54,809 nt of DNA from Candidatus Woesearchaeota archaeon. Its GTDB lineage: Archaea > Nanobdellota > Nanobdellia > Woesearchaeales > GW2011-AR9. How positions within the stretch are numbered: position 1 is the first letter of the stretch; each line of letters begins with the position of its first letter. The notes beneath the pieces are model-generated. The model had not been told where the DNA came from, ran no database searches, and worked only from the letters and a program-made list of their open reading frames with translations. The stretch spans positions 1-54,809 of the forward strand of contig JACPND010000018.1 of NCBI GenBank assembly GCA_016185625.1. Reading direction: 5' to 3'. This document shows, piece by piece, positions 1-54,809 of this stretch. The position numbers were made by a program, and so were the translations under genes.

Positions 1-318
1 GTTTTAATATGCGATTGTTGAATGTAAGTTTATCGATATCCACATGAGAAGAAGATACGCTCTATTTAAAGGTTTTTTTGACTATTCAAAAAAGGTGAAT
101 CGCTCTCGGAGATACTGACATACGGCTATGTGTAAGTGAGCATTCTGTCGATGTGGATATTTGATTCAATAAACTCAAAGTCAATAGCATTGTCGTAAGG
201 GCCCACTGCAAAATAAATTGATAAGTTTTAGAAAAATTATCCTCCCATTTCACTTAAAAATTTGCTATTTTATTTTGTGGCAAGCCCTAATATGCTCTGC
301 ATAGATGCTCTTTATTTG

Positions 319-472
319 TCGGGATAGGGGAAACGGCAGGCCGTGTGCTCGGCAGAAAGCTGGATTTCATTATTGCTGCAACTTGATGTTTACGACGAGA
401 GCTTTCTGTTCCTTAACTTTGTGCAAAGCAGTGGCTTGGCCTCACACACCTCTTGGCCTTGCCGTCTCCCGA
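319..472. mobile_element. MITE-like inverted repeat element (decayed)
   Basis: TCGGGATAGGGGAAACGGCAGGCC (319-342) faces GGCCTTGCCGTCTCCCGA (455-472); inner ACGGC(A)AGGCC resembles inner TIR part of elements at 8987 and 36314. Confidence 0.4.
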
Positions 473-483
473 TGAGTATACAG

Positions 484-551
484 TCATCTTTTCGTGATAC
501 GGCTTTTTGCCCTGTATTTTGTTAGGCCCAATAGCTTATTTCTTCCCAAAT
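484..551. repeat. Dispersed ~68 bp hairpin repeat, copy A
   Basis: catcttttcgtgatacggctttttgccctgtattttgttaggcccaatagcttatttcttccc; ~62/68 identical to 10422-10489. Confidence 0.75.
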
Positions 552-593
552 CTTCTACGCTTCTAGCGTTCATGCCTTCTGTTCCACTCGACC

Positions 594-3500
594 TCACGAG
601 CATCCACTGGTCTCCCCGCAGACTTCGCAGAGCATACAGGTCCCATTCTGCCGCAGCTGGGCGGCACCGCAACCGCTGCATTTCTGCTTTCCGCTTTTCG
701 TTTCCGTCGTCATCGCCACCTTCGGCGTCACGCGTACTTCTCCGCCATTCCCTTCCGACTCCTTGAGGAAATGGCTTAATTCCTGCATGATGGGATGCCC
801 GTCCACCGCCACCTGCTGCGCCAGGAGTGCAGGACTGAACCCGTTTTTCAGGCTGAAATTCACCATCTTGACGACAGCCGTAAGCATCGTCTGCTGCACC
901 GGCGTTAAACTGGCCATCTCCACTGCAACTTCCCGCAATTGTCCGCCGTCGTCAAACTTCCCGTCGAGTATCAATTCCCGCTGGCCAAACAGGACCTTTT
1001 TCTTCACTCGGCTTACTGCTGCCTCTTCTACTTCTTCTTCCAATAATTTCTTTAACTCTGGACTTTCTTCCAACGTCGTATTCAGCGGCTGGCTTAGTTT
1101 CGAGCCATCACGATACAATGCCACGGCTTTGATCATCATTTTCCAGGCGTCGTAATAGGCCTGCTTGATCTGCTCCACGCTCCAGTCGCGTGGCATATTA
1201 ATCGTTTTGGAAATCGCCCCGGAGATGAATGACTGGACGGCAGCCACCATCTTCAGATGACCATAGGGATGGATGTAGCGCTGGCCTTTCTTGCCGCATT
1301 TGTTGGCGCAATCAAAGACGGCATAATGTTCCTCTTTGAGATGCGGTGCCCCTTCCATGGTCATCGTACCGCAGATATATTCATTGGCGGCATCAATCTC
1401 ATCTTTGGAGAAGCCCAGTACCGTCAAGAGATCGCCGGATTTTCCATTCATCAGCTGGGTATACTCTGCCTCGCCGATGTTCCATTGATTAAAGACGTGA
1501 CGGATGTCCATGACCTTATGAAGGTCTTTTTCCAGCGCCAGGATCTGCTTGTCTTGTAACCCGCAATCGAGCAAGGATTCGCGATTGACGTACGGCGCTC
1601 CTTGAAAAACGGCGTGGCCGAGACAATAGGCAATAATGTCTTTAATCTGCATCTCCGTGTAGCCAAGGCGCTGTAACGCCTTCGGCACGGACTGATTCAC
1701 GATCTTGAAAAAGCCGCCGCCGGCCAATTTCTTGAATTTGACTAAAGCATAATCTGGTTCAACTCCAGTGGTGTCGCAATCGAGGACCAGCCCGATAGTT
1801 CCCGTAGGAGCGATCACACTAACTTGCGCATTGCGATATCCAAATTTCTTTCCAAATTGCAGTGCCTTATCCCAGGAGTCGCGCGACGCTTTAAGAAGAT
1901 CTGGGGGGCAGACCTCATGATCGATGGCCTGCGGCGTGATGGTCAATCCTTCGTATTTATTCTCATTGTATGCAGCGGCACGATGATTACGGATAACCTT
2001 AAGCATATGTCCTTTGTTTTTTTCATAATTCTGGAAGGCTCCCAAACTTCCGGCCATTTCTGCCGATGTGGTATAGGCATCTCCTGTCATGATTGCCGCC
2101 AGCGCGCCAGCAATAGACCGTCCTTCATCACTGTCGTAAGGAATGCTTTGCAGCATCAGGAGCGTACCCATATTCGCGTATCCCAAACCTAAGGTGCGGA
2201 ACTGATAACTTCTGATGGCAATCTGCTCGCTGGGGAATTGCGCCATCAGGATGGATATTTCCAAAGCGATGGTCCACAAACGTATGGCATGCCGATATCC
2301 TTCGATATGGAAAATGCCGGTTTGGTCGTCATAAAATTTAATCAAGTTGATGGACGCAAGATTGCAGGCGGTATCATCCAAAAAGTTGTACTCGGCGCAG
2401 GGGTTACTCCCATTGATTCTGCCATCTTCCGGGCAGGTGTGCCATTCGTTGATGGTGGTGTCGTACTGCACTCCGGGATCAGCGCAAGCCCAGGCACAAT
2501 ACCCGATGTCATCCCAAATTTTTTGGGCAGGCACTGATTTCAGAATTTCTCCGTTGGTGCGCCCTTTAAGCTGCCATTCTTTTCCATTGTGCAATACTTC
2601 AAAGAACTGGTTTGGGATGCGCACAGAATTGTTGCTGTTTTGTCCAGACACGGTCAGATAGGCTTCTGATTCATAATGGGTATCGAATTCATGCAGCGGA
2701 AAATCATAGCCCTGTCGTGCTAAATCCAGAGCGCGGACTAAATAGTTTAGGGGAATGTTCTGCTTAGTGCATTGCTTCAGGACTTTGCGAATATCTTTAT
2801 CTTCGAGCGGGTTAGGCTTGTTTTTAGCCAGCTCGACTAATTTTGCTAATTTTTGTTTCATGATCTTGCTTCCGGTAACCAGCGCGGCAACTTTTTCTTC
2901 TTCACGGACTTTCCACCAGATGAAGTCTTCAATTTCAAGATGATCCAGATCCAGAGAAACCATCTTTGCAGCCCGGCGGGTAGTACCGCCCGATTTGATG
3001 CTGCCGGCAGCCGTATCAAAAATTTTAAGGAAACTCATCAATCCGGAACTCGTTCCGCCGCCAGCCAATCTTTCTCCTTTGCCGCGGAGACGTGAGAAAT
3101 TACTTCCGCTTCCTGAGCCGTACTTGAAAATCCTGGCTTCGCGCGTCAGCAGGCTGAAAATGCCGCCATCGCGGACGAGATCATCATCGAGAGATTGAAT
3201 GAAACAGGCGTGAGGTACGGAACGGCTATACGCATCCTGAGAATATTCTAATTGTCCGGTGTCTGGATTGACATAGCTGTGCCCCTGTGCCGGTCCGGTC
3301 AATCCATACGCCCAATGCAAACCAGTCGTAAACCATTGCGGAGAATTGGGAGCCGCCACCTGGCCGATGAGCATATAGACCATTTCCTCATAGAAAATCC
3401 GGGCATCTTCAGGAGTGGCGAAGTAATTATATTTTTCTCCCCATGAGCGCCAGCAGCCGGCAATCCGATGAGCTACCTGCTTGATGGAATGCTCGCTGCC

Positions 3501-3791
3501 GGTGATAACCTTGCCGCTTTCTTCTAATAAAGGTTCGCCGCGTTCATTGCGGAGAGGAACACCGGCTTTCCGAAAATATTTCTGCGCCAGAATATCAGTC
3601 GCCACCTGTGTCCAGAACACCGGAACTTCCACATCATCCATCTGAAAGACGATCGAGCCGTCTGGATTCTTGATAACGGAGCTGCGCTTTTCATAGGCAA
3701 ACATCTCAAATGGTGAAATCCCCTCTTGGGTAAAATAACGCGGGATTTGCAATCCCTGAGTTCCAACGACAATTGTTTCCTGATTTTTCAT
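594..3791 (-). CDS. nrdJ: Adenosylcobalamin-dependent (class II) ribonucleoside-diphosphate reductase
   Basis: 1065 aa; [55 protein letters not shown]-terminal Zn ribbon [22 protein letters not shown]. Confidence 0.95.
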
Positions 3792-3795
3792 GGTC

Positions 3796-4233
3796 TCACC
3801 CCAAAGCTATAGCTTTCAATTCTTTTTTTAACAATAATGGATCTTCTATGGACTTGTAGACAGACGCGTATCGCAGATAGGCCATCTTGTCGTGCTTTTT
3901 CAATTCGGACAGGACAATCCTGCCAATATCTGTGGTCTTGACGGGATGGTTTTTTTTGTTGAGAATTTTTTGCTCGATTTTTTTGGTAAGCTGCATCAAG
4001 GTGGCGGGATCGGTCTTGCTGCAGGCTTTGGCGATACTATGATAGATTTTTTGGATGTCAAAATCTTCTTCCCGGCCGTCTTTTTTGGTGACCGTGAGAT
4101 GGAAAACCGCCGTTTCATAGGTGGTGAAGCGGTTGCTACATTCAGGGCATTCTCTTCTTCGGCGCAGGGAATTCTCCGTGAGCCGGCTTTCCAGTACTCT
4201 GGTGTCTGCATAAGAACAAAATGGACAATACAT
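3796..4233 (-). CDS. nrdR: NrdR transcriptional repressor (Zn ribbon + ATP cone)
   Basis: [40 protein letters not shown]; start set at MYCPF rather than the longer ORF start. Confidence 0.93.
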
Positions 4234-4265
4234 CGCACACCCCTCTTTTGACACTAGACTTTTTA

Positions 4266-4313
4266 ACACTAGATATAGTGTTTGTCTCTATTTTATTAAC
4301 TATATGTAGTGTT
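4266..4313. promoter_or_regulatory. Tandem NrdR boxes upstream of nrdR-nrdJ
   Basis: acactagatatagtgt (4266-4281) and aactatatgtagtgtt (4298-4313), about 31-32 bp start to start; match NrdR box consensus acactatatatagtgt. Confidence 0.8.
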
Positions 4314-4470
4314 GAGCTGGACTTTCAGGAAAATAAACTTCTTTAAATAGTTTTTAGTAGTGTGATGTGCATATTAGGATGGTTATGTTTAAGTGGTATG
4401 GAAAAGATTACAGGTTTTGAGAAAGGATTAAAGTAGAAAGATTTATTAAATCTGAAAGATATTTTTAGTT

Positions 4471-4821
4471 ATGGAAAAGAAGATTTACGAAGGGAGAAAT
4501 GTTGGCTTGCTGACAACGTTGGACGGGGCGGTAGAAGTGTATCGGAATACAGAACCCGGCTCGACTGTGGAAGGCAGGGAAGTAACAATACTGCATCTGA
4601 GAGGAGTTACCGTCAAGAAAGCGGAGTACTGGGATCCTTTCCACGTGGTGGAAGTTGGTGGCCTGAATTCGGCTCGCAAGAATTATGATCATCTGGAAAA
4701 AGCAATGCGGATGAGCATTACTCTTTATGGTGTTGATGAGAGATCGCTGGGCGGAGTTGAAAGGAAGATTCTGGATGAAATTAAAGGTAAAGGAGCATCT
4801 TCCTATGAGAGGAACAAATAA
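4471..4821 (+). CDS. Conserved-looking hypothetical protein, 116 aa
   Basis: Intact ORF, ATG start, ends directly at a repeat element. Confidence 0.6.
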   Translation: MEKKIYEGRNVGLLTTLDGAVEVYRNTEPGSTVEGREVTILHLRGVTVKKAEYWDPFHVVEVGGLNSARKNYDHLEKAMRMSITLYGVDERSLGGVERKILDEIKGKGASSYERNK

Positions 4822-4921
4822 AGAAGGGTTTGAATAACTATCCAATTTGTCAAACCCTTCTAAGAAGAACTTTGAATTTTAATACAAAATAGGGATTATT
4901 CAAGATTATTCAAAGTTCTCT
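4822..4921 (+). repeat. Double-hairpin dispersed repeat, copy 1
   Basis: AGAAGGGTTTGA/TCAAACCCTTCT then AGAACTTTGAAT/ATTCAAAGTTCT; immediately follows the TAA stop of the upstream ORF. Confidence 0.9.
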
Positions 4922-4951
4922 AAAGGAATGTTTGCTTAATCCAAATACTTT

Positions 4952-6892
4952 CTACGCAAAGACATTCACGACCGCGTTCAGCCAGAGTTTTATCCTATCA
5001 AGGAATCGGCCGGGAACAATGTTAATCTGAGCTTCCTGTGTCTGTGAATAATCCTCTTTCCAGACCGTGCGGACATTTATTTTAGTTGTGGCCGCCATCC
5101 TTTCGCTGGGCAGCACTGCCTCCACAGTTTCTCTGTCTTTGATTTCAGAAACCTCCCAATGATACTCGAATCCAGGGCTGGTCAGGTACACCTGCACATC
5201 CTGCGGCGTGCGAAAGGAGCTTTTGGACAGCGTCAGGGAAATAGGCACCTGTTCTCCATATGGGACTTTCTCAGGAACGGCAATATCTACCGTGAGCTGG
5301 GGTTCATCCCAGACCACATATTCTACGGACAGCTTCTTTTCAATGTCTTTATTCTCAGCCGTGACGATCATTTTTCTCCATCCTGGCTTTTTTTCCTGCA
5401 CCTGAATCGAGGACCTCTTTAGCTGATTGATGGGCAAGTCCAGCGTTTCGCAGACGTCTCCGATGCAGAAGCGGACTCCATCCAGGTTGCTGTTGCCGAC
5501 ATTTTTCAGCGAGCACTGCACCTCGGCCTCTTTATCGAGAACCAGTTCTTTTTGGTAGGTACAGGTGAGGGAAACTTTCCGCGAATAGGTTTTTTCTTCA
5601 TCGCGGACGGAGAGCTGCTCGATTTCATCCCGACGGTAATAGCTTTTTCCTGATTCGAGATAAAAAGCATCCTGGATGGAGGTATTCCGTTCTGAATAGA
5701 TGACCGCGGGGAAGGTGTAGCGATAGTCAGTGTCTACATCAGACAGGAAAATAATCCAGGTCGTCTCTTTGATTTCTTTTGGCCCCAGCAGGATCGTGCG
5801 CTTATTTTTTCCTTCGATGTTGACTTCTTTCGGAACGGCTAATTGCAGCGTGGTGGCGACATAGTAATCGGCAGTGTTTTTGACGATGCCTTTGATTAGA
5901 TTGTAACTGCCAAAGCCGACTTCCGGAGCAAGAATCTCCAAGTCCAATCGAATTTCCTCAGGAACCTGTTTGCCTTTTTTTATAATATTGACGTTGAGAT
6001 CAAGGTCCTTGGCTCGGAGCGTTACGTCTTCGGCAAGCCATTGATAGGTCGTCGCTGGTTCAGCCGGATCAAATCCATCGCGCAGTTTGATATGAGTGAC
6101 GTCGACATAGCCATATTCGCCAAAGGTGATATCGAACGGCACCCAGCCGATGTCCGGGAAATAGACTTCTGCCCAGCCATGCGGCTGCCAGTTTTCCGTA
6201 AACAGATCCGAAGTGGTGTAACTTATTCCTGAGACAAAGCGTGCCGGAATGCCCAGCGACCGGGCCATCGCCACAAAGAGGGAAGTCATCTCATCGCAAA
6301 CACCTTCTTTGTTCTCTAATACCCAGCTGGCTTTCTGTGATGCTGTCGCCGTTAAGGTGTTGAGATCATATTTGACATTCTGTTCTACCCAACTGGCCAG
6401 TTTAAACGCAACTTTAAATAAGTCGTCTTCTCCTTCCGCCAATTCCGCGGCTTTGGCGATGATGTCGGGATTATGGGAGTCAATCGTGGCGGTGGGCAGA
6501 AGATAATCTTCATAGCCCGTTACGGAGGTGATGGGGAAAGGAATTTTTTGCTTTACCTTGAGACGGGCATTGTTGGTGCGGATGAGGGAGGCGTAACCAA
6601 ATTTATAACTAGCAATTTTTGGGAAATTCCAGACAAAGCTGATTTTTTCATCAAACGCTCTCCCCTCGGTTTCCAAAGAAATGATCTTCTGCCGGAAATC
6701 TTCACTGGGATAGAGAAATAGGTCGGCTCGTGCTTCACTGATTTTGGCGTTTTCGCGCGGCGCTTCTAAGGTAAACCCGCCTTCTACTTCTAATCTTAAA
6801 TCCAAAGTATCATATTGATAGAGATTATTGTCGGCAAAAACAAGAGAAGCCAGCAGTACGATAAGGACAATCAATTTTTTCATGTCAATCAC
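4952..6892 (-). CDS. Secreted/membrane transglutaminase-like (cysteine protease fold) protein
   Basis: Signal peptide MKKLIVLIVLLASLVFA; ENKEGVCDEMTSLFVAMARSLGIPARFVSG...HGWAEVYFPDIGWVPFD. Confidence 0.85.
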   Translation of the reverse strand: MIDMKKLIVLIVLLASLVFADNNLYQYDTLDLRLEVEGGFTLEAPRENAKISEARADLFLYPSEDFRQKIISLETEGRAFDEKISFVWNFPKIASYKFGYASLIRTNNARLKVKQKIPFPITSVTGYEDYLLPTATIDSHNPDIIAKAAELAEGEDDLFKVAFKLASWVEQNVKYDLNTLTATASQKASWVLENKEGVCDEMTSLFVAMARSLGIPARFVSGISYTTSDLFTENWQPHGWAEVYFPDIGWVPFDITFGEYGYVDVTHIKLRDGFDPAEPATTYQWLAEDVTLRAKDLDLNVNIIKKGKQVPEEIRLDLEILAPEVGFGSYNLIKGIVKNTADYYVATTLQLAVPKEVNIEGKNKRTILLGPKEIKETTWIIFLSDVDTDYRYTFPAVIYSERNTSIQDAFYLESGKSYYRRDEIEQLSVRDEEKTYSRKVSLTCTYQKELVLDKEAEVQCSLKNVGNSNLDGVRFCIGDVCETLDLPINQLKRSSIQVQEKKPGWRKMIVTAENKDIEKKLSVEYVVWDEPQLTVDIAVPEKVPYGEQVPISLTLSKSSFRTPQDVQVYLTSPGFEYHWEVSEIKDRETVEAVLPSERMAATTKINVRTVWKEDYSQTQEAQINIVPGRFLDRIKLWLNAVVNVFA

Positions 6893-6968
6893 GATTTAGG
6901 ACATTAAGAAGAAGCTAATTATAAACCTAACCCAAAATCTTATAAAATATCCTCTTCATTCCAAAGGT

Positions 6969-7583
6969 ATGGATAAAGCCATTGCCCTGTTAAGTGGCGG
7001 GATAGATTCTCCCGTAGCCATCCATCTGATGCAGAATCGTGTGGGGATCATTGCTGCGCATTTCCATCAGCTGCCTCTGACGGATGAGAAAGAGATTGTG
7101 AAAGTGAAAGAGTTAAGTAAAATTCTCGGGCTGAAGAAAATCTATCTGGTTCCGTTTGCTCCCGTTCTTCAGCAGTTGGTGAGCCAATGCACACATACAT
7201 ACTATTTTATATTATCAAAGATCGCGATGATGAGAGCTGCCGAGATCATTGCGGCCAAGGAAGGCGCAACGTATTTGATTACAGGCGAGAATTTGGGACA
7301 AGTTTCCAGCCAGACGTTAAGCAATCTTGTTTCCATCACCAAAAATGTTTCATTGGAGATTTTCCGTCCGCTGCTGACCTATGATAAAGAAGAAATCGTC
7401 CGGGTGGCGAAACGGATTGGCACGTACGAAACATCCAAAGGCCCGGAAATCTGCTGCTTGCTGGGCCCGAAGCATCCGGCAACCAAATCCGATTGGCAAG
7501 AGATCGGGAAAGAACTGGAGAAGTTAAATTTGAAGGGATTGCTGGAGCAGAGTTTAGGGAAGGCGGAGATTATTATTCTTTAA
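6969..7583 (+). CDS. ThiI-like PP-loop sulfurtransferase domain (stand-alone, no THUMP)
   Basis: LLSGGIDSPVAIHLM, YLITGENLGQVSSQTLSNL, RPLLTYDKEEI. Confidence 0.85.
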   Translation: MDKAIALLSGGIDSPVAIHLMQNRVGIIAAHFHQLPLTDEKEIVKVKELSKILGLKKIYLVPFAPVLQQLVSQCTHTYYFILSKIAMMRAAEIIAAKEGATYLITGENLGQVSSQTLSNLVSITKNVSLEIFRPLLTYDKEEIVRVAKRIGTYETSKGPEICCLLGPKHPATKSDWQEIGKELEKLNLKGLLEQSLGKAEIIIL

Positions 7584-7725
7584 CTGCCATATTATCTTAA
7601 TCCGCGTCAGAAGCGCGTCGATTGAATCATCATGGTACATGCCATCCCACACAAGATCAGCAGCATAGGTTTCAAACAACTTTTCGTCTAGGCTGGTTCC
7701 AAACGTAGCCGAAAATACAACATAT

Positions 7726-7802
7726 AGAAGGGTTTGAATAACCATCAAATCTAGTCACTTCTTTCGTGATTTTCCTAACGGAAAGATTTGTCAAACCATT
7801 CT
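7726..7802 (+). repeat. Double-hairpin family, diverged copy 4 (outer stem only)
   Basis: agaagggtttgaataacca...gatttgtcaaaccattct. Confidence 0.6.
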
Positions 7803-7904
7803 ATAATGGCCGGCTGATACTCCTTGAGGATCGGGTAATCCAGAAATGTATGCCAGAGGAAAAAAAATCGTTTATCCGGACTGGGTCAAAAATGATGAGA
7901 GATT

Positions 7905-8945
7905 TTATATTGATATCGTGATCAATCCTTTAGGCGCCTTCGTCAGCACTCTCACCTTCCCATCAAACAGTATTGTGTCCTCGATCCGCAGACCAAATTT
8001 CCCTGTGATATAAATCCCCGGCTCGATAGTGAAGACGTGATTCTTCAGGACAGTATAGTTCGCTTCCGGGAGGTAGGTGGGATGCTCATGCACTTCAATC
8101 CCAATCCCGTGGCCGAGAGAATGAATGAATTGTCGGCTATCATCGCCTAATCTCTCTCGCGCCACTTTCTCTAACTCAGCATATGCCTTCCCTTCGGCAA
8201 CCGCCGCAATGGCGGCTTGCTGTGCAGAAAGGAGTAGATGATACATCTCAACTTCTTGTTTCGCCGGCTTTCCCAAGAACACCACCCTGGTCATGTCCGC
8301 ACAATAGAATTGATAGCGGGCACCAAAGTCTACCAATAAAAATCCACGCGTCAATTTCGTATTCCCTGTCAGATGATGCGGAATGGCGGCATTCTTCCCC
8401 ATCGCCGTGATGGTCGGAAAAGAAAGTTCGGCGCCTTGCCGTTTGATGGATTGTTCTAAAAATAAAGCCACGTCTTTTTCCGTGCGAAGTTTTTTCTTTT
8501 TTAATTGCGCTAAGAGTTCGGCAAAGGCGTTATCCGTAATCCGACAGGCTTTCTGTATTTTCTTCATCTCTGAGGTAGTTTTCTGCATCCGCAAGGCTCT
8601 CAGTGTACTGGAAATATCGATGAATGTGGCGTGAGGATAGGCCGCTTTCAGCTTTTTTGCGATAGTGAGGCTTATCCCTTCGTAATTCAGCCCGACTTTT
8701 TTCACCGTTTGGTCGGATACTTGCTGCTCCCATCTTTTCTCGGCAACATGGACAGCCACACCTGAAATTTTTGGAGCTGGATCTAGCTTGCCGACATAAA
8801 AACTGGCTCCTTTCGGCTTCACCATCAGAAACGAAAAGGTGGGATTCGTTTGAGTGAAGTAAGAAATATGGACGTCCTGGTCGTAGAAAAAAGCCAGATT
8901 GAAATTTTGTTCCCTGAGAAAGGATTGAAGCTGAGAGAGTTTCAT
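7905..8945 (-). CDS. M24 family Xaa-Pro aminopeptidase
   Basis: HSLGHGIGIEVHEHPTYLPEANYTVLKNHVFTIEPGIYI. Confidence 0.92.
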   Translation of the reverse strand: MKLSQLQSFLREQNFNLAFFYDQDVHISYFTQTNPTFSFLMVKPKGASFYVGKLDPAPKISGVAVHVAEKRWEQQVSDQTVKKVGLNYEGISLTIAKKLKAAYPHATFIDISSTLRALRMQKTTSEMKKIQKACRITDNAFAELLAQLKKKKLRTEKDVALFLEQSIKRQGAELSFPTITAMGKNAAIPHHLTGNTKLTRGFLLVDFGARYQFYCADMTRVVFLGKPAKQEVEMYHLLLSAQQAAIAAVAEGKAYAELEKVARERLGDDSRQFIHSLGHGIGIEVHEHPTYLPEANYTVLKNHVFTIEPGIYITGKFGLRIEDTILFDGKVRVLTKAPKGLITISI

Positions 8946-8986
8946 AACCGTTTGAATATAGCTTATTTTAATATACTTTTCCCCAG

Positions 8987-9140
8987 ATACTGTTTACTTA
9001 ATGAATGACGGCTAGGCCAAGATGTTTGTGAGGTAAAGCTACATACTGTTCTTGGAACGGCTTTTCCTTGAAACTGAGTTATCGAAAAAGCCGCCGAGCA
9101 AACGGCCAGCCGTCATTCATTCGTTAAGAACACAGTATCT
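8987..9140. mobile_element. MITE-like element, 154 bp, with 9-bp target site duplication
   Basis: TIR GATACTGTTTACTTAATGAATGACGGCTAGGCC / GGCCAGCCGTCATTCATTCGTTAAGAACACAGTATC; flanking TTTTCCCCA at 8978-8986 and 9141-9149. Confidence 0.9.
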
Positions 9141-9182
9141 TTTCCCCAAAACCCTTAAAAACCCTAAAAATATGCTTTTCTC

Positions 9183-10379
9183 ATGCAAAAAATAGTGCTG
9201 AAGAATGGACTGACAGTCTTATTTGAGCGCAAGCCAGGAAAAGCGGTCGTTATCCAGGTATTGGTAAAAGCAGGCAGCAATCATGAGCAGCCCCACGAAC
9301 GGGGCATTACTCATTTCATCGAACATATGATCTTTGAGGGCACGTCAAAACGGCCCACCAACCAGCAGATCTCCAATGAGATCGAAAAGATAGGCGGTGA
9401 TTTTAATGCCTACACTACCAACGAGCGAACCTGCGTGTATGTAAAAGTGCTGGCAAAGCATTTCTCCAGAGCGATGGATGTGCTTTCGGATGTGTTGGCC
9501 AACTCTTTGTTCCGGGAGGAAGATATCCGCAAAGAAAAGAACGTCGTGCTCAATGAAATTGATCTGGTGAATGACGAGCCTAAGTTCTATCAATGGGTGG
9601 TGCTGCAGAAAACGCTCTTTCAGAAGCATCCCTGCCGATTCCCCACCTATGGAGATAAAAAAATCATCCGGAAATTAACCCAGCAGCAACTCGTAGATTA
9701 TTTTCAGCGCTGCTATGTTCCAAAAAACATGATCGTCTCTATTGTTGGCAATGTGGACTGGAGAAAAGAGATCCGAAAATTGATGCTGCGAAAAGGAAAA
9801 GCCTTGCCGCACCAGACTGTTCGCGAGCCAGGGTTGACGCGGAATGTGGTGGTGAAAGAAAAGCGAAATATTGCTACATCCTATGTGTCCTTGGGCTTTA
9901 AGACCGTACCGCGCATCCATCCTGACAGTTACCCACTGGAGGTCATTAACGGTATTTTGGGAAGAGGACAAAGCGGCACGATGTTTACCGAAATCAGGGG
10001 GAAAAGAGGTTTGGCGTACGATGTAGGCACACAGCATATTGCAGAGATTAGCTTCGGCTACTTTGCGGCCTATGCCAGCGTGGATGAAAAGAATGTGGAC
10101 AAAGTACGTGATTTGATGCTGGAAGAATTGCAGAAAATAAAAAGAGTGACGAAGAATCAGGTCAAAGAAGCGCAGGACTTTATTGAAGGGGATTATTATC
10201 TGAGTCTGGAAGAGCCGCAGAAAAATGCTGACCAGGTGTTATATTGGGAGCAGGTAAAAGATGCACAACTGCGGGAGGAATAGATCCGGCAGATAAAGAA
10301 AGTGACGGCGCAGGACGTCCGGCGAATAGCACAGAAGTATTTCACCAAGTATGTGATGGTCGTATTGGAAGGAAAGTGA
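9183..10379 (+). pseudogene. M16 family zinc peptidase with an in-frame TAG at 10281
   Basis: HFIEHMIFEGT motif; frame continues after the TAG: IRQIKKVTAQDVRRIAQKYFTKYVMVVLEGK*, ending at 10379. Confidence 0.85.
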
Positions 10380-10421
10380 GGATGAGATTTGCCTTTTAAA
10401 GTCCTTACAGCATAGATACAT

Positions 10422-10489
10422 TCATCTTTTCCTAATACGGCTTTTTACCCCGTATTTTATTAGGCCCAATAGCTTATTTCTTCCCGAAT
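10422..10489. repeat. Dispersed ~68 bp hairpin repeat, copy B
   Basis: See copy A; hairpin CCTAATACGG ... CCGTATTTTATTAGG. Confidence 0.75.
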
Positions 10490-10499
10490 CAAGTTTAAT

Positions 10500-10616
10500 T
10501 TCTGCCGCTTCCGGCCGATGCCGCATTCGTTCAAAAGCGTCTGGCTCAACAAAAGTTGAACGACAGCCATTGCAGCGGCAGAGTTGTTTTGTTCCAACTA
10601 GATTATACCGCTTCAC
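10500..10616 (-). pseudogene. Transposase N-terminal zinc-ribbon remnant
   Basis: MKRYNLVGTKQLCRCNGCRSTFVEPDAFERMRHRPEAAEI, resembles zinc-ribbon N-terminus of DDE transposases; rest absent. Confidence 0.4.
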
Positions 10617-10736
10617 ATTACTGAGGTATTACGGATCTGGCGCGGTCAAATTTGTATGTCAGAATGAAGGATATTATTAATAACTATTGCCAAGTACTAA
10701 ACAAAGTTTAAAAGTATTGTTTCGCTGAGTCTCAGT

Positions 10737-11159
10737 ATGGGATGGTTTTTCAAAAAAAAGGTAGTACCAAAAGTGCCGATGCCTCCAGCGATGGGGGAAT
10801 CAGCCTTGCGGCTTCCGCCCAAATTTTCAAGTGAAAGAGTCATCGAGCCGGAGAAAGTCAAGGCGGCAGCCGGTCTTCCTGTAGAAAGGGAGATTGCATC
10901 ACCAGAGCTGTCTCTGCCGATGCCTCCTACACCAGGGGGAGGAACGATTCCTGATTCTATTTACGTTAAAGTGGAAGTTTATCAGCAGATTTTAGGAGAA
11001 GTGGATTCTCTCCGCAAGCAGTTGGGTTTGCTCACAGAAGCGGGTAAGGTTCTGGAGACGTCAGAATACAATGAAGAAGCGAATTTTACCAGGCTGCGGC
11101 GCGCGATGAAGATGCTTCACGACGATTTGCTGAAAATCGATAAAGTATTATTCAAATGA
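10737..11159 (+). CDS. Hypothetical coiled-coil protein, 140 aa
   Basis: C-terminal module IYVKVEVYQQILGEVDSLRKQLG shared with the next gene. Confidence 0.65.
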   Translation: MGWFFKKKVVPKVPMPPAMGESALRLPPKFSSERVIEPEKVKAAAGLPVEREIASPELSLPMPPTPGGGTIPDSIYVKVEVYQQILGEVDSLRKQLGLLTEAGKVLETSEYNEEANFTRLRRAMKMLHDDLLKIDKVLFK

Positions 11160-11162
11160 GGG

Positions 11163-11396
11163 ATGACCATGGAACGAATGCCGGTATTTGTAAAAGTTGA
11201 AGAATATGCCCACGTTCTGGCGATTGTGAAGAACATTCGCAAGAAGCTGGAGGAAGCAAAAGTGACCTTGACCAGGATCAATGAGCTGAAGAACGAAGAA
11301 GACCATCAGCTGGAAGTCTGGCACAATAATGTTGCTGAGATTGAGAAGAAAATAGATTTTGTCGACCATAGCCTGAGTGAACCAGAGCAGTTTTAA
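11163..11396 (+). CDS. Hypothetical coiled-coil protein, 77 aa, paralogous to C-terminal half of upstream gene
   Basis: VFVKVEEYAHVLAIVKNIRKKLEE. Confidence 0.6.
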   Translation: MTMERMPVFVKVEEYAHVLAIVKNIRKKLEEAKVTLTRINELKNEEDHQLEVWHNNVAEIEKKIDFVDHSLSEPEQF

Positions 11397-11397
11397 G

Positions 11398-11868
11398 ATG
11401 GCGAAGAAAAAAGCGGTGAAGAAAAAAGTAAGGGTCATAGTTACACCAGCTCTGCCAGCAAGGGAGCGGATGGTGCATTATACAGTAGCGCTTGCTGATC
11501 CCAAGATGGTCCGTAAGGATGTGCTGGAAGCGCTTCGGGAGATCATCATTTTCATGCAGGGATATGAGACCTTTCGCAAGATTCAGGAAGAGAAAGTAAC
11601 GACGTTCCAGCAGCTGCGAACCAAAATAAGGGAGTTAAATTCTTTGATTGAGAACCGGCTGAGGAAGCAGCTGCCGAAGGGTAAACTTAAGCCAGATGCA
11701 GCCAAGCAGGAGCATCCATCGATGCCGCATATGGAACAGCCAAGAGTAGAAAAAGAAGAATTGCCTGTGGCCGAAAAGGAAGAAGAAGGACAAGGGCCCT
11801 ACGAATTAGATGCCTTGGAGAAGCAGTTGCAGGACGTGGAGCAGCAGCTGAAGAATTTTGGGAGTTAA
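11398..11868 (+). CDS. Hypothetical coiled-coil protein
   Basis: Start chosen at MAKKKAVKKK; contiguous with the two upstream genes. Confidence 0.6.
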   Translation: MAKKKAVKKKVRVIVTPALPARERMVHYTVALADPKMVRKDVLEALREIIIFMQGYETFRKIQEEKVTTFQQLRTKIRELNSLIENRLRKQLPKGKLKPDAAKQEHPSMPHMEQPRVEKEELPVAEKEEEGQGPYELDALEKQLQDVEQQLKNFGS

Positions 11869-11902
11869 TTTTATAAAAGAACAGTTACTTTTTCTTTTCG
11901 AT

Positions 11903-12058
11903 GTGGGCGTGCCGGAGTGGCCAATGTGCTGTTGCACGGCTTAACGGGATAGACTCAAGGTACGGGGATGATGAGTGCTCGGTGGAGTGCTATGACTAAA
12001 CCCATATAAGTCATCTATTGGCTTAGTGCCTACGCAGGTTCGAATCCTGCCGCCCACA
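11903..12058 (+). tRNA. tRNA-Leu(CAA) with two introns (11925-11943 in D-loop; 11960-12012 at 37/38)
   Basis: Acceptor GTGGGCG/CGCCCAC; D-stem CCG/CGG once 19 nt removed; anticodon stem ATAGA/TCTAT, loop CTCAAG|A; T-arm GCAGG TTCGAAT CCTGC; class II variable arm; upstream TTTTATAAAAG. Confidence 0.9.
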
Positions 12059-12197
12059 TTTATTATGTTTAATAGGGGCTGATCGTGGCAAACTGCCCTT
12101 ATGCGCGGTGACTACACCTACTTTTCCGTTGCTTGGAAAAGGGTGGGAAACTCATACAAAATAAAAACTGTGTATCTCAATAAATAGGTGGTGTACC

Positions 12198-12530
12198 ATG
12201 AAATGTGATGAATGTGGAAAAGGCATGTTACGTGAAAGTAAAGTAGATTATATCCTGCTGGGACAAAATTTAGGTAAATTTGATGCTTTAGTATGCGACC
12301 ATTGCCAAGAAACCATTTTTCTAGGTGAAACTTTAGATCTTATTGAACAAAAAGCAAAAGAGAAAGACCTCTGGGGCATTGCGGCAAAAACGCGCATCGG
12401 AACTTCGGGAAATGCTCTGGATGTGAAGTTACCAAAGCAAATCGTGAATTTCTTGCATCTGAAGAAAGGGCAGGAAGTGTTGATCGAACCTATCGATCAG
12501 AAAAAATTCCAGGTGGCCATCATGGGGTGA
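12198..12530 (+). CDS. Zinc-finger (YgiT-like) + AbrB-like DNA-binding protein (antitoxin-type)
   Basis: MKCDECGKGML...ALVCDHCQETIFLGE...ALDVKLPKQIVNFLHLKKGQEVLIEPI. Confidence 0.75.
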   Translation: MKCDECGKGMLRESKVDYILLGQNLGKFDALVCDHCQETIFLGETLDLIEQKAKEKDLWGIAAKTRIGTSGNALDVKLPKQIVNFLHLKKGQEVLIEPIDQKKFQVAIMG

Positions 12531-12562
12531 AAGCCCGACCGTCCGCATTTTTTAAAAAAAAT

Positions 12563-12652
12563 TACCTCCTGAAAGCCGCAATACTTTGGACTGGCGGAAA
12601 AGATTCCTACTTAGCGTTAATGTATGCTCAAAGACAGCATAATGGGGATTAG
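12563..12652 (+). pseudogene. N-type ATP pyrophosphatase (PP-loop) N-terminal remnant
   Basis: YLLKAAILWTGGKDSYLALMYAQRQHNGD*. Confidence 0.6.
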
Positions 12653-12816
12653 GAAGAACGTCTCTTCAAAAAAAATGTGCAGGTTCATAATCAGTTTAGA
12701 CTTTTAACTTTAATATATTCAGTTCTGGTTCCTAAGAATAGGTTAATCTTTATCCTGACTACCAGAAATTTGAATACTCCAACACCTTTTTAAATCATGA
12801 CCCTTTTCTTTCCCCC

Positions 12817-14154
12817 ATGCCTATCGAAATCTGCACCATCGGTGGATATTCTTCCACCAGCGGGAATTCTACCGCTATTAAAGTCGGTGAGGAAGTGGTC
12901 GTCTTGGACATGGGACTGCACATGGAGAATTATACTCGATATACTGAAGATGAGGATGTAAGCGCCTTGCAGTATGACGAATTGCTGAAAGTCAAAGCCG
13001 TTCCTGATTATCGCTTCATTTCCGACTGGAAGAGCAAAGTTATCGGCATTGTGCCAAGCCATGGCCATCTGGACCATGCCGGAGCGGTTCCTTTTTGTGC
13101 GTCGCAGTTTCCCAAAGCGCCCATCGTCTGCACTCCGTATACCACAGAAGTCCTAAAGAGCATTCTTGCCGACGATAGAATTCATCTGCCCAATAAAATC
13201 GTGTCCGTAAATCTCAATTCTTCATACAAGCTGTCTAAAAATATCAAGGTGGAATTCATCTACGTCACCCATTCTATCCCTCACGCCTCTCTGGTGGTGC
13301 TGCACACGCCGCAGGGTAAAATCGTCTATGCCAATGATTACAAGTTTGATAAAAGTCCCACGCTGGGGCAGCCGCCTAATTTTGAGCGCTTGAAGCAGCT
13401 GGGCAAAGAAGGGGTAGCCGTCATGATTGTTGAATGCCTGTATGCCCATGAACACAAAAAAACGCCGTCTGAATCGGTGGCCAAAGAAATGCTCAAGGAT
13501 GTGATGCTCGGTGTACATACCGAAGGCAAAGGCATGATCGTGACGACGTTTTCATCCCATTTGGCCCGATTAAAAAGCATCATCGAATTAGGCAGGAAAT
13601 TGCACCGCGAGGTCATTTTTCTCGGCAGATCCCTCGCCAAGTACGTCGAAGCGGGCGAAAAGATCCAATTGATAAATTTCCAAGGCGACATTACCTTAGA
13701 GAAGCATCGCGACAAAGTGGAAAAAGCCTTGCGCCGGGTGATGAAGACGGGAAAAGAGAAGTATCTGCTCGTGGTAACTGGCCATCAGGGCGAGCCAAAA
13801 GCCTTATTATCCAGATTGGCACGTCGGGAATTACCCTGGGAGTTTGACAAAGGCGATGTGGTTATCTTTAGCTGCTCAATCATTCCAGTGGAATTGAATC
13901 GCCTGAATAGGGAGAAATTAGAACACGAGCTGACGGCGCAGGGAGTGCGCATTTTTCGGGACATTCACGTCTCGGGACACGCTTCGCGCGAGGACCATCG
14001 CGATCTTATAGAATTTCTCCAGCCAGGGCACATTATTCCGGGGCATGCCGCCTCCGAAAAGCAGAGTTTTATCGCTTCTTTAGCGGAAGAGATGGGTTTT
14101 AAGTCAAAAAAGCAGATACATCTGATGGAAGATGGAAAAAGGCTAGTTTTGTGA
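12817..14154 (+). CDS. Archaeal RNase J-like metallo-beta-lactamase/beta-CASP ribonuclease
   Basis: GIVPSHGHLDHAGAVPF, VTHSIPHASLV, HVSGHASREDHRDLIEFLQPGHIIPGHA. Confidence 0.93.
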   Translation: MPIEICTIGGYSSTSGNSTAIKVGEEVVVLDMGLHMENYTRYTEDEDVSALQYDELLKVKAVPDYRFISDWKSKVIGIVPSHGHLDHAGAVPFCASQFPKAPIVCTPYTTEVLKSILADDRIHLPNKIVSVNLNSSYKLSKNIKVEFIYVTHSIPHASLVVLHTPQGKIVYANDYKFDKSPTLGQPPNFERLKQLGKEGVAVMIVECLYAHEHKKTPSESVAKEMLKDVMLGVHTEGKGMIVTTFSSHLARLKSIIELGRKLHREVIFLGRSLAKYVEAGEKIQLINFQGDITLEKHRDKVEKALRRVMKTGKEKYLLVVTGHQGEPKALLSRLARRELPWEFDKGDVVIFSCSIIPVELNRLNREKLEHELTAQGVRIFRDIHVSGHASREDHRDLIEFLQPGHIIPGHAASEKQSFIASLAEEMGFKSKKQIHLMEDGKRLVL

Positions 14155-14628
14155 CTGTTCTTGACAATATTTTTTAACGTCGGAAAAGATCCCTCGTGTT
14201 TCCAAAATCCTGGCAAATGTTTCCCGACCGAGATAAAGTCCCGGTCTTTTGGTCAGGATTCGGCCCGAAGAATGAGATTGTAAGTCGTCACGAAGAACAT
14301 TCAAGACTTTGACCCCAGCCAATTCTAGTACAGCAATACAATCCTCAAGGCTGTAATATACTCCCGTTTCTTCTATCGGCAACGGTTTTCGAGCTTTTGT
14401 CCTGATAGCTACTGGCTGGAATGCTTCATAATTTTTGGCCAAATAGTCATAGAGTATTTTTCTTGCCGAAAATGTTCTTTGCCTTTGAGATGAGGAAGAT
14501 GAGCCCTCAGGCAGATTAAACGAGGAACCATAGGTGAAGCCAACATCCATGAATACCTGCAGATGATTGCCTCTTTTTAAAGCTTGCGAAGCATGGTGCC
14601 GTTGAAAAGTTCTGTAGCCGCTCGCCAA
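14143..14628 (-). CDS. Hypothetical protein; predicted N-terminus encoded by a MITE-like element
   Basis: ORF overlaps TIR at 14602-14614. Confidence 0.45.
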   Translation of the reverse strand: MASGYRTFQRHHASQALKRGNHLQVFMDVGFTYGSSFNLPEGSSSSSQRQRTFSARKILYDYLAKNYEAFQPVAIRTKARKPLPIEETGVYYSLEDCIAVLELAGVKVLNVLRDDLQSHSSGRILTKRPGLYLGRETFARILETRGIFSDVKKYCQEQSQN

Positions 14629-14693
14629 GTCGCTTTCTTACGAACATCTTTCGCTGCTCTGTGCTCGCACTATCTGACGGCAGAACTTTTCAA
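14602..14693. mobile_element. MITE-like inverted repeat element, 92 bp
   Basis: TTGAAAAGTTCTG (14602-14614) / CAGAACTTTTCAA (14681-14693). Confidence 0.6.
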
Positions 14694-14846
14694 TATGGCT
14701 GATAGCAGGTAAGAGAGTATATGTGCTAAATAACCGAACATTCTAGCTAATCTTTTTTATTTCTTTTCTTATTTCCATTCTTTTTATACCCTAGTCACAC
14801 TGATAGCCAAAAACGTGCTGTATAAAACTAGGGCAAACTCAGGTGA

Positions 14847-14993
14847 TCACTGTTCTAATCTTCCTATCGACTTCTTGGTGATTATTATACTGCAGCTGTG
14901 ATGTTCGTCGCAGAATTTCTCGCACTGCTCTGCTGCTTTCTTGTCTGAGTAGAGGAAATTGCAGTGTTCGCAAAGATAAAGTGTTTTGACCAT
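14847..14993 (-). CDS. Small Cys-rich zinc-finger-like protein, 48 aa
   Basis: MVKTLYLCEHCNFLYSDKKAAEQCEKFCDEHHSCSIIITKKSIGRLEQ. Confidence 0.65.
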   Translation of the reverse strand: MVKTLYLCEHCNFLYSDKKAAEQCEKFCDEHHSCSIIITKKSIGRLEQ

Positions 14994-15024
14994 TAGTTTG
15001 GCTTTTAACCCTAGCGGATTACTT

Positions 15025-15465
15025 TTACCCAATCGCGCAACCCGTAATCGCGCCCAGTGTCTCAAAGCTCTGCACTTTTTCATGCCATTGGCCATTGATA
15101 ACCCAAGTGGGGCGAGTGCGAATGCCGGAAAGCTGGCTTTCGTCTTTGTAATTGACGTACTTAAACGATTTTCCGAACATATTGGCTTGACCCTGCGTAT
15201 ATTGGCACCATTTAATTGCACCATACATTACCGCACCTTTATCAGTAAGGCATTTGGCAAAATCATCATATGAGCCGGGCGTAAGGAAATAATAACCAGC
15301 GTAACCAACTCCTCCGATAACAACGATGAGGCTGATTAACACCGCAAGAAGCCAAGTGCGTTTTTTCTTTTTAGCTTGCTGCTCCGCATGCTGCTGGAAC
15401 TGCTGCTCGCGCTGCTGCTGGTATTGCTGTTGCTGTTCCTGATGTTTTTGCTGGTTAAATTGCAT
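15025..15465 (-). CDS. Membrane-anchored thioredoxin-like protein (single Cys at active site)
   Basis: TM LLAVLISLIVVIGGVGYAGYYFL; FAKCLTDKGAVMYGAIKWCQYTQGQ ... TRPTWVINGQW. Confidence 0.75.
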   Translation of the reverse strand: MQFNQQKHQEQQQQYQQQREQQFQQHAEQQAKKKKRTWLLAVLISLIVVIGGVGYAGYYFLTPGSYDDFAKCLTDKGAVMYGAIKWCQYTQGQANMFGKSFKYVNYKDESQLSGIRTRPTWVINGQWHEKVQSFETLGAITGCAIG

Positions 15466-15477
15466 GTTTAACGTTGC

Positions 15478-15621
15478 CTAACCGCAGCCGCCGCCGATCG
15501 GTCCGCTTGGCGGAGGAGCACTATAGCCGCCGGTTGTTCCACAGCCGGCTATCACCAGAACAGCCAGCATTAACACGACCATCAAAATTTGGTACTTATG
15601 GGTTATAATCCAGTTTTTCAT
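15478..15621 (-). CDS. Small lipoprotein, 47 aa
   Basis: MKNWIITHKYQILMVVLMLAVLVIAGCGTTGGYSAPPPSGPIGGGCG*; not in the ORF track. Confidence 0.65.
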   Translation of the reverse strand: MKNWIITHKYQILMVVLMLAVLVIAGCGTTGGYSAPPPSGPIGGGCG

Positions 15622-15741
15622 GACGCACCTCGAAATGTTTTAGGTATTGGAAGTGGCAGTGGTATATTAATTTTATGACTTTCCCCATTCTTTCCCTATT
15701 TTTGGAAATAGTTTTTAAATGAGAATAAAAATAAGAGACTT

Positions 15742-16479
15742 ATGAAAGAACCCTGTGACACCTGCGATCGAACACCTGTCCCGCAAAGAATACAAGAATT
15801 TGTTTCAGATAGAGCCAAATTCCATCTCGAATGGCAGATGCTGCAGTATATGGGATTGACCTTCCTCCTGCTTTTACTTCTGGCAGCCGTTCTCTATGTA
15901 GCCGTATGGAAAGACCTGCCGAGGTTCTGGACGAAACAGGGCATCTGGATACTTTATCTCATTATCACTGTTGTCTTTACTGGCGGAGCGATCTGGCATC
16001 TGAAAGCCTACCGCGCGAAGATTGATTCCATGACCGGCATGATGATCGGGATGACTGTCGGCATGCAGACGGGCATGATGTTGAGCGTGATTATCGGCTC
16101 GACCAATGGGATGTTCATGGGCGGCTTGTTGGGAATGGTATTTGCCGTGGCGATGGGCGTCTATACTGGGAAATGTTGTGGGATCATGGGCATTCTACAG
16201 GGAGCGATGGCTGGCGTGATGGGCGGCACGATGGGCCCGATGATTGCCTTGATGATGCGAAATGATCATATTTTGTGGTTCATGCCGCCGTTTATGATTA
16301 TCAATGTGCTTATTTTATTGGGAATGTCCTACATGTTATATGAAGAAGTGGTGGAGAAAACGGAAAAGATAGAAAAAACGCCGATGGATTTTGGGACTTT
16401 TTTTTCATATTGTTTGATCGTCACGATAGTGTTTGGACTCGTGATTTCATTTGGCTACAAATCGGCCTTTGTGGCTTAG
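15742..16479 (+). CDS. Met/Gly-rich multi-pass membrane protein
   Basis: MTGMMIGMTVGMQTGMMLSVIIGSTNGMFMGGLLGMVFAVAMG...GVMGGTMGPMIALMM. Confidence 0.75.
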   Translation: MKEPCDTCDRTPVPQRIQEFVSDRAKFHLEWQMLQYMGLTFLLLLLLAAVLYVAVWKDLPRFWTKQGIWILYLIITVVFTGGAIWHLKAYRAKIDSMTGMMIGMTVGMQTGMMLSVIIGSTNGMFMGGLLGMVFAVAMGVYTGKCCGIMGILQGAMAGVMGGTMGPMIALMMRNDHILWFMPPFMIINVLILLGMSYMLYEEVVEKTEKIEKTPMDFGTFFSYCLIVTIVFGLVISFGYKSAFVA

Positions 16480-16488
16480 GAGGGAAAC

Positions 16489-16920
16489 ATGAACAAAATT
16501 AAGATTATGGGAGTGGTAGTGGTCATTGGTATTTTGGCCTTTGCTGGATGGAGTTGGCTGTCACAGGATAAGCAGCAGGCCTTCGATCGGGAAAAAATTC
16601 TTGCGGCGTCGAATGCCGCAGCAGTAGTGCAATTGCCGGAAGATTATGATACTGAAGACGTACAGGTACGGCATTTGAGCTGGGGAAAATTAAATTATTA
16701 TCCGGAGATGATTACCGTGAAGGCAGGGAAGAAAGTGCAATTGGTGGGAGATTTAGAACGATTGCAGGGCTGTTTCAGGTCATTGACGATTCCAGATCTA
16801 AAGGTGAATGGGCAATTCGCTGAAGGAAAAGAAACAGTTGAATTCACGCCGACGCAGAAAGGAACGTTTGGCTTCGGCTGCTCGATGGGAATGGGGAATG
16901 GAAGGCTGGTGGTGGGATAA
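16489..16920 (+). CDS. Cupredoxin-like protein, membrane anchored
   Basis: YYPEMITVKAGKKVQLVGDLERLQGCFRSLTIPDLKVNGQ...FTPTQKGTFGFGCSMGMGNGRLVVG. Confidence 0.8.
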   Translation: MNKIKIMGVVVVIGILAFAGWSWLSQDKQQAFDREKILAASNAAAVVQLPEDYDTEDVQVRHLSWGKLNYYPEMITVKAGKKVQLVGDLERLQGCFRSLTIPDLKVNGQFAEGKETVEFTPTQKGTFGFGCSMGMGNGRLVVG

Positions 16921-16921
16921 G

Positions 16922-17326
16922 ATGCGAAGTACTATAAACGGCGTGGGGATTGGTTTTGGCGTAACCGGAGCGCTATTTGTTGTTTTGGGAGGCGTTACCG
17001 GTATCCTTCCAAATCCGCTATTTATCAGAATGACTGCAATACAATGGCATGATTATTTATTCTTACTTTTGACATCCGTATTAAGTGGAATTTACTGTGG
17101 TGTGTGGTATCATAAAAAAAAGACAAGAAGAGCATGTAATTATGTTGCTACAGGGGGAGTGTTTGGAGGTCTTTTTTCTTTTGGATGTGCGGTTTGTAAT
17201 AAACTGTTGGTATTATTGCTAGGAGTGAGCGGAGTTATGACCTACTTTATGCCATTCCAACCTTTTCTGGGGATGACGAGTGTTGGTCTGCTTAGTTACG
17301 GAATCTATAAACAGGTGAAAGGGTGA
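16922..17326 (+). CDS. 4-TM membrane protein with intramembrane CxxC (family member 1)
   Basis: GGVFGGLFSFGCAVCNKLLVLLLGVSGV. Confidence 0.7.
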   Translation: MRSTINGVGIGFGVTGALFVVLGGVTGILPNPLFIRMTAIQWHDYLFLLLTSVLSGIYCGVWYHKKKTRRACNYVATGGVFGGLFSFGCAVCNKLLVLLLGVSGVMTYFMPFQPFLGMTSVGLLSYGIYKQVKG

Positions 17327-17760
17327 GATTTCAAAAAAGTATTATTGTGCTCCTTTTGCTTATCATTATTGGGTGTGCCTCCAACATAGAGAAAAATGGT
17401 TCTTTGACACCTGCGACAGTAGTTGAGTTGTATTTCAAAGCCTGGAACCTACAAGACTATGAAACAATGTATAGATTAATTTCTGATGGATTTAAAACAA
17501 TAGAGCCCAGCGCAAAGACAATTGATGATTTTACGACGTATGCGAAGGCGCAGGGAATTACGACAGTGAAAATTGATTCAATCCAAGAGAAGAGTAATGA
17601 TGGTATTACTGCTGGTGTTTATTATAAAGTTAGATTTGTGACTCAAAACAAAGAGGTTCCATTTGAGGGTACATTTACCTTGAAATATAGAGCAAATGAT
17701 GGTGTTCCTGGATGGAAACTAATCCACCCTTATGGAACAAACGTTGATCTGTCTCCTTAA
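17323..17760 (+). CDS. Lipoprotein, NTF2-like fold
   Basis: GTG start overlapping upstream TGA; LLLLIIIGCASN lipobox; TPATVVELYFKAWNLQDYETMYRLIS. Confidence 0.7.
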   Translation: MRFQKSIIVLLLLIIIGCASNIEKNGSLTPATVVELYFKAWNLQDYETMYRLISDGFKTIEPSAKTIDDFTTYAKAQGITTVKIDSIQEKSNDGITAGVYYKVRFVTQNKEVPFEGTFTLKYRANDGVPGWKLIHPYGTNVDLSP

Positions 17761-17772
17761 ACATCTTTAACC

Positions 17773-18219
17773 ATGAAACAAATCATTCAAAAACCATATT
17801 GGTACTGGCTGTTGGGTATTTTTATAATCTATATTGGGTTAAACGTGTATATCAGTGAATTCTACATCACTGCTCAATACCTTTCGACGTATGCAAATCA
17901 GATCCATTGGGGAAAATTGATTCTGGGGATGGTATTTACGGTCGTTATTGGTGCGTTGGTGTCGGTCAATATGGTCAGCGGGTATATTCGCTGGAAAGAA
18001 CGGCAGCAGATTAAAAAGTCTGGTGCGCTGGCCTGTGCCGGCACGATTGGCGGCTTAGCAACCGGCGTGTGCAGTTCCTGTGTAACATCTGTATTTCCAT
18101 TGGTGCTGGGTTTGTTTGGAGTCAGTTTTTCGTGGGTCAGTTTGCCCTTTCAAGGGTTGGAAGTGCAGGTGTTGATGATTGGATTGCTCGCAGGGAGCCT
18201 GTGGTGGATGGGGAAGTGA
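17773..18219 (+). CDS. 4-TM membrane protein with intramembrane CxxC (family member 2)
   Basis: GTIGGLATGVCSSCVTSVFPLVLGLFGVSF. Confidence 0.7.
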   Translation: MKQIIQKPYWYWLLGIFIIYIGLNVYISEFYITAQYLSTYANQIHWGKLILGMVFTVVIGALVSVNMVSGYIRWKERQQIKKSGALACAGTIGGLATGVCSSCVTSVFPLVLGLFGVSFSWVSLPFQGLEVQVLMIGLLAGSLWWMGK

Positions 18220-18306
18220 ATGTACAATTAGACTACGACAATATGAAAGCGGGAATCTCATTACTGGGCGCATTTAAACCAAATTTATTGTAAGAGTACT
18301 TTAACC

Positions 18307-18618
18307 TTATCGCAAAGCATCGAGTTTCCCAACGAGCGCATCATGCACTTCTTTCTTCTTCCCGGTTGATAACGAAAACAGTATCTTTTCAATCATGGCT
18401 TGAGAAATAGTAAAAATATAATTGAGTTTTATAACGCTGTCTTTTATCGCCCCATCTTTCTTCAGTAAAGAAACACCTTTCATATCAGTGTTGCTGGTGA
18501 TTCCGGCAACAATGACATTGCCAAGTTCTTCAAACAGAACCAGAGCAGGCCGTTTCTTTACCTCGAACGTATCAGCAAATTGGATCTCTGCAAGGACAAC
18601 ATCGCCGGATTTAAGCAC
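18307..18618 (-). CDS. MazF/PemK-like toxin
   Basis: MLKSGDVVLAEIQFADTFEVKKRPALVLFEE. Confidence 0.8.
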   Translation of the reverse strand: MLKSGDVVLAEIQFADTFEVKKRPALVLFEELGNVIVAGITSNTDMKGVSLLKKDGAIKDSVIKLNYIFTISQAMIEKILFSLSTGKKKEVHDALVGKLDALR

Positions 18619-18835
18619 GTTCCCAGGCCTCGTCTTCGGCGTTATCCCACAGCTCTTTCATCTTTGCCTGCTGGATTTTGTGCAAAAATTCATCATACTG
18701 ATTGCTTTTCTTCACCGTCTGGAAGATTTTTACCATGTGCCTGATCAACTCATTGTAGGTTTGCCGGGGATATTCCTGCGCCTCTTTGAGGGATTTAACC
18801 AATGATTTGTCTACTTGTATGGTTGTCGTGGTCAT
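18611..18835 (-). CDS. Antitoxin (RHH-like) of the MazF-like module
   Basis: MTTTTIQVDKSLVKSLKEAQEYPRQTYNELIRHMV; overlaps toxin start. Confidence 0.75.
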   Translation of the reverse strand: MTTTTIQVDKSLVKSLKEAQEYPRQTYNELIRHMVKIFQTVKKSNQYDEFLHKIQQAKMKELWDNAEDEAWERA

Positions 18836-18964
18836 TATATATCGCTTATAGATAGCTATAACAGGTTATGTATTTAAACCTTTCTATCTCTACTATTTCT
18901 CCGCCTTGCGCTTCGCTTCGACTCGGAGTGATTGATGATAAAATTCGTTCCACAACCTTTAAAT

Positions 18965-18984
18965 ATATGAACCATTTTTCATAT
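18965..18984. promoter_or_regulatory. Putative ArsR-family operator
   Basis: ATATGAA-ccattt-TTCATAT perfect 7-bp inverted repeat between TATA-like TTTAAATATA and the arsR-type ORF start. Confidence 0.6.
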
Positions 18985-19315
18985 GAAAATGGATTCATGT
19001 AAAACCTTGTCCGCACTTCCGCAAGCCTATAAATTATTCTTTAATACCTTAGCCAATGACAGCCGGTTAAAAATAATCAACATCCTCCGGAATAAATCAA
19101 AAAACGTCAGCGAGATCTGCAAAGCGGCCGGCTTCGAGCAGAGCCTGGTCTCCCACAACCTTAAAATACTGGAATATCATGGCATGGTCTTCATGGAGAA
19201 AAAAGGGAAATTCCGCTATTATACCGTCAACAAAAATACCATTCAGCCTTTGTTAGAACTCATCGATGCACACATGAAAAAATACTGCTGCAAAATTCTG
19301 GAGGGAACACGATGA
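18983..19315 (+). CDS. ArsR/SmtB-family repressor
   Basis: LFFNTLANDSRLKIINILRNKSKNVSEICKAAGFEQSLVSHNLKILEYHGMV; ATG at 18989 also plausible. Confidence 0.88.
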   Translation: MKMDSCKTLSALPQAYKLFFNTLANDSRLKIINILRNKSKNVSEICKAAGFEQSLVSHNLKILEYHGMVFMEKKGKFRYYTVNKNTIQPLLELIDAHMKKYCCKILEGTR

Positions 19316-21759
19316 AAACGGAACGAAAGACCTTGGCCATCCAAGGGATGCATTGCGCCAGCTGCGCCAATAAGATTGAAAAAGCACTCCTGCACTGCCA
19401 GGGCGTGCAGAAAGCAGTCGTGAATTTCGCCACGGAAAAAGCCATGGTGGAATACGATTCCACAAAAACTAAACCAGAGCAGCTGGTGCAGGCAGTAGAA
19501 GGAGCAGGTTATAAAGTCATTCTTCCGCAGAAAAGCAATATCCTCCATCTTAAAGTTATCGGCATGGACAATGATCATTGTGTGAGTACCGTCGCCGGAG
19601 GATTGAAAAACGTAAAAGGGATTCTCAGTAAAGAATTAACCACGACGGAAAAAGCCACGATTACCTATGACCAGACCAAAATTACGCCACTGCAGATCGT
19701 GCAGGCAATCAAAGATGTCGGCTATCAGGCCCTGGAAAAGAGTGCACCTGTAGATACGGAACGGCTCGCACGGGAAAAAGAGATGAGCGGCCTGAAATGG
19801 AGAACGGTCGTTGCGGTCATACTGGCTGTTCCGCTGATAGGTCTGTCGATGCTGGCTCCGTCTCTCGGCATCCCTCTGCCGTCGTGGATGGAGAACAACC
19901 TTGCACTGATTGAATTTCTGCTCGCCACACCCGTGATGATTGCCGGCTCATTATTCTTCTCCCGGGGAATCGGATCAGTAATAAAAGCAAAAACGGCGAC
20001 TATGGACACACTCGTTGCGCTGGGAACAGGAACAGCATATGTTTATTCGCTGTTCATCTCTATTTCTATCTGGACAGGCGAGGCCAAGTACTCGGCGCAC
20101 GACTTATATTATGAAGTAGCGGCATTACTGATTGCGTTTATTCTCCTTGGGAAATATCTGGAAGCGATGGCCAAAGGAAAAACTTCCGAAGCCATCAAGA
20201 AATTGATCGGACTGCAGCCGAAAACTGCCCTTGTCCTGCGCGGCAGGAAGGAGGTCGAAATTCCCATTGACCAAGTGAAAGTCGGTGACGTGGTAATCGT
20301 AAAACCAGGACAAAAAATTCCCATTGATGGAGTTGTGCTGAGCGGCCATTCGACGATTGATGAAAGCATGGTCACAGGCGAGAGTATTCCTATCGAAAAA
20401 CAGAAAGGAAGCAAAGTCATTGGTGCAACCATCAACAAAGCCGGAGCGCTGACGATAAAAGCGACCAGCGTCGGAGCAGATACACTCTTGGCGCAAATCA
20501 TCAAACTGGTCGAAGAAGCACAGGGAAGCAAAGCGCCCATCCAGAAACTTGCCGACCGTGTTTCAGCATATTTTGTGCCCGTGGTCATCGTCCTTGCCTT
20601 AGGCTCATTTTCATTCTGGTATCTCTGGGGATTAGGCACAGCCTTTGCGTTGGAAACGTTGGTGGCCGTATTGATCATCGCCTGCCCCTGCGCTATGGGT
20701 TTAGCCACACCAACGGCAATTATGGTCGGTACGGGGAAGGCTGCCGAGCAGGGCATTCTGATAAAAAGTGCGGAAGCCTTGCAAAAAGCCCAGGAAGTAA
20801 ACACGATTGTGTTTGACAAAACCGGCACGCTGACGAAAGGCAAACCAGAAGTGACCGATCTTATTCCAATGAACAAATTTACTAAGAAAGACCTTTTACT
20901 TTATGCAGCGATTGCGGAAAAACGCAGCGAGCATCCCCTGGCGGAAGCAATCATAAAGAAAGCAGAAGAGAGAAAACTTGCAGTTGCAGCGCCGCAGCGC
21001 TTCTGGGCAATTTCCGGAAAAGGATTAGAAGCTGTCTATAACAAGAAAACCATTCTGCTGGGGAACAGAAGATTGATGGAAGACAAAAGTATCGGGATTA
21101 AAGGTATAGGGCAGGAGATGGAGAAGTTAGAAGATCAGGGGAAAACCGTGATGATCGTGGCGGTGGATAAGAAAGTTGCTGGGTTGATTGCCGTCGCCGA
21201 TACGCTAAAAGAGCATTCCAAAGATGCGGTAGAACTGCTGCAGAAGCTCAAGAAAAGAGTAATTTTAATGACTGGCGATAATCAGCGCACCGGAAATGCG
21301 ATCGCTCGCCAGCTTGGCATCCGTGAAGTGCTGGCGGAAATTCTTCCTGCGGATAAAGCCAAAGAAATCCAGAGACTACAACAGCAAGGACGAAAAGCAG
21401 CTATGGTAGGAGATGGTATTAATGATGCGCCGGCGTTAGCGCAGGCAGACGTAGGGATTGCCATGGGAACTGGTACAGACGTAGCGATTGAATCTGGAGA
21501 TATTGTGCTGATTAAAGGAGACCTGCGGGATGTCGTCACAGCCCTGGACCTAAGCAAATTTACGATGCGAAAAATCAAGCAGAATTTGTTCTGGGCCTTT
21601 TTCTATAATGCCCTGGGAATTCCGGTTGCCGCGGGTATTTTATATCCGGTGACGGGATGGCTGCTCAGCCCGATTATTGCCGGAGCGGCGATGGCCTTTA
21701 GCTCAGTGTCGGTACTGAGCAACTCGCTGTCGATGAAACGGTATAAGCCGAAGTGGTGA
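19312..21759 (+). CDS. copA: Copper-type P1B ATPase with two HMA domains
   Basis: GMHCASCANKIEKAL; IIACPCAMGLATP; DKTGTLTKG; second HMA carries GMDNDHC. Confidence 0.93.
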   Translation: MKTERKTLAIQGMHCASCANKIEKALLHCQGVQKAVVNFATEKAMVEYDSTKTKPEQLVQAVEGAGYKVILPQKSNILHLKVIGMDNDHCVSTVAGGLKNVKGILSKELTTTEKATITYDQTKITPLQIVQAIKDVGYQALEKSAPVDTERLAREKEMSGLKWRTVVAVILAVPLIGLSMLAPSLGIPLPSWMENNLALIEFLLATPVMIAGSLFFSRGIGSVIKAKTATMDTLVALGTGTAYVYSLFISISIWTGEAKYSAHDLYYEVAALLIAFILLGKYLEAMAKGKTSEAIKKLIGLQPKTALVLRGRKEVEIPIDQVKVGDVVIVKPGQKIPIDGVVLSGHSTIDESMVTGESIPIEKQKGSKVIGATINKAGALTIKATSVGADTLLAQIIKLVEEAQGSKAPIQKLADRVSAYFVPVVIVLALGSFSFWYLWGLGTAFALETLVAVLIIACPCAMGLATPTAIMVGTGKAAEQGILIKSAEALQKAQEVNTIVFDKTGTLTKGKPEVTDLIPMNKFTKKDLLLYAAIAEKRSEHPLAEAIIKKAEERKLAVAAPQRFWAISGKGLEAVYNKKTILLGNRRLMEDKSIGIKGIGQEMEKLEDQGKTVMIVAVDKKVAGLIAVADTLKEHSKDAVELLQKLKKRVILMTGDNQRTGNAIARQLGIREVLAEILPADKAKEIQRLQQQGRKAAMVGDGINDAPALAQADVGIAMGTGTDVAIESGDIVLIKGDLRDVVTALDLSKFTMRKIKQNLFWAFFYNALGIPVAAGILYPVTGWLLSPIIAGAAMAFSSVSVLSNSLSMKRYKPKW

Positions 21760-21765
21760 AGCAAG

Positions 21766-22374
21766 ATGATCCTCAACAAGCTTGAATTCATCCTGATGAA
21801 CAACCCCGTACGCCGGTGGATTCAGAACAAGATCGAAGTAAAGGAACTTCACCGTGTATCTTCTCTCCAGAAAAACAAAGTTATCTTAGAAATCGGATGC
21901 GGAAGCGGCAATGGCACCCGTCTAATCAAAAAATATTTTTCTCCTAAGAAGATTTATGCGATAGATTTAGATCCACGAATGATCAATCTGGCCAAGAAAA
22001 ATGTTCGAGATCCCTCAATTACATTTGAAGTTGCGAGTGCGACAAAACTGCCGTACCACAACAGCCAGTTCGACGCTGTTGTTGATTTTGCTATCATCCA
22101 CCACATCCCCAATTGGAAAGATTGTTTAGAGGAACTAAAGCGAGTTTTAAAACCAAATGGGGAATTGATTGTAGAAGATTTATCTATTGAAACCTTCAGT
22201 ACCGCCATCGGGAGAATATATAAGAAAGTGCTGACGCATCCGTATGCCCAGATGTATACTGAAAAGGAATTTATTGAATATTTGCAGAAGATAGGATTTA
22301 CGATTACGCACCATAGATCACATCACTCTTTTCATTTGATTAAATACTTTAATGTGATTGCAAAAAAGAAGTGA
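21766..22374 (+). CDS. Class I SAM-dependent methyltransferase
   Basis: VILEIGCGSGNGTRLIKKYF. Confidence 0.85.
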   Translation: MILNKLEFILMNNPVRRWIQNKIEVKELHRVSSLQKNKVILEIGCGSGNGTRLIKKYFSPKKIYAIDLDPRMINLAKKNVRDPSITFEVASATKLPYHNSQFDAVVDFAIIHHIPNWKDCLEELKRVLKPNGELIVEDLSIETFSTAIGRIYKKVLTHPYAQMYTEKEFIEYLQKIGFTITHHRSHHSFHLIKYFNVIAKKK

Positions 22375-22401
22375 GAAAATGAAATAAAAAGGAGGTGAAC
22401 A

Positions 22402-22707
22402 ATGGCAAAAAAAGAAGCGAATGAAAAATGCGGACAACTGAATGCGAAAGCCTTGGCAGTCGCTTTAGGTGGCTTGTGGGGAGCGTATGTCTTCATCTTG
22501 GGCATAATCTTAACGATTTTCCCGAACGCCAAGTTTTTCTGGGTAAGTAAAGAACTGTTAGGAATGCTGGCGACGCTTTATCCGGGATATGCGGCCACGT
22601 TTACGGGGAGTATTGTTGGTCTGTTGTGGGGTATTTTGTGTGGAGCCGTTGGTGGGCTACTGATAACCTGGCTCCATAACTGGGCATTAGAAAAATATTG
22701 TGAATAA
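22402..22707 (+). CDS. Small membrane protein
   Basis: Hydrophobic helices; preceded by aaggaggtgaac. Confidence 0.65.
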   Translation: MAKKEANEKCGQLNAKALAVALGGLWGAYVFILGIILTIFPNAKFFWVSKELLGMLATLYPGYAATFTGSIVGLLWGILCGAVGGLLITWLHNWALEKYCE

Positions 22708-22715
22708 GAGGTGAA

Positions 22716-22919
22716 ATGATGAAACAAAATTTAGGTAAGCTTGATAGAATTTTTAGGTTTGTGTTGGGAGTGTGGTGGCTCAGCCCATTGGCGCCGCAAT
22801 TCACGGCAGTGTGGCTGAACTGGGTCATCTTTATTGTGGGATGGATAGCCCTCATTGAAAGTATGCTTGGCTGGTGCGGGCTGCATAGTATTTTTCACAT
22901 CAACAATAAAAATCAGTAA
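22716..22919 (+). CDS. DUF2892-like membrane protein
   Basis: NLGKLDRIFRFVLGVWWLSPLAPQ...GWIALIESMLGWCGLHSIF. Confidence 0.75.
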   Translation: MMKQNLGKLDRIFRFVLGVWWLSPLAPQFTAVWLNWVIFIVGWIALIESMLGWCGLHSIFHINNKNQ

Positions 22920-22963
22920 AGATTAAACAAAAATAAAATTGGACTGAGAAGGGGAGGTAAACC

Positions 22964-23134
22964 ATGTTTGGACTATTTGCAAAGAAAGATCCTGTCTGCG
23001 GGATGAAACGGGAGAAAGGGAAAGGTATTGAAAAGGACGGAAAATGGTTCTGTTCTGAGGCGTGTGTGAAGAAGTTTGAGACTGGCAGCGCGAAAGCCGG
23101 CATGAAAAGTGGTTCCTGCTGCGGAGGGCATTGA
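22964..23134 (+). CDS. YHS-domain metal-binding protein, 56 aa
   Basis: MFGLFAKKDPVCGMKREKGKGIEKDGKWFCSEACVKKFETGSAKAGMKSGSCCGGH*; not in the ORF track. Confidence 0.8.
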   Translation: MFGLFAKKDPVCGMKREKGKGIEKDGKWFCSEACVKKFETGSAKAGMKSGSCCGGH

Positions 23135-23736
23135 TGCCTATTCCGGCGAAGGCACAGCAAAACATTTCTTTCTTTGATAGATGGGCGAAAAGTTATGACT
23201 TTCCCCTATTTCAATTTTGGATGAAAAAATTCCATCGGCCAGTCCTACAAGAGATTGATTATTCCAAAAAACAAAGTATTCTGGATTTAAGCTGTGGGAC
23301 GGGAGAACTGCTAAAAGAAATACAATCGCGAGATCACTTGGAGAAATTAAAATTGTCGGGAATAGACATTTCGCAAAAAATGTTGGCGGCGGCGAAAGAT
23401 AAACTGTCAAAGAAGGCCAATCTTATTCTTGGCGACGTTCATGATCTTCCGTTCAAAACCAATTCCTTTGAAGACGTGATCAGTACGGAAGCATTTCACC
23501 ATTATTACGACCAATCTGGCGCATTACTAGAAATGAAACGGGTGGTAAAGAGAGGAGGAAAAGTCATAGTTGTTGACGTGAACTTTTTTCTTCGTTTCAT
23601 TCATTTTTTATTTGAAACGTTTGAGACAGGATGTGTAAAAGTCAATAATAAAACAGAAATGAAAAGATTGTTTGACAATCCGCCGATCGCGTGCGTGTAT
23701 AGTGTAAGGCGGACTTTGTTCCAGCCGTGGATGTAA
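23134..23736 (+). CDS. SAM-dependent methyltransferase (3' end probably altered)
   Basis: SILDLSCGTGELLKEI; ATG overlaps upstream TGA. Confidence 0.8.
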   Translation: MPIPAKAQQNISFFDRWAKSYDFPLFQFWMKKFHRPVLQEIDYSKKQSILDLSCGTGELLKEIQSRDHLEKLKLSGIDISQKMLAAAKDKLSKKANLILGDVHDLPFKTNSFEDVISTEAFHHYYDQSGALLEMKRVVKRGGKVIVVDVNFFLRFIHFLFETFETGCVKVNNKTEMKRLFDNPPIACVYSVRRTLFQPWM

Positions 23737-23951
23737 ATATCCGGATGATGGCCTTCCTGCTCGGCGATTTTTCCGGCTTTATTCACAAAATCAAGGGCTT
23801 TTTTGAAATTCTTGAATGTGAAATCTTTTTCTAATTTGTTCTCTGCCACTCTCCAGCCTTTGATCTGCTGCAGGAGAAGCGTATATTCTTTGAGGGTTAA
23901 AGGCTGTATGCCGCCTTCGCAGGGAAGGCATTTCTTTTGGGTGAGGGCCAT
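23601..23951 (-). CDS. Pterin-4a-carbinolamine dehydratase with replaced C-terminus
   Basis: EQEGHHPDIYIHGWNKVRLTLYTHAIGGLSNN then non-family tail. Confidence 0.8.
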   Translation of the reverse strand: MALTQKKCLPCEGGIQPLTLKEYTLLLQQIKGWRVAENKLEKDFTFKNFKKALDFVNKAGKIAEQEGHHPDIYIHGWNKVRLTLYTHAIGGLSNNLFISVLLLTFTHPVSNVSNKK

Positions 23952-23984
23952 GATGAAAGAAAAAAGAAAAGAACTATTAAAGCT

Positions 23985-24434
23985 TTACTGCACGATCAGC
24001 TTCCCGCGGGTGTGGAAATAATCTCCACAGGAACTGCAGTAATAGAGGAACGTGCCGCGTTTGTCAGCAACGAATTCGATGTCGGTGGTTTTTCCTGACG
24101 TTAATTGTTCGTGTATTTTGTATTCGGCAATGTTGAATGTGTCGTCGACGTCTTTGCTCCTGATGCGGAGTACGACTTTATCGCCTTTGCGGACGGTAAT
24201 CCGATTCGGATCGAAGGAGTTTTGGGCTGCTTCCATCTCCAGTTCTGTTCCGCTGGGAGCGCTGACAGCAGCAGTTATTTCCTCTTTCGGCTCTGGAACG
24301 GCGGCTGCCGCTTCGTTCTGTACGTTCTGTAATGGCGCTGATGCTGGTTCTGGTGTTGAGGATGTTAGTGTTTTAGAGCTACACCCCAGTATTAATACCA
24401 GTAAAGCAATACCTATCAATAATTTTAGTCTCAT
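23985..24434 (-). CDS. Cupredoxin-like lipoprotein
   Basis: Lipobox LVLILGCSS; FDPNRITVRKGDKVVLRI...GTFLYYCSSCGDYFHTRGKLIVQ. Confidence 0.85.
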   Translation of the reverse strand: MRLKLLIGIALLVLILGCSSKTLTSSTPEPASAPLQNVQNEAAAAVPEPKEEITAAVSAPSGTELEMEAAQNSFDPNRITVRKGDKVVLRIRSKDVDDTFNIAEYKIHEQLTSGKTTDIEFVADKRGTFLYYCSSCGDYFHTRGKLIVQ

Positions 24435-24495
24435 GGGTACACCTCAAAACCAGCTGGCAAAAGGCGGTTATTTAAAGATTATGGGTCTGAAGAAT

Positions 24496-24804
24496 CTACT
24501 TGAGTTCCTGAGAAAGCCAAGAAAGATAACTAATATTGGCATCCGCTTTTAATTTTAAAATGCAAGGTACGGCGTAGGAATGCAGCTTTTTGACTTCTTC
24601 TTGGATCTTCTTCCAGTTTTGTTCCGTCGTTTTACAGAGAGAAACGTATTCTGTACTTTGCTCGATCTTTCCTTTCCACCAATAGGCGCTCTGGACGGGG
24701 AAAAAAGTAGCGCAGGCAATGAAGCGTTTTTTGAGCAGATGGGTTACAATTTTCCTGGCCTCAGCGTTAGAGGGGTAAGTTACATACACTAGGATCATGG
24801 GCAA
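24496..24804 (-). CDS. cutA: CutA1-like divalent-cation tolerance protein
   Basis: VYVTYPSNAEARKIVTHLLKKRFIACATFFPVQSAYWWKGKIEQSTEY. Confidence 0.9.
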   Translation of the reverse strand: MPMILVYVTYPSNAEARKIVTHLLKKRFIACATFFPVQSAYWWKGKIEQSTEYVSLCKTTEQNWKKIQEEVKKLHSYAVPCILKLKADANISYLSWLSQELK

Positions 24805-24848
24805 ACCAAAGCAAAAGGTATTTATAGGCTTTTCGTCTTCTTCTGGAT

Positions 24849-25679
24849 ATGAAAGTCCCTTTGTTTACGGAAAGCTGGCTGATCCTGAAAAAGAATAAAG
24901 TGCTCTTTGTGCCAAATGTACTGCTCTTTGCCATTCAATTGTCCTTATTTGGGGCATGGTTATGGCTCAGCGGCATCGGTGAAGTGGTAATTCAAAATGA
25001 TTTCCGGCGCTTTTTGGATTTAATTGCTTCGGGAAAGCCGGTTATTTTCTTTGTAGTGTATTTATTCATTGGCATGCTGATTGAAAACTTTATTCTCACG
25101 GCTAAATACGGCCTGATTAAAGGCGTGCTGACCAAAGGAAAGACCTCGCTGAAGGAAGGAATGCAATTTGCCCAACAATATTATTGGACGAGTTTAGGGA
25201 TTCATGTGACCAGTACACTGATTGTGGTGATCCCATTATTATTGATAGCGATAGTCTTGTTCTTGCTGCTGCCGGTAAGTAAACTAGTAGCAGTGGCTTT
25301 GTTCATTCCGCTGGCGCTGATGTACCTGGCGTATATCACCATCCGGTTGCTGTTTGTCTATCCGGTGATGGCGTTTCATAAAAAAGGCGCGTACAGTTCC
25401 CTAAAAGAAGATTTCCATTTTGTAAAGACGCATCTGCATCATACCTTTGTCACCTGGCTGATTTTGGTAGGCGTGCTGATTATCGTATCCATCATGAAAG
25501 CAAATGCCGGATTCGTGACCGAGTTGCTGTACGGGCAGTTATTCTTTTTGGGATTGGTGGGCGTGTTCGTGATTTTGGCATTAGAAATTCTTGTTTCCGT
25601 GTGGGAGCACGTGTTTATTTTCAGGAGTTATCTGGCAGAAAGAAGGAAGAGCCGTGGTCTGAGCGAAGCGAAGGAGTAA
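24849..25679 (+). CDS. Multi-pass membrane protein
   Basis: 276 aa, hydrophobic helices. Confidence 0.75.
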   Translation: MKVPLFTESWLILKKNKVLFVPNVLLFAIQLSLFGAWLWLSGIGEVVIQNDFRRFLDLIASGKPVIFFVVYLFIGMLIENFILTAKYGLIKGVLTKGKTSLKEGMQFAQQYYWTSLGIHVTSTLIVVIPLLLIAIVLFLLLPVSKLVAVALFIPLALMYLAYITIRLLFVYPVMAFHKKGAYSSLKEDFHFVKTHLHHTFVTWLILVGVLIIVSIMKANAGFVTELLYGQLFFLGLVGVFVILALEILVSVWEHVFIFRSYLAERRKSRGLSEAKE

Positions 25680-25685
25680 TGAGTT

Positions 25686-26180
25686 TTAGATTCGGTTTAT
25701 TTCTTTCGTTGAAATCTCCCCTCTAAATCGCTCTTCAAACAAACTGGCTACTCTCTTCCGGAGCAGATAGGTATCGGCATTCTGGACGTATGCCATCCAT
25801 CCCTCCATAAAATCGTAGACATTGTCATAGCTAATCTTTCCTCTGTCGTAATATTGGCATATCCCGTGAAATTTCCGATAAAAATTTCGAACATTCTTCA
25901 GCTTTATCAGCTTATGGTGCGGAAAAATCTTCAGCCCTAAAAATTCCGTTCCTCGTGGCAATGGCACTATTCGGGACTTTGTTGGATGAAGCTCAAGAGT
26001 GGGATTTTTCTGCAGAAAACTACTTATTACTTGAAATATTTTTTCCAATTCCTTCCTTGAGTTATGCAATATAACAAAGTCATCTATAGCGAAGATAATA
26101 TTTTACTTTGAGTGTATGCTTCACAAAATGGTCTAATCCATTCAGACACACGTTAGCGAAGAACTGAGATGTCAAATTAC
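25686..26180 (-). pseudogene. Reverse transcriptase fragment, DGR-type (N-terminus missing, frameshift at the catalytic box)
   Basis: GNTIPLGNLTSQFFANVCLNGLDHFVKHTLKVKYYLRY / frameshift / DDFVILHNSRKELEKIF...LELHPTKSRIVPLPRGTEFLGLKIFPHHK. Confidence 0.8.
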
Positions 26181-27241
26181 CCAGGGGTATGGTATTTCCT
26201 CAATTCTTCCCGTTGCATAATTTGGTTATACAATTCTAAAGCTTCTCTTCCGGTAATAATCTTATGTGCTGTTGCATTTATTCCTGGATTTGTTCCAGCT
26301 TTATAGAGTGCCAGAGTGTCAATGCGTCCACCATCACTTCCCACCAACTCGGTAGCCCCGTTTCCTTCATTCTTGCTAATCACTATTGTCCCCACTTTTC
26401 CACCATCACTTCCCGCCCAATAGGCAACCCAGTCTCCTTTATTCTCGCTAATCACTATTGTCCCCACTTTTCCAGCATAACTTCCCGCCCCGTGGGCAGC
26501 CCAGTCTCCTTTATTCTCGCTAATCACTATTGTCCCAACTTGTCCATTATCACTTCCCGCCCTGTGGGCAGCATTGGCTCCTTTATTCCCGCTAATCACT
26601 ATTGTCCCCACTTGTCCACCATCTCTTCCCGCCCACTCAGCAGCCCCGTCTCCTTTATTCTTGCTAATCACTATTGTCCCCACTTGTCCTTTATAACTTC
26701 CCGCCCACTCGGCAGCCCAGTCTCCTTTATTCTCGCTAATCACTATTGTCCCCACTTGTCCTTTATAACTTCCCATAAAAGCGCAGGTATCTGTTCCAAC
26801 AACATTTTTCACCCGGACAGTATCTGCTCTCTCTGCATAATAGAACAAATACGAAAAGGAATTTTCATAAAGATCAATCTCAATATTCGCGGTTCTTCTT
26901 TTCTTATGCGCCCTTTCAGTCAGAAGATGTAATAAAACACCCGTATACAAACCTAAAGCTTGTGCTTCATTTTTATCATAGTTATTATTCGCTTTGGCTA
27001 AAACCAATGACTGCAAATCCGCAGCGGTGAATGGTTCTATCTCCCGCAAGGAGCGGTAAAGAGGAACGTAAATCCCTGATTTAATCTCCTTCCACGATTT
27101 ATCAGCAAACTTCCCCGCAAATTCTGTTACTGCTTCTTTTTCCCGCTGCAGCAATTGCTCTAGTGTAGTTGCTTTTCTTTCCTGCACGTCCCGTTCTTTC
27201 TGTATTCCTTTAAGGTCGTCAAAGAGGGGCATGGTGTTCAC
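26177..27241 (-). CDS. Repeat (solenoid-like) protein with six to seven 24-aa repeats
   Basis: GSYKGQVGTIVISENKGDWAAEWA-type repeats. Confidence 0.7.
   Translation of the reverse strand: MNTMPLFDDLKGIQKERDVQERKATTLEQLLQREKEAVTEFAGKFADKSWKEIKSGIYVPLYRSLREIEPFTAADLQSLVLAKANNNYDKNEAQALGLYTGVLLHLLTERAHKKRRTANIEIDLYENSFSYLFYYAERADTVRVKNVVGTDTCAFMGSYKGQVGTIVISENKGDWAAEWAGSYKGQVGTIVISKNKGDGAAEWAGRDGGQVGTIVISGNKGANAAHRAGSDNGQVGTIVISENKGDWAAHGAGSYAGKVGTIVISENKGDWVAYWAGSDGGKVGTIVISKNEGNGATELVGSDGGRIDTLALYKAGTNPGINATAHKIITGREALELYNQIMQREELRKYHTPG
26329..26775 (-). repeat. 72-bp tandem coding repeats
   Basis: Invariant GGACAAGTGGGGACAATAGTGATTAGC core, variation confined to a few codons. Confidence 0.9.
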
Positions 27242-28363
27242 CTTATTACTTCTAACACCATCTTTCCTAGAGGATGATCAACCTGTTCTAAAATTTGCTT
27301 CGCTTCAGCAAGGTTGCCGCTTTCTTCCTGATTAAGAATTCTGATGGCTTTTCGCACCTGCTGAAATCCCCTTTTTTCTGTAAGCGCAGCATAATTCTCC
27401 CAGGTTCTTTCAATGATCTGCCGGGCGCACTCCATCCGCACCGGGAGTTTCCGAGGCTCGGACAATACTTTCTGGAAAAATTCTTCTTCCGGCTTAAGGC
27501 GCCGGGCAGTAGTGTACACAAAGGCTGACTTCAGGTCTTCTACCTCTACCTTTTGTTTTCCGGTGTACCAGGCAATAGCCTGCCCCAAGCAAGTCCAGTC
27601 CTGAAGGAACCGCCCAGTTAATGATTCTTTCAGCAAGGTTCCGGCATAAGCTTGGTCATGCGTATCATCAGAAGGAGGATCGTCCAGCCGCAGCCGGCCA
27701 TATTTACAGCTGTGGATAAGCTCCGCTAGTGTAGAGTAGAAAAACAGCCGCGCTTCCGGGTCAAAAGGAACGCTCTCAACTTCTTTCTGGATACTTTTCA
27801 TGCTGCCATTGTGGATGAAGGGAACCCCTCTCTTGCTGAGAGCTTTCACCATTTCATCCTGCATATGCTGGATTTTCTCCTGCACCGCCGGAGCATCATT
27901 CTTGTGCTTCTGGTAAAATTCCAAGAGACTCTGAACTTTCTCTTCTAGCCCCAGCAGGCTCTGGATATTCCTTTCCGCGTTGCGAACCAGCTGGTCATGC
28001 CGCACCGGATTATAGTGCGGCGGTTCCAGCACTGCACTATAAACATCTACCAGATTATCATTCAGCAAGAAAGTACCGCCATGGCTTTCCGGGTTGCAGG
28101 AGGAATTCATAGGGCAGCTGAAAGACCAGGCTTCCGGCGACTGATACCAGTTTGGTCTTGCCGGTTCCGCGTTCACCCTCCAACAGCGTGTTCTTTCCCA
28201 GGCAGGAATTCAGCAGCAGTAGAGTAGTAGTAATCGGAAAACAGCTTTGTCTGCTGCTGGAATCTTTAAAAGTGTAGATATCACGGGGCACTTCCGCAAT
28301 AAAGTTCTGAGTGCAATAATCCACCATTCCCCGGATTTTATCCTGATAGGTCGTCATAACCAC
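27238..28363 (-). pseudogene. MoxR-like AAA+ ATPase with internal deletion and frameshift
   Basis: LLEGERGTGKTKLVSVAGSLVFQLPYEF in 28058-28363; C-terminal part HGGTFLLNDNLVDVYSAVLEPPHYNPVR in another frame, 27238-28176. Confidence 0.75.
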
Positions 28364-28492
28364 CTTAGAAAGCCCCCCCCCTTTATAAATCTTTTGTTAC
28401 TGTTTAGTGGTTCTGTATTTAAGGACGGTTACCTCTTGCTGTGTTGCATAATTAACTCATAGTTCTATTATCTCTACTGCCCTTATACTTCC

Positions 28493-28703
28493 CCGTATTG
28501 TTTTAGTGTTTTGTAGGCCCAAAACTTGACCGCGGCTTCCTGTAAGATGCCAATTTCCGAACGTGCATGAATCTGCTCACCAAACATACGCTTTACGGCA
28601 CTAAATCTAACAAGTACTCGCCTCTTTTTACGAGCTGCCTGTCGTTTTTCTTCCAATCTCCGGTATCAACGTATTTCTTTCCCCACCTTTTCTTTTTAGC
28701 CAT
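28493..28703 (-). pseudogene. IS5-like transposase remnant (N- and C-terminal ends joined)
   Basis: MAKKKRWGKKYVDTGDWKKNDRQLVKRGEYLLDL ... FSAVKRMFGEQIHARSEIGILQEAAVKFWAYKTLKQYGEV*. Confidence 0.65.
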
Positions 28704-28780
28704 TGAAAACACCTCTTTAGATATCTACATTATATAAAATAATGTAAAGGTTTATATACTTATTGGTATTTCTTGACAGA

Positions 28781-29038
28781 ATGAAGAAAAAAGTGATTGT
28801 CTTGTACGATTTGAAAGATAAGTCAAATGCAGAAAGAACAAGAATCATTCAAATGTTGTATAGTCATCGAGAGAAATCAAACTACACTTACGCTTATCAA
28901 AGAAAAGGGTTGCTCAATAATTTTAATATTGAGAAATCTAAGAAAACTGCACTTCTTGTAAAAAATAAAAATGATCTTGCTAAAATCTCAGAGATTCTCC
29001 AAAAACTAAAAGTGAGGTTTGAAGTGGTGCAAGGCTAA
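28781..29038 (+). CDS. Small hypothetical protein inside the IS-like element
   Basis: MKKKVIVLYDLKDKSNAERTRIIQMLYSHREKSNYTYAY...; TTTATA at ~28751. Confidence 0.6.
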   Translation: MKKKVIVLYDLKDKSNAERTRIIQMLYSHREKSNYTYAYQRKGLLNNFNIEKSKKTALLVKNKNDLAKISEILQKLKVRFEVVQG

Positions 29039-29061
29039 AGAATTATGCAACACAGCAGGTA

Positions 29062-29499
29062 CTATTTAAAGCTTTCTGGTGTTACTACTCCAGTGTAAGA
29101 TTTATTTTTCAGCAAGCTGCTCTTGTACTTTTCCGGCTGGAACGCCTGCATCCTTTTTATTCCCGGAAACAAACCAAGAATTGCTAACTTCTTCTCCACC
29201 ACCTTTTCATCCACTTTCTGATCATATCCTAAACACAAAACATCCGGCTTTTTCTCCTGGATGATGCGGAAATGATCGTCGGGATAGCCCAGCACGGCTT
29301 CGTCGACAAGGGATAAAGCTTGCACCGCCTCTAGCCTTTGCTGCTCGTTATGGCGTAGTTTTTTACGTTGTTTTCTCTTCGTATAATCTCGCGCCACAAC
29401 CACAATCAAATAATCTCCATATTTCTTCGCCTGTTCAAGATAGTTCAGATGTCCGGGATGCAGGATATCAAAGGTGCCGAAGCACATGACGGTTTTCAT
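29062..29499 (-). CDS. ribL: Archaeal FAD synthase/cytidylyltransferase-like nucleotidyltransferase
   Basis: MKTVMCFGTFDILHPGHLNYLEQAKKYGDYLIVVVARD. Confidence 0.88.
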   Translation of the reverse strand: MKTVMCFGTFDILHPGHLNYLEQAKKYGDYLIVVVARDYTKRKQRKKLRHNEQQRLEAVQALSLVDEAVLGYPDDHFRIIQEKKPDVLCLGYDQKVDEKVVEKKLAILGLFPGIKRMQAFQPEKYKSSLLKNKSYTGVVTPESFK

Positions 29500-29502
29500 G
29501 GT

Positions 29503-29775
29503 TTAATGTTTTGAATAGATGTTATCGTGATGATCGTAGTCTAAAAAGAAGACAATGTCAGTATTAGATTCATATTCGAATACTAATACAAATGATTTTG
29601 TGATGTGAACGCGCTTTTTATTTTTGAGGTTGTAACGAAGAGGCTTGTAATGGTCTGGATTCCCGCTTTCCACAATTTCTTTAATTTTCTTCAATATTGC
29701 CGTGAATGCAACGGGGTCTTTTTTCTTCAGTTTCGCCAGAATAGCATCCAAATTTGGCTTAATCTCATAATTCAT
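29503..29775 (-). CDS. RelE/ParE-like toxin
   Basis: YKPLRYNLKNKKRVHITKSFVLVFEYESNTDIVFFLDYDHHDNIY. Confidence 0.78.
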   Translation of the reverse strand: MNYEIKPNLDAILAKLKKKDPVAFTAILKKIKEIVESGNPDHYKPLRYNLKNKKRVHITKSFVLVFEYESNTDIVFFLDYDHHDNIYSKH

Positions 29776-29980
29776 GTTCTAAATAATGAAGAAATTTTTC
29801 TTTCGATGAGAATCTTTTTCCGGGTTCTTGCTTGATTTTCTCTAATTTTTCAAGATACTCCGGCCTGACTTGGTGGAGATCTTCATGGATTTCTTCCACA
29901 TTCTCTTCGATAAAGTGCAGTCTTTGGGCTATGGAGATTATTTCTTTGTGCAAATCGTATAAAGTGACTGCTTCAGTCAT
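29765..29980 (-). CDS. Cognate antitoxin
   Basis: 71 aa ORF overlapping the toxin by 11 bp. Confidence 0.65.
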   Translation of the reverse strand: MTEAVTLYDLHKEIISIAQRLHFIEENVEEIHEDLHQVRPEYLEKLEKIKQEPGKRFSSKEKFLHYLEHEL

Positions 29981-30038
29981 AGTATGTTAAACAAAGCAGT
30001 TCTTTATAAAATTTCCGTAGGAAAAAGTGATAAAATTT

Positions 30039-32174
30039 TCAAATGTATGAAAGCTCATTTTTTGCTTCTAACTTTGCTTTCCTAATCATTAACCTGACAT
30101 TATCCTTTTCTGCTTGGACTTCCACTTCTTCTATGATGATTTTTTTCCTGAACAGCGGACAATCCAACACCACGCTTTCAAACTCTCCGCCCTCCCCGGC
30201 GACATTGAGCGCATATTTTTTCTGTAATTCTTTTAGCTTCTCGATATCTTTTTCTGTAATGATTCTATTCAGCCAAGTTTTATCCAATCCTTCCGCCGCC
30301 ACCTGAGTAAAGATGAACCTGAATCCGGCCTGCAGCAGTTCAGACAACTGATTCTCCTGCGGCTTATGCCACAATGGAGCAAAGACCTTTAATCCAAGTT
30401 TATCACAGATTCTTTCGATGCGGTCGCGCTGATAGGTGGAAAACAAGGCGCCGGAAACCACGCCATCAAGGTGATACTTCTCTTTTGCTTTCTCCAGCGC
30501 CGTTTCTAAATCCGCCAATTCTTTTTCTTTCTCTCCCAATGTTTCCTGAATCAGAAGAGGAAGCCCCATCGCTTCGGCTTGCAGCTTCACCATTTCCACA
30601 CCCGCAGACTGGAACATGTAGGAATCAGGATTTTTTGAACGCATAGTAATCAGGCAGGCCAATTCATAATTCTGCTTCTGCATAATGTAGGCAGCGTAGG
30701 TGGAATCTTTCCCCGACGAAAATAACACGCCTAATTTAAGATTGCGGGTCGGATAAAAAGTCCGCAAATATGCCGATTTTGACGTGAATTTGTTTTTCTT
30801 CGCCAGTTTTCCCAGCGCCTGATCGAGACGAGAGCCATATTGGGCCGCTGTTTTCTTCCGTAACGCTATTTCTTGGGGAAGTCCCGCACCAAGAGCGATA
30901 TCACGCAATATCCATTTCCCAACGTCATCTTTTATTTTATAGCGTGAAGGGATTTTCAGCGCATAATCTACTAATTCCGTGTCCAGAAACGGCAAGCGCA
31001 ATTCTACGCCATGATGCATGGTAATCACGTCGTCACGATATAAATCCCGCTCATACATCTTCAATAATCCAGAAACACACTCCCGATTAATATTGCCCGA
31101 TTGTTTATGCCGTTCATATCCGGCAAAGATTTCCTCGCTGCCTAATCCGGAAAAGAGAACTTTGCAGCCGTCCTTTTTGGCCAATTCGCAGGCGAGATAA
31201 AAGGTTAAAGCCACGCCGACTTTCACCACGTTGGAATCTTCGATCAAAGGAACAATCTTTTTCAGGTACGCAGGAATTTCGTCGAGCTTGATGGTTCGAA
31301 TCTTTAATTTCAATCCTACTTCTTGGGCTGCTTTTTGCGCGGCAATAAGATCAGCTGCTGGCGTTTCGCTATCTAGGGCGGCGGTGTAACAGGTGAAATC
31401 GCAGCCCTGCTGCTTCAAATGATGTGCAATAAATGTCGAATCCACTCCGCCAGAGAACAGCAGTCCAAATTTCTTCTCCGGAATCCGTTTCTGAATTGCG
31501 TTAGCTAATAGAAGAGCCGTTTTCTGTTTTATTTTTTCATACGCATATTGATGTTCTGGCAGATAGGTGAAGAAAGGGCGCTGCGTTATGGTTAGTTTTT
31601 TATCTTTAATCTCGTACACCAAAATCTGCCGGGGATTCAGTTCCTGAATGTCGACGAAGCCAATCTTTTCCAACGCCTTTTTCTCTGACGCAAAGGCAAA
31701 AGAGTCAATATTGTGGCTATACCACAAAGGCTTCTCCCCCAGAAGATCACGAGCGAGATAAAGAGTATTATCATTCCAATACGCAAAGGCATAAACGCCA
31801 TCTAGTTCTTTGAGTTTATCACCATCATTTTTAACCAGAAAGGCATCCAAAAAGCGTAGCAGGACTTCCGCATCATTGGTGGCATTAAATTTGTATTTTT
31901 CATTCAATCCCTGCCAATTATAGATTTCACAGTTCGCAGCCAGAATTCCCTGGCCTTGGAGTGGCTGAGGAACATTTTCGACAACGGCGTGCAGGAGATG
32001 CCCCAGAGCATGATGGGATTTTTGTCGAGGAAGATCCATCAGCGTCCTGGCGTGAAAAATCGCGGGAGTGGCCAGACCGCAGCCATCTTTCCCGCGATTC
32101 TGCAGGAGAGCCAAGGCTCTCAAAACCTTTTCCACGGCTTCCGCATGATGAAACACTCCGACGATGGCGCACAT
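30039..32174 (-). CDS. Glutamine-hydrolysing asparagine synthase fused to Dph6-type diphthine-ammonia ligase/ATP-PPase
   Basis: MCAIVGVFHH...LLFSGGVDSTFIAHHL...LGVLFSSGKDSTYAAYIM...GEGGEFESVVLDCPLF. Confidence 0.9.
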   Translation of the reverse strand: MCAIVGVFHHAEAVEKVLRALALLQNRGKDGCGLATPAIFHARTLMDLPRQKSHHALGHLLHAVVENVPQPLQGQGILAANCEIYNWQGLNEKYKFNATNDAEVLLRFLDAFLVKNDGDKLKELDGVYAFAYWNDNTLYLARDLLGEKPLWYSHNIDSFAFASEKKALEKIGFVDIQELNPRQILVYEIKDKKLTITQRPFFTYLPEHQYAYEKIKQKTALLLANAIQKRIPEKKFGLLFSGGVDSTFIAHHLKQQGCDFTCYTAALDSETPAADLIAAQKAAQEVGLKLKIRTIKLDEIPAYLKKIVPLIEDSNVVKVGVALTFYLACELAKKDGCKVLFSGLGSEEIFAGYERHKQSGNINRECVSGLLKMYERDLYRDDVITMHHGVELRLPFLDTELVDYALKIPSRYKIKDDVGKWILRDIALGAGLPQEIALRKKTAAQYGSRLDQALGKLAKKNKFTSKSAYLRTFYPTRNLKLGVLFSSGKDSTYAAYIMQKQNYELACLITMRSKNPDSYMFQSAGVEMVKLQAEAMGLPLLIQETLGEKEKELADLETALEKAKEKYHLDGVVSGALFSTYQRDRIERICDKLGLKVFAPLWHKPQENQLSELLQAGFRFIFTQVAAEGLDKTWLNRIITEKDIEKLKELQKKYALNVAGEGGEFESVVLDCPLFRKKIIIEEVEVQAEKDNVRLMIRKAKLEAKNELSYI

Positions 32175-32307
32175 GGATTATATTCTCAAGTATATGGTTT
32201 AAAAATGTACGGGTTTAAAATGTGCGCATCATCTTAAAAAACGATACTTTTTTAAATAGAAATGATTTTTTCAGTTTCTTCATTATAGAGGTCAAGAAGA
32301 ACAGAAA

Positions 32308-33096
32308 GTGAACGAAATCAGCACAGCACAGGGAGTATTAGCAGATATTTCTGCACCAACGGGAATTAATCCGGAGGAGGATTTTCTTCGGCGGCGGACG
32401 ACTCGCTACTTACTGAACTTATATGACGGTGATCCGGAAAAACTCACCATGATTGGCCGGGTAAAGGAAAGGTTAGACTCTGTAGTCAATGACGTTCCTC
32501 AGCGAGAGTATTTCCATCAATTTTACAATAGGGAAAATGAGTCTGTTCCGCAAGGAGTGACCGGCCTCTACCTCTGGCCAGGGGGCCATCTGAGTATCCA
32601 CACCTGGCCGGAAAAAAAGATGGCGGCAATTGATGTTGTTGGCCATGGAGATGAAGACGACTTAGTCCAGCGGGTGAGAACAGTGTTGCCAGGAGAGTAT
32701 GAGATCATCTCAGAACAAGGCAGCAGGGATTCCTCACGAACTGTAGGAAGGCAGGTGACGGCTGATTTTATGCTTGGTGAAGGCAGACGACAGGGCGGCG
32801 CATCCGACATCGCATATTTGAGAGATGCAGACAGGGCGCTGGCGCTGCTGCAGAATATTTCGTCTGACTCCTGTTTTCACGTCGTGGGGAAAGTAGCCTA
32901 CGGCAGCGCTGAGGGCGTCGATGCGGCGGTGATTTTATCGGAATCGCATTTTAGCCTCCATTACGATCGGCAACACCGCCAAGCAAGGGTGGACATTTTT
33001 ACCTGTGGTGAGGAAGGCGATCCGCAGACTGGGTTGGAGTTGTTGAAAACGAGGCTGCAGGCTGAACCCCATCATGAAAAGAGTTATCGCCGTTAA
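32308..33096 (+). CDS. Tandem-domain S-adenosylmethionine decarboxylase
   Basis: GGHLSIHTWPEKKMAAIDVV (domain 1), ILSESHFSLHYDRQHRQARVDIFTCGEEGDP (domain 2); GTG start. Confidence 0.82.
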   Translation: MNEISTAQGVLADISAPTGINPEEDFLRRRTTRYLLNLYDGDPEKLTMIGRVKERLDSVVNDVPQREYFHQFYNRENESVPQGVTGLYLWPGGHLSIHTWPEKKMAAIDVVGHGDEDDLVQRVRTVLPGEYEIISEQGSRDSSRTVGRQVTADFMLGEGRRQGGASDIAYLRDADRALALLQNISSDSCFHVVGKVAYGSAEGVDAAVILSESHFSLHYDRQHRQARVDIFTCGEEGDPQTGLELLKTRLQAEPHHEKSYRR

Positions 33097-33133
33097 GGTG
33101 TGGTGTTCTTTTCTGGATGATTGTTTGTCTCTT

Positions 33134-34225
33134 TCAGCGCATGTGCAACTCTAGAATATCCTGATCCTGCAGGCTATGATTGAGCATCAATTTCTGCCCC
33201 GGAAACTTCGTCGAACGCCCCCACACCCGGGCAAACCGGAACTTACCTGCCAAATCCCGATGCAATTTGTTGCAGATATCCTGGATTGTCGCCCCCTTGA
33301 AAATAATCATGGGCTCATTCATGTCCGCTTCCCTGCTGGGCTCTTTCAGATAGATGCGCATGAAATTCAATTTTTGAAAAATCGTCTCTTTGAGCGTCTC
33401 CAGATTAATCTCTTTCTCCGCAGAGATGACCAGATCAGCATTTAACTCTTTCTTGACCTTATCAACTTTGTCAGCAGTCGCCAGATCAATCTTATTGATG
33501 CAGGTTATCGCCGGCAGGTATTTCTTGCTGCCTTCGATGATGTCAATGAAATCGTCAACCAGGATTGTGCTGCGGATCAAGACTTCGGCATTATTGATTT
33601 TGAATTCCTGCAGGATGCGTTTAAGTGTTGCATCATCGACGTCTAATTTCACTGTTTTTCCGATCTGGATGCCTCCTCGGGATGTTTTTTTGATATAGAC
33701 TTCGGGCTTGGTCTTATTCAACCGGATGCCAGATTCATGTACTTCGCGCAGAATGGCATGATACTGCTCAGGATTGTTGATATCCACTACCATCAGTACT
33801 AAATCGGCATTGCGTATGACCGCCAATACTTCCCTGCCACGGCCACGGCCGGAAGCCGCTCCGGCGACAACACCGGGAACGTCTAGAATCTGGATTTTCG
33901 CCTGCTTGTATTCCATGATGCCCGGAATGACCGTCAGGGTGGTAAACGCATACGCCGCCACTTCCGACTGTGCGCCGGTGAGCTTGTTTAATAAGGTCGA
34001 TTTTCCGGTGCTGGGGAAGCCCAATAAGAGAATGGTCGCGTCGCCGGACTTGCGGACGGAATAGCCATACTCAGATTTTCCGGTCTTGGAGCGGGCGGTC
34101 TGCTTCTCTCGGAGAATGGCCATTTTGGCCTTGACTAAGCCGATGTGTCCTTGCGTGGCCTTGTTGTATTTCGTCTTTTTGAGCTCGTCCTCAAGTTCCT
34201 TGATTTTCTGGTTATAGTCAGGCAT
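33134..34225 (-). CDS. DRG/Rbg-family GTPase with TGS domain
   Basis: LLGFPSTGKSTLLNKLTGAQSEVAAYAFTTLTVIPGIMEYKQAKIQILDVPG; start at MPDYNQKIKELEDE. Confidence 0.93.
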   Translation of the reverse strand: MPDYNQKIKELEDELKKTKYNKATQGHIGLVKAKMAILREKQTARSKTGKSEYGYSVRKSGDATILLLGFPSTGKSTLLNKLTGAQSEVAAYAFTTLTVIPGIMEYKQAKIQILDVPGVVAGAASGRGRGREVLAVIRNADLVLMVVDINNPEQYHAILREVHESGIRLNKTKPEVYIKKTSRGGIQIGKTVKLDVDDATLKRILQEFKINNAEVLIRSTILVDDFIDIIEGSKKYLPAITCINKIDLATADKVDKVKKELNADLVISAEKEINLETLKETIFQKLNFMRIYLKEPSREADMNEPMIIFKGATIQDICNKLHRDLAGKFRFARVWGRSTKFPGQKLMLNHSLQDQDILELHMR

Positions 34226-34297
34226 GGGAAAACAAGAGGGAATGGTTTTATTAATGTTACCGTAATTTTTATAAACCAGAGGAGAGCCAAATACTTT

Positions 34298-34831
34298 ATG
34301 ATCGACGAAGCCGTGCAAATCACGAAGAATTACGCCTATACTATCATTACGGCGGTAGTCATCCTGCTGATTGGCTTTGCCTTAGGGATTCTGGCCAAGA
34401 AGTTGGCCGCTCGCCTTCTTCGTGAAGTTGAATTGAATCGCATCATGCACAAAGTCAACGTCATGTACGATGTCGAGAGATGGATCAGCTGGATCATCTC
34501 CAGTGTTATTTATTTGATTACCTTTGTCTGGTTCCTGAAGCAGCTGGGGATTACCTCGACTGTGCTGTATATCGTTGTGGGAGCGATTTTCATGCTGCTG
34601 GTATTGACTATCATCGTAGGCCTGAAAGATGTCATCCCTAACTTTGTGGGCTGGATCTTCCTGCAGCGGCAGGATAAGGTGAAAGAAGGCAGCCGGATTG
34701 ATGTCAAGGAAATTGCCGGAACAGTGGAAAAAATTGGCTTTCTGGAGACGGAAATCAAGACTGATAATGAGGATATTTTATATGTGCCGAATGCTTTATT
34801 CTTAAAAAATAAATTTTGGGTGAAGAAATAG
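34298..34831 (+). CDS. MscS-like mechanosensitive channel protein
   Basis: GLKDVIPNFVGWIFLQRQDKVKEGSRIDVKEIAGTVEKIGFLETEIKT; TTTTTATAAA ~28 bp upstream. Confidence 0.8.
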   Translation: MIDEAVQITKNYAYTIITAVVILLIGFALGILAKKLAARLLREVELNRIMHKVNVMYDVERWISWIISSVIYLITFVWFLKQLGITSTVLYIVVGAIFMLLVLTIIVGLKDVIPNFVGWIFLQRQDKVKEGSRIDVKEIAGTVEKIGFLETEIKTDNEDILYVPNALFLKNKFWVKK

Positions 34832-34832
34832 G

Positions 34833-35125
34833 ATGAACCTAAAAAAAGATGCTTACGGCCAAGAGATTTTGGCCTATCTCGCCGGAAAAGAATTTTCTGA
34901 AGTTGTGGAAAGAGACGATGGCTTTATTGGTTTGTCTGGAGGTGCACCGGCCAGCTGAGAATTAGAATCAGGTTTAGAGATTATATTGGTGACTGGTTTG
35001 ATTATCTCTTGGTCTCTAAAAAAGAAATGAAAGATATTTTAAGCGGAACTGGCTGGAAAGTGAGAAGATTTATCAACTCTAACCAGCCAATGTATATCGC
35101 AATTATAGGGAAAGGCGTTGATTAG
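34833..35125 (+). pseudogene. SAM methyltransferase with internal deletion
   Basis: MNLKKDAYGQEILAYLAGKEFSEVVERDDGFI...then other frame IRFRDYIGDWFDYLLVSKKEMKDILSGTGWKVRRFINSNQPMYIAIIGKGVD*. Confidence 0.65.
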
Positions 35126-35143
35126 CGTAAAAAATATAACTTT

Positions 35144-35233
35144 AGAGAACTTTGAATAATCCCTATTTTGTATTAAAATTCAAAGTTCTTCTTAGAAGGG
35201 TTTGACAAATTGGATAGTTATTCAAACCCTTCT
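35144..35233 (-). repeat. Double-hairpin dispersed repeat, copy 2 (inverted)
   Basis: Reverse complement of 4822-4920 apart from a 10-bp duplication in copy 1. Confidence 0.9.
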
Positions 35234-35464
35234 TTACTTCTTTGTCTCTAATAACGAAATGATATCCCAAATCTGCGTCCGATGATAAGAAGAGACATCT
35301 TTGGAATTCAATTCCTCTAATTGGGAGAGGCATTTTTCCACGGCTAAAGATTTCCCCTCCTTAAGAACATTGATGATGCCCCCGATTTTCTCTTTGAACT
35401 TCTTGTTGATATCGGTATCCTCCTGCAGCAGTTCCAGTTGCTCGATGACCTCGATGTAGCTCAT
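35234..35464 (-). CDS. Hypothetical protein in ribosomal/prefoldin cluster
   Basis: 76 aa, overlaps prefoldin gene end. Confidence 0.65.
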   Translation of the reverse strand: MSYIEVIEQLELLQEDTDINKKFKEKIGGIINVLKEGKSLAVEKCLSQLEELNSKDVSSYHRTQIWDIISLLETKK

Positions 35465-35769
35465 TTTTTCATCTGGGCCAGAACTTCCTTCTGCACGGCA
35501 TCGATATTCTTCTGCAAGCTTTCTTCCTGCTTGGTAAAATTCCTGAAGTGGATCTCAGCAACTTCCTTTTTCTGCTGTAAATCCTTGAGAAGCGCATCTT
35601 TAGGCGCAGCAATCATGATCTTGCCGATGATTTTGTAGGCTTTATCGGTCGTTTTTGCTTCCGTTAAGGCGGAGTCAAATTCCGCCATTTGCTGCTGGAG
35701 CTGCTGTTTCTGCAGTTGCACCTGCTGGAGATTTTGCTGCAATAACTGCAACTGGTTGATTTTTTCCAT
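35461..35769 (-). CDS. Prefoldin beta subunit
   Basis: QQNLQQVQLQKQQLQQQMAEFDSALTEAKT...AYKIIGKIMI. Confidence 0.85.
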   Translation of the reverse strand: MEKINQLQLLQQNLQQVQLQKQQLQQQMAEFDSALTEAKTTDKAYKIIGKIMIAAPKDALLKDLQQKKEVAEIHFRNFTKQEESLQKNIDAVQKEVLAQMKK

Positions 35770-35770
35770 C

Positions 35771-35905
35771 TTACCGAGCCTTTACTTTAGCTGGCGTGCG
35801 TCGATCTTTATAGAGAATTTTTCCGCCGCAGTACGGGCAGCGTACTTTGGTCTTGGTATATTCGTCCTCAACTTTTTTTCCGCAGTCAAAGCAAAGATAA
35901 TACAT
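35771..35905 (-). CDS. rpoP: DNA-directed RNA polymerase subunit Rpo12/RpoP
   Basis: MYYLCFDCGKKVEDEYTKTKVRCPYCGGKILYKDRRTPAKVKAR*; not in the ORF track. Confidence 0.9.
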   Translation of the reverse strand: MYYLCFDCGKKVEDEYTKTKVRCPYCGGKILYKDRRTPAKVKAR

Positions 35906-35913
35906 GATGTACC

Positions 35914-36114
35914 TCAATAGGGAGTATAGGCCTTCCCCGAAAATTTAATGCGGCAATTGCGGCATTCCCAGATGCCGAGAGCCAGGCGTTTGATAGTGGT
36001 CTTACTGCACTGCCGGCATTTATGTTTCGCCCGCTGCAGCGCTTCAATCTCGCCGAATTTGTTGCGTACGCGTGGACCGTAACGGGTGCCAAATCGTTTG
36101 CTGGGAAGTGCCAT
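35914..36114 (-). CDS. rpl37ae: 50S ribosomal protein L37Ae
   Basis: KRFGTRYGPRVRNKFGEIEALQRAKHKCRQCSKTTIKRLALGIWECRNC. Confidence 0.92.
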   Translation of the reverse strand: MALPSKRFGTRYGPRVRNKFGEIEALQRAKHKCRQCSKTTIKRLALGIWECRNCRIKFSGKAYTPY

Positions 36115-36147
36115 GATAAGTTTTATTTTAAGGGAAAGTGAATGGAA

Positions 36148-36251
36148 CGGGGCTGCCCGGATTCGAACCGGGGTTCAATGGTTTCTTTCGCTTACATCTA
36201 TGGACATAAGCACCCAAACCATTAGTGATAGCCAGGCTACACTACAGCCCC
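36148..36251 (-). tRNA. tRNA-Pro(TGG) with a 30-nt intron at 37/38 (36183-36212)
   Basis: Acceptor GGGGCTG/CAGCCCC; anticodon stem AATGG/CCATT; loop TTTGGG|A; T-arm CCCGG TTCGAAT CCGGG. Confidence 0.9.
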
Positions 36252-36313
36252 AAGAGCCTATTTATAAATGTTGCGCTTAAAATGGGTGAATTTTATAAAG
36301 GTTTGGGGTGAAT

Positions 36314-36561
36314 GGCACTATCCGTTTTGTGAGTGATAGCTAGGCCAATGTGTGAGCTGAGAACTTTTATCATTAATGAGAATTTATTGGTACTTTCTCT
36401 CCTACAAGACCAACATTCTTTGGACGATACTTTCAGCAAGTCTAGTCACTTCGTTCTCTTCCGTAAGAAGGCTCCGAATGTCAATGAGGTTGGTGACTTT
36501 CCTAACGGAAAGGAAAGCACGAGGCGAACGGCCTGCCATCATTCACTTTTTGGATTGTGCC
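36314..36561. mobile_element. MITE-like element, same 24-bp left TIR as 51493-51655
   Basis: GGCACTATCCGTTTTGTGAGTGATAGCTAGGCC / GGCCTGCCATCATTCACTTTTTGGATTGTGCC; no TSD found. Confidence 0.8.
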
Positions 36562-36795
36562 GCATCTTCCAGAAAATTTATAACATATAGCCGTGTCAAG
36601 AGTGGTTCACGGCTTTATTTTATCCGGCTGGATGAACAGGGAAATGCCGAACACGCCGGAGAGCCATATTGCACCATCTGCAGCAAGATGAGTTTAGATG
36701 CAGGAATTGCCGAATTTGTATTATGGCATAAAGAAGGGATTACAGTGTACAAAACCAAAGAATATAATGAAAAGTCATTTGGGAGAAGCGGCTAA
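36562..36795 (+). pseudogene. Deaminase-like protein, C-terminal part only
   Basis: SRLYFIRLDEQGNAEHAGEPYCTICSKMSLDAGIAEFVLWHKEGITVYKTKEYNEKSF; N-terminal half absent. Confidence 0.65.
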
Positions 36796-36849
36796 CAAGA
36801 CTAATCGAGTATCTAAAACTTAATAAAACACTCTTTCTGCCGTATCTGC

Positions 36850-38661
36850 ATGATTTTAGGCAGACTCATCGGCAAAGCCAGCACCACCCAATTCCAATTT
36901 CAAGTAATGTCAGCGCAAACTAAAAAATTCCAGTTTATCCAGGTGCATCATCCAGACTACGGCTTTGTGCTGGGACAGGTAATGGAACTGCTGCGCACGG
37001 AAAATGACCTGACCGCTCAGTGTAATGTGATTGGATTTAAAGATGTTGACCATCGGATTAAAGGCATCCGCACGCCCTTTGCCATCGGATCAGAAGTATT
37101 GGAAGCAGAAGATTCATTTATTCAGTCGGTCATCGAACTGGACGGAGACGTCGGAGCTGGAGGTGGCGGCTTTTTGGGGCGATTGGAAGGGAAAACCATT
37201 CCTGTCAATATTGATCTGCAGAAACTGCTGACCAAACACTTGTGTGTACTGGCGAAATCGGGCGCCGGAAAAAGTTATGCCGTAGGCGTTCTTATTGAAG
37301 AAATTGTGGAAAAAGGCGTGCCTGTCCTGATCATCGATCCGCATGGAGAATATGCAGCGTTAAAATTTCCCACGGAAGAAAAAAAGGAGATTTTACACGA
37401 ATGGGGAATTGAAGCACAAGGCTATGGCGCAAAAGTGCAGGAATATGGGAATCCTCACACCAAAGAAGATGTCCGGCCATTAAAATTGAGCGAAAAGATG
37501 AACAGCTCTGAGTTGATGAAAATTCTCCCCATCCAATTGAGCAACGCACAGGAAGCGATGTTATTTTCCGTCATTAAAGACATGGACGAGATTAATTTTG
37601 ACGGGATTATCCTGGGATTGCAGCAGTTGAATGCCGGCGGCAAGTGGAACATTATCGACACGCTGAGCTATCTGCGCAACCTGAAATTATTTTCACCATC
37701 ACCCACACCGTTCTCGGAGTTAATCAGGCCGGGCAAAATAACCATCATCAACCTGAGAGGCATTACGCCGGAAGTGCAGGAAGTGGTCGTCTATCGGCTG
37801 CTGCAGGATTTATTCCTGGAACGCAAGCAGGAAAAAATCCCGCCGTTTTTCTGCATTCTGGAAGAAGCGCATAATTTTGTGCCGGAGAAAGGCTTTGGCC
37901 GGGCGAAAAGCGCAGACGTCATCCGCCTGATTTCATCGGAAGGGAGGAAGTTTGGTCTCGGACTCTGTGTGGTATCCCAGCGCCCCGCTTTAGTGCAAAA
38001 GACAGTCTTGGCGCAATGCAGCACCCAGTTAATCATGAAAGTTACCAATCCCAATGATTTGCGGGCAATTGTCGGATCGATTGAAGGCATTACTGCGGAA
38101 ACTGAACAGGAAATCCAGAACTTGCCAATTGGCTCGGCGTTATTGTGCGGCATGGTCGATCGCCCTTTAGTGGTGCAGATCCGGCCGCGGAGAAGCCAGC
38201 ATGGAGGACACGCCATAGATATTCTGGGTTCTGTGGAAGAGTATGGCAAAGATATAGTTGAAGAAGCGCAGAAATTTGAAGAGCAGGGCTTGCTGCCGTT
38301 AGTCAAGCCTCATCTGGAGAAGAAAGATTTGCTGTTGATGGCCAATGGGCCAGTGACAATCACGACGTATTTGATTCCGGCCTGTCTGGTGCGCTGTGAA
38401 ATCAAAGGGATGGAGATTGCTGTCTTGGTTGATAAGATTAAAGGCAGGATCATTCTTGATCCAGAGAAAGATTTGAGGAAGGAAATTCATCAGCTGGACG
38501 AGAGTTGCGGCTTTTTCCGGAAGATAGCCTACGAAAATATTGAATACGACGTCAAATTAGACGAGAAAATTCCGGAGGAAGAGCTGAAAAAAATGGTGGA
38601 GAAATATTGCATGGTGTTGGAGGTACGGAATTGTTTTATTGTGTATTATAAGGTTGCTTAG
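36850..38661 (+). CDS. HerA-like/DUF87 P-loop ATPase
   Basis: LCVLAKSGAGKSYAVGVLIEEI; FFCILEEAHNFVPEKG. Confidence 0.9.
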   Translation: MILGRLIGKASTTQFQFQVMSAQTKKFQFIQVHHPDYGFVLGQVMELLRTENDLTAQCNVIGFKDVDHRIKGIRTPFAIGSEVLEAEDSFIQSVIELDGDVGAGGGGFLGRLEGKTIPVNIDLQKLLTKHLCVLAKSGAGKSYAVGVLIEEIVEKGVPVLIIDPHGEYAALKFPTEEKKEILHEWGIEAQGYGAKVQEYGNPHTKEDVRPLKLSEKMNSSELMKILPIQLSNAQEAMLFSVIKDMDEINFDGIILGLQQLNAGGKWNIIDTLSYLRNLKLFSPSPTPFSELIRPGKITIINLRGITPEVQEVVVYRLLQDLFLERKQEKIPPFFCILEEAHNFVPEKGFGRAKSADVIRLISSEGRKFGLGLCVVSQRPALVQKTVLAQCSTQLIMKVTNPNDLRAIVGSIEGITAETEQEIQNLPIGSALLCGMVDRPLVVQIRPRRSQHGGHAIDILGSVEEYGKDIVEEAQKFEEQGLLPLVKPHLEKKDLLLMANGPVTITTYLIPACLVRCEIKGMEIAVLVDKIKGRIILDPEKDLRKEIHQLDESCGFFRKIAYENIEYDVKLDEKIPEEELKKMVEKYCMVLEVRNCFIVYYKVA

Positions 38662-39640
38662 ACTTTTTAAAAATAACGTATCCTAACAACAGTAGGAATA
38701 AAAAAAGGACAATCGTCCCCACCACATTCGCATACTCCCATCCCAGAAGCGCACGCTGCAGCGAATAAAAATACGGCTTGGTGCCCAGTACATCCCAATT
38801 ATTGATCACTCCCGTCCCTTCAAAGAAAATGACGATAAAGCCCACTATCAATAACAGCAGTCCTGAGATGAGATTAGTGGAATGGATCTCCCGCTGCTTG
38901 CCCCAGAGCGTAAACGAGAGCATCCTGCCTTTCATCCATGATTTTTCAGATAGATTGAATCGATCATAGAAGAATGACAAAAGGAATAACGGAACAAAAT
39001 TACCCAACGAATAAAAAAACAATAACAGTGCGGCCTGCCACATATTTCCCAGTATGGCGCCGATGCCCAGAATGCCTGCCAAGATCGGGCCCAGACACGC
39101 TGTCCAGCCCAGTGCAAAACTCAACCCAAAGAGAAACGTGCCCGGAAGGTCGTTGCTGAATTTCTGGCTGAAAGTAAACCACGAACCAAAGCCTTTCCCC
39201 AGCAGCGTCAATGCACCTAAAAACAAAAGGAGTATTCCGCCTATCGTCACCAGCCAGCCTTTCTGCAGTACAACTAAGGTCTGCTCACCAAGAAAACCGG
39301 CGGCAAGGCCCAGCGAGACAAACACCAGCGAGAATCCCGCAAAAAAGACCAGCGTCATCAGCGTCAGATTCTTTTTCTCTTTGAACGTATACGAAAAATA
39401 CGCCGGCAGAAAGGGCAGAATACAGGGCGATAAAATGCCTAACATCCCGGCAACAAAGGCAATCAGAAAACTGATCTTCAGCGCAAAATCAGCGGTAGCT
39501 TGCTGGTTATAGTCGATAATTTTCTGCAATCCAATGGGAAGAGCGCTGGCAGCTGAAACACCAACGGCCAATAGCAAAACAGAAAGAAGAAAAAATAACA
39601 AAACTGTTTTTTTTGAGTGGAGGGGGTGATTTTCTTTCAT
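38636..39640 (-). CDS. CcdA/DsbD-type transmembrane thiol transporter
   Basis: GILSPCILPFLPAYFSYTF; GWTACLGPILAGILGIG. Confidence 0.88.
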   Translation of the reverse strand: MKENHPLHSKKTVLLFFLLSVLLLAVGVSAASALPIGLQKIIDYNQQATADFALKISFLIAFVAGMLGILSPCILPFLPAYFSYTFKEKKNLTLMTLVFFAGFSLVFVSLGLAAGFLGEQTLVVLQKGWLVTIGGILLLFLGALTLLGKGFGSWFTFSQKFSNDLPGTFLFGLSFALGWTACLGPILAGILGIGAILGNMWQAALLLFFYSLGNFVPLFLLSFFYDRFNLSEKSWMKGRMLSFTLWGKQREIHSTNLISGLLLLIVGFIVIFFEGTGVINNWDVLGTKPYFYSLQRALLGWEYANVVGTIVLFLFLLLLGYVIFKKSKQPYNTQ

Positions 39641-40749
39641 GTCAGGCTAGCAGCATCCTTGCTGGGTGTGATGACTTTCTGCTGAACTAAATCCCGGTAC
39701 GTCTGGCCGAATAATTCCACTTTGCGGAAGACGTACGCTCCATCACTTTCAATCGTGCCAACGTCTTTCCAGATGCGTTCCATCAAGGGATAGATGTTAA
39801 GGTCTCCGGTGAGGAGAATGGTGGGGATTTGGGTAATTTTGTATTTCTCGATCAGTTTCTTCCCTTCGGAGCTGGCAGCATCATATTCCTGTTCTGAGGC
39901 TAGTGTTAATCCTAATCCTTCCAGGATCGGTTTGTTGGTGGTTTTAGCGTCATAGCAATTAGTGCAGCTCTTATCGGTAATGGTTGTCAGCGTCACCAGT
40001 CCCTGCACAGCATTTTTCTCGATATTGTAATACGGCGGATTGAGATTGCGCATCACGTAATAGCCGTCTTTTTCTATGGTCCCTATATTCTTCCAGGCAG
40101 AAGAGACCGTCAAATACAATCCGGCATCAGGACTAAAGATCAGTGTAGGAACTGCCGTGATGTTGTATTTTTCTGCCAATTTCTTCCCTTCGGCACTGCT
40201 GATGGGAAGGGTGTTGTACTCTTTCACTTTCAGATTCTGCCGCAGTTTTTGCACTAGAGGATTCAGGTCATAGCATTTGTCGCAACCTTCTTTGAAAAGC
40301 TGGATCAAAGCAACATACCCTTTTACTTGTCCGCTGGCGACATCAACAAACGGCGGTTCAGGAGCAGTAAGGATGAGGGCGCCATTCTTCTCCACGCTGG
40401 GAAGATCGGTCAGTTTTATTCTTGCTTTCTCTACGTCTCCTTTCACAATAATCGCCGGAACACGGTCAATATTATATTTTTCAAGTAAGGCTTTCGCCGT
40501 TTTCGAAGAATAATCAAGAGTTACTTTGTCAGTGACCTGGAGATTTGCTCCTTCAATCAAGGACGCAACTTTGGTGATGTCAAAACAGTCCTGGCAGGAA
40601 TCCGCCGTAATCAGCGCCAGCTCTACTTTAGGCAGGACTGCTGGCTGCGCTTTCTCGACAAGGGTTTTCCCGATTTGATACAATTGAACGGTATTAAACA
40701 GCCCGATCACAATAAGAACAAATCCAAGAAAAAAAAGAAGTCTTTTCAT
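39637..40749 (-). CDS. Membrane-anchored protein with three tandem thioredoxin-like domains
   Basis: DSCQDCFD, EGCDKCYD, KSCTNCYD; each followed by a cis-Pro motif (RVPAII, AVPTLI, QIPTIL). Confidence 0.88.
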   Translation of the reverse strand: MKRLLFFLGFVLIVIGLFNTVQLYQIGKTLVEKAQPAVLPKVELALITADSCQDCFDITKVASLIEGANLQVTDKVTLDYSSKTAKALLEKYNIDRVPAIIVKGDVEKARIKLTDLPSVEKNGALILTAPEPPFVDVASGQVKGYVALIQLFKEGCDKCYDLNPLVQKLRQNLKVKEYNTLPISSAEGKKLAEKYNITAVPTLIFSPDAGLYLTVSSAWKNIGTIEKDGYYVMRNLNPPYYNIEKNAVQGLVTLTTITDKSCTNCYDAKTTNKPILEGLGLTLASEQEYDAASSEGKKLIEKYKITQIPTILLTGDLNIYPLMERIWKDVGTIESDGAYVFRKVELFGQTYRDLVQQKVITPSKDAASLT

Positions 40750-40971
40750 CTAACAGCCACCCACCATCGAGGGAAGTTCTTTCACGCTGCTGGGAACAGA
40801 CTGTATTTGCTTTCCGCCAGATGATGCGACGGGCGCAGCGCTGCTCGTTGATTTCACGCTTAATGTTCCGCTGCTGATCTTATCTTTTAACCCATAGAGC
40901 TGCACTGCTTGCACGACAGAAACAAGCACGAGAACAGCCAATATCAGCCCTACTATTAATTTTTGGTTCAT
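40750..40971 (-). CDS. Small secreted/anchored protein with C-terminal LPSMVGGC
   Basis: MNQKLIVGLILAVLVLVSVVQA...VKELPSMVGGC*. Confidence 0.75.
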   Translation of the reverse strand: MNQKLIVGLILAVLVLVSVVQAVQLYGLKDKISSGTLSVKSTSSAAPVASSGGKQIQSVPSSVKELPSMVGGC

Positions 40972-40994
40972 GTTTTTCCTCCTTGTTCTTTTAT

Positions 40995-41086
40995 AGAAGG
41001 GTTTGAATAACCCTTCTTAATAGTTCAAACCCTTCTAAGTAGGACTTTGAATTTGATGTGGAATAGGGTTTATTCAAAGTCCTCTA
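40995..41086. repeat. Double-hairpin dispersed repeat, copy 3
   Basis: AGAAGGGTTTGAA/TTCAAACCCTTCT and AGGACTTTGAAT/ATTCAAAGTCCT. Confidence 0.88.
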
Positions 41087-41114
41087 TAGATGACGACTAA
41101 TCGTTCTAACCATC

Positions 41115-41972
41115 CTAACAACCACCCACCATTCCGGGCAGTTTTAATTTGGATGTATCTCCGCCGGCAAGGGAAACGCCTAATTCAATCATGTTCTTGG
41201 GGAAAAAAAGCGTTTTCCAGCGCATCACTTCACGCAGGATTTCGCCGTCACTATAATCAGTATACGCTGTCAAGTACAAAGCGACCGAAAGCAACGCCGG
41301 ATTATGCTGGCAACCGCAGCGGGAATTTCCGTTCTTGTCTGCTCCAATGGGGCCAATACCGCAGCAAAATTCGCAGGAAATGCCCACGGGATTACTGGCT
41401 AGATTTATAAATCGCTGCCAGGCTTCAGGATTCTTTTGTTCCACTTCAGTCTTTAAGCCGCGGTACATGGACGCAAGTTTGCTTAATGAGCCCACGGGAT
41501 CGTCGAAGCTGACGCCGAGTGCCTGACCGTAATCAGGGGTTCCACTGGGGAACATGGCGGCCATGGCATCATCTGCTGTTTTAAAATTCTCTACCGGGAA
41601 AACGGCGGCAACGGTATGGCCTGTAGATTTAATGGCAGCTAAATCAAGAGTAGATAATTCTTTGTTGCTGACTAATGCACCGGTTGAACTTCCGCCAAGC
41701 AGTGTGGACACGCTGCTGATTTGCACTTGGTTAAAAATAAGCACAATAATAGCCAAAGCCAGCAGCCCATAATGCCAAGATGAGAAGAACTTTTCTTCAA
41801 GAGGGTGATGCTCTACCGGACGATGCGATGTCTTTTCAGGATGATGCTCTTCCGGAGGTTGTTCCGTCAGCCCTAATGGGTGTTTGAGAGTGTGTTCAGT
41901 TTGGTGTTTGGGAGGATGGTGTTCGGCTCGTTTTTCTTCCATGATTTTACCTCTGGTTATTTTGATGGTCAA
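41115..41972 (-). CDS. Membrane protein with Cys-rich extracytoplasmic domain and C-terminal LPGMVGGC
   Basis: ISCEFCCGIGPIGADKNGNSRCGCQHNPALLSVALYLTAYTDYSDGEILREVMRWKTLFFP...KLKLPGMVGGC*. Confidence 0.8.
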   Translation of the reverse strand: MTIKITRGKIMEEKRAEHHPPKHQTEHTLKHPLGLTEQPPEEHHPEKTSHRPVEHHPLEEKFFSSWHYGLLALAIIVLIFNQVQISSVSTLLGGSSTGALVSNKELSTLDLAAIKSTGHTVAAVFPVENFKTADDAMAAMFPSGTPDYGQALGVSFDDPVGSLSKLASMYRGLKTEVEQKNPEAWQRFINLASNPVGISCEFCCGIGPIGADKNGNSRCGCQHNPALLSVALYLTAYTDYSDGEILREVMRWKTLFFPKNMIELGVSLAGGDTSKLKLPGMVGGC

Positions 41973-42055
41973 AGCCTATACCCCTTTTTAAATCTTCAGA
42001 AACAATAGTGAAAAAATAGGGAAAATTAATAAATCCCCGGCTGTCCGGGCAAGGT

Positions 42056-43621
42056 ATGAAGCTGGAACGCGGCCTGATGGCAGGATTATTCTTAGCCCTG
42101 CTGCTAGTGGGGCTCGTGATCTTGGTAAGCTATCTTTCGTTTCAGAAAATCGAGCAGTTCAACCAAGAACAATTGATGGAAAACCAGCTGGTAAAAACAA
42201 AGTATGCGGCAACGCAGATAGAAGCACATCTGACCGGATTGCAGAAGCTGCTCGAACAAGGCGAGGACTGTGATACGAATGGCATCTTAAAAGCTGATGC
42301 GTTAGGAACAATTGTCTGTGCCTCGCCGGAGTTGGCTGATTATGTGGGATTAAACATTAAAGACAAGGAGTACTTCCAGACCGCCACAGAGAATGAAGTG
42401 AGCATTGTGGCTGTAACCAAACAGGGAAGCAATCCACAGATCATCGTGACCGTGCCCTTGGCAAAATACGGCCAATTTTCAGGCGTGCGGATGGCTATTG
42501 TGGAATTGCAACAGTTGCACTGGTTATATTTACAGTCGATTGTCAGCAATCCGCCAAAAAGCATGTACGCCATCTTCGATGGGAACGACGTAATCTATGC
42601 CAGTGAAAAGATTCCCGTAGTGAGCAGCAGCGAGCCCGCAAGCATGCAGCATCTGGATCCGCTGGGTGAGACCATGGTGACCTCGTCAGATCTTATTTTT
42701 GGCCATGAGCATTGGCGGCTGGCAGTGCTGACACCATTGCGTAATGTTACCGGAGAGCTGGAGAAACTTCGCCGGCAGCTGCTCGGGGCCTTGATGGTTA
42801 TCGTGGGAACCCTGCTCTCGGCGTCTATTGCGGGTGCATCATTGTATCGTTCACGGCAAAAGCTGAAGCAAAAGTTGGATACGCTGACGTTAGAGAAATT
42901 GGGCGCCGGCGAGCTGGAAGGGAATAAGTATACGGATGCGGATATTGATCTGGAACCGGGGAAAATGTATCTGATCAAAGACGGCGAAGAAAAAGCCCGG
43001 GCGTTGTTTCTCTCGGCATTGAACAAGAATTATGCGGGTTTAGGCGCGGTACGCGATGATCCGCGAACACTACGAAAGAAATATAATGTGCAGAAAACGC
43101 CGTTGGTGTGGATTACGCCCAATAAAGTAGCGGGTGTTGCCTGCGAATCAAATATAGAACCATTGTTTGAACTGATGAAAGAATTTCTGCGGCAGAATGA
43201 CGGTGTTGTTCTTCTGGAGGGGATTGAATATCTCAGTTTGCAGCACCCTTCACCGTTGCTTCTTGCCCATCTCCAACAGCTGAAGGACGCTGCGACAGCC
43301 AGGCAGAGTATTGTGCTTCTGGCAGTAAAGCCGGAAGTGTGCCCAGCACCAGTGTTGGCGGCAGTGCAGGCAATGGCGTCGGATGTATATGGTGAGTCGG
43401 TGCTGACGGCGCAAGAAAAAGAGATCCTGCGGACAATTAATGAAAAAAACAGTATGAGCACACTGGTATCATTCACCGACATTACGAAGCAGCTGGAGAT
43501 TACCAAACCGACCACGCGGGCGAAGATCTCACGGCTCCACGGACTTGGCCTGGTGGAGGTGCAGACGGTGGGCAGATTCAAAGCGTTGAAGATCACTTCG
43601 AAAGGAAGGAAGTTGATTTAA
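42056..43621 (+). CDS. Membrane-bound sensor-regulator: extracytoplasmic CACHE-like domain, DUF835-like domain, C-terminal wHTH
   Basis: Two TM helices bracketing ~220 aa; ALFLSALNKNYAGLGAVRDDPRTLRKKYNVQKTPLVWIT...; EKEILRTINEKNSMSTLVSFTDITKQLEITKPTTRAKISRLHGLGLVEVQ. Confidence 0.75.
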   Translation: MKLERGLMAGLFLALLLVGLVILVSYLSFQKIEQFNQEQLMENQLVKTKYAATQIEAHLTGLQKLLEQGEDCDTNGILKADALGTIVCASPELADYVGLNIKDKEYFQTATENEVSIVAVTKQGSNPQIIVTVPLAKYGQFSGVRMAIVELQQLHWLYLQSIVSNPPKSMYAIFDGNDVIYASEKIPVVSSSEPASMQHLDPLGETMVTSSDLIFGHEHWRLAVLTPLRNVTGELEKLRRQLLGALMVIVGTLLSASIAGASLYRSRQKLKQKLDTLTLEKLGAGELEGNKYTDADIDLEPGKMYLIKDGEEKARALFLSALNKNYAGLGAVRDDPRTLRKKYNVQKTPLVWITPNKVAGVACESNIEPLFELMKEFLRQNDGVVLLEGIEYLSLQHPSPLLLAHLQQLKDAATARQSIVLLAVKPEVCPAPVLAAVQAMASDVYGESVLTAQEKEILRTINEKNSMSTLVSFTDITKQLEITKPTTRAKISRLHGLGLVEVQTVGRFKALKITSKGRKLI

Positions 43622-43683
43622 GTTTCACTGATTTTTCAGCTTTCTTACTCATTTTTTATAAACAAGATACTCCTTCTGCAATC

Positions 43684-43920
43684 ATGAAACGCCTTTTGCT
43701 TTTTATCGTAGGAGTAATTGCAGGTATTTTTGGACTGGTTTTTGCAATTGCCCCACACGGTTTTCATACAGCGATTCTGGGCGCGGTGAGCTGGGCCGGG
43801 CCAGAGGTGATTGAGACGAGTCATACAGAGCATAAAATTATTGGAGCAGTGATAGTATTGCTAGGAATGTGCATACTGATAGTAAGATTTATATTGATTA
43901 AGAAAAAAGGTAAAGAATGA
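43684..43920 (+). CDS. Small membrane protein
   Basis: 78 aa, two TM segments. Confidence 0.6.
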   Translation: MKRLLLFIVGVIAGIFGLVFAIAPHGFHTAILGAVSWAGPEVIETSHTEHKIIGAVIVLLGMCILIVRFILIKKKGKE

Positions 43921-43930
43921 CTCGAAATAC

Positions 43931-44386
43931 ATGAATAACGCAATCTTCAAAATCGTGTTAGGAACCGTCATCTTTTTATTTTTAATATCCTGCACCAAAC
44001 CCACAACTGAAGAACTGCTGAAGATGGATCTGCGCGGGCAGGGCGGGGTAGCAATGCATATTCATCCGCAATTGGAGATTGAAATTCTGGGTGAGAAGTA
44101 CGAGATCCCTGAAAATATTGGAATTACGCCAGCAGGATTGAGAGTTATCCATATCCATGGTGAGCCAGGGGTATTGCACGTAGAATCGCCGGTAGTGCAC
44201 CAGTTCTTCCTAAAAGATTTCTTTACTGTCTGGGGCAGGAAGTTTGATTCACAGTGTATTTTTGATAATTGTGTTGATGAAAAGCACAAATTGAAAGTGT
44301 ATGTGAATGGAGTAGAGGATTTCCATTATGGAGATATTCCGCTGGAAGATAATGAAAAGATTAAGATTGTGTATCAAGAAAAATAA
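43931..44386 (+). CDS. His-rich lipoprotein
   Basis: FLISCTKP lipobox; MHIHPQLEIEI...RVIHIHGEPGVLHVESPVVHQFFLKDFFTVWG. Confidence 0.7.
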   Translation: MNNAIFKIVLGTVIFLFLISCTKPTTEELLKMDLRGQGGVAMHIHPQLEIEILGEKYEIPENIGITPAGLRVIHIHGEPGVLHVESPVVHQFFLKDFFTVWGRKFDSQCIFDNCVDEKHKLKVYVNGVEDFHYGDIPLEDNEKIKIVYQEK

Positions 44387-44399
44387 TTACCCGGCTTTG

Positions 44400-44462
44400 T
44401 CAAACGTTGCAAGCGCCCTACCACGGGTCATAGACCGGGATGGAAAGACGTATTCTAAGTTT
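44400..44462 (+). pseudogene. Fragment of the 5' end of the thyX-like gene (partial duplication)
   Basis: Matches 47771-47834 with two substitutions. Confidence 0.85.
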
Positions 44463-44482
44463 GCCCCCCCCCTCCTTTATCT

Positions 44483-45028
44483 TTAACCCAGCTCAAATTT
44501 CTCCATTACTGTATAAATCGGCCCCAAAGGTGTCAACTGGCTTTCATACAAGATGAACTGCTCCACGGCCATCTGCCCAAACTCAGCACGTTCCAATGCT
44601 TTCAGGATCTCCTGCACTTCCATTTTCTTCCTTGCGGATTTCATCCGCGCAAGGGTCAAATGTGGAATTTCTTCGTGTTCTTCTCTTCTAATATAATCCA
44701 GCAGAGAATTAATACTTTTCATCAACGTAGCTAATTCGCCATTCTTCGTTCCCGCCCAAATGGAATTGATCCGTTCCAGACTGGGGAAGGCACTCACACC
44801 TTCGACAGAAAGAGTAAATTTTTTGGCTGGGATAGTCTTCAATCTACGTACAATCTCCGGGATCTTCTCTTCATCCACATCTCCTAAGAATTTCACAGTG
44901 AAATGCAGGTTTTCCAAAGAAACAACATTAAAATCGCCGCCGGTTGCCTTCAACTGCTCCAGGAGCGGTTTAATCTTCACTTTAATCTCTTCCGAGACCG
45001 GAATACCGACAAAGAAGCGTTTCATCAT
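44483..45028 (-). CDS. thpR: RNA 2',3'-cyclic phosphodiesterase (2'-5' RNA ligase family)
   Basis: RFFVGIPVSEEIK...LENLHFTVKFLGDV...IPHLTLARMKS. Confidence 0.9.
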   Translation of the reverse strand: MMKRFFVGIPVSEEIKVKIKPLLEQLKATGGDFNVVSLENLHFTVKFLGDVDEEKIPEIVRRLKTIPAKKFTLSVEGVSAFPSLERINSIWAGTKNGELATLMKSINSLLDYIRREEHEEIPHLTLARMKSARKKMEVQEILKALERAEFGQMAVEQFILYESQLTPLGPIYTVMEKFELG

Positions 45029-45348
45029 TCTTCGCCGAAACTTTCACTGTCTTCATAGCGCTCTGAACTTGTTTCCTCTTCCTGCTCTAGTTCCTCTTTT
45101 TTCACGGTGGCAAATTTCGGCTGTCGGACAGGCTTTTCCATTTTTTCGGCAACTTCAGCAAAGCCCACACTGGGCAGCACTTTTGTGATGCGGACTTTCA
45201 CATAATCGCCTTTCTGCACGCCCGGGACAAAGAGAACAAAGCCCTTCACTCTCGCAACACCATCGCCTTTCCCACCAATCGATTCGATAGCGACCTCATA
45301 GGTTTCACCCACTTTCACCGGTGCAACTCGTTCTTGATTCATGTACAC
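45025..45348 (-). CDS. TRAM-domain RNA-binding protein
   Basis: KVGETYEVAIESIGGKGDGVARVKGFVLFVPGVQKGDYVKVRITKV. Confidence 0.88.
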   Translation of the reverse strand: MYMNQERVAPVKVGETYEVAIESIGGKGDGVARVKGFVLFVPGVQKGDYVKVRITKVLPSVGFAEVAEKMEKPVRQPKFATVKKEELEQEEETSSERYEDSESFGEE

Positions 45349-45455
45349 GGACCTCCTTCTGGTTGTAGAAATATATAATTTGTCATACTGAGAATGTCAA
45401 TAAAGTAGATGTATTCATGTCTTGACCTCAGAAAAGACAGCGGTTTATATAAAGG

Positions 45456-45866
45456 TTACGGAGTTTTTTTCTTCTGTGCTAACACTCTCCATTCGTATAA
45501 ACCGTGCTTGAAGAAATTGCCCTGTTGAAGAGGTTCGGAATAGTGCTCCTCAAGAGAGATGATATCAAAATGGCAGGATAAGACCTGAAGTAATTCGATA
45601 TCGTCAAAGAAATGCCGAAATCCGACATGAAGATCGGGAATTTCTCTGAAAGAATCAGGATCGCCGGGAATGGGAAGGCCTTGGCCATATAATGGATGGG
45701 ATTTAGAAAGAACAGCTACGAAAAGCAGCCCATTTTGTTGGAGAGTACGTTCTAATTCCGCAAACGCTTTCTCTCGTTGTGTTTTCATTCCATATTGCAG
45801 TCCATGGATGGAAAGAGAGGCATTAAAATAGTTTTCCGGGTAGGGATTAAGTATACTAAACGTCAT
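45456..45866 (-). pseudogene. Methyltransferase C-terminal part (N-terminal SAM motif absent)
   Basis: FNASLSIHGLQYGMKTQREKAFAELERTLQQNGLLFVAVLSK. Confidence 0.55.
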
Positions 45867-46012
45867 CTCTGGCTTTTTGATGCTAATTCTTATTCATAGC
45901 CTGCTTGATAGTAATGCCTTGAATTTATTTCTTTTTGAAATGTTCGACGAGAATACGCATTATTTGTTTGTTAAGTAATTATTGTTTACTTGTTAAAAAA
46001 TGGATACGGCAA

Positions 46013-46207
46013 CCCCGAATGTACGTAGGTGACGAGAAGGTTACTTCATCGCCTAAAGCCTACCAAACTCCCACCGTCGTCTGGATCTTTGGTAACAAAG
46101 TCGTAAACATCCTCTGGACAAAGACACCGATTGCTTTCTCAATAGAAAATCCTGAAGTTGCCCAGAGCTATCGGGAATATTTTGAGTATTTATGGAAAAT
46201 AAAATAA
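46013..46207 (+). pseudogene. TrmB-like regulator C-terminal fragment
   Basis: TPTVVWIFGNKVVNILWTKTPIAFSIENPEVAQSYREYFEYLWKIK. Confidence 0.6.
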
Positions 46208-46219
46208 AAAAGAAAAAAA

Positions 46220-47185
46220 TTAATTGATATCTTTCAGCCCGCCTTCGGTAACTTCGAACACGACCTCACCGTCTGCCAAATTGGGTGCGTCGATCAGCTT
46301 TGCCACTCGCGTCCCTTTCTTGCCTTTGCGCAGGTAAATCCGGAAGGTGGAGGCATGCGCGACCACGTGTCCGCCGATGGCCTGTGTCGGATCGCCAAAG
46401 AACTGATCGGGCTTGGCCATCACTTGGTTGGTCACGTACACGCAAAGGTTATTGCTATTCGCAATTTTTGCCAGTGTGTGCATGTGGCGATTTAATTTCT
46501 GCTGCCGCTCCGCCAAAGTTCCCCGGCCAATAAACTCGGCGCGGAAATGCGACGTCAAACTATCGACGACCACCAAGCGAACTTTCTTTCCCTGCTCAGT
46601 CATCAGGGAGTCAATTTTTTCCGTCAGCAGCATTTGGTGGTCGGAATTATACGCGCGAGCCACCATGATGCGATTGAGCGCATCTTCGGGATCAATGCCT
46701 GCTCCCTGAGCCATCTGTCGGATTCTCTCTGGCCGGAAAGTATTTTCCGTGTCGATGTAGACTGCATGCGCATCCGGATCTTCTTTCAGCGTATTGACGC
46801 ACAGCGCATGGCCAATCTGGGTTTTTCCTGAGCCGAATTCACCGAAACATTCAGTGATAGCGCTGGTTTCAAACCCACCGCCCATCATCCGGTCAAAGTT
46901 TTCTGATCCCGTGCTTATTTTAGATATGCTCTCTCGTTTCTTCAACACATCCATGCCTGTTTCAAAGCCCAGTTTCATGCTATCACGGGCGGCATTAATC
47001 ATCTTTCTGGCGACAGCTTCTGAAACGCCGGTCACTTCGACCAATTCACCAATGCTGGCAACGGCAACGGCCATCATGTCCTTAAAGCCAGCTGCTTCCA
47101 GTTTTTCGGCAGTGGCTGCTCCCACGCCCGGCAGGTCTTCAACGCCAATTTTTTCCATTCGTACCACTAATTTTGCATCTGCCAT
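46220..47185 (-). CDS. radA: Archaeal recombinase RadA
   Basis: ITECFGEFGSGKTQIGHALCVN; N-terminal HhH; AIGGHVVAHASTFRIYLRKGK. Confidence 0.96.
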   Translation of the reverse strand: MADAKLVVRMEKIGVEDLPGVGAATAEKLEAAGFKDMMAVAVASIGELVEVTGVSEAVARKMINAARDSMKLGFETGMDVLKKRESISKISTGSENFDRMMGGGFETSAITECFGEFGSGKTQIGHALCVNTLKEDPDAHAVYIDTENTFRPERIRQMAQGAGIDPEDALNRIMVARAYNSDHQMLLTEKIDSLMTEQGKKVRLVVVDSLTSHFRAEFIGRGTLAERQQKLNRHMHTLAKIANSNNLCVYVTNQVMAKPDQFFGDPTQAIGGHVVAHASTFRIYLRKGKKGTRVAKLIDAPNLADGEVVFEVTEGGLKDIN

Positions 47186-47186
47186 A

Positions 47187-47513
47187 TTAGAAACCTCCTT
47201 TTAAATCCTGCTCGTGGAGAACAAGATGTTCATATGCTTTTTGCAACGCCACCACGGCTTTCGGCAAGTCGTTCAGGCGCAGGCTATTGGTCGATTGCCA
47301 TTTGCCTTCTTTATCCGTGTAGTTACGTTCGATGGAGATGGTCCGGTATTCGGACTCTTCTCCATTTGTTTTTTTGCCCTTATTGAGCCAGACGGTCGCT
47401 GAAATGCCCCCCGCCCGAAACTTCTTTTCCGGATGATTTCGGGGAGAAATCCCCGCTACTTTTGGCGTTGGTACGCCTACGTTTGGTGTTTGCACACCTA
47501 TTGTCGTATTCAT
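47187..47513 (-). CDS. Conserved-looking small protein directly upstream of radA
   Basis: FRAGGISATVWLNKGKKTNGEESEYRTISIERNYTDKEGKWQSTNSLRLNDLPKAVVALQKAYEHL. Confidence 0.7.
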   Translation of the reverse strand: MNTTIGVQTPNVGVPTPKVAGISPRNHPEKKFRAGGISATVWLNKGKKTNGEESEYRTISIERNYTDKEGKWQSTNSLRLNDLPKAVVALQKAYEHLVLHEQDLKGGF

Positions 47514-47740
47514 GGTTTACACCTTTTTTTCCTTTCGGATTTTTTTCAACCCAACATTTTGCTGGGAAGGTGCAATCGCGATTGCTGAAATCTACAAGAA
47601 CAAGGTTGTTTATATACTCTTGCCGAAGATGTCCAGTGGTCCAGTGGGACAAAAAAGTCATTTTATGAGAAAAACAAAGAGGTGTGTTCAATACAACATT
47701 TATATTTGACCCGCGACAAGTTTAAATAAATCGTAAGAAC

Positions 47741-49498
47741 TTGGCTAAAGTGATGGGAGATAATTCATTATCAAACGTTGCGAGCGCCCTACCACGGGTC
47801 ATAGACCGGAATGGAAAGACGTATTCTAAGTTGGAATGTAAAGCGCTGGAGCGTTTTGTCACCAGCGCAACAGATCGGATCTATGCTTGTCGTGCGGATC
47901 TGCCCCCGGAAGTTTTTGGCGCCTTCGGCTCTTTTTTCAGCCGCAATCCGAAAGACTTAAGAAATCATATCTTAGATGCCATACGGGGCAGAATTCCTGG
48001 TCATGAGGGGGATGTTGCGCTTGGAGAAAAGAATGTAACCAAACTAGCTTCTGGCGAGTTTACAAGTCCGGCAGAAGCTCTCAAAAGCGGAGTATCGAAA
48101 GCTCAGGCCTTCTTTAGAGAATGGTACGGGAAGTACAGCCATAAAAGCATTGCCAATGTGGTCTGGATCCCCTTCGTAGGAACAAACGTCAGTCAATTAT
48201 TTGCCCGGCAATTGGCGTATGATCAATTAGCTTTCTTCATCGAGCAATCAACACGTTTTGTAAAATTTGATGTTGATAATTTGTATCTCGATCAAAGAGT
48301 CATGGACAGCCAGCATCGGGATTTATTTGTCGGGACACTCCGGCGCGCAGCTGAGGTTTATGAACAATTTACGGAACGGGCTGCGGATCATTATGGAAGA
48401 CAGTTGCCTTTTGACGCTTGGTTGCAACAGCAAAATGATACTATTAAAGCAGTTCAGGAGAAGCCGCAGAGAACAAAATATCGCCGGGAATTAAAAGCGA
48501 AAGCCTTTGATGTAGCCCGATTGTTATTGCCGCAGGCAGTACGGACCAACATTGCGTGGATTTTGGATGCACGTTCAACAGAGTTTGATATCGCAGCTTG
48601 GAAAGGGCATCCGTTAGCGGAAATAAAAGAGAGTGCATTACTCATCGAGAAAGCGGGAGGAGAGATTGCCCCCTCATTATTGAAATATACGGAGAAGAAC
48701 TCTTATTACGAAGATCAATATGGGGGTCTGGGTAGTGGTCTGGGCAGCGCTCTTCAGGTTGAGCTTCCATCAGCGCCGATGATGAAAGGTGTGGATGTCA
48801 TTTCCTATGATGCTAATGCCTTTCAGAAAGTGGTGGCCATGCTGCTGATGAGATCAAACCGCTCTGCTGATTTTAATCGCTTCTTGGAATATGCTCGAAG
48901 CATGACTTTCGATGAGAAAATTGGTGTGCTGCGAAGAGTAACAGAAAAACGTGGCCCGTTTGATGAATGGGTGGATATAGAAGAAGCGTTTGATTGTGTA
49001 AAGATAACAGCTCAAATTAGGACAGATATTGGTGCCGTTCGTGACTTGCGGCGGCATCAGAAGTGGGACAGGAATGAAGGGCGGTATACTTTAGATAATG
49101 GTTTTTATCTTCCGGAAATCGTTCATGAGATAGGAACAGAAGCTGCTACTCTTTATACTGAAGTTATGGGCAGGGCGTATGATACTGAAAGAACACTCCG
49201 AAAAGAATTTTCTCAGGAAGCGCAATATGTGGTTCCGATGGCGGCCTTTCATCCGATTATCATGAGTGGCGGATTAGATCAGCTTCAATATCTCGTCGCC
49301 ACCAGAACTGTGCCTCAAGGGCATTTCTCCTATAGAGAAGACGCTTATAATTTAGCCGAAGCTGTCTGCCGAGTTCATCCTTGGCTTTTGGGGCTTCAGG
49401 AATATCCTCAGGGAAAATCTGTTGAGGAAGTTGTCCGCGATGCTCCGCTGAAGAGTGTTTTGAGGCCGTATATTGGTGATACAGGATGGCATGCGTAA
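47741..49498 (+). CDS. Double-length ThyX-like (FAD-dependent thymidylate synthase family) protein
   Basis: YSHKSIANVVWIPFVGTNVSQLFARQLAYDQLAFFIEQSTRFVKF; second half contains DLRRHQKWDRNEGRY; GTTTAAATAAAT upstream; ATG at 47753 also possible. Confidence 0.85.
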   Translation: MAKVMGDNSLSNVASALPRVIDRNGKTYSKLECKALERFVTSATDRIYACRADLPPEVFGAFGSFFSRNPKDLRNHILDAIRGRIPGHEGDVALGEKNVTKLASGEFTSPAEALKSGVSKAQAFFREWYGKYSHKSIANVVWIPFVGTNVSQLFARQLAYDQLAFFIEQSTRFVKFDVDNLYLDQRVMDSQHRDLFVGTLRRAAEVYEQFTERAADHYGRQLPFDAWLQQQNDTIKAVQEKPQRTKYRRELKAKAFDVARLLLPQAVRTNIAWILDARSTEFDIAAWKGHPLAEIKESALLIEKAGGEIAPSLLKYTEKNSYYEDQYGGLGSGLGSALQVELPSAPMMKGVDVISYDANAFQKVVAMLLMRSNRSADFNRFLEYARSMTFDEKIGVLRRVTEKRGPFDEWVDIEEAFDCVKITAQIRTDIGAVRDLRRHQKWDRNEGRYTLDNGFYLPEIVHEIGTEAATLYTEVMGRAYDTERTLRKEFSQEAQYVVPMAAFHPIIMSGGLDQLQYLVATRTVPQGHFSYREDAYNLAEAVCRVHPWLLGLQEYPQGKSVEEVVRDAPLKSVLRPYIGDTGWHA

Positions 49499-49535
49499 AA
49501 GTGATTTATTAGGAGATAAACAGAGGTGATTTAAG

Positions 49536-50219
49536 ATGTCAACGAGAGGAGCGATTATTGTTTTAGATGGAATGGTCGGGTGTGGGAAGACCACTCAATT
49601 GAAAGAGATTACTGATGAGTTAATGCGCAGAGGCGTTCAACATTTTTATGGACGGGAACCTGGTGGTGTTCCCATTGCAGAAGCAATTAGGGGAGTTCTA
49701 TTAAATCCAGTTCATAAGGATATGAATCCACTCACAACCGTATTCTTATTTGAAGCAGCGAGAGCAGAATATTTTTCAAAGGCAGTGATTCCCAAAATCA
49801 ATGAAGGAGTCACGGTCGTTACCGATCGCTCCTACTGGTCCACAGTAGCCTTTCAAGGATATGGCTCGGGTGTGGATGTACAATTAATAAATTGTTACAA
49901 TGGTGATGCGGTCTTTGGCCATCATCCGGATATTAGTTTTATTCTGGATGTGGAACATGTTGAAGAAGCAGTACGAAGAGCATTAATGGCAAGCGGAAAA
50001 GCGGGTGAAGCAGATCGGTTTGAAGATGAAGCCAGAAATTTTCATACCCGCGTGCGTGATGGATACCGGGCGATCCCTGGATTATATCCTGACCGGAAGG
50101 TTCATCTCGTCCCGCATTTTGAAGAAGAAGCGGATATTCCGGCCAGGATGCAGAAGATTAGTAGTTATATATTGGATAAGTTAGGGCCGTTTTTAGATGC
50201 ATTTTATACCCGTGAATAG
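49536..50219 (+). CDS. tmk: Thymidylate kinase
   Basis: IIVLDGMVGCGKTTQLKEITDELMRRG...REPGGVPIAEAIR. Confidence 0.9.
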   Translation: MSTRGAIIVLDGMVGCGKTTQLKEITDELMRRGVQHFYGREPGGVPIAEAIRGVLLNPVHKDMNPLTTVFLFEAARAEYFSKAVIPKINEGVTVVTDRSYWSTVAFQGYGSGVDVQLINCYNGDAVFGHHPDISFILDVEHVEEAVRRALMASGKAGEADRFEDEARNFHTRVRDGYRAIPGLYPDRKVHLVPHFEEEADIPARMQKISSYILDKLGPFLDAFYTRE

Positions 50220-50271
50220 TTAAATATGCACATGCCGAAGATTAAAAAGAATCCGATTTTGAGTAATATAG

Positions 50272-50372
50272 AGAAATGCGTTAATTAGTGCAATAGATTC
50301 ACGCATTTCTAATACAAGAAAATAAGCAACGACTTATTTTCTGTGCAGAAATATGATAGTTTTCATATTTCT
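50272..50372. repeat. Array of three perfect 10-bp-stem hairpins
   Basis: AGAAATGCGT/ACGCATTTCT; AGAAAATAAG/CTTATTTTCT; AGAAATATGA/TCATATTTCT. Confidence 0.85.
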
Positions 50373-50409
50373 TGTATGAATCTTTGCCTAAAAATTCAAC
50401 TAATCGATG

Positions 50410-50594
50410 GGCTTTGTGTAAAAAGTAGGGGATGCGAAGAAGTGCCTGTTACTTTGCGATTCGTAAGACAAAGTTAGGAATCGATTTTAATCCGAGAGAC
50501 CTAAAGAGAGACCTAAAATATGCCTGAGAAAAAACAAAGAAAAATCGATAACAGGCACCGCACCCCTAAACAAAGTGACTTTTTACACAAAGCC
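50410..50594. mobile_element. MITE-like element, 185 bp, 9-bp imperfect TSD
   Basis: GGCTTTGTGTAAAAAGT / ACTTTTTACACAAAGCC; flanks TAATCGATG (50401-50409) / TAATCAATG (50595-50603). Confidence 0.8.
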
Positions 50595-50640
50595 TAATCA
50601 ATGCAAAGATTCATAAATCGCAGAACTATAAGCGAGCATT

Positions 50641-51450
50641 ATGAATAAAGTAGCCAAACAGGTACAACAGTACTTTGAACATGATCCAAACGTAGAATTA
50701 GCTTTTCTATTTGGCTCTGCTGCAGCGGGGAAGCAAACCAAAGAGTCTGATATTGACATCGGGGTGTATCTGAAAGACCGCGCTACGGAAGCGTCGCTCT
50801 GGAGAAAAACGCAACATTCCTTGCCCCGGGAAGTAGATTTAGTGGTGCTTAATGACGCTCCAGCAACGCTCATTTCCAATATCTTCAAGAACGGGATTCC
50901 CTTAACCATCAAAAATAAGAGAAAGTATTGGCAATTATACCTGACGAAAAGCCTGGAAGCGGAAGATTTTGAGGATTTTGCTGTAAGCTACTGGAAGATT
51001 TCAAAACGATCCCGGTCTCTCAGTCCTGAAGACAAAACTCGGCTGCTGGAACGGTTGGATTTTTTACAGTCCGAGATGCGAGAGCTGCCAGAAATGAGAG
51101 CCATCACTTCCGTTCAGTACGAGCAGGATAAACTCCAGCGCAGAAACCTGGAGCGGTGGGCGGAAAACATACTTAATGCTCTCATCGACATTGCCAAGAT
51201 CATCATCGCATCACAAAAAAAAGAGATGCCGAAAACGTATGAAGCCGCTTTATCTGCATTTGGTGTGTTTGCCGGGCTGTCAAAAATCGAAAGTGAAAAG
51301 TTTGCTGGTTTAGCTCGCTTGAGAAACCTTTTGACCCATGAGTACTTAGATATTCTGTTTGAGAAGATACAGGAGTTCATACATGAATTCCCAAAATTTT
51401 ATGGAAAAATTGCGAAGCCGATAGAAAAATATACTGAAGAACGCAAATAA
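50641..51450 (+). CDS. MNT nucleotidyltransferase fused to HEPN domain
   Basis: LAFLFGSAAAGKQTKESDIDIGVYL; RLRNLLTHEYLDI. Confidence 0.82.
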   Translation: MNKVAKQVQQYFEHDPNVELAFLFGSAAAGKQTKESDIDIGVYLKDRATEASLWRKTQHSLPREVDLVVLNDAPATLISNIFKNGIPLTIKNKRKYWQLYLTKSLEAEDFEDFAVSYWKISKRSRSLSPEDKTRLLERLDFLQSEMRELPEMRAITSVQYEQDKLQRRNLERWAENILNALIDIAKIIIASQKKEMPKTYEAALSAFGVFAGLSKIESEKFAGLARLRNLLTHEYLDILFEKIQEFIHEFPKFYGKIAKPIEKYTEERK

Positions 51451-51492
51451 AGTAATCTGAAGACACCCAGAAGTTCATAAGGATAATCATCA

Positions 51493-51655
51493 GGCACTAT
51501 CCGTTTTGTGAGTGATGTGCCAAGTGTGCAGTGAGGGAGAAGTCATAATGCTGTTCGGAGGTTGGATTAGCACTATAAACGCAGCGAGATGCTGTGAAAT
51601 CACTACGATTAATCCACCCGAACTGCGGCACATCACTCACTTTTGGGATTGTGCC
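51493..51655. mobile_element. MITE-like element, 163 bp, exact 8-bp TSD
   Basis: GGCACTATCCGTTTTGTGAGTGATGTGCC / GGCACATCACTCACTTTTGGGATTGTGCC; AATCATCA at 51485-51492 and 51656-51663. Confidence 0.92.
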
Positions 51656-51698
51656 AATCATCAGATAGATTTTTAAACTTTGGACTATTAGTGTAGTT

Positions 51699-52085
51699 AT
51701 GACCATTTTTATTGTGGGACAGAAAAAATATCTCCGCAGTATCGGCGAGGATTTTGCCAATGAATGGCAGACGTTTGTCAAAGAGTTCAATGCCCTAGAG
51801 CAGAAGAATATCGAAGCTGTGGCTGACAATCTAAAAATTCTGATTTCTCTGTCAGTTCGAAAAATGATGAGAACCCCGAATAAAGCAACAAAAGATGATT
51901 TCACCTCGCTCATCAGTGAGCTGAATATTGCCAGGAACAGGGTTATCAGCCTCAAAAATAAAAGTGACGCTGAATTTGTTGCAGGGAAGAAACAAGCAGA
52001 AGAAAAAATCAAACGTGCCCGGGCGCTGATTCAGGTGGTGGGAAAGAGTCTTCTGCAGCTGGAAAAAGTAGCTGAAGCGGCGTGA
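51699..52085 (+). CDS. Hypothetical coiled-coil protein
   Basis: 128 aa ORF with a long KAxEKIKRA-type helix. Confidence 0.6.
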   Translation: MTIFIVGQKKYLRSIGEDFANEWQTFVKEFNALEQKNIEAVADNLKILISLSVRKMMRTPNKATKDDFTSLISELNIARNRVISLKNKSDAEFVAGKKQAEEKIKRARALIQVVGKSLLQLEKVAEAA

Positions 52086-52259
52086 TTTTTTTATGATCTG
52101 GATGTATTGAAGAAAGCCTGATTCCGGAAGATGTGTGCGCCGACCGAGTGGAATGGTTTGGTTTTATAGCGCTTACCCTGCTTCTCTCAAGTGTATATTT
52201 TGTATTTGGATCAATAGTTGGCTGGATACTACAAAGAAGAAAAATATGAGAGAAATGAT

Positions 52260-54554
52260 TCAACTTCTCTCCAGCAGCACTTTCCGTTCCACTCTCGCCA
52301 CCGTCTTGCGAATAGTTGAAACCGCATCCACATTCACCGAAATAGAATCAATCCCCTGATGCACTAAAAATTCCGCCATTGCCGGCTTTGATCCAGCTTG
52401 CCCGCAAATAGACGTCGCCACATTATACTTCTTGCACGTTCTGATCACGCGAGCAATCTCTCCCAGAACCGCTGGATGCATCTCGTCAAACAATTTCGCA
52501 ATCCGCTCATTATTTCTATCGATTCCCTGTGTCAGTTGCGTCAAGTCATTCGTGCCAAACGAAACAAAACTGATTCCTACCTTGCAGATATCTTCAATAA
52601 CCCAGCAGGCTGCGGGCGTTTCCACCATCACGCCAAATTCTATATCCCTTACTGGCTCCAATCCAACTTCCCGCATGATGGCTTTTGCTTTCTTTACTTC
52701 ATCAGCGCGAATCACAAACGGCACCATCACGCCTATATTGGATAATCCTTCTGCATGCAGTTCGGCCAACGCCTGGAATTCCGCCTTCAATATCTTCGGC
52801 TCATCCAATAACCGCCGGATTCCATGCCAGCCAATCATCGGATCAGATTCTTTAGGCTCTTTCTCTCCGCCAGTTAAATTACGATATTCATCGGAGCGCA
52901 TGTCAGAACAGCGGATCCACACCGGTTTTCCCGAAAATGCCTTCGCAATCTGCCTAATACCTTCTTTCAACAACGTAACATACTCCTCCTCTTTTCCTTG
53001 GCGGATGTATTCTGCCGGATGAATGCCGCCTTTGGCAATCATTATCTCTGACCGCACCAAACCCACGCCATCCGCACCGGTGGCTGCAGCCTTGACGGCC
53101 ATTTCAGGGAGGTCAAGAATGACTTTGATTTCCGTCGCCGTCAAAAGTTGTTCACTTGCTCCAGCTAAAGCTTCTTCCTTCTTCTCTTCCGCTTTAAATT
53201 CAATCTTCCCTTCATACACAATACCACGAGAAGCATGCACTGTCACTATCTCTCCTTCTTTCAAAATATCCGTGGCATGTTCTGTTCCGACGATACATGG
53301 TGTGCCCATTTCCCGGGAAACGATGGCGGCGTGACAGGTCATACCTCCCTCATCCGTAATAATCGCTCCCGCGCGTTGCATCGCAGGCACCATGTCAGGC
53401 GTGGTCATCGTCGTGACTAAAACATCGCCTTTTAATATTTTATTTAGTTCTGAAGGATCACGCACAATCCTCACTACGCCACTATATACACCCGCAGATG
53501 CTGTTTCCCCTTTCAATAAGATTTTTCCCTGTTCTTCAACAGCCACGGCTCTTTCTTCTTCCTTCGGCTTAAACGTGGTGACTGCCCGCGTCTGCACAAT
53601 AAAAATTTGTCCCTGCTCCGTCGCCCATTCCACGTCCTGCGGATGCTGATAGTGGTCTTCCAATTTCTTTCCTAAGCGGGCGATTTCGATAATATCTTTT
53701 CCGTTTATTTTCTGCCGGCTCTGTTCTTCCGGAGCAATCGCTTTCTTTTCATTCTTGCCAAACTCATTGCGGAACAAGCCCCATTCCTGCTTCTTCACTT
53801 CAATTTTCTTGATTTCCCGTTTGTCTTTATCCACCAGATACAGATCAGGATTCACTTCCCCGCTGACGATGGCTTCTCCCAATCCATAGACGGCTTCAAT
53901 CACCAGCTCATCCTCCGTATTCTTCGCCGGATTGATGGTAAACATCACGCCGCTCGTTTCCGAATTCACCATCCGCTGTATCACCACGGCGATGAACACT
54001 TTGGCATGATCAAATTGGTTCTTGACCCGATAATAAATCGCCCTGGCGGTAAATAAAGAAGCCCAGCATTCACGCACTGCTCTGATCAAAGCATCTTTTC
54101 CTTTGACGTTGAGTAGTGTGGCCTGCTGCCCGGCAAATGAGGCCGTTGGCAAATCTTCAGCCGTCGCACTGGAGCGCACCGCGACAAAGACTTCATGTGC
54201 AGAAACCAGCTGCTCAGCCGCTTTCTTTCTGGTGACGCCTAATAATTCATAATTCTCGATAAATTCTTCCACTAGGTCATCGGGAATGGTAGTGGAGAGA
54301 ATCATATTTTGGATAGTTTCTGCTATCTTCTGCAATCGTTCGGTATCCTCGACGTCTAAATCCTGAAGAAGACTGAGAATCTTATCTTTGATTTCGGTTC
54401 GCTCAATGAATTCTTTATAGGTGTCGGCGGTAATTACAAAGCCGGGAGGGACGGGAAAGCCCAGGTTGAACATTTCACCTAAGTTTGCGCCCTTTCCGCC
54501 GGCAAGGCCGACGTCATCTTTATGAATATCTTTAAACCAAACGACGTGAGTCAT
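52260..54554 (-). CDS. ppsA: Phosphoenolpyruvate synthase
   Basis: LAGGKGANLGEM; GGMTCHAAIVSREMGTPCIVG; FGTNDLTQLTQGIDRNN; start at MTHVVWFKDI. Confidence 0.96.
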   Translation of the reverse strand: MTHVVWFKDIHKDDVGLAGGKGANLGEMFNLGFPVPPGFVITADTYKEFIERTEIKDKILSLLQDLDVEDTERLQKIAETIQNMILSTTIPDDLVEEFIENYELLGVTRKKAAEQLVSAHEVFVAVRSSATAEDLPTASFAGQQATLLNVKGKDALIRAVRECWASLFTARAIYYRVKNQFDHAKVFIAVVIQRMVNSETSGVMFTINPAKNTEDELVIEAVYGLGEAIVSGEVNPDLYLVDKDKREIKKIEVKKQEWGLFRNEFGKNEKKAIAPEEQSRQKINGKDIIEIARLGKKLEDHYQHPQDVEWATEQGQIFIVQTRAVTTFKPKEEERAVAVEEQGKILLKGETASAGVYSGVVRIVRDPSELNKILKGDVLVTTMTTPDMVPAMQRAGAIITDEGGMTCHAAIVSREMGTPCIVGTEHATDILKEGEIVTVHASRGIVYEGKIEFKAEEKKEEALAGASEQLLTATEIKVILDLPEMAVKAAATGADGVGLVRSEIMIAKGGIHPAEYIRQGKEEEYVTLLKEGIRQIAKAFSGKPVWIRCSDMRSDEYRNLTGGEKEPKESDPMIGWHGIRRLLDEPKILKAEFQALAELHAEGLSNIGVMVPFVIRADEVKKAKAIMREVGLEPVRDIEFGVMVETPAACWVIEDICKVGISFVSFGTNDLTQLTQGIDRNNERIAKLFDEMHPAVLGEIARVIRTCKKYNVATSICGQAGSKPAMAEFLVHQGIDSISVNVDAVSTIRKTVARVERKVLLERS

Positions 54555-54809
54555 TCTACACCTCTTTTTTAACAACGATTAAAAAAGATGGTTCAGAAAC
54601 AGGAACTGTTTCTCGCCACCTCTTTTCATCTAGAACAAAATAGTGACGTATTTAAACTTAATTGAATATTCAGTATCTCCGAATGATAATCTGTTTTTTG
54701 AGCTACACGCTGATTAAGACATTTCCTTAAGCTGATATAGGGTGATCACACACGCCCTGGGACCCTAATGTTCTTACTGCGTCCTATAATTTGCTCTTGG
54801 TTTATCGGC

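Follow-up and report, generated by a model that had tools for sequence, protein, structure and literature searches.

Two short inserts interrupt a putative tRNA-Leu(CAA) gene at positions 11903-12058 (+ strand) of the window, the whole stretch of 54,809 nucleotides analysed here, and the question raised by this locus is whether such a gene can be functional, given that one insert, of only 19 nt, splits the D-arm. This window forms contig 13 in the 1.16 Mb genome of a small symbiont-type archaeon of the Woesearchaeota (DPANN), for which completeness is rated at 100%. On the sequence evidence set out below, we think that the locus is very probably a functional single-copy tRNA-Leu(CAA) gene with two protein-spliced introns, the one in the D-loop lying in an HBh' motif.

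Anatomy of the tRNA-Leu(CAA) gene

Reading the sequence directly gives the following layout, all on the + strand. Exon 1 (11903-11924) carries the 5' strand of the acceptor stem, the 5' half of the D-arm and the D-loop up to A21, ending in GGCCAA, with a D-arm identical to that of intronless orthologues. The 19-nt insert (TGTGCTGTTGCACGGCTTA, 11925-11943) consists of T, the hairpin GTGC(TGTT)GCAC (helix h'), GGCT (one strand of helix H) and TA, its GGCT pairing with the exon GGCC at 11919-11922. Exon 2 (11944-11959) contributes the 3' strand of the D-stem, the 5' strand of the anticodon stem, the anticodon CAA and G37, as placed by the ARAGORN cloverleaf of the spliced form. A second insert of 53 nt (GTACGGGG...ATATAAGTC, 11960-12012) separates it from exon 3 (12013-12058), which holds A38, the 3' strand of the anticodon stem, the variable arm, the T-arm, the 3' strand of the acceptor stem and the discriminator A; CCA is not encoded. 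Taking out the 19 nt leaves a normal type II D-arm, and taking out the 53 nt closes the anticodon stem (ATAGA/TCTAT) around the anticodon CAA. With perfect pairing in the acceptor stem (GTGGGCG/CGCCCAC) and the T-stem (GCAGG/CCTGC), all stems are intact in the spliced form. A TATA-box-like sequence, TTTATAAAAG, which would act as such, lies at 11870-11879 (+), 24-33 nt upstream of the tRNA 5' end, and similar TTTATAAAA boxes are found upstream of several tRNA-Leu(CAA) orthologues.

The identity of the gene emerges only when the D-loop insert is removed. A default ARAGORN scan of the window found nothing; with anticodon-loop introns allowed, the precursor was called Asn and the form lacking only the 53-nt insert was called Ser, but either form without the 19 nt was called Leu(CAA). 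The preliminary description, made from the sequence alone, had proposed a tRNA-Leu(CAA) with two introns and a D-arm that folds only without the 19 nt; the stems and the ARAGORN calls on the spliced forms bear out both proposals, the second of which is reinforced by orthologues that have no insert. The Rfam tRNA search of the window gave no tRNA match in the focal stretch, returning just the other tRNA of the window, at 36148-36251 (- strand), which is probably a Pro(UGG) whose anticodon loop holds an intron of about 30 nt. A weak match of the tmRNA model to the focal stretch uses the acceptor and T-arm, and we set it aside, attributing it to the ends of the tRNA.

That standard gene finders miss the gene would be in keeping with a decaying pseudogene in which the 19 nt are a chance insertion. 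We regard this as most improbable, since the spliced form retains every stem, a TATA-like box is present, the same insert architecture occurs in 18 families (see below) and no other tRNA-Leu(CAA) was found in this genome, which is rated complete. The preliminary description had raised the possibility of another intact tRNA-Leu(CAA) that would leave this one a pseudogene; none was found in the genome, where the CAA pattern occurs once, and a search of the genome for a continuous Leu D-arm with up to 3 mismatches returned only the paralogues tRNA-Leu(CAG) and tRNA-Leu(UAG), whose D-arms are continuous.

Other tRNA genes of the same genome

Interrupted tRNA genes are the norm among those examined in this genome. 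Our inventory is partial, comprising the 23 genes that could be delimited; many picks of the T-arm pattern were chance matches. Delimited by eye, 22 of these 23 genes (loci L001-L020, L184 and L195) are interrupted, only tRNA-Leu(UAG) being continuous; several hold two introns, the T-loop (59/60) being a frequent site. D-loop inserts with the same layout as that of tRNA-Leu(CAA), drawn by hand, occur in tRNA-Pro(GGG) (19 nt; GTCT-AGA-GATC-TGAC-GATC-GGAC-AAC) and in tRNA-Ala(CGC) (15 nt; GCCT-GGA-GT-GAAA-AC-GGGC-AAT).

Two further observations concern these genes. The 59/60 introns are found in the Asp, Lys, Val(UAC), Gly, Met and other tRNAs; most of their 3' ends read GAA-RG^T, and several are alike in sequence. 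Just downstream of tRNA-Leu(CAG), a fragment (locus L193; contig C11, 24810-24845 and 24902-24942) repeats the 3' end of that gene and adjoins a hairpin-rich intergenic repeat that is also seen near other tRNA genes.

Comparative evidence for excision of the D-loop insert

We compared orthologous genes within the family using the pattern GGAGYGGYCAAN{0,30}ACGGGAYRGACTCAA, which matched in 21 of the 51 family genomes and gave 0 matches when reversed. Seventeen of the 21 orthologues have an insert of 0 nt and read exactly GGYCAA|ACGGG across the site; the remaining four carry 19-21 nt at the same spot. The insert is thus exactly absent from 17 intronless orthologues with identical flanks, and the spliced form of the focal gene is a canonical tRNA-Leu(CAA).

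A wider pattern, GGAGYGGYCAAN{10,40}ACGGGRYN{1,2}G, which imposes no pairing, was run on 359 genomes of the order; it recovered 45 D-loop inserts of 14-40 nt in 41 genomes from 18 families, and 0 matches in the reversed control. In 40 of the 45 inserts, the four intron bases whose last lies 2 nt ahead of the 3' cut are fully paired to exon GGYC (18-20a), as against a mean of 0.8 and a maximum of 5 in 2000 rounds for shuffled inserts and 0-1 for slid registers. Exon position 20 (C/T) covaries with the intron base that it faces (G/A) in the ratio 25:2:1:16 (Fisher p = 6e-9), a p value that is nominal since related genomes are not fully independent, but one drawn from many families with hairpin sequences that differ freely. 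The intron hairpin itself amounts to 181 bp in total over the 45 inserts, compared with 28.5 expected, and when the focal insert is shuffled just 0.14% of the resulting sequences satisfy both helix requirements. Compact D-loop introns of 14-22 nt in tRNA-Leu recur across the Woesearchaeales, the shortest inserts in the order being 14 nt (genome G265) and 15 nt (G350, with a UUCG loop).

The conserved pairing bears on whether the 19 nt, including GTGCTGTTGCAC, might instead persist after maturation as a hairpin that extends the D-loop. In favour of this, the insert forms a stable hairpin locally, and additional tRNA helices are known from elsewhere. In nearly all inserts, however, exon G18-G19-Y20-C20a is taken up in the last helix, so that G18 and G19 would be kept from their T-loop contacts. 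Both of these bases are required for D-loop/T-loop contacts in mature tRNA, so pairing of the intron with exon G18-C20a is expected in the precursor only. Moreover, the covarying pairing keeps strict register with the 2-nt/1-nt bulge geometry of EndA sites, and the insert is cleanly absent in relatives. Retention is therefore very unlikely in our judgement, and for the 19 nt, whose retention the preliminary description had named as the outcome that would overturn its reading, exact presence or absence in orthologues and covariation in 45 inserts argue strongly for excision.

The D-loop and 37/38 introns have been gained or lost independently of one another: one orthologue (G005) has the D-loop intron only, two (G007 and G065) have neither, and most relatives have the 37/38 intron only. 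Other tRNA-Leu(CAA) orthologues, at loci L040 (G030), L033 (G003), L031/L175 (G020), L034, L038, L039 and L044, have extra introns, which interrupt the variable arm, the T-loop and the anticodon stem, with three introns in one gene in G020.

Structure and proposed removal of the D-loop intron

An unconstrained minimum free energy fold of the whole precursor contains the GGCC/GGCT helix, the bulge AAT, the hairpin GTGC(TGTT)GCAC and the D-stem. In this fold the 5' splice site, AA^U, is a true 3-nt bulge, and the 3' splice site, UA^A (TA^A in the DNA), is a triplet inside an internal loop, opposite unpaired G13-A14-G15-U16. A strict bulge is thus seen at the 5' site only, the 3' triplet facing unpaired G13-U16, which makes this an HBh' motif of the relaxed kind and not a full or strict BHB: the 4-bp exon-intron central helix, GGCC/GGCU, is present, and 3-nt bulges with a cut after the second nucleotide agree with HBh' but not with a strict BHB, the outer helix and the 3' bulge standing alone between helices that define the latter being absent. 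What had been put forward as a compact BHB-like motif with 3-nt bulges AAT and TAA thus holds for both helices and for the 5' bulge, but the 3' TAA belongs to the internal loop.

We propose the following course of splicing. In the transcribed precursor, intron GGCU would pair with exon GGCC (G18-C20a) as the 4-bp central helix, which the 3-nt bulge AA^U would part from the 4-bp intron hairpin, with the 3' site UA^A placed just before the D-stem. EndA would cut each triplet after its second base, and RtcB would join A21 to A22, producing the D-loop GGCCAAACGGG as in intronless relatives; the exact cut may shift by one base (A|A), which leaves the mature sequence unchanged. The 37/38 intron would be removed likewise, from a BHB with one C-A mismatch.

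The 37/38 intron

The 53-nt intron is canonical, lying one nucleotide past the anticodon (CTCAAG^G...TC^A). Its 4-bp central helix pairs CTCA with TAAG (11954-11957 with 12007-12010) apart from one C34-A mismatch, and is flanked by the bulges AGG and TCA. The helix, its bulges and the mismatch had been described beforehand; the mismatch is real and is kept in most relatives, others having TGAG instead and hence a fully paired helix. The intron is absent from the orthologues in G005, G007 and G065.

Comparison with the 37/38 introns of 24 other tRNA-Leu(CAA) genes shows an invariant AUGA, a conserved core (GAGU-GAUGA / GAUGA-NNA-ACUC) and a conserved inner hairpin with compensatory changes among the genes. 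This is more than splicing requires and could represent a site for a binding partner or a guide element. We considered a box C/D guide because of a GUGAUGA-like motif but do not propose one, as the D box (CUGA) is not conserved.

Splicing enzymes

The genome encodes RtcB and a 215-aa EndA (contig C18) with the Tyr-His-Lys catalytic triad (PF01974, E = 3e-14). The nearest PDB relative of this EndA is Nanoarchaeum equitans NEQ205 (3iey_A, E = 1e-38), and its nearest named relatives come from Woesearchaeota and Nanoarchaeota (DPANN) MAGs, several of them from groundwater. It is the only PF01974/PF02778 gene in the genome, and a single gene of 215 aa fits the size of about 170-215 aa of the alpha-4 homotetrameric type, to which it may belong. 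A weak second PF01974 match, on contig C29 (13 bits), was discarded as a candidate beta subunit: it is a small, repetitive 80-aa ORF that shows no endonuclease similarity in Pfam. Counted from the table, about 314 of the 325 genomes of the order with an EndA match have one and about 11 have two, fragments accounting for some of the latter; for the 38 tabulated genomes with D-loop introns the figures are 34 with one, two with two and two with none detected. The PF01974 search thus gave no evident beta subunit, the second, structural subunit of (alpha-beta)2 enzymes, in this genome or in the 325, bar the roughly 11 with two matches. Nor does the enzyme carry the Crenarchaea-specific loop (CSL), an insertion with a conserved Lys near the active site that is present in A. 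pernix: a gap of about nine residues takes its place in our EndA and in sampled relatives.

Loop-less single-subunit EndA has been reviewed as narrow in specificity, acting on strict BHB motifs (PMC6379350), and it is this, together with a 3' site that lies in an internal loop, that casts doubt on splicing of the D-loop intron. A passage of PMC12397907 leads to two options: either the single-gene EndA has a wider specificity than its class, or it has a partner that went undetected. We lean, by a little, towards the first, in which the single-gene, loop-less EndA of Woesearchaeales would itself be broad, serving as sole cutter and removing relaxed HBh' D-loop introns as short as 14-19 nt. If true, this would contradict the accepted rule by which an enzyme needs either a beta subunit or one of the CSL/ASL loops to be broad in specificity, and it would also account for a spread of tRNA introns across this DPANN order that has gone unreported. 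The second option, a variant of our preferred explanation and not exclusive of it, is that the insert is spliced but that a second, divergent subunit or an accessory protein widens the specificity of EndA. The single-copy gene without the CSL speaks in its favour, but we think it rather unlikely, as a NEQ261-like beta subunit should match PF01974 just as the local EndA does, with the outcome given above for the 325 genomes, and no accessory factor has been identified.

Comparison with known systems

Taken singly, the gene is one more tRNA with D-loop and 37/38 introns, and its weight lies in the context. D-loop (20/21) and 59/60 introns, two or three per gene, are established in archaea (PMC4090602, PMC8450103), and archaeal tRNA introns measure 11-129 nt, the medians being 12-25 nt (PMC4090602). 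A gene with two introns, one of them in the D-loop and 19 nt long, accordingly stays inside the known archaeal range, and the emphasis of the preliminary description on "only" 19 nt falls away. A literature search, which took in few of the subscription journals, found no paper on such introns in Woesearchaeota, and this intron-rich lineage, with its unexpected type of enzyme, seems undescribed. With many noncanonical tRNA introns in a large DPANN order, gene finders miss essential tRNAs, as the sole tRNA-Leu(CAA) was missed here by default ARAGORN and Rfam; the 45 aligned D-loop introns could serve to train improved tRNA gene finders for archaea. Since the Woesearchaeales EndA lacks all the features that have been linked with broad specificity to date, the model of co-evolution between EndA type and intron diversity can be put directly to the test, using a recombinant enzyme together with a substrate about 157 nt long.

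The closest parallel for the intron itself is found in Thermoproteales and other Crenarchaeota, whose noncanonical introns (D-loop 20/21, 59/60, up to three per gene) share the D-loop site, co-occurrence with a 37/38 intron, a 4-bp central helix with a 3-nt bulge, and a similar length (PMC4090602, PMC8450103). Here, by contrast, the host belongs to the DPANN, EndA is a single gene without the CSL, and compact 14-22-nt D-loop introns recur in the tRNA-Leu of the order. The abundance of introns resembles that of the Asgard Atabeyarchaeia and Freyarchaeia, a different phylum, where 92-95% of tRNA genes are reported to be interrupted, many noncanonically and several times per gene (PMC11291895). 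Nanoarchaeum equitans, a distantly related DPANN archaeon with split and intron-containing tRNAs, provides the nearest solved EndA relative, but its enzyme (NEQ205/NEQ261) is an (alpha-beta)2, and no beta subunit was found here. The homotetrameric EndA of Methanocaldococcus jannaschii (1a79) is like ours in having a single subunit, no specific loop and a Tyr-His-Lys triad; it is, however, reviewed as narrow and confined to strict BHB motifs (PMC6379350), whereas the Woesearchaeales studied here are rich in relaxed ones.

Follow-up and report, generated by a model that had tools for sequence, protein, structure and literature searches.

In the thiol relay of cytochrome c maturation, CcmH is a short helical cysteine protein that acts downstream of CcdA. 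Bacterial TlpA-Sco1/CuA assembly, a pathway that includes CcdA-fed thiol reductases, relies on a membrane-anchored thioredoxin fold that keeps the cysteines of the copper chaperone and of CuA reduced, TlpA reducing the cysteines of Sco and CuA prior to metallation (PMC9145763). CopG is a thioredoxin-like protein that binds a Cu4 cluster via a CxCC motif (PMC7558416), and SaoC is a Cys-Cys-COOH (seleno)protein with its thiol(s) at the terminus, presumed to belong to metal resistance (PMC13188914). NosZ-like CuA-site proteins have been described from DPANN archaea of the kind studied here (PMC10936187); that work reports the cuproprotein, and the protein pair and C-terminal tail that we describe are not in it. 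Two of the loci considered below (L053 and L085) bear MAG names, ETNP3 and ETNP7, in the style of that study.

The sequence under analysis (the window) comprises 54,809 nucleotides of contig JACPND010000018.1 from a Candidatus Woesearchaeota archaeon. An earlier note had proposed a new operon of four minus-strand genes including CcdA and a three-domain thioredoxin, and our analysis supports both the gene content and the operon. The first gene encodes P4 (41115-41942, minus strand, ATG start; an upstream TTG is an alternative that would place the gene start at 41972), a protein of 275 aa composed of an N-terminal transmembrane (TM) anchor, a linker, an all-helical domain with a CxxCC...CxCxH pattern and a C-terminal LPGMVGGC. 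It is followed on the same strand by P3 (40750-40971), a membrane-anchored low-complexity arm of 73 aa ending in LPSMVGGC, by TRX3 (39637-40749), which combines a TM anchor with three thioredoxin-like domains carrying CxxC at residues 52-55, 156-159 and 262-265, and by a CcdA/DsbD-TM membrane thiol transporter (38636-39640; PF02683) in which C73 and C182 are present. The reported junctions were reproduced, with TRX3 and CcdA sharing an ATGA and P3 and TRX3 abutting exactly; the description of the genes as tightly packed fits P3, TRX3 and CcdA but not P4, which lies 143 bp from P3. The intervening region (40972-41114) contains two strong minus-strand hairpins (z = -4.1; 0/200 shuffles as stable). 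On the plus strand, a divergent gene (42056-43621) encoding a DUF835 protein with a weak dCache match and a winged-helix-like C-terminus is likely a sensor or regulator, and adjoins P4 in further genomes too. It is followed by a small extracytoplasmic protein (43931-44386, plus strand) of an HxHP... family that recurs in P4 loci.

Both tails stop exactly at the stop codon, as previously observed, with the MVGGC codons at 41118-41132 in P4 and 40753-40767 in P3 (both minus strand), and the 1.16 Mb genome has no other MVGGC-stop match. Of 191 relatives, 52 carry the exact tail pattern, nearly always as two copies separated by 0.2-0.9 kb, versus 5 genomes for a reversed-pattern control, and P4 is encoded in 29 of the 30 loci that were retrieved with no criterion but the tail pattern. 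Across 371 genomes of the phylum, a tail match is present in 101 of 102 P4-positive genomes and in roughly 20 of the 269 P4-negative ones, and in 116 of 125 loci P4 is followed downstream, at a distance of at most 1.5 kb, by a tailed P3. The reversed-pattern control and the co-occurrence with P4 rule out chance as the origin of the tail; KVGGC matches elsewhere are attributable to chance, no ORF of at least 40 codons terminating at them. All four Val, all four Gly and both Cys codons occur in the tail across loci, and this free synonymous change indicates that the peptide, not the DNA, is conserved. A DNA repeat or gene conversion is likewise ruled out, since the codons vary freely and differ between P3 and P4. 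The terminal cysteine is invariant except for rare variants, and the ten P4 proteins without a tail (type C) all retain a tailed P3. The proposal that the common tail has a real function is borne out; the earlier note would have abandoned it had MVGGC termini occurred at chance frequency away from CcdA/thioredoxin genes, and this is not what we found. Going by titles and abstracts, none of the papers that contain MVGGC deals with such a protein tail, and no paper combining Woesearchaeota, CcdA and thioredoxin was found.

In three lineages Q has separately replaced M as the first residue of the tail, in P4 and P3 alike: L062, with Q in both tails; L074/L199, with M in the congeners G283 and G344; and L194, with M in both proteins of its congener L196. 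The codons are unlike between the two genes, so the joint switch is not gene conversion, and the switches place the P3 and P4 tails under shared constraint. They argue against Met being indispensable for binding metal and favour a peptide that serves in recognition or docking, in which the Cys would be chemically essential. The residue preceding the tail is identical between P4 and P3 29 times versus 18.7 expected (the maximum of 2000 shuffles being 30), a weak correlation in which relatedness is not removed and on which we do not rely.

The two proteins also have in common an anchor motif, (N)QxQ(I/L), at the end of the TM helix. Shared anchor and tail are what would be expected if P4 had arisen from P3 by duplication and insertion of a domain, the tail being inherited with little present function, but we regard this as extremely improbable: the linkers are no longer recognisably alike, yet the tail stayed fixed despite free synonymous change, the joint switches contradict it, and type C lost the tail from P4, not from P3. 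We also consider it unlikely that the tail is a docking or attachment tag recognised by an enzyme or scaffold encoded elsewhere, which would act on the terminal Cys of P4 and P3 to modify or anchor them (by lipidation, a thioester or a disulfide tether), the redox genes only keeping that Cys reduced. The retention of the tail on otherwise unlike proteins and its joint change are what a single reader predicts, and an M/Q exchange suits shape recognition more than metal ligation. However, P4 and P3 already possess a TM anchor, the tail is restricted to the pair in the genomes checked, a distribution that would be strange in a sorting signal of general use, not every P4 protein has it, and no partner enzyme is as constant in the loci as P4 and P3 themselves.

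The cysteine/histidine cluster of P4 (C190, C193, C194, C209, C211 and H213; 41304-41375, minus strand) is invariant among 98 homologues, and the helical domain probably binds Cu(I) or another soft metal. No Pfam or NCBIfam family accommodates P4, nor does the PDB contain a sequence match to it; the best Foldseek match to its AF2 model has E = 3.0 (threshold E <= 0.001). Its Cys motif and following helix suggest CcmH and PCYCGC proteins as relatives. That relationship is unsupported, since the 98 homologues yield only scattered sub-threshold matches against Pfam, CcmH included, and no fold match. The CxCC of CopG/DUF411 resembles the P4 pattern, and DUF411 itself neighbours the pair; unlike CopG, P4 carries a TM anchor and a C-terminal thiol tail, and does not match PF04214. 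SaoC (NF040734) similarly places a thiol at the carboxyl end, but the archaeal DPANN pair ends in GGC rather than CC or CU, and neither P3 nor P4 matches NCBIfam models, that of SaoC included. One scan of 84,980 species returned 231 P4 relatives, nearly all of those among the matches listed being labelled DPANN. In structure predictions the tail has a pLDDT of ~83 on P4 versus ~54 for the same tail on isolated P3, an indirect indication that it packs on P4. A P4 residue co-changing with the Q tails was searched for and nothing convincing was found, which leaves P4 no more than a putative receptor of the tail.

CcdA scores 51 bits with PF02683 (curated cut-off 27.1), with W-x-x-C-x-G-P present in 44 of 49 homologues; its match to TsoB is weak, confined to the DsbD part and far under the cut-off. 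TRX3 matches PF13192 in three stretches, its three CxxC motifs are kept in 58 of 61 homologues and its sequence matches in the PDB are glutaredoxin-like PDOs, yet at 46 bits it falls below the cut-off of 185 for the PDO_seleno_TRX equivalog (TIGR02187). Among loci of the window's type (type A, n = 83), TRX3 is near 67 and CcdA near 51, many of the remaining loci being interrupted by contig ends. Type-B loci (n = 28) retain both tails and contain TRX3 in 3 and CcdA in 7 cases, with DUF411/CopG and other membrane proteins in place of TRX3/CcdA. TRX3 is undetected at the threshold used in 15 of 44 P4-positive genomes, ruling it out as a universal reader of the tail, and five of these 15 (G165, G188, G198, G214 and G267, of which G165 and G214 are single-contig genomes) keep the tail pair with neither TRX3 nor a detectable CcdA, ruling out the CcdA relay as obligatory. 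The suggested co-localisation of the tail with CcdA/TRX3 hence stands for type A, and the idea that this relay services the tail in general does not; the persistence of the pair without TRX3/CcdA makes the relay an accessory module.

These distributions bear on a metal-free thiol relay, in which electrons from CcdA/TRX3 would reach extracytoplasmic disulfides by way of the terminal thiols of the tails and P4 would be a new oxidoreductase. The three-CxxC TRX3 and CcdA adjoining most type-A loci, the near-invariant terminal cysteine and the flexible tether are all as such a relay would have them, but we hold it to be unlikely, given that the tail pair is kept where TRX3 and CcdA are undetectable, as in G165 and G214, and that its recurring neighbours are copper genes rather than generic disulfide genes alone.

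Copper markers (DUF411/CopG, BlaI/CopY-type regulators, heavy-metal ATPases, Met-rich proteins and cupredoxins) lie within 9 kb of P4 in 85 of 125 loci, an enrichment that is partly circular in that the neighbour models were derived from the same loci; none of these markers occurs in 290 kb of control DNA. The other 40 loci, some of them short contigs, have no copper marker within 9 kb. DUF411 adjoins P4/P3 in 39 of the 125, cupredoxins with the CuA pattern CxxxCxxxH occur in about 20, and TRX3 is fused to a cupredoxin in L041 (CuA pattern), L091 and probably L096. The genome studied here encodes four cupredoxin-like genes, two of them within the window, where the copper genes lie 14-26 kb from the pair. 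On the basis of these gene neighbours we infer a copper role for the pair. The Cys-rich site, together with MerT-like proteins (weak PF02411 match) and ArsR-type regulators in some loci, would also accommodate another soft metal or metalloid (Ag, Hg or As), which we judge distinctly improbable against the copper-specific indications of CopG, CuA-pattern cupredoxins and TRX3-cupredoxin fusions. The arrangement of TRX3 and CcdA beside CuA-pattern cupredoxins, one of them fused to TRX3, parallels TlpA-Sco1; the three thioredoxin domains, the tailed pair, the dispensable relay and the lack of sequence or fold relation of P4/P3 to any solved structure set it apart.

Our preferred reading, to which we assign a probability of roughly 0.45, is that P4 and P3 form the core of a DPANN extracytoplasmic Cu(I)/thiol-handling system whose terminal cysteines dock at one site, probably on P4. 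Each protein would be tethered by a single N-terminal TM helix, P4 presenting, in a compact helical domain, its five invariant cysteines and histidine as the probable metal site, and P3 acting as a flexible arm with the conserved end MVGGC. The MVGGC peptides would be mobile terminal-thiol arms read by a common site, the simplest reader being the P4 domain, which would take its own tail in cis and that of P3 in trans. Metal (or thiol/disulfide) would move between arm and cluster and then to cupredoxin-type proteins. Where present, TRX3 and CcdA would pass electrons across the membrane and keep the cysteines of the pair reduced; in other genomes thioredoxin-like DUF411/CopG and other membrane proteins would replace them. 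The sequences directly document the pair and its tail, how both are conserved and change jointly, the accessory modules, the copper genes nearby and the TRX3-cupredoxin fusions; we infer the extracytoplasmic location, the involvement of copper, docking on P4 and the direction of electron flow. A more specific formulation, which we advance tentatively, is that MVGGC, carried on membrane-tethered arms, constitutes a C-terminal thiol code read in cis and trans by P4 as a new metal/redox domain, within a DPANN-specific surface machine for copper/thiol transfer in which TRX3-CcdA and CopG-membrane-protein electron supplies are interchangeable.

P4 and P3 constitute a widespread, previously undescribed protein pair for which no fold match was found and whose terminal-cysteine tag is strictly conserved, and the tail is short enough for peptide synthesis, making the key claim easily testable. 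The copper and thiol-redox genes around the pair suggest that the cell surface carries a machine for handling copper or thiols that has so far gone unrecognised. The pair offers a testable way into how archaea that depend on a host and have very small genomes manage copper and extracytoplasmic thiols, and it is a candidate for the maturation of the enigmatic CuA/NosZ-like cupredoxins of DPANN.

Re-examination of the sequence confirmed the four minus-strand genes described in an earlier note, together with their junctions and both C-terminal tails. They encode P4, a 275-aa membrane-anchored protein ending in LPGMVGGC (41115-41942); P3, a 73-aa anchored protein ending in LPSMVGGC (40750-40971); TRX3, a triple-thioredoxin protein (39637-40749); and CcdA, a DsbD-type membrane thiol transporter (38636-39640). 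Folding of the 143 bp between P4 and P3 (40972-41114) yields two strong hairpins (z = -4.1), possibly involved in differential expression or processing of both tailed genes.

P4 has no match in Pfam, NCBIfam or PDB sequences, and its predicted structure matches no PDB fold. In a 98-row alignment C190, C193, C194, C209, C211 and H213 are invariant and E238 and W242 nearly so, and the AlphaFold model (mean pLDDT 84.9) scores mostly 93-99 from residue 110 onward. P3 comprises a single helix followed by a disordered linker, with conservation confined to anchor and tail. The pLDDT of the tail, about 83 on the P4 model versus about 54 on the P3 model, suggests that it packs on the P4 domain. CcdA clearly belongs to PF02683 and retains both cysteines, and 58 of 61 TRX3 homologues carry CxxC in each thioredoxin domain. 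The proposal of a new redox/metal operon is supported: CcdA and thioredoxin are of ordinary, already known kinds, and the novelty appears to lie in the P4/P3 core with its tag; these show the defining features of none of the known families tested.

We consider the tag pair to be conserved and functional (probability about 0.97). A whole-genome search of the 1.16 Mb genome for MVGGC-stop returned only the P4 and P3 tails. Among 191 relatives the pattern alone matched in 52 genomes, usually twice at a spacing of 0.2-0.9 kb; the reversed pattern matched in 5, which puts the tail above chance. P4 is encoded in 29 of 30 loci retrieved by tail pattern only, and every synonymous codon is used in the tail. 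Tallied from result tables for 371 genomes of the phylum, tail matches occur in 101 of 102 P4-positive genomes and about 20 of 269 P4-negative ones, close to the reversed-control level.

The strongest evidence that both tails would serve one recognising site is a joint M-to-Q change. The cases in which both proteins end in QVGGC are L062, which is labelled Micrarchaeum, L074/L199 from genus g193, and L194 from genus g205; congeners of the latter two sets have MVGGC in both genes, at 61-72% identity between Q- and M-tailed P4 and P3, and the Q-tail codons of P4 and P3 differ in every Q-tailed genome. Glutamine is no usual substitute for methionine as a Cu(I) ligand, so the methionine is more likely a recognition residue and the terminal cysteine the chemical one. 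Rare variants include MVGAC on P4 beside an MVGGC-tailed P3 (L171), and IVGEC with P3 absent within 1.4 kb (L147).

A scan covering 84,980 prokaryote species recovered 231 relatives of P4. Of these, 80 were listed, under Woese-, Pace-, Aenigmat-, Alti-, Diapherotrites, Micrarchaeota, Nanoarchaeota or Nanoanaerosalina names, unspecific archaeal labels and, in three cases, bacterial labels that probably mark mis-binned contigs. Loci fall into three types: A (83 P4 genes, including the window's; P4-P3-TRX3-CcdA; 81 P4s tailed), B (28; regulator-P4-P3-(second P3)-DUF411/CopG-membrane proteins; 25 P4s tailed, tailed P3 in all 28, TRX3 nearby in only 3 and CcdA in 7) and C (14; tail on 4 P4s, tailed P3 in all 14, TRX3 usually present). 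Across these types, P3 is thus the constant bearer of the tail. At the threshold used, TRX3 is missing genome-wide from 15 of 44 P4-positive genomes, 6 of which also lack a CcdA match; five of these keep the tail pair (G165, G188, G198, G214, G267), and in the sixth (G122) a diverged P4 terminates in IVGEC. The suggestion that a CcdA/thioredoxin relay services the tail thus holds only for one subtype, where the relay is an accessory, and not as a general rule.

Several P4s (L072, L078, L156, L159 and others) are extended at the N-terminus by a small membrane domain whose CPxC motif lies within or close to a transmembrane helix; this domain is also found as stand-alone genes (c6mem) in P4 loci. 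Elsewhere in the window, a 65-nt direct repeat (95% identical, 3.4 kb apart) lies after an HxHP-family gene (44397-44461) and at the start of a 585-aa ORF at 47741 (47768-47832). A 72-bp repeat array (26254-26829) encodes 24-residue VGTIVISxNKGD... units within ORF 26177-27241; the adjoining ORF 25686-26069 resembles a reverse transcriptase end by eye; no Pfam match was found.

A copper role for the system is somewhat favoured. Of 125 P4 genes, 85 have copper-type neighbours (DUF411/CopG, BlaI/CopY-type regulators, heavy-metal ATPases, Met-rich proteins, cupredoxins) no more than 9 kb away. Control DNA totalling 290 kb from the same genome group contained none of the neighbour families, a comparison that is partly circular because the neighbour models were built from P4 loci themselves. 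Cupredoxins with the CuA pattern CxxxCxxxH occur in about 20 P4 loci, and L041 (CuA pattern), L091 and probably L096 encode TRX3-cupredoxin fusions. P3 variants in L034, L035, L164 and L166 bear a Met/His motif (NYEMHGTIPAR, MMARMHPEQ) ahead of the tail, suggestive of copper binding. The window's own genome has four cupredoxin-like genes, and the window contains a copper island (15025-24434) with a Met-rich membrane protein (15742-16479), a cupredoxin (16489-16920), small membrane proteins with Cys pairs (16808-17326, 17773-18219), a heavy-metal P-type ATPase with two HMA domains (19312-21759) and a cupredoxin with a sub-threshold COX2 match (23985-24434). Of 33 DPANN MAGs from oxygen-deficient zones, 21 are reported to encode CuA NosZ-like proteins (PMC10936187).

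CopG is a thioredoxin-like protein that binds a Cu4 cluster via CxCC (PMC7558416), and bacterial TlpA reduces Sco and CuA cysteines ahead of copper loading (PMC9145763). In a mechanism that we regard as tentative, tethered terminal-thiol arms would exchange Cu(I) or thiols with the P4 cluster, helped interchangeably by TRX3-CcdA or CopG-type modules; by analogy, the P4/P3/TRX3/CcdA system as a whole may work like TlpA-Sco.
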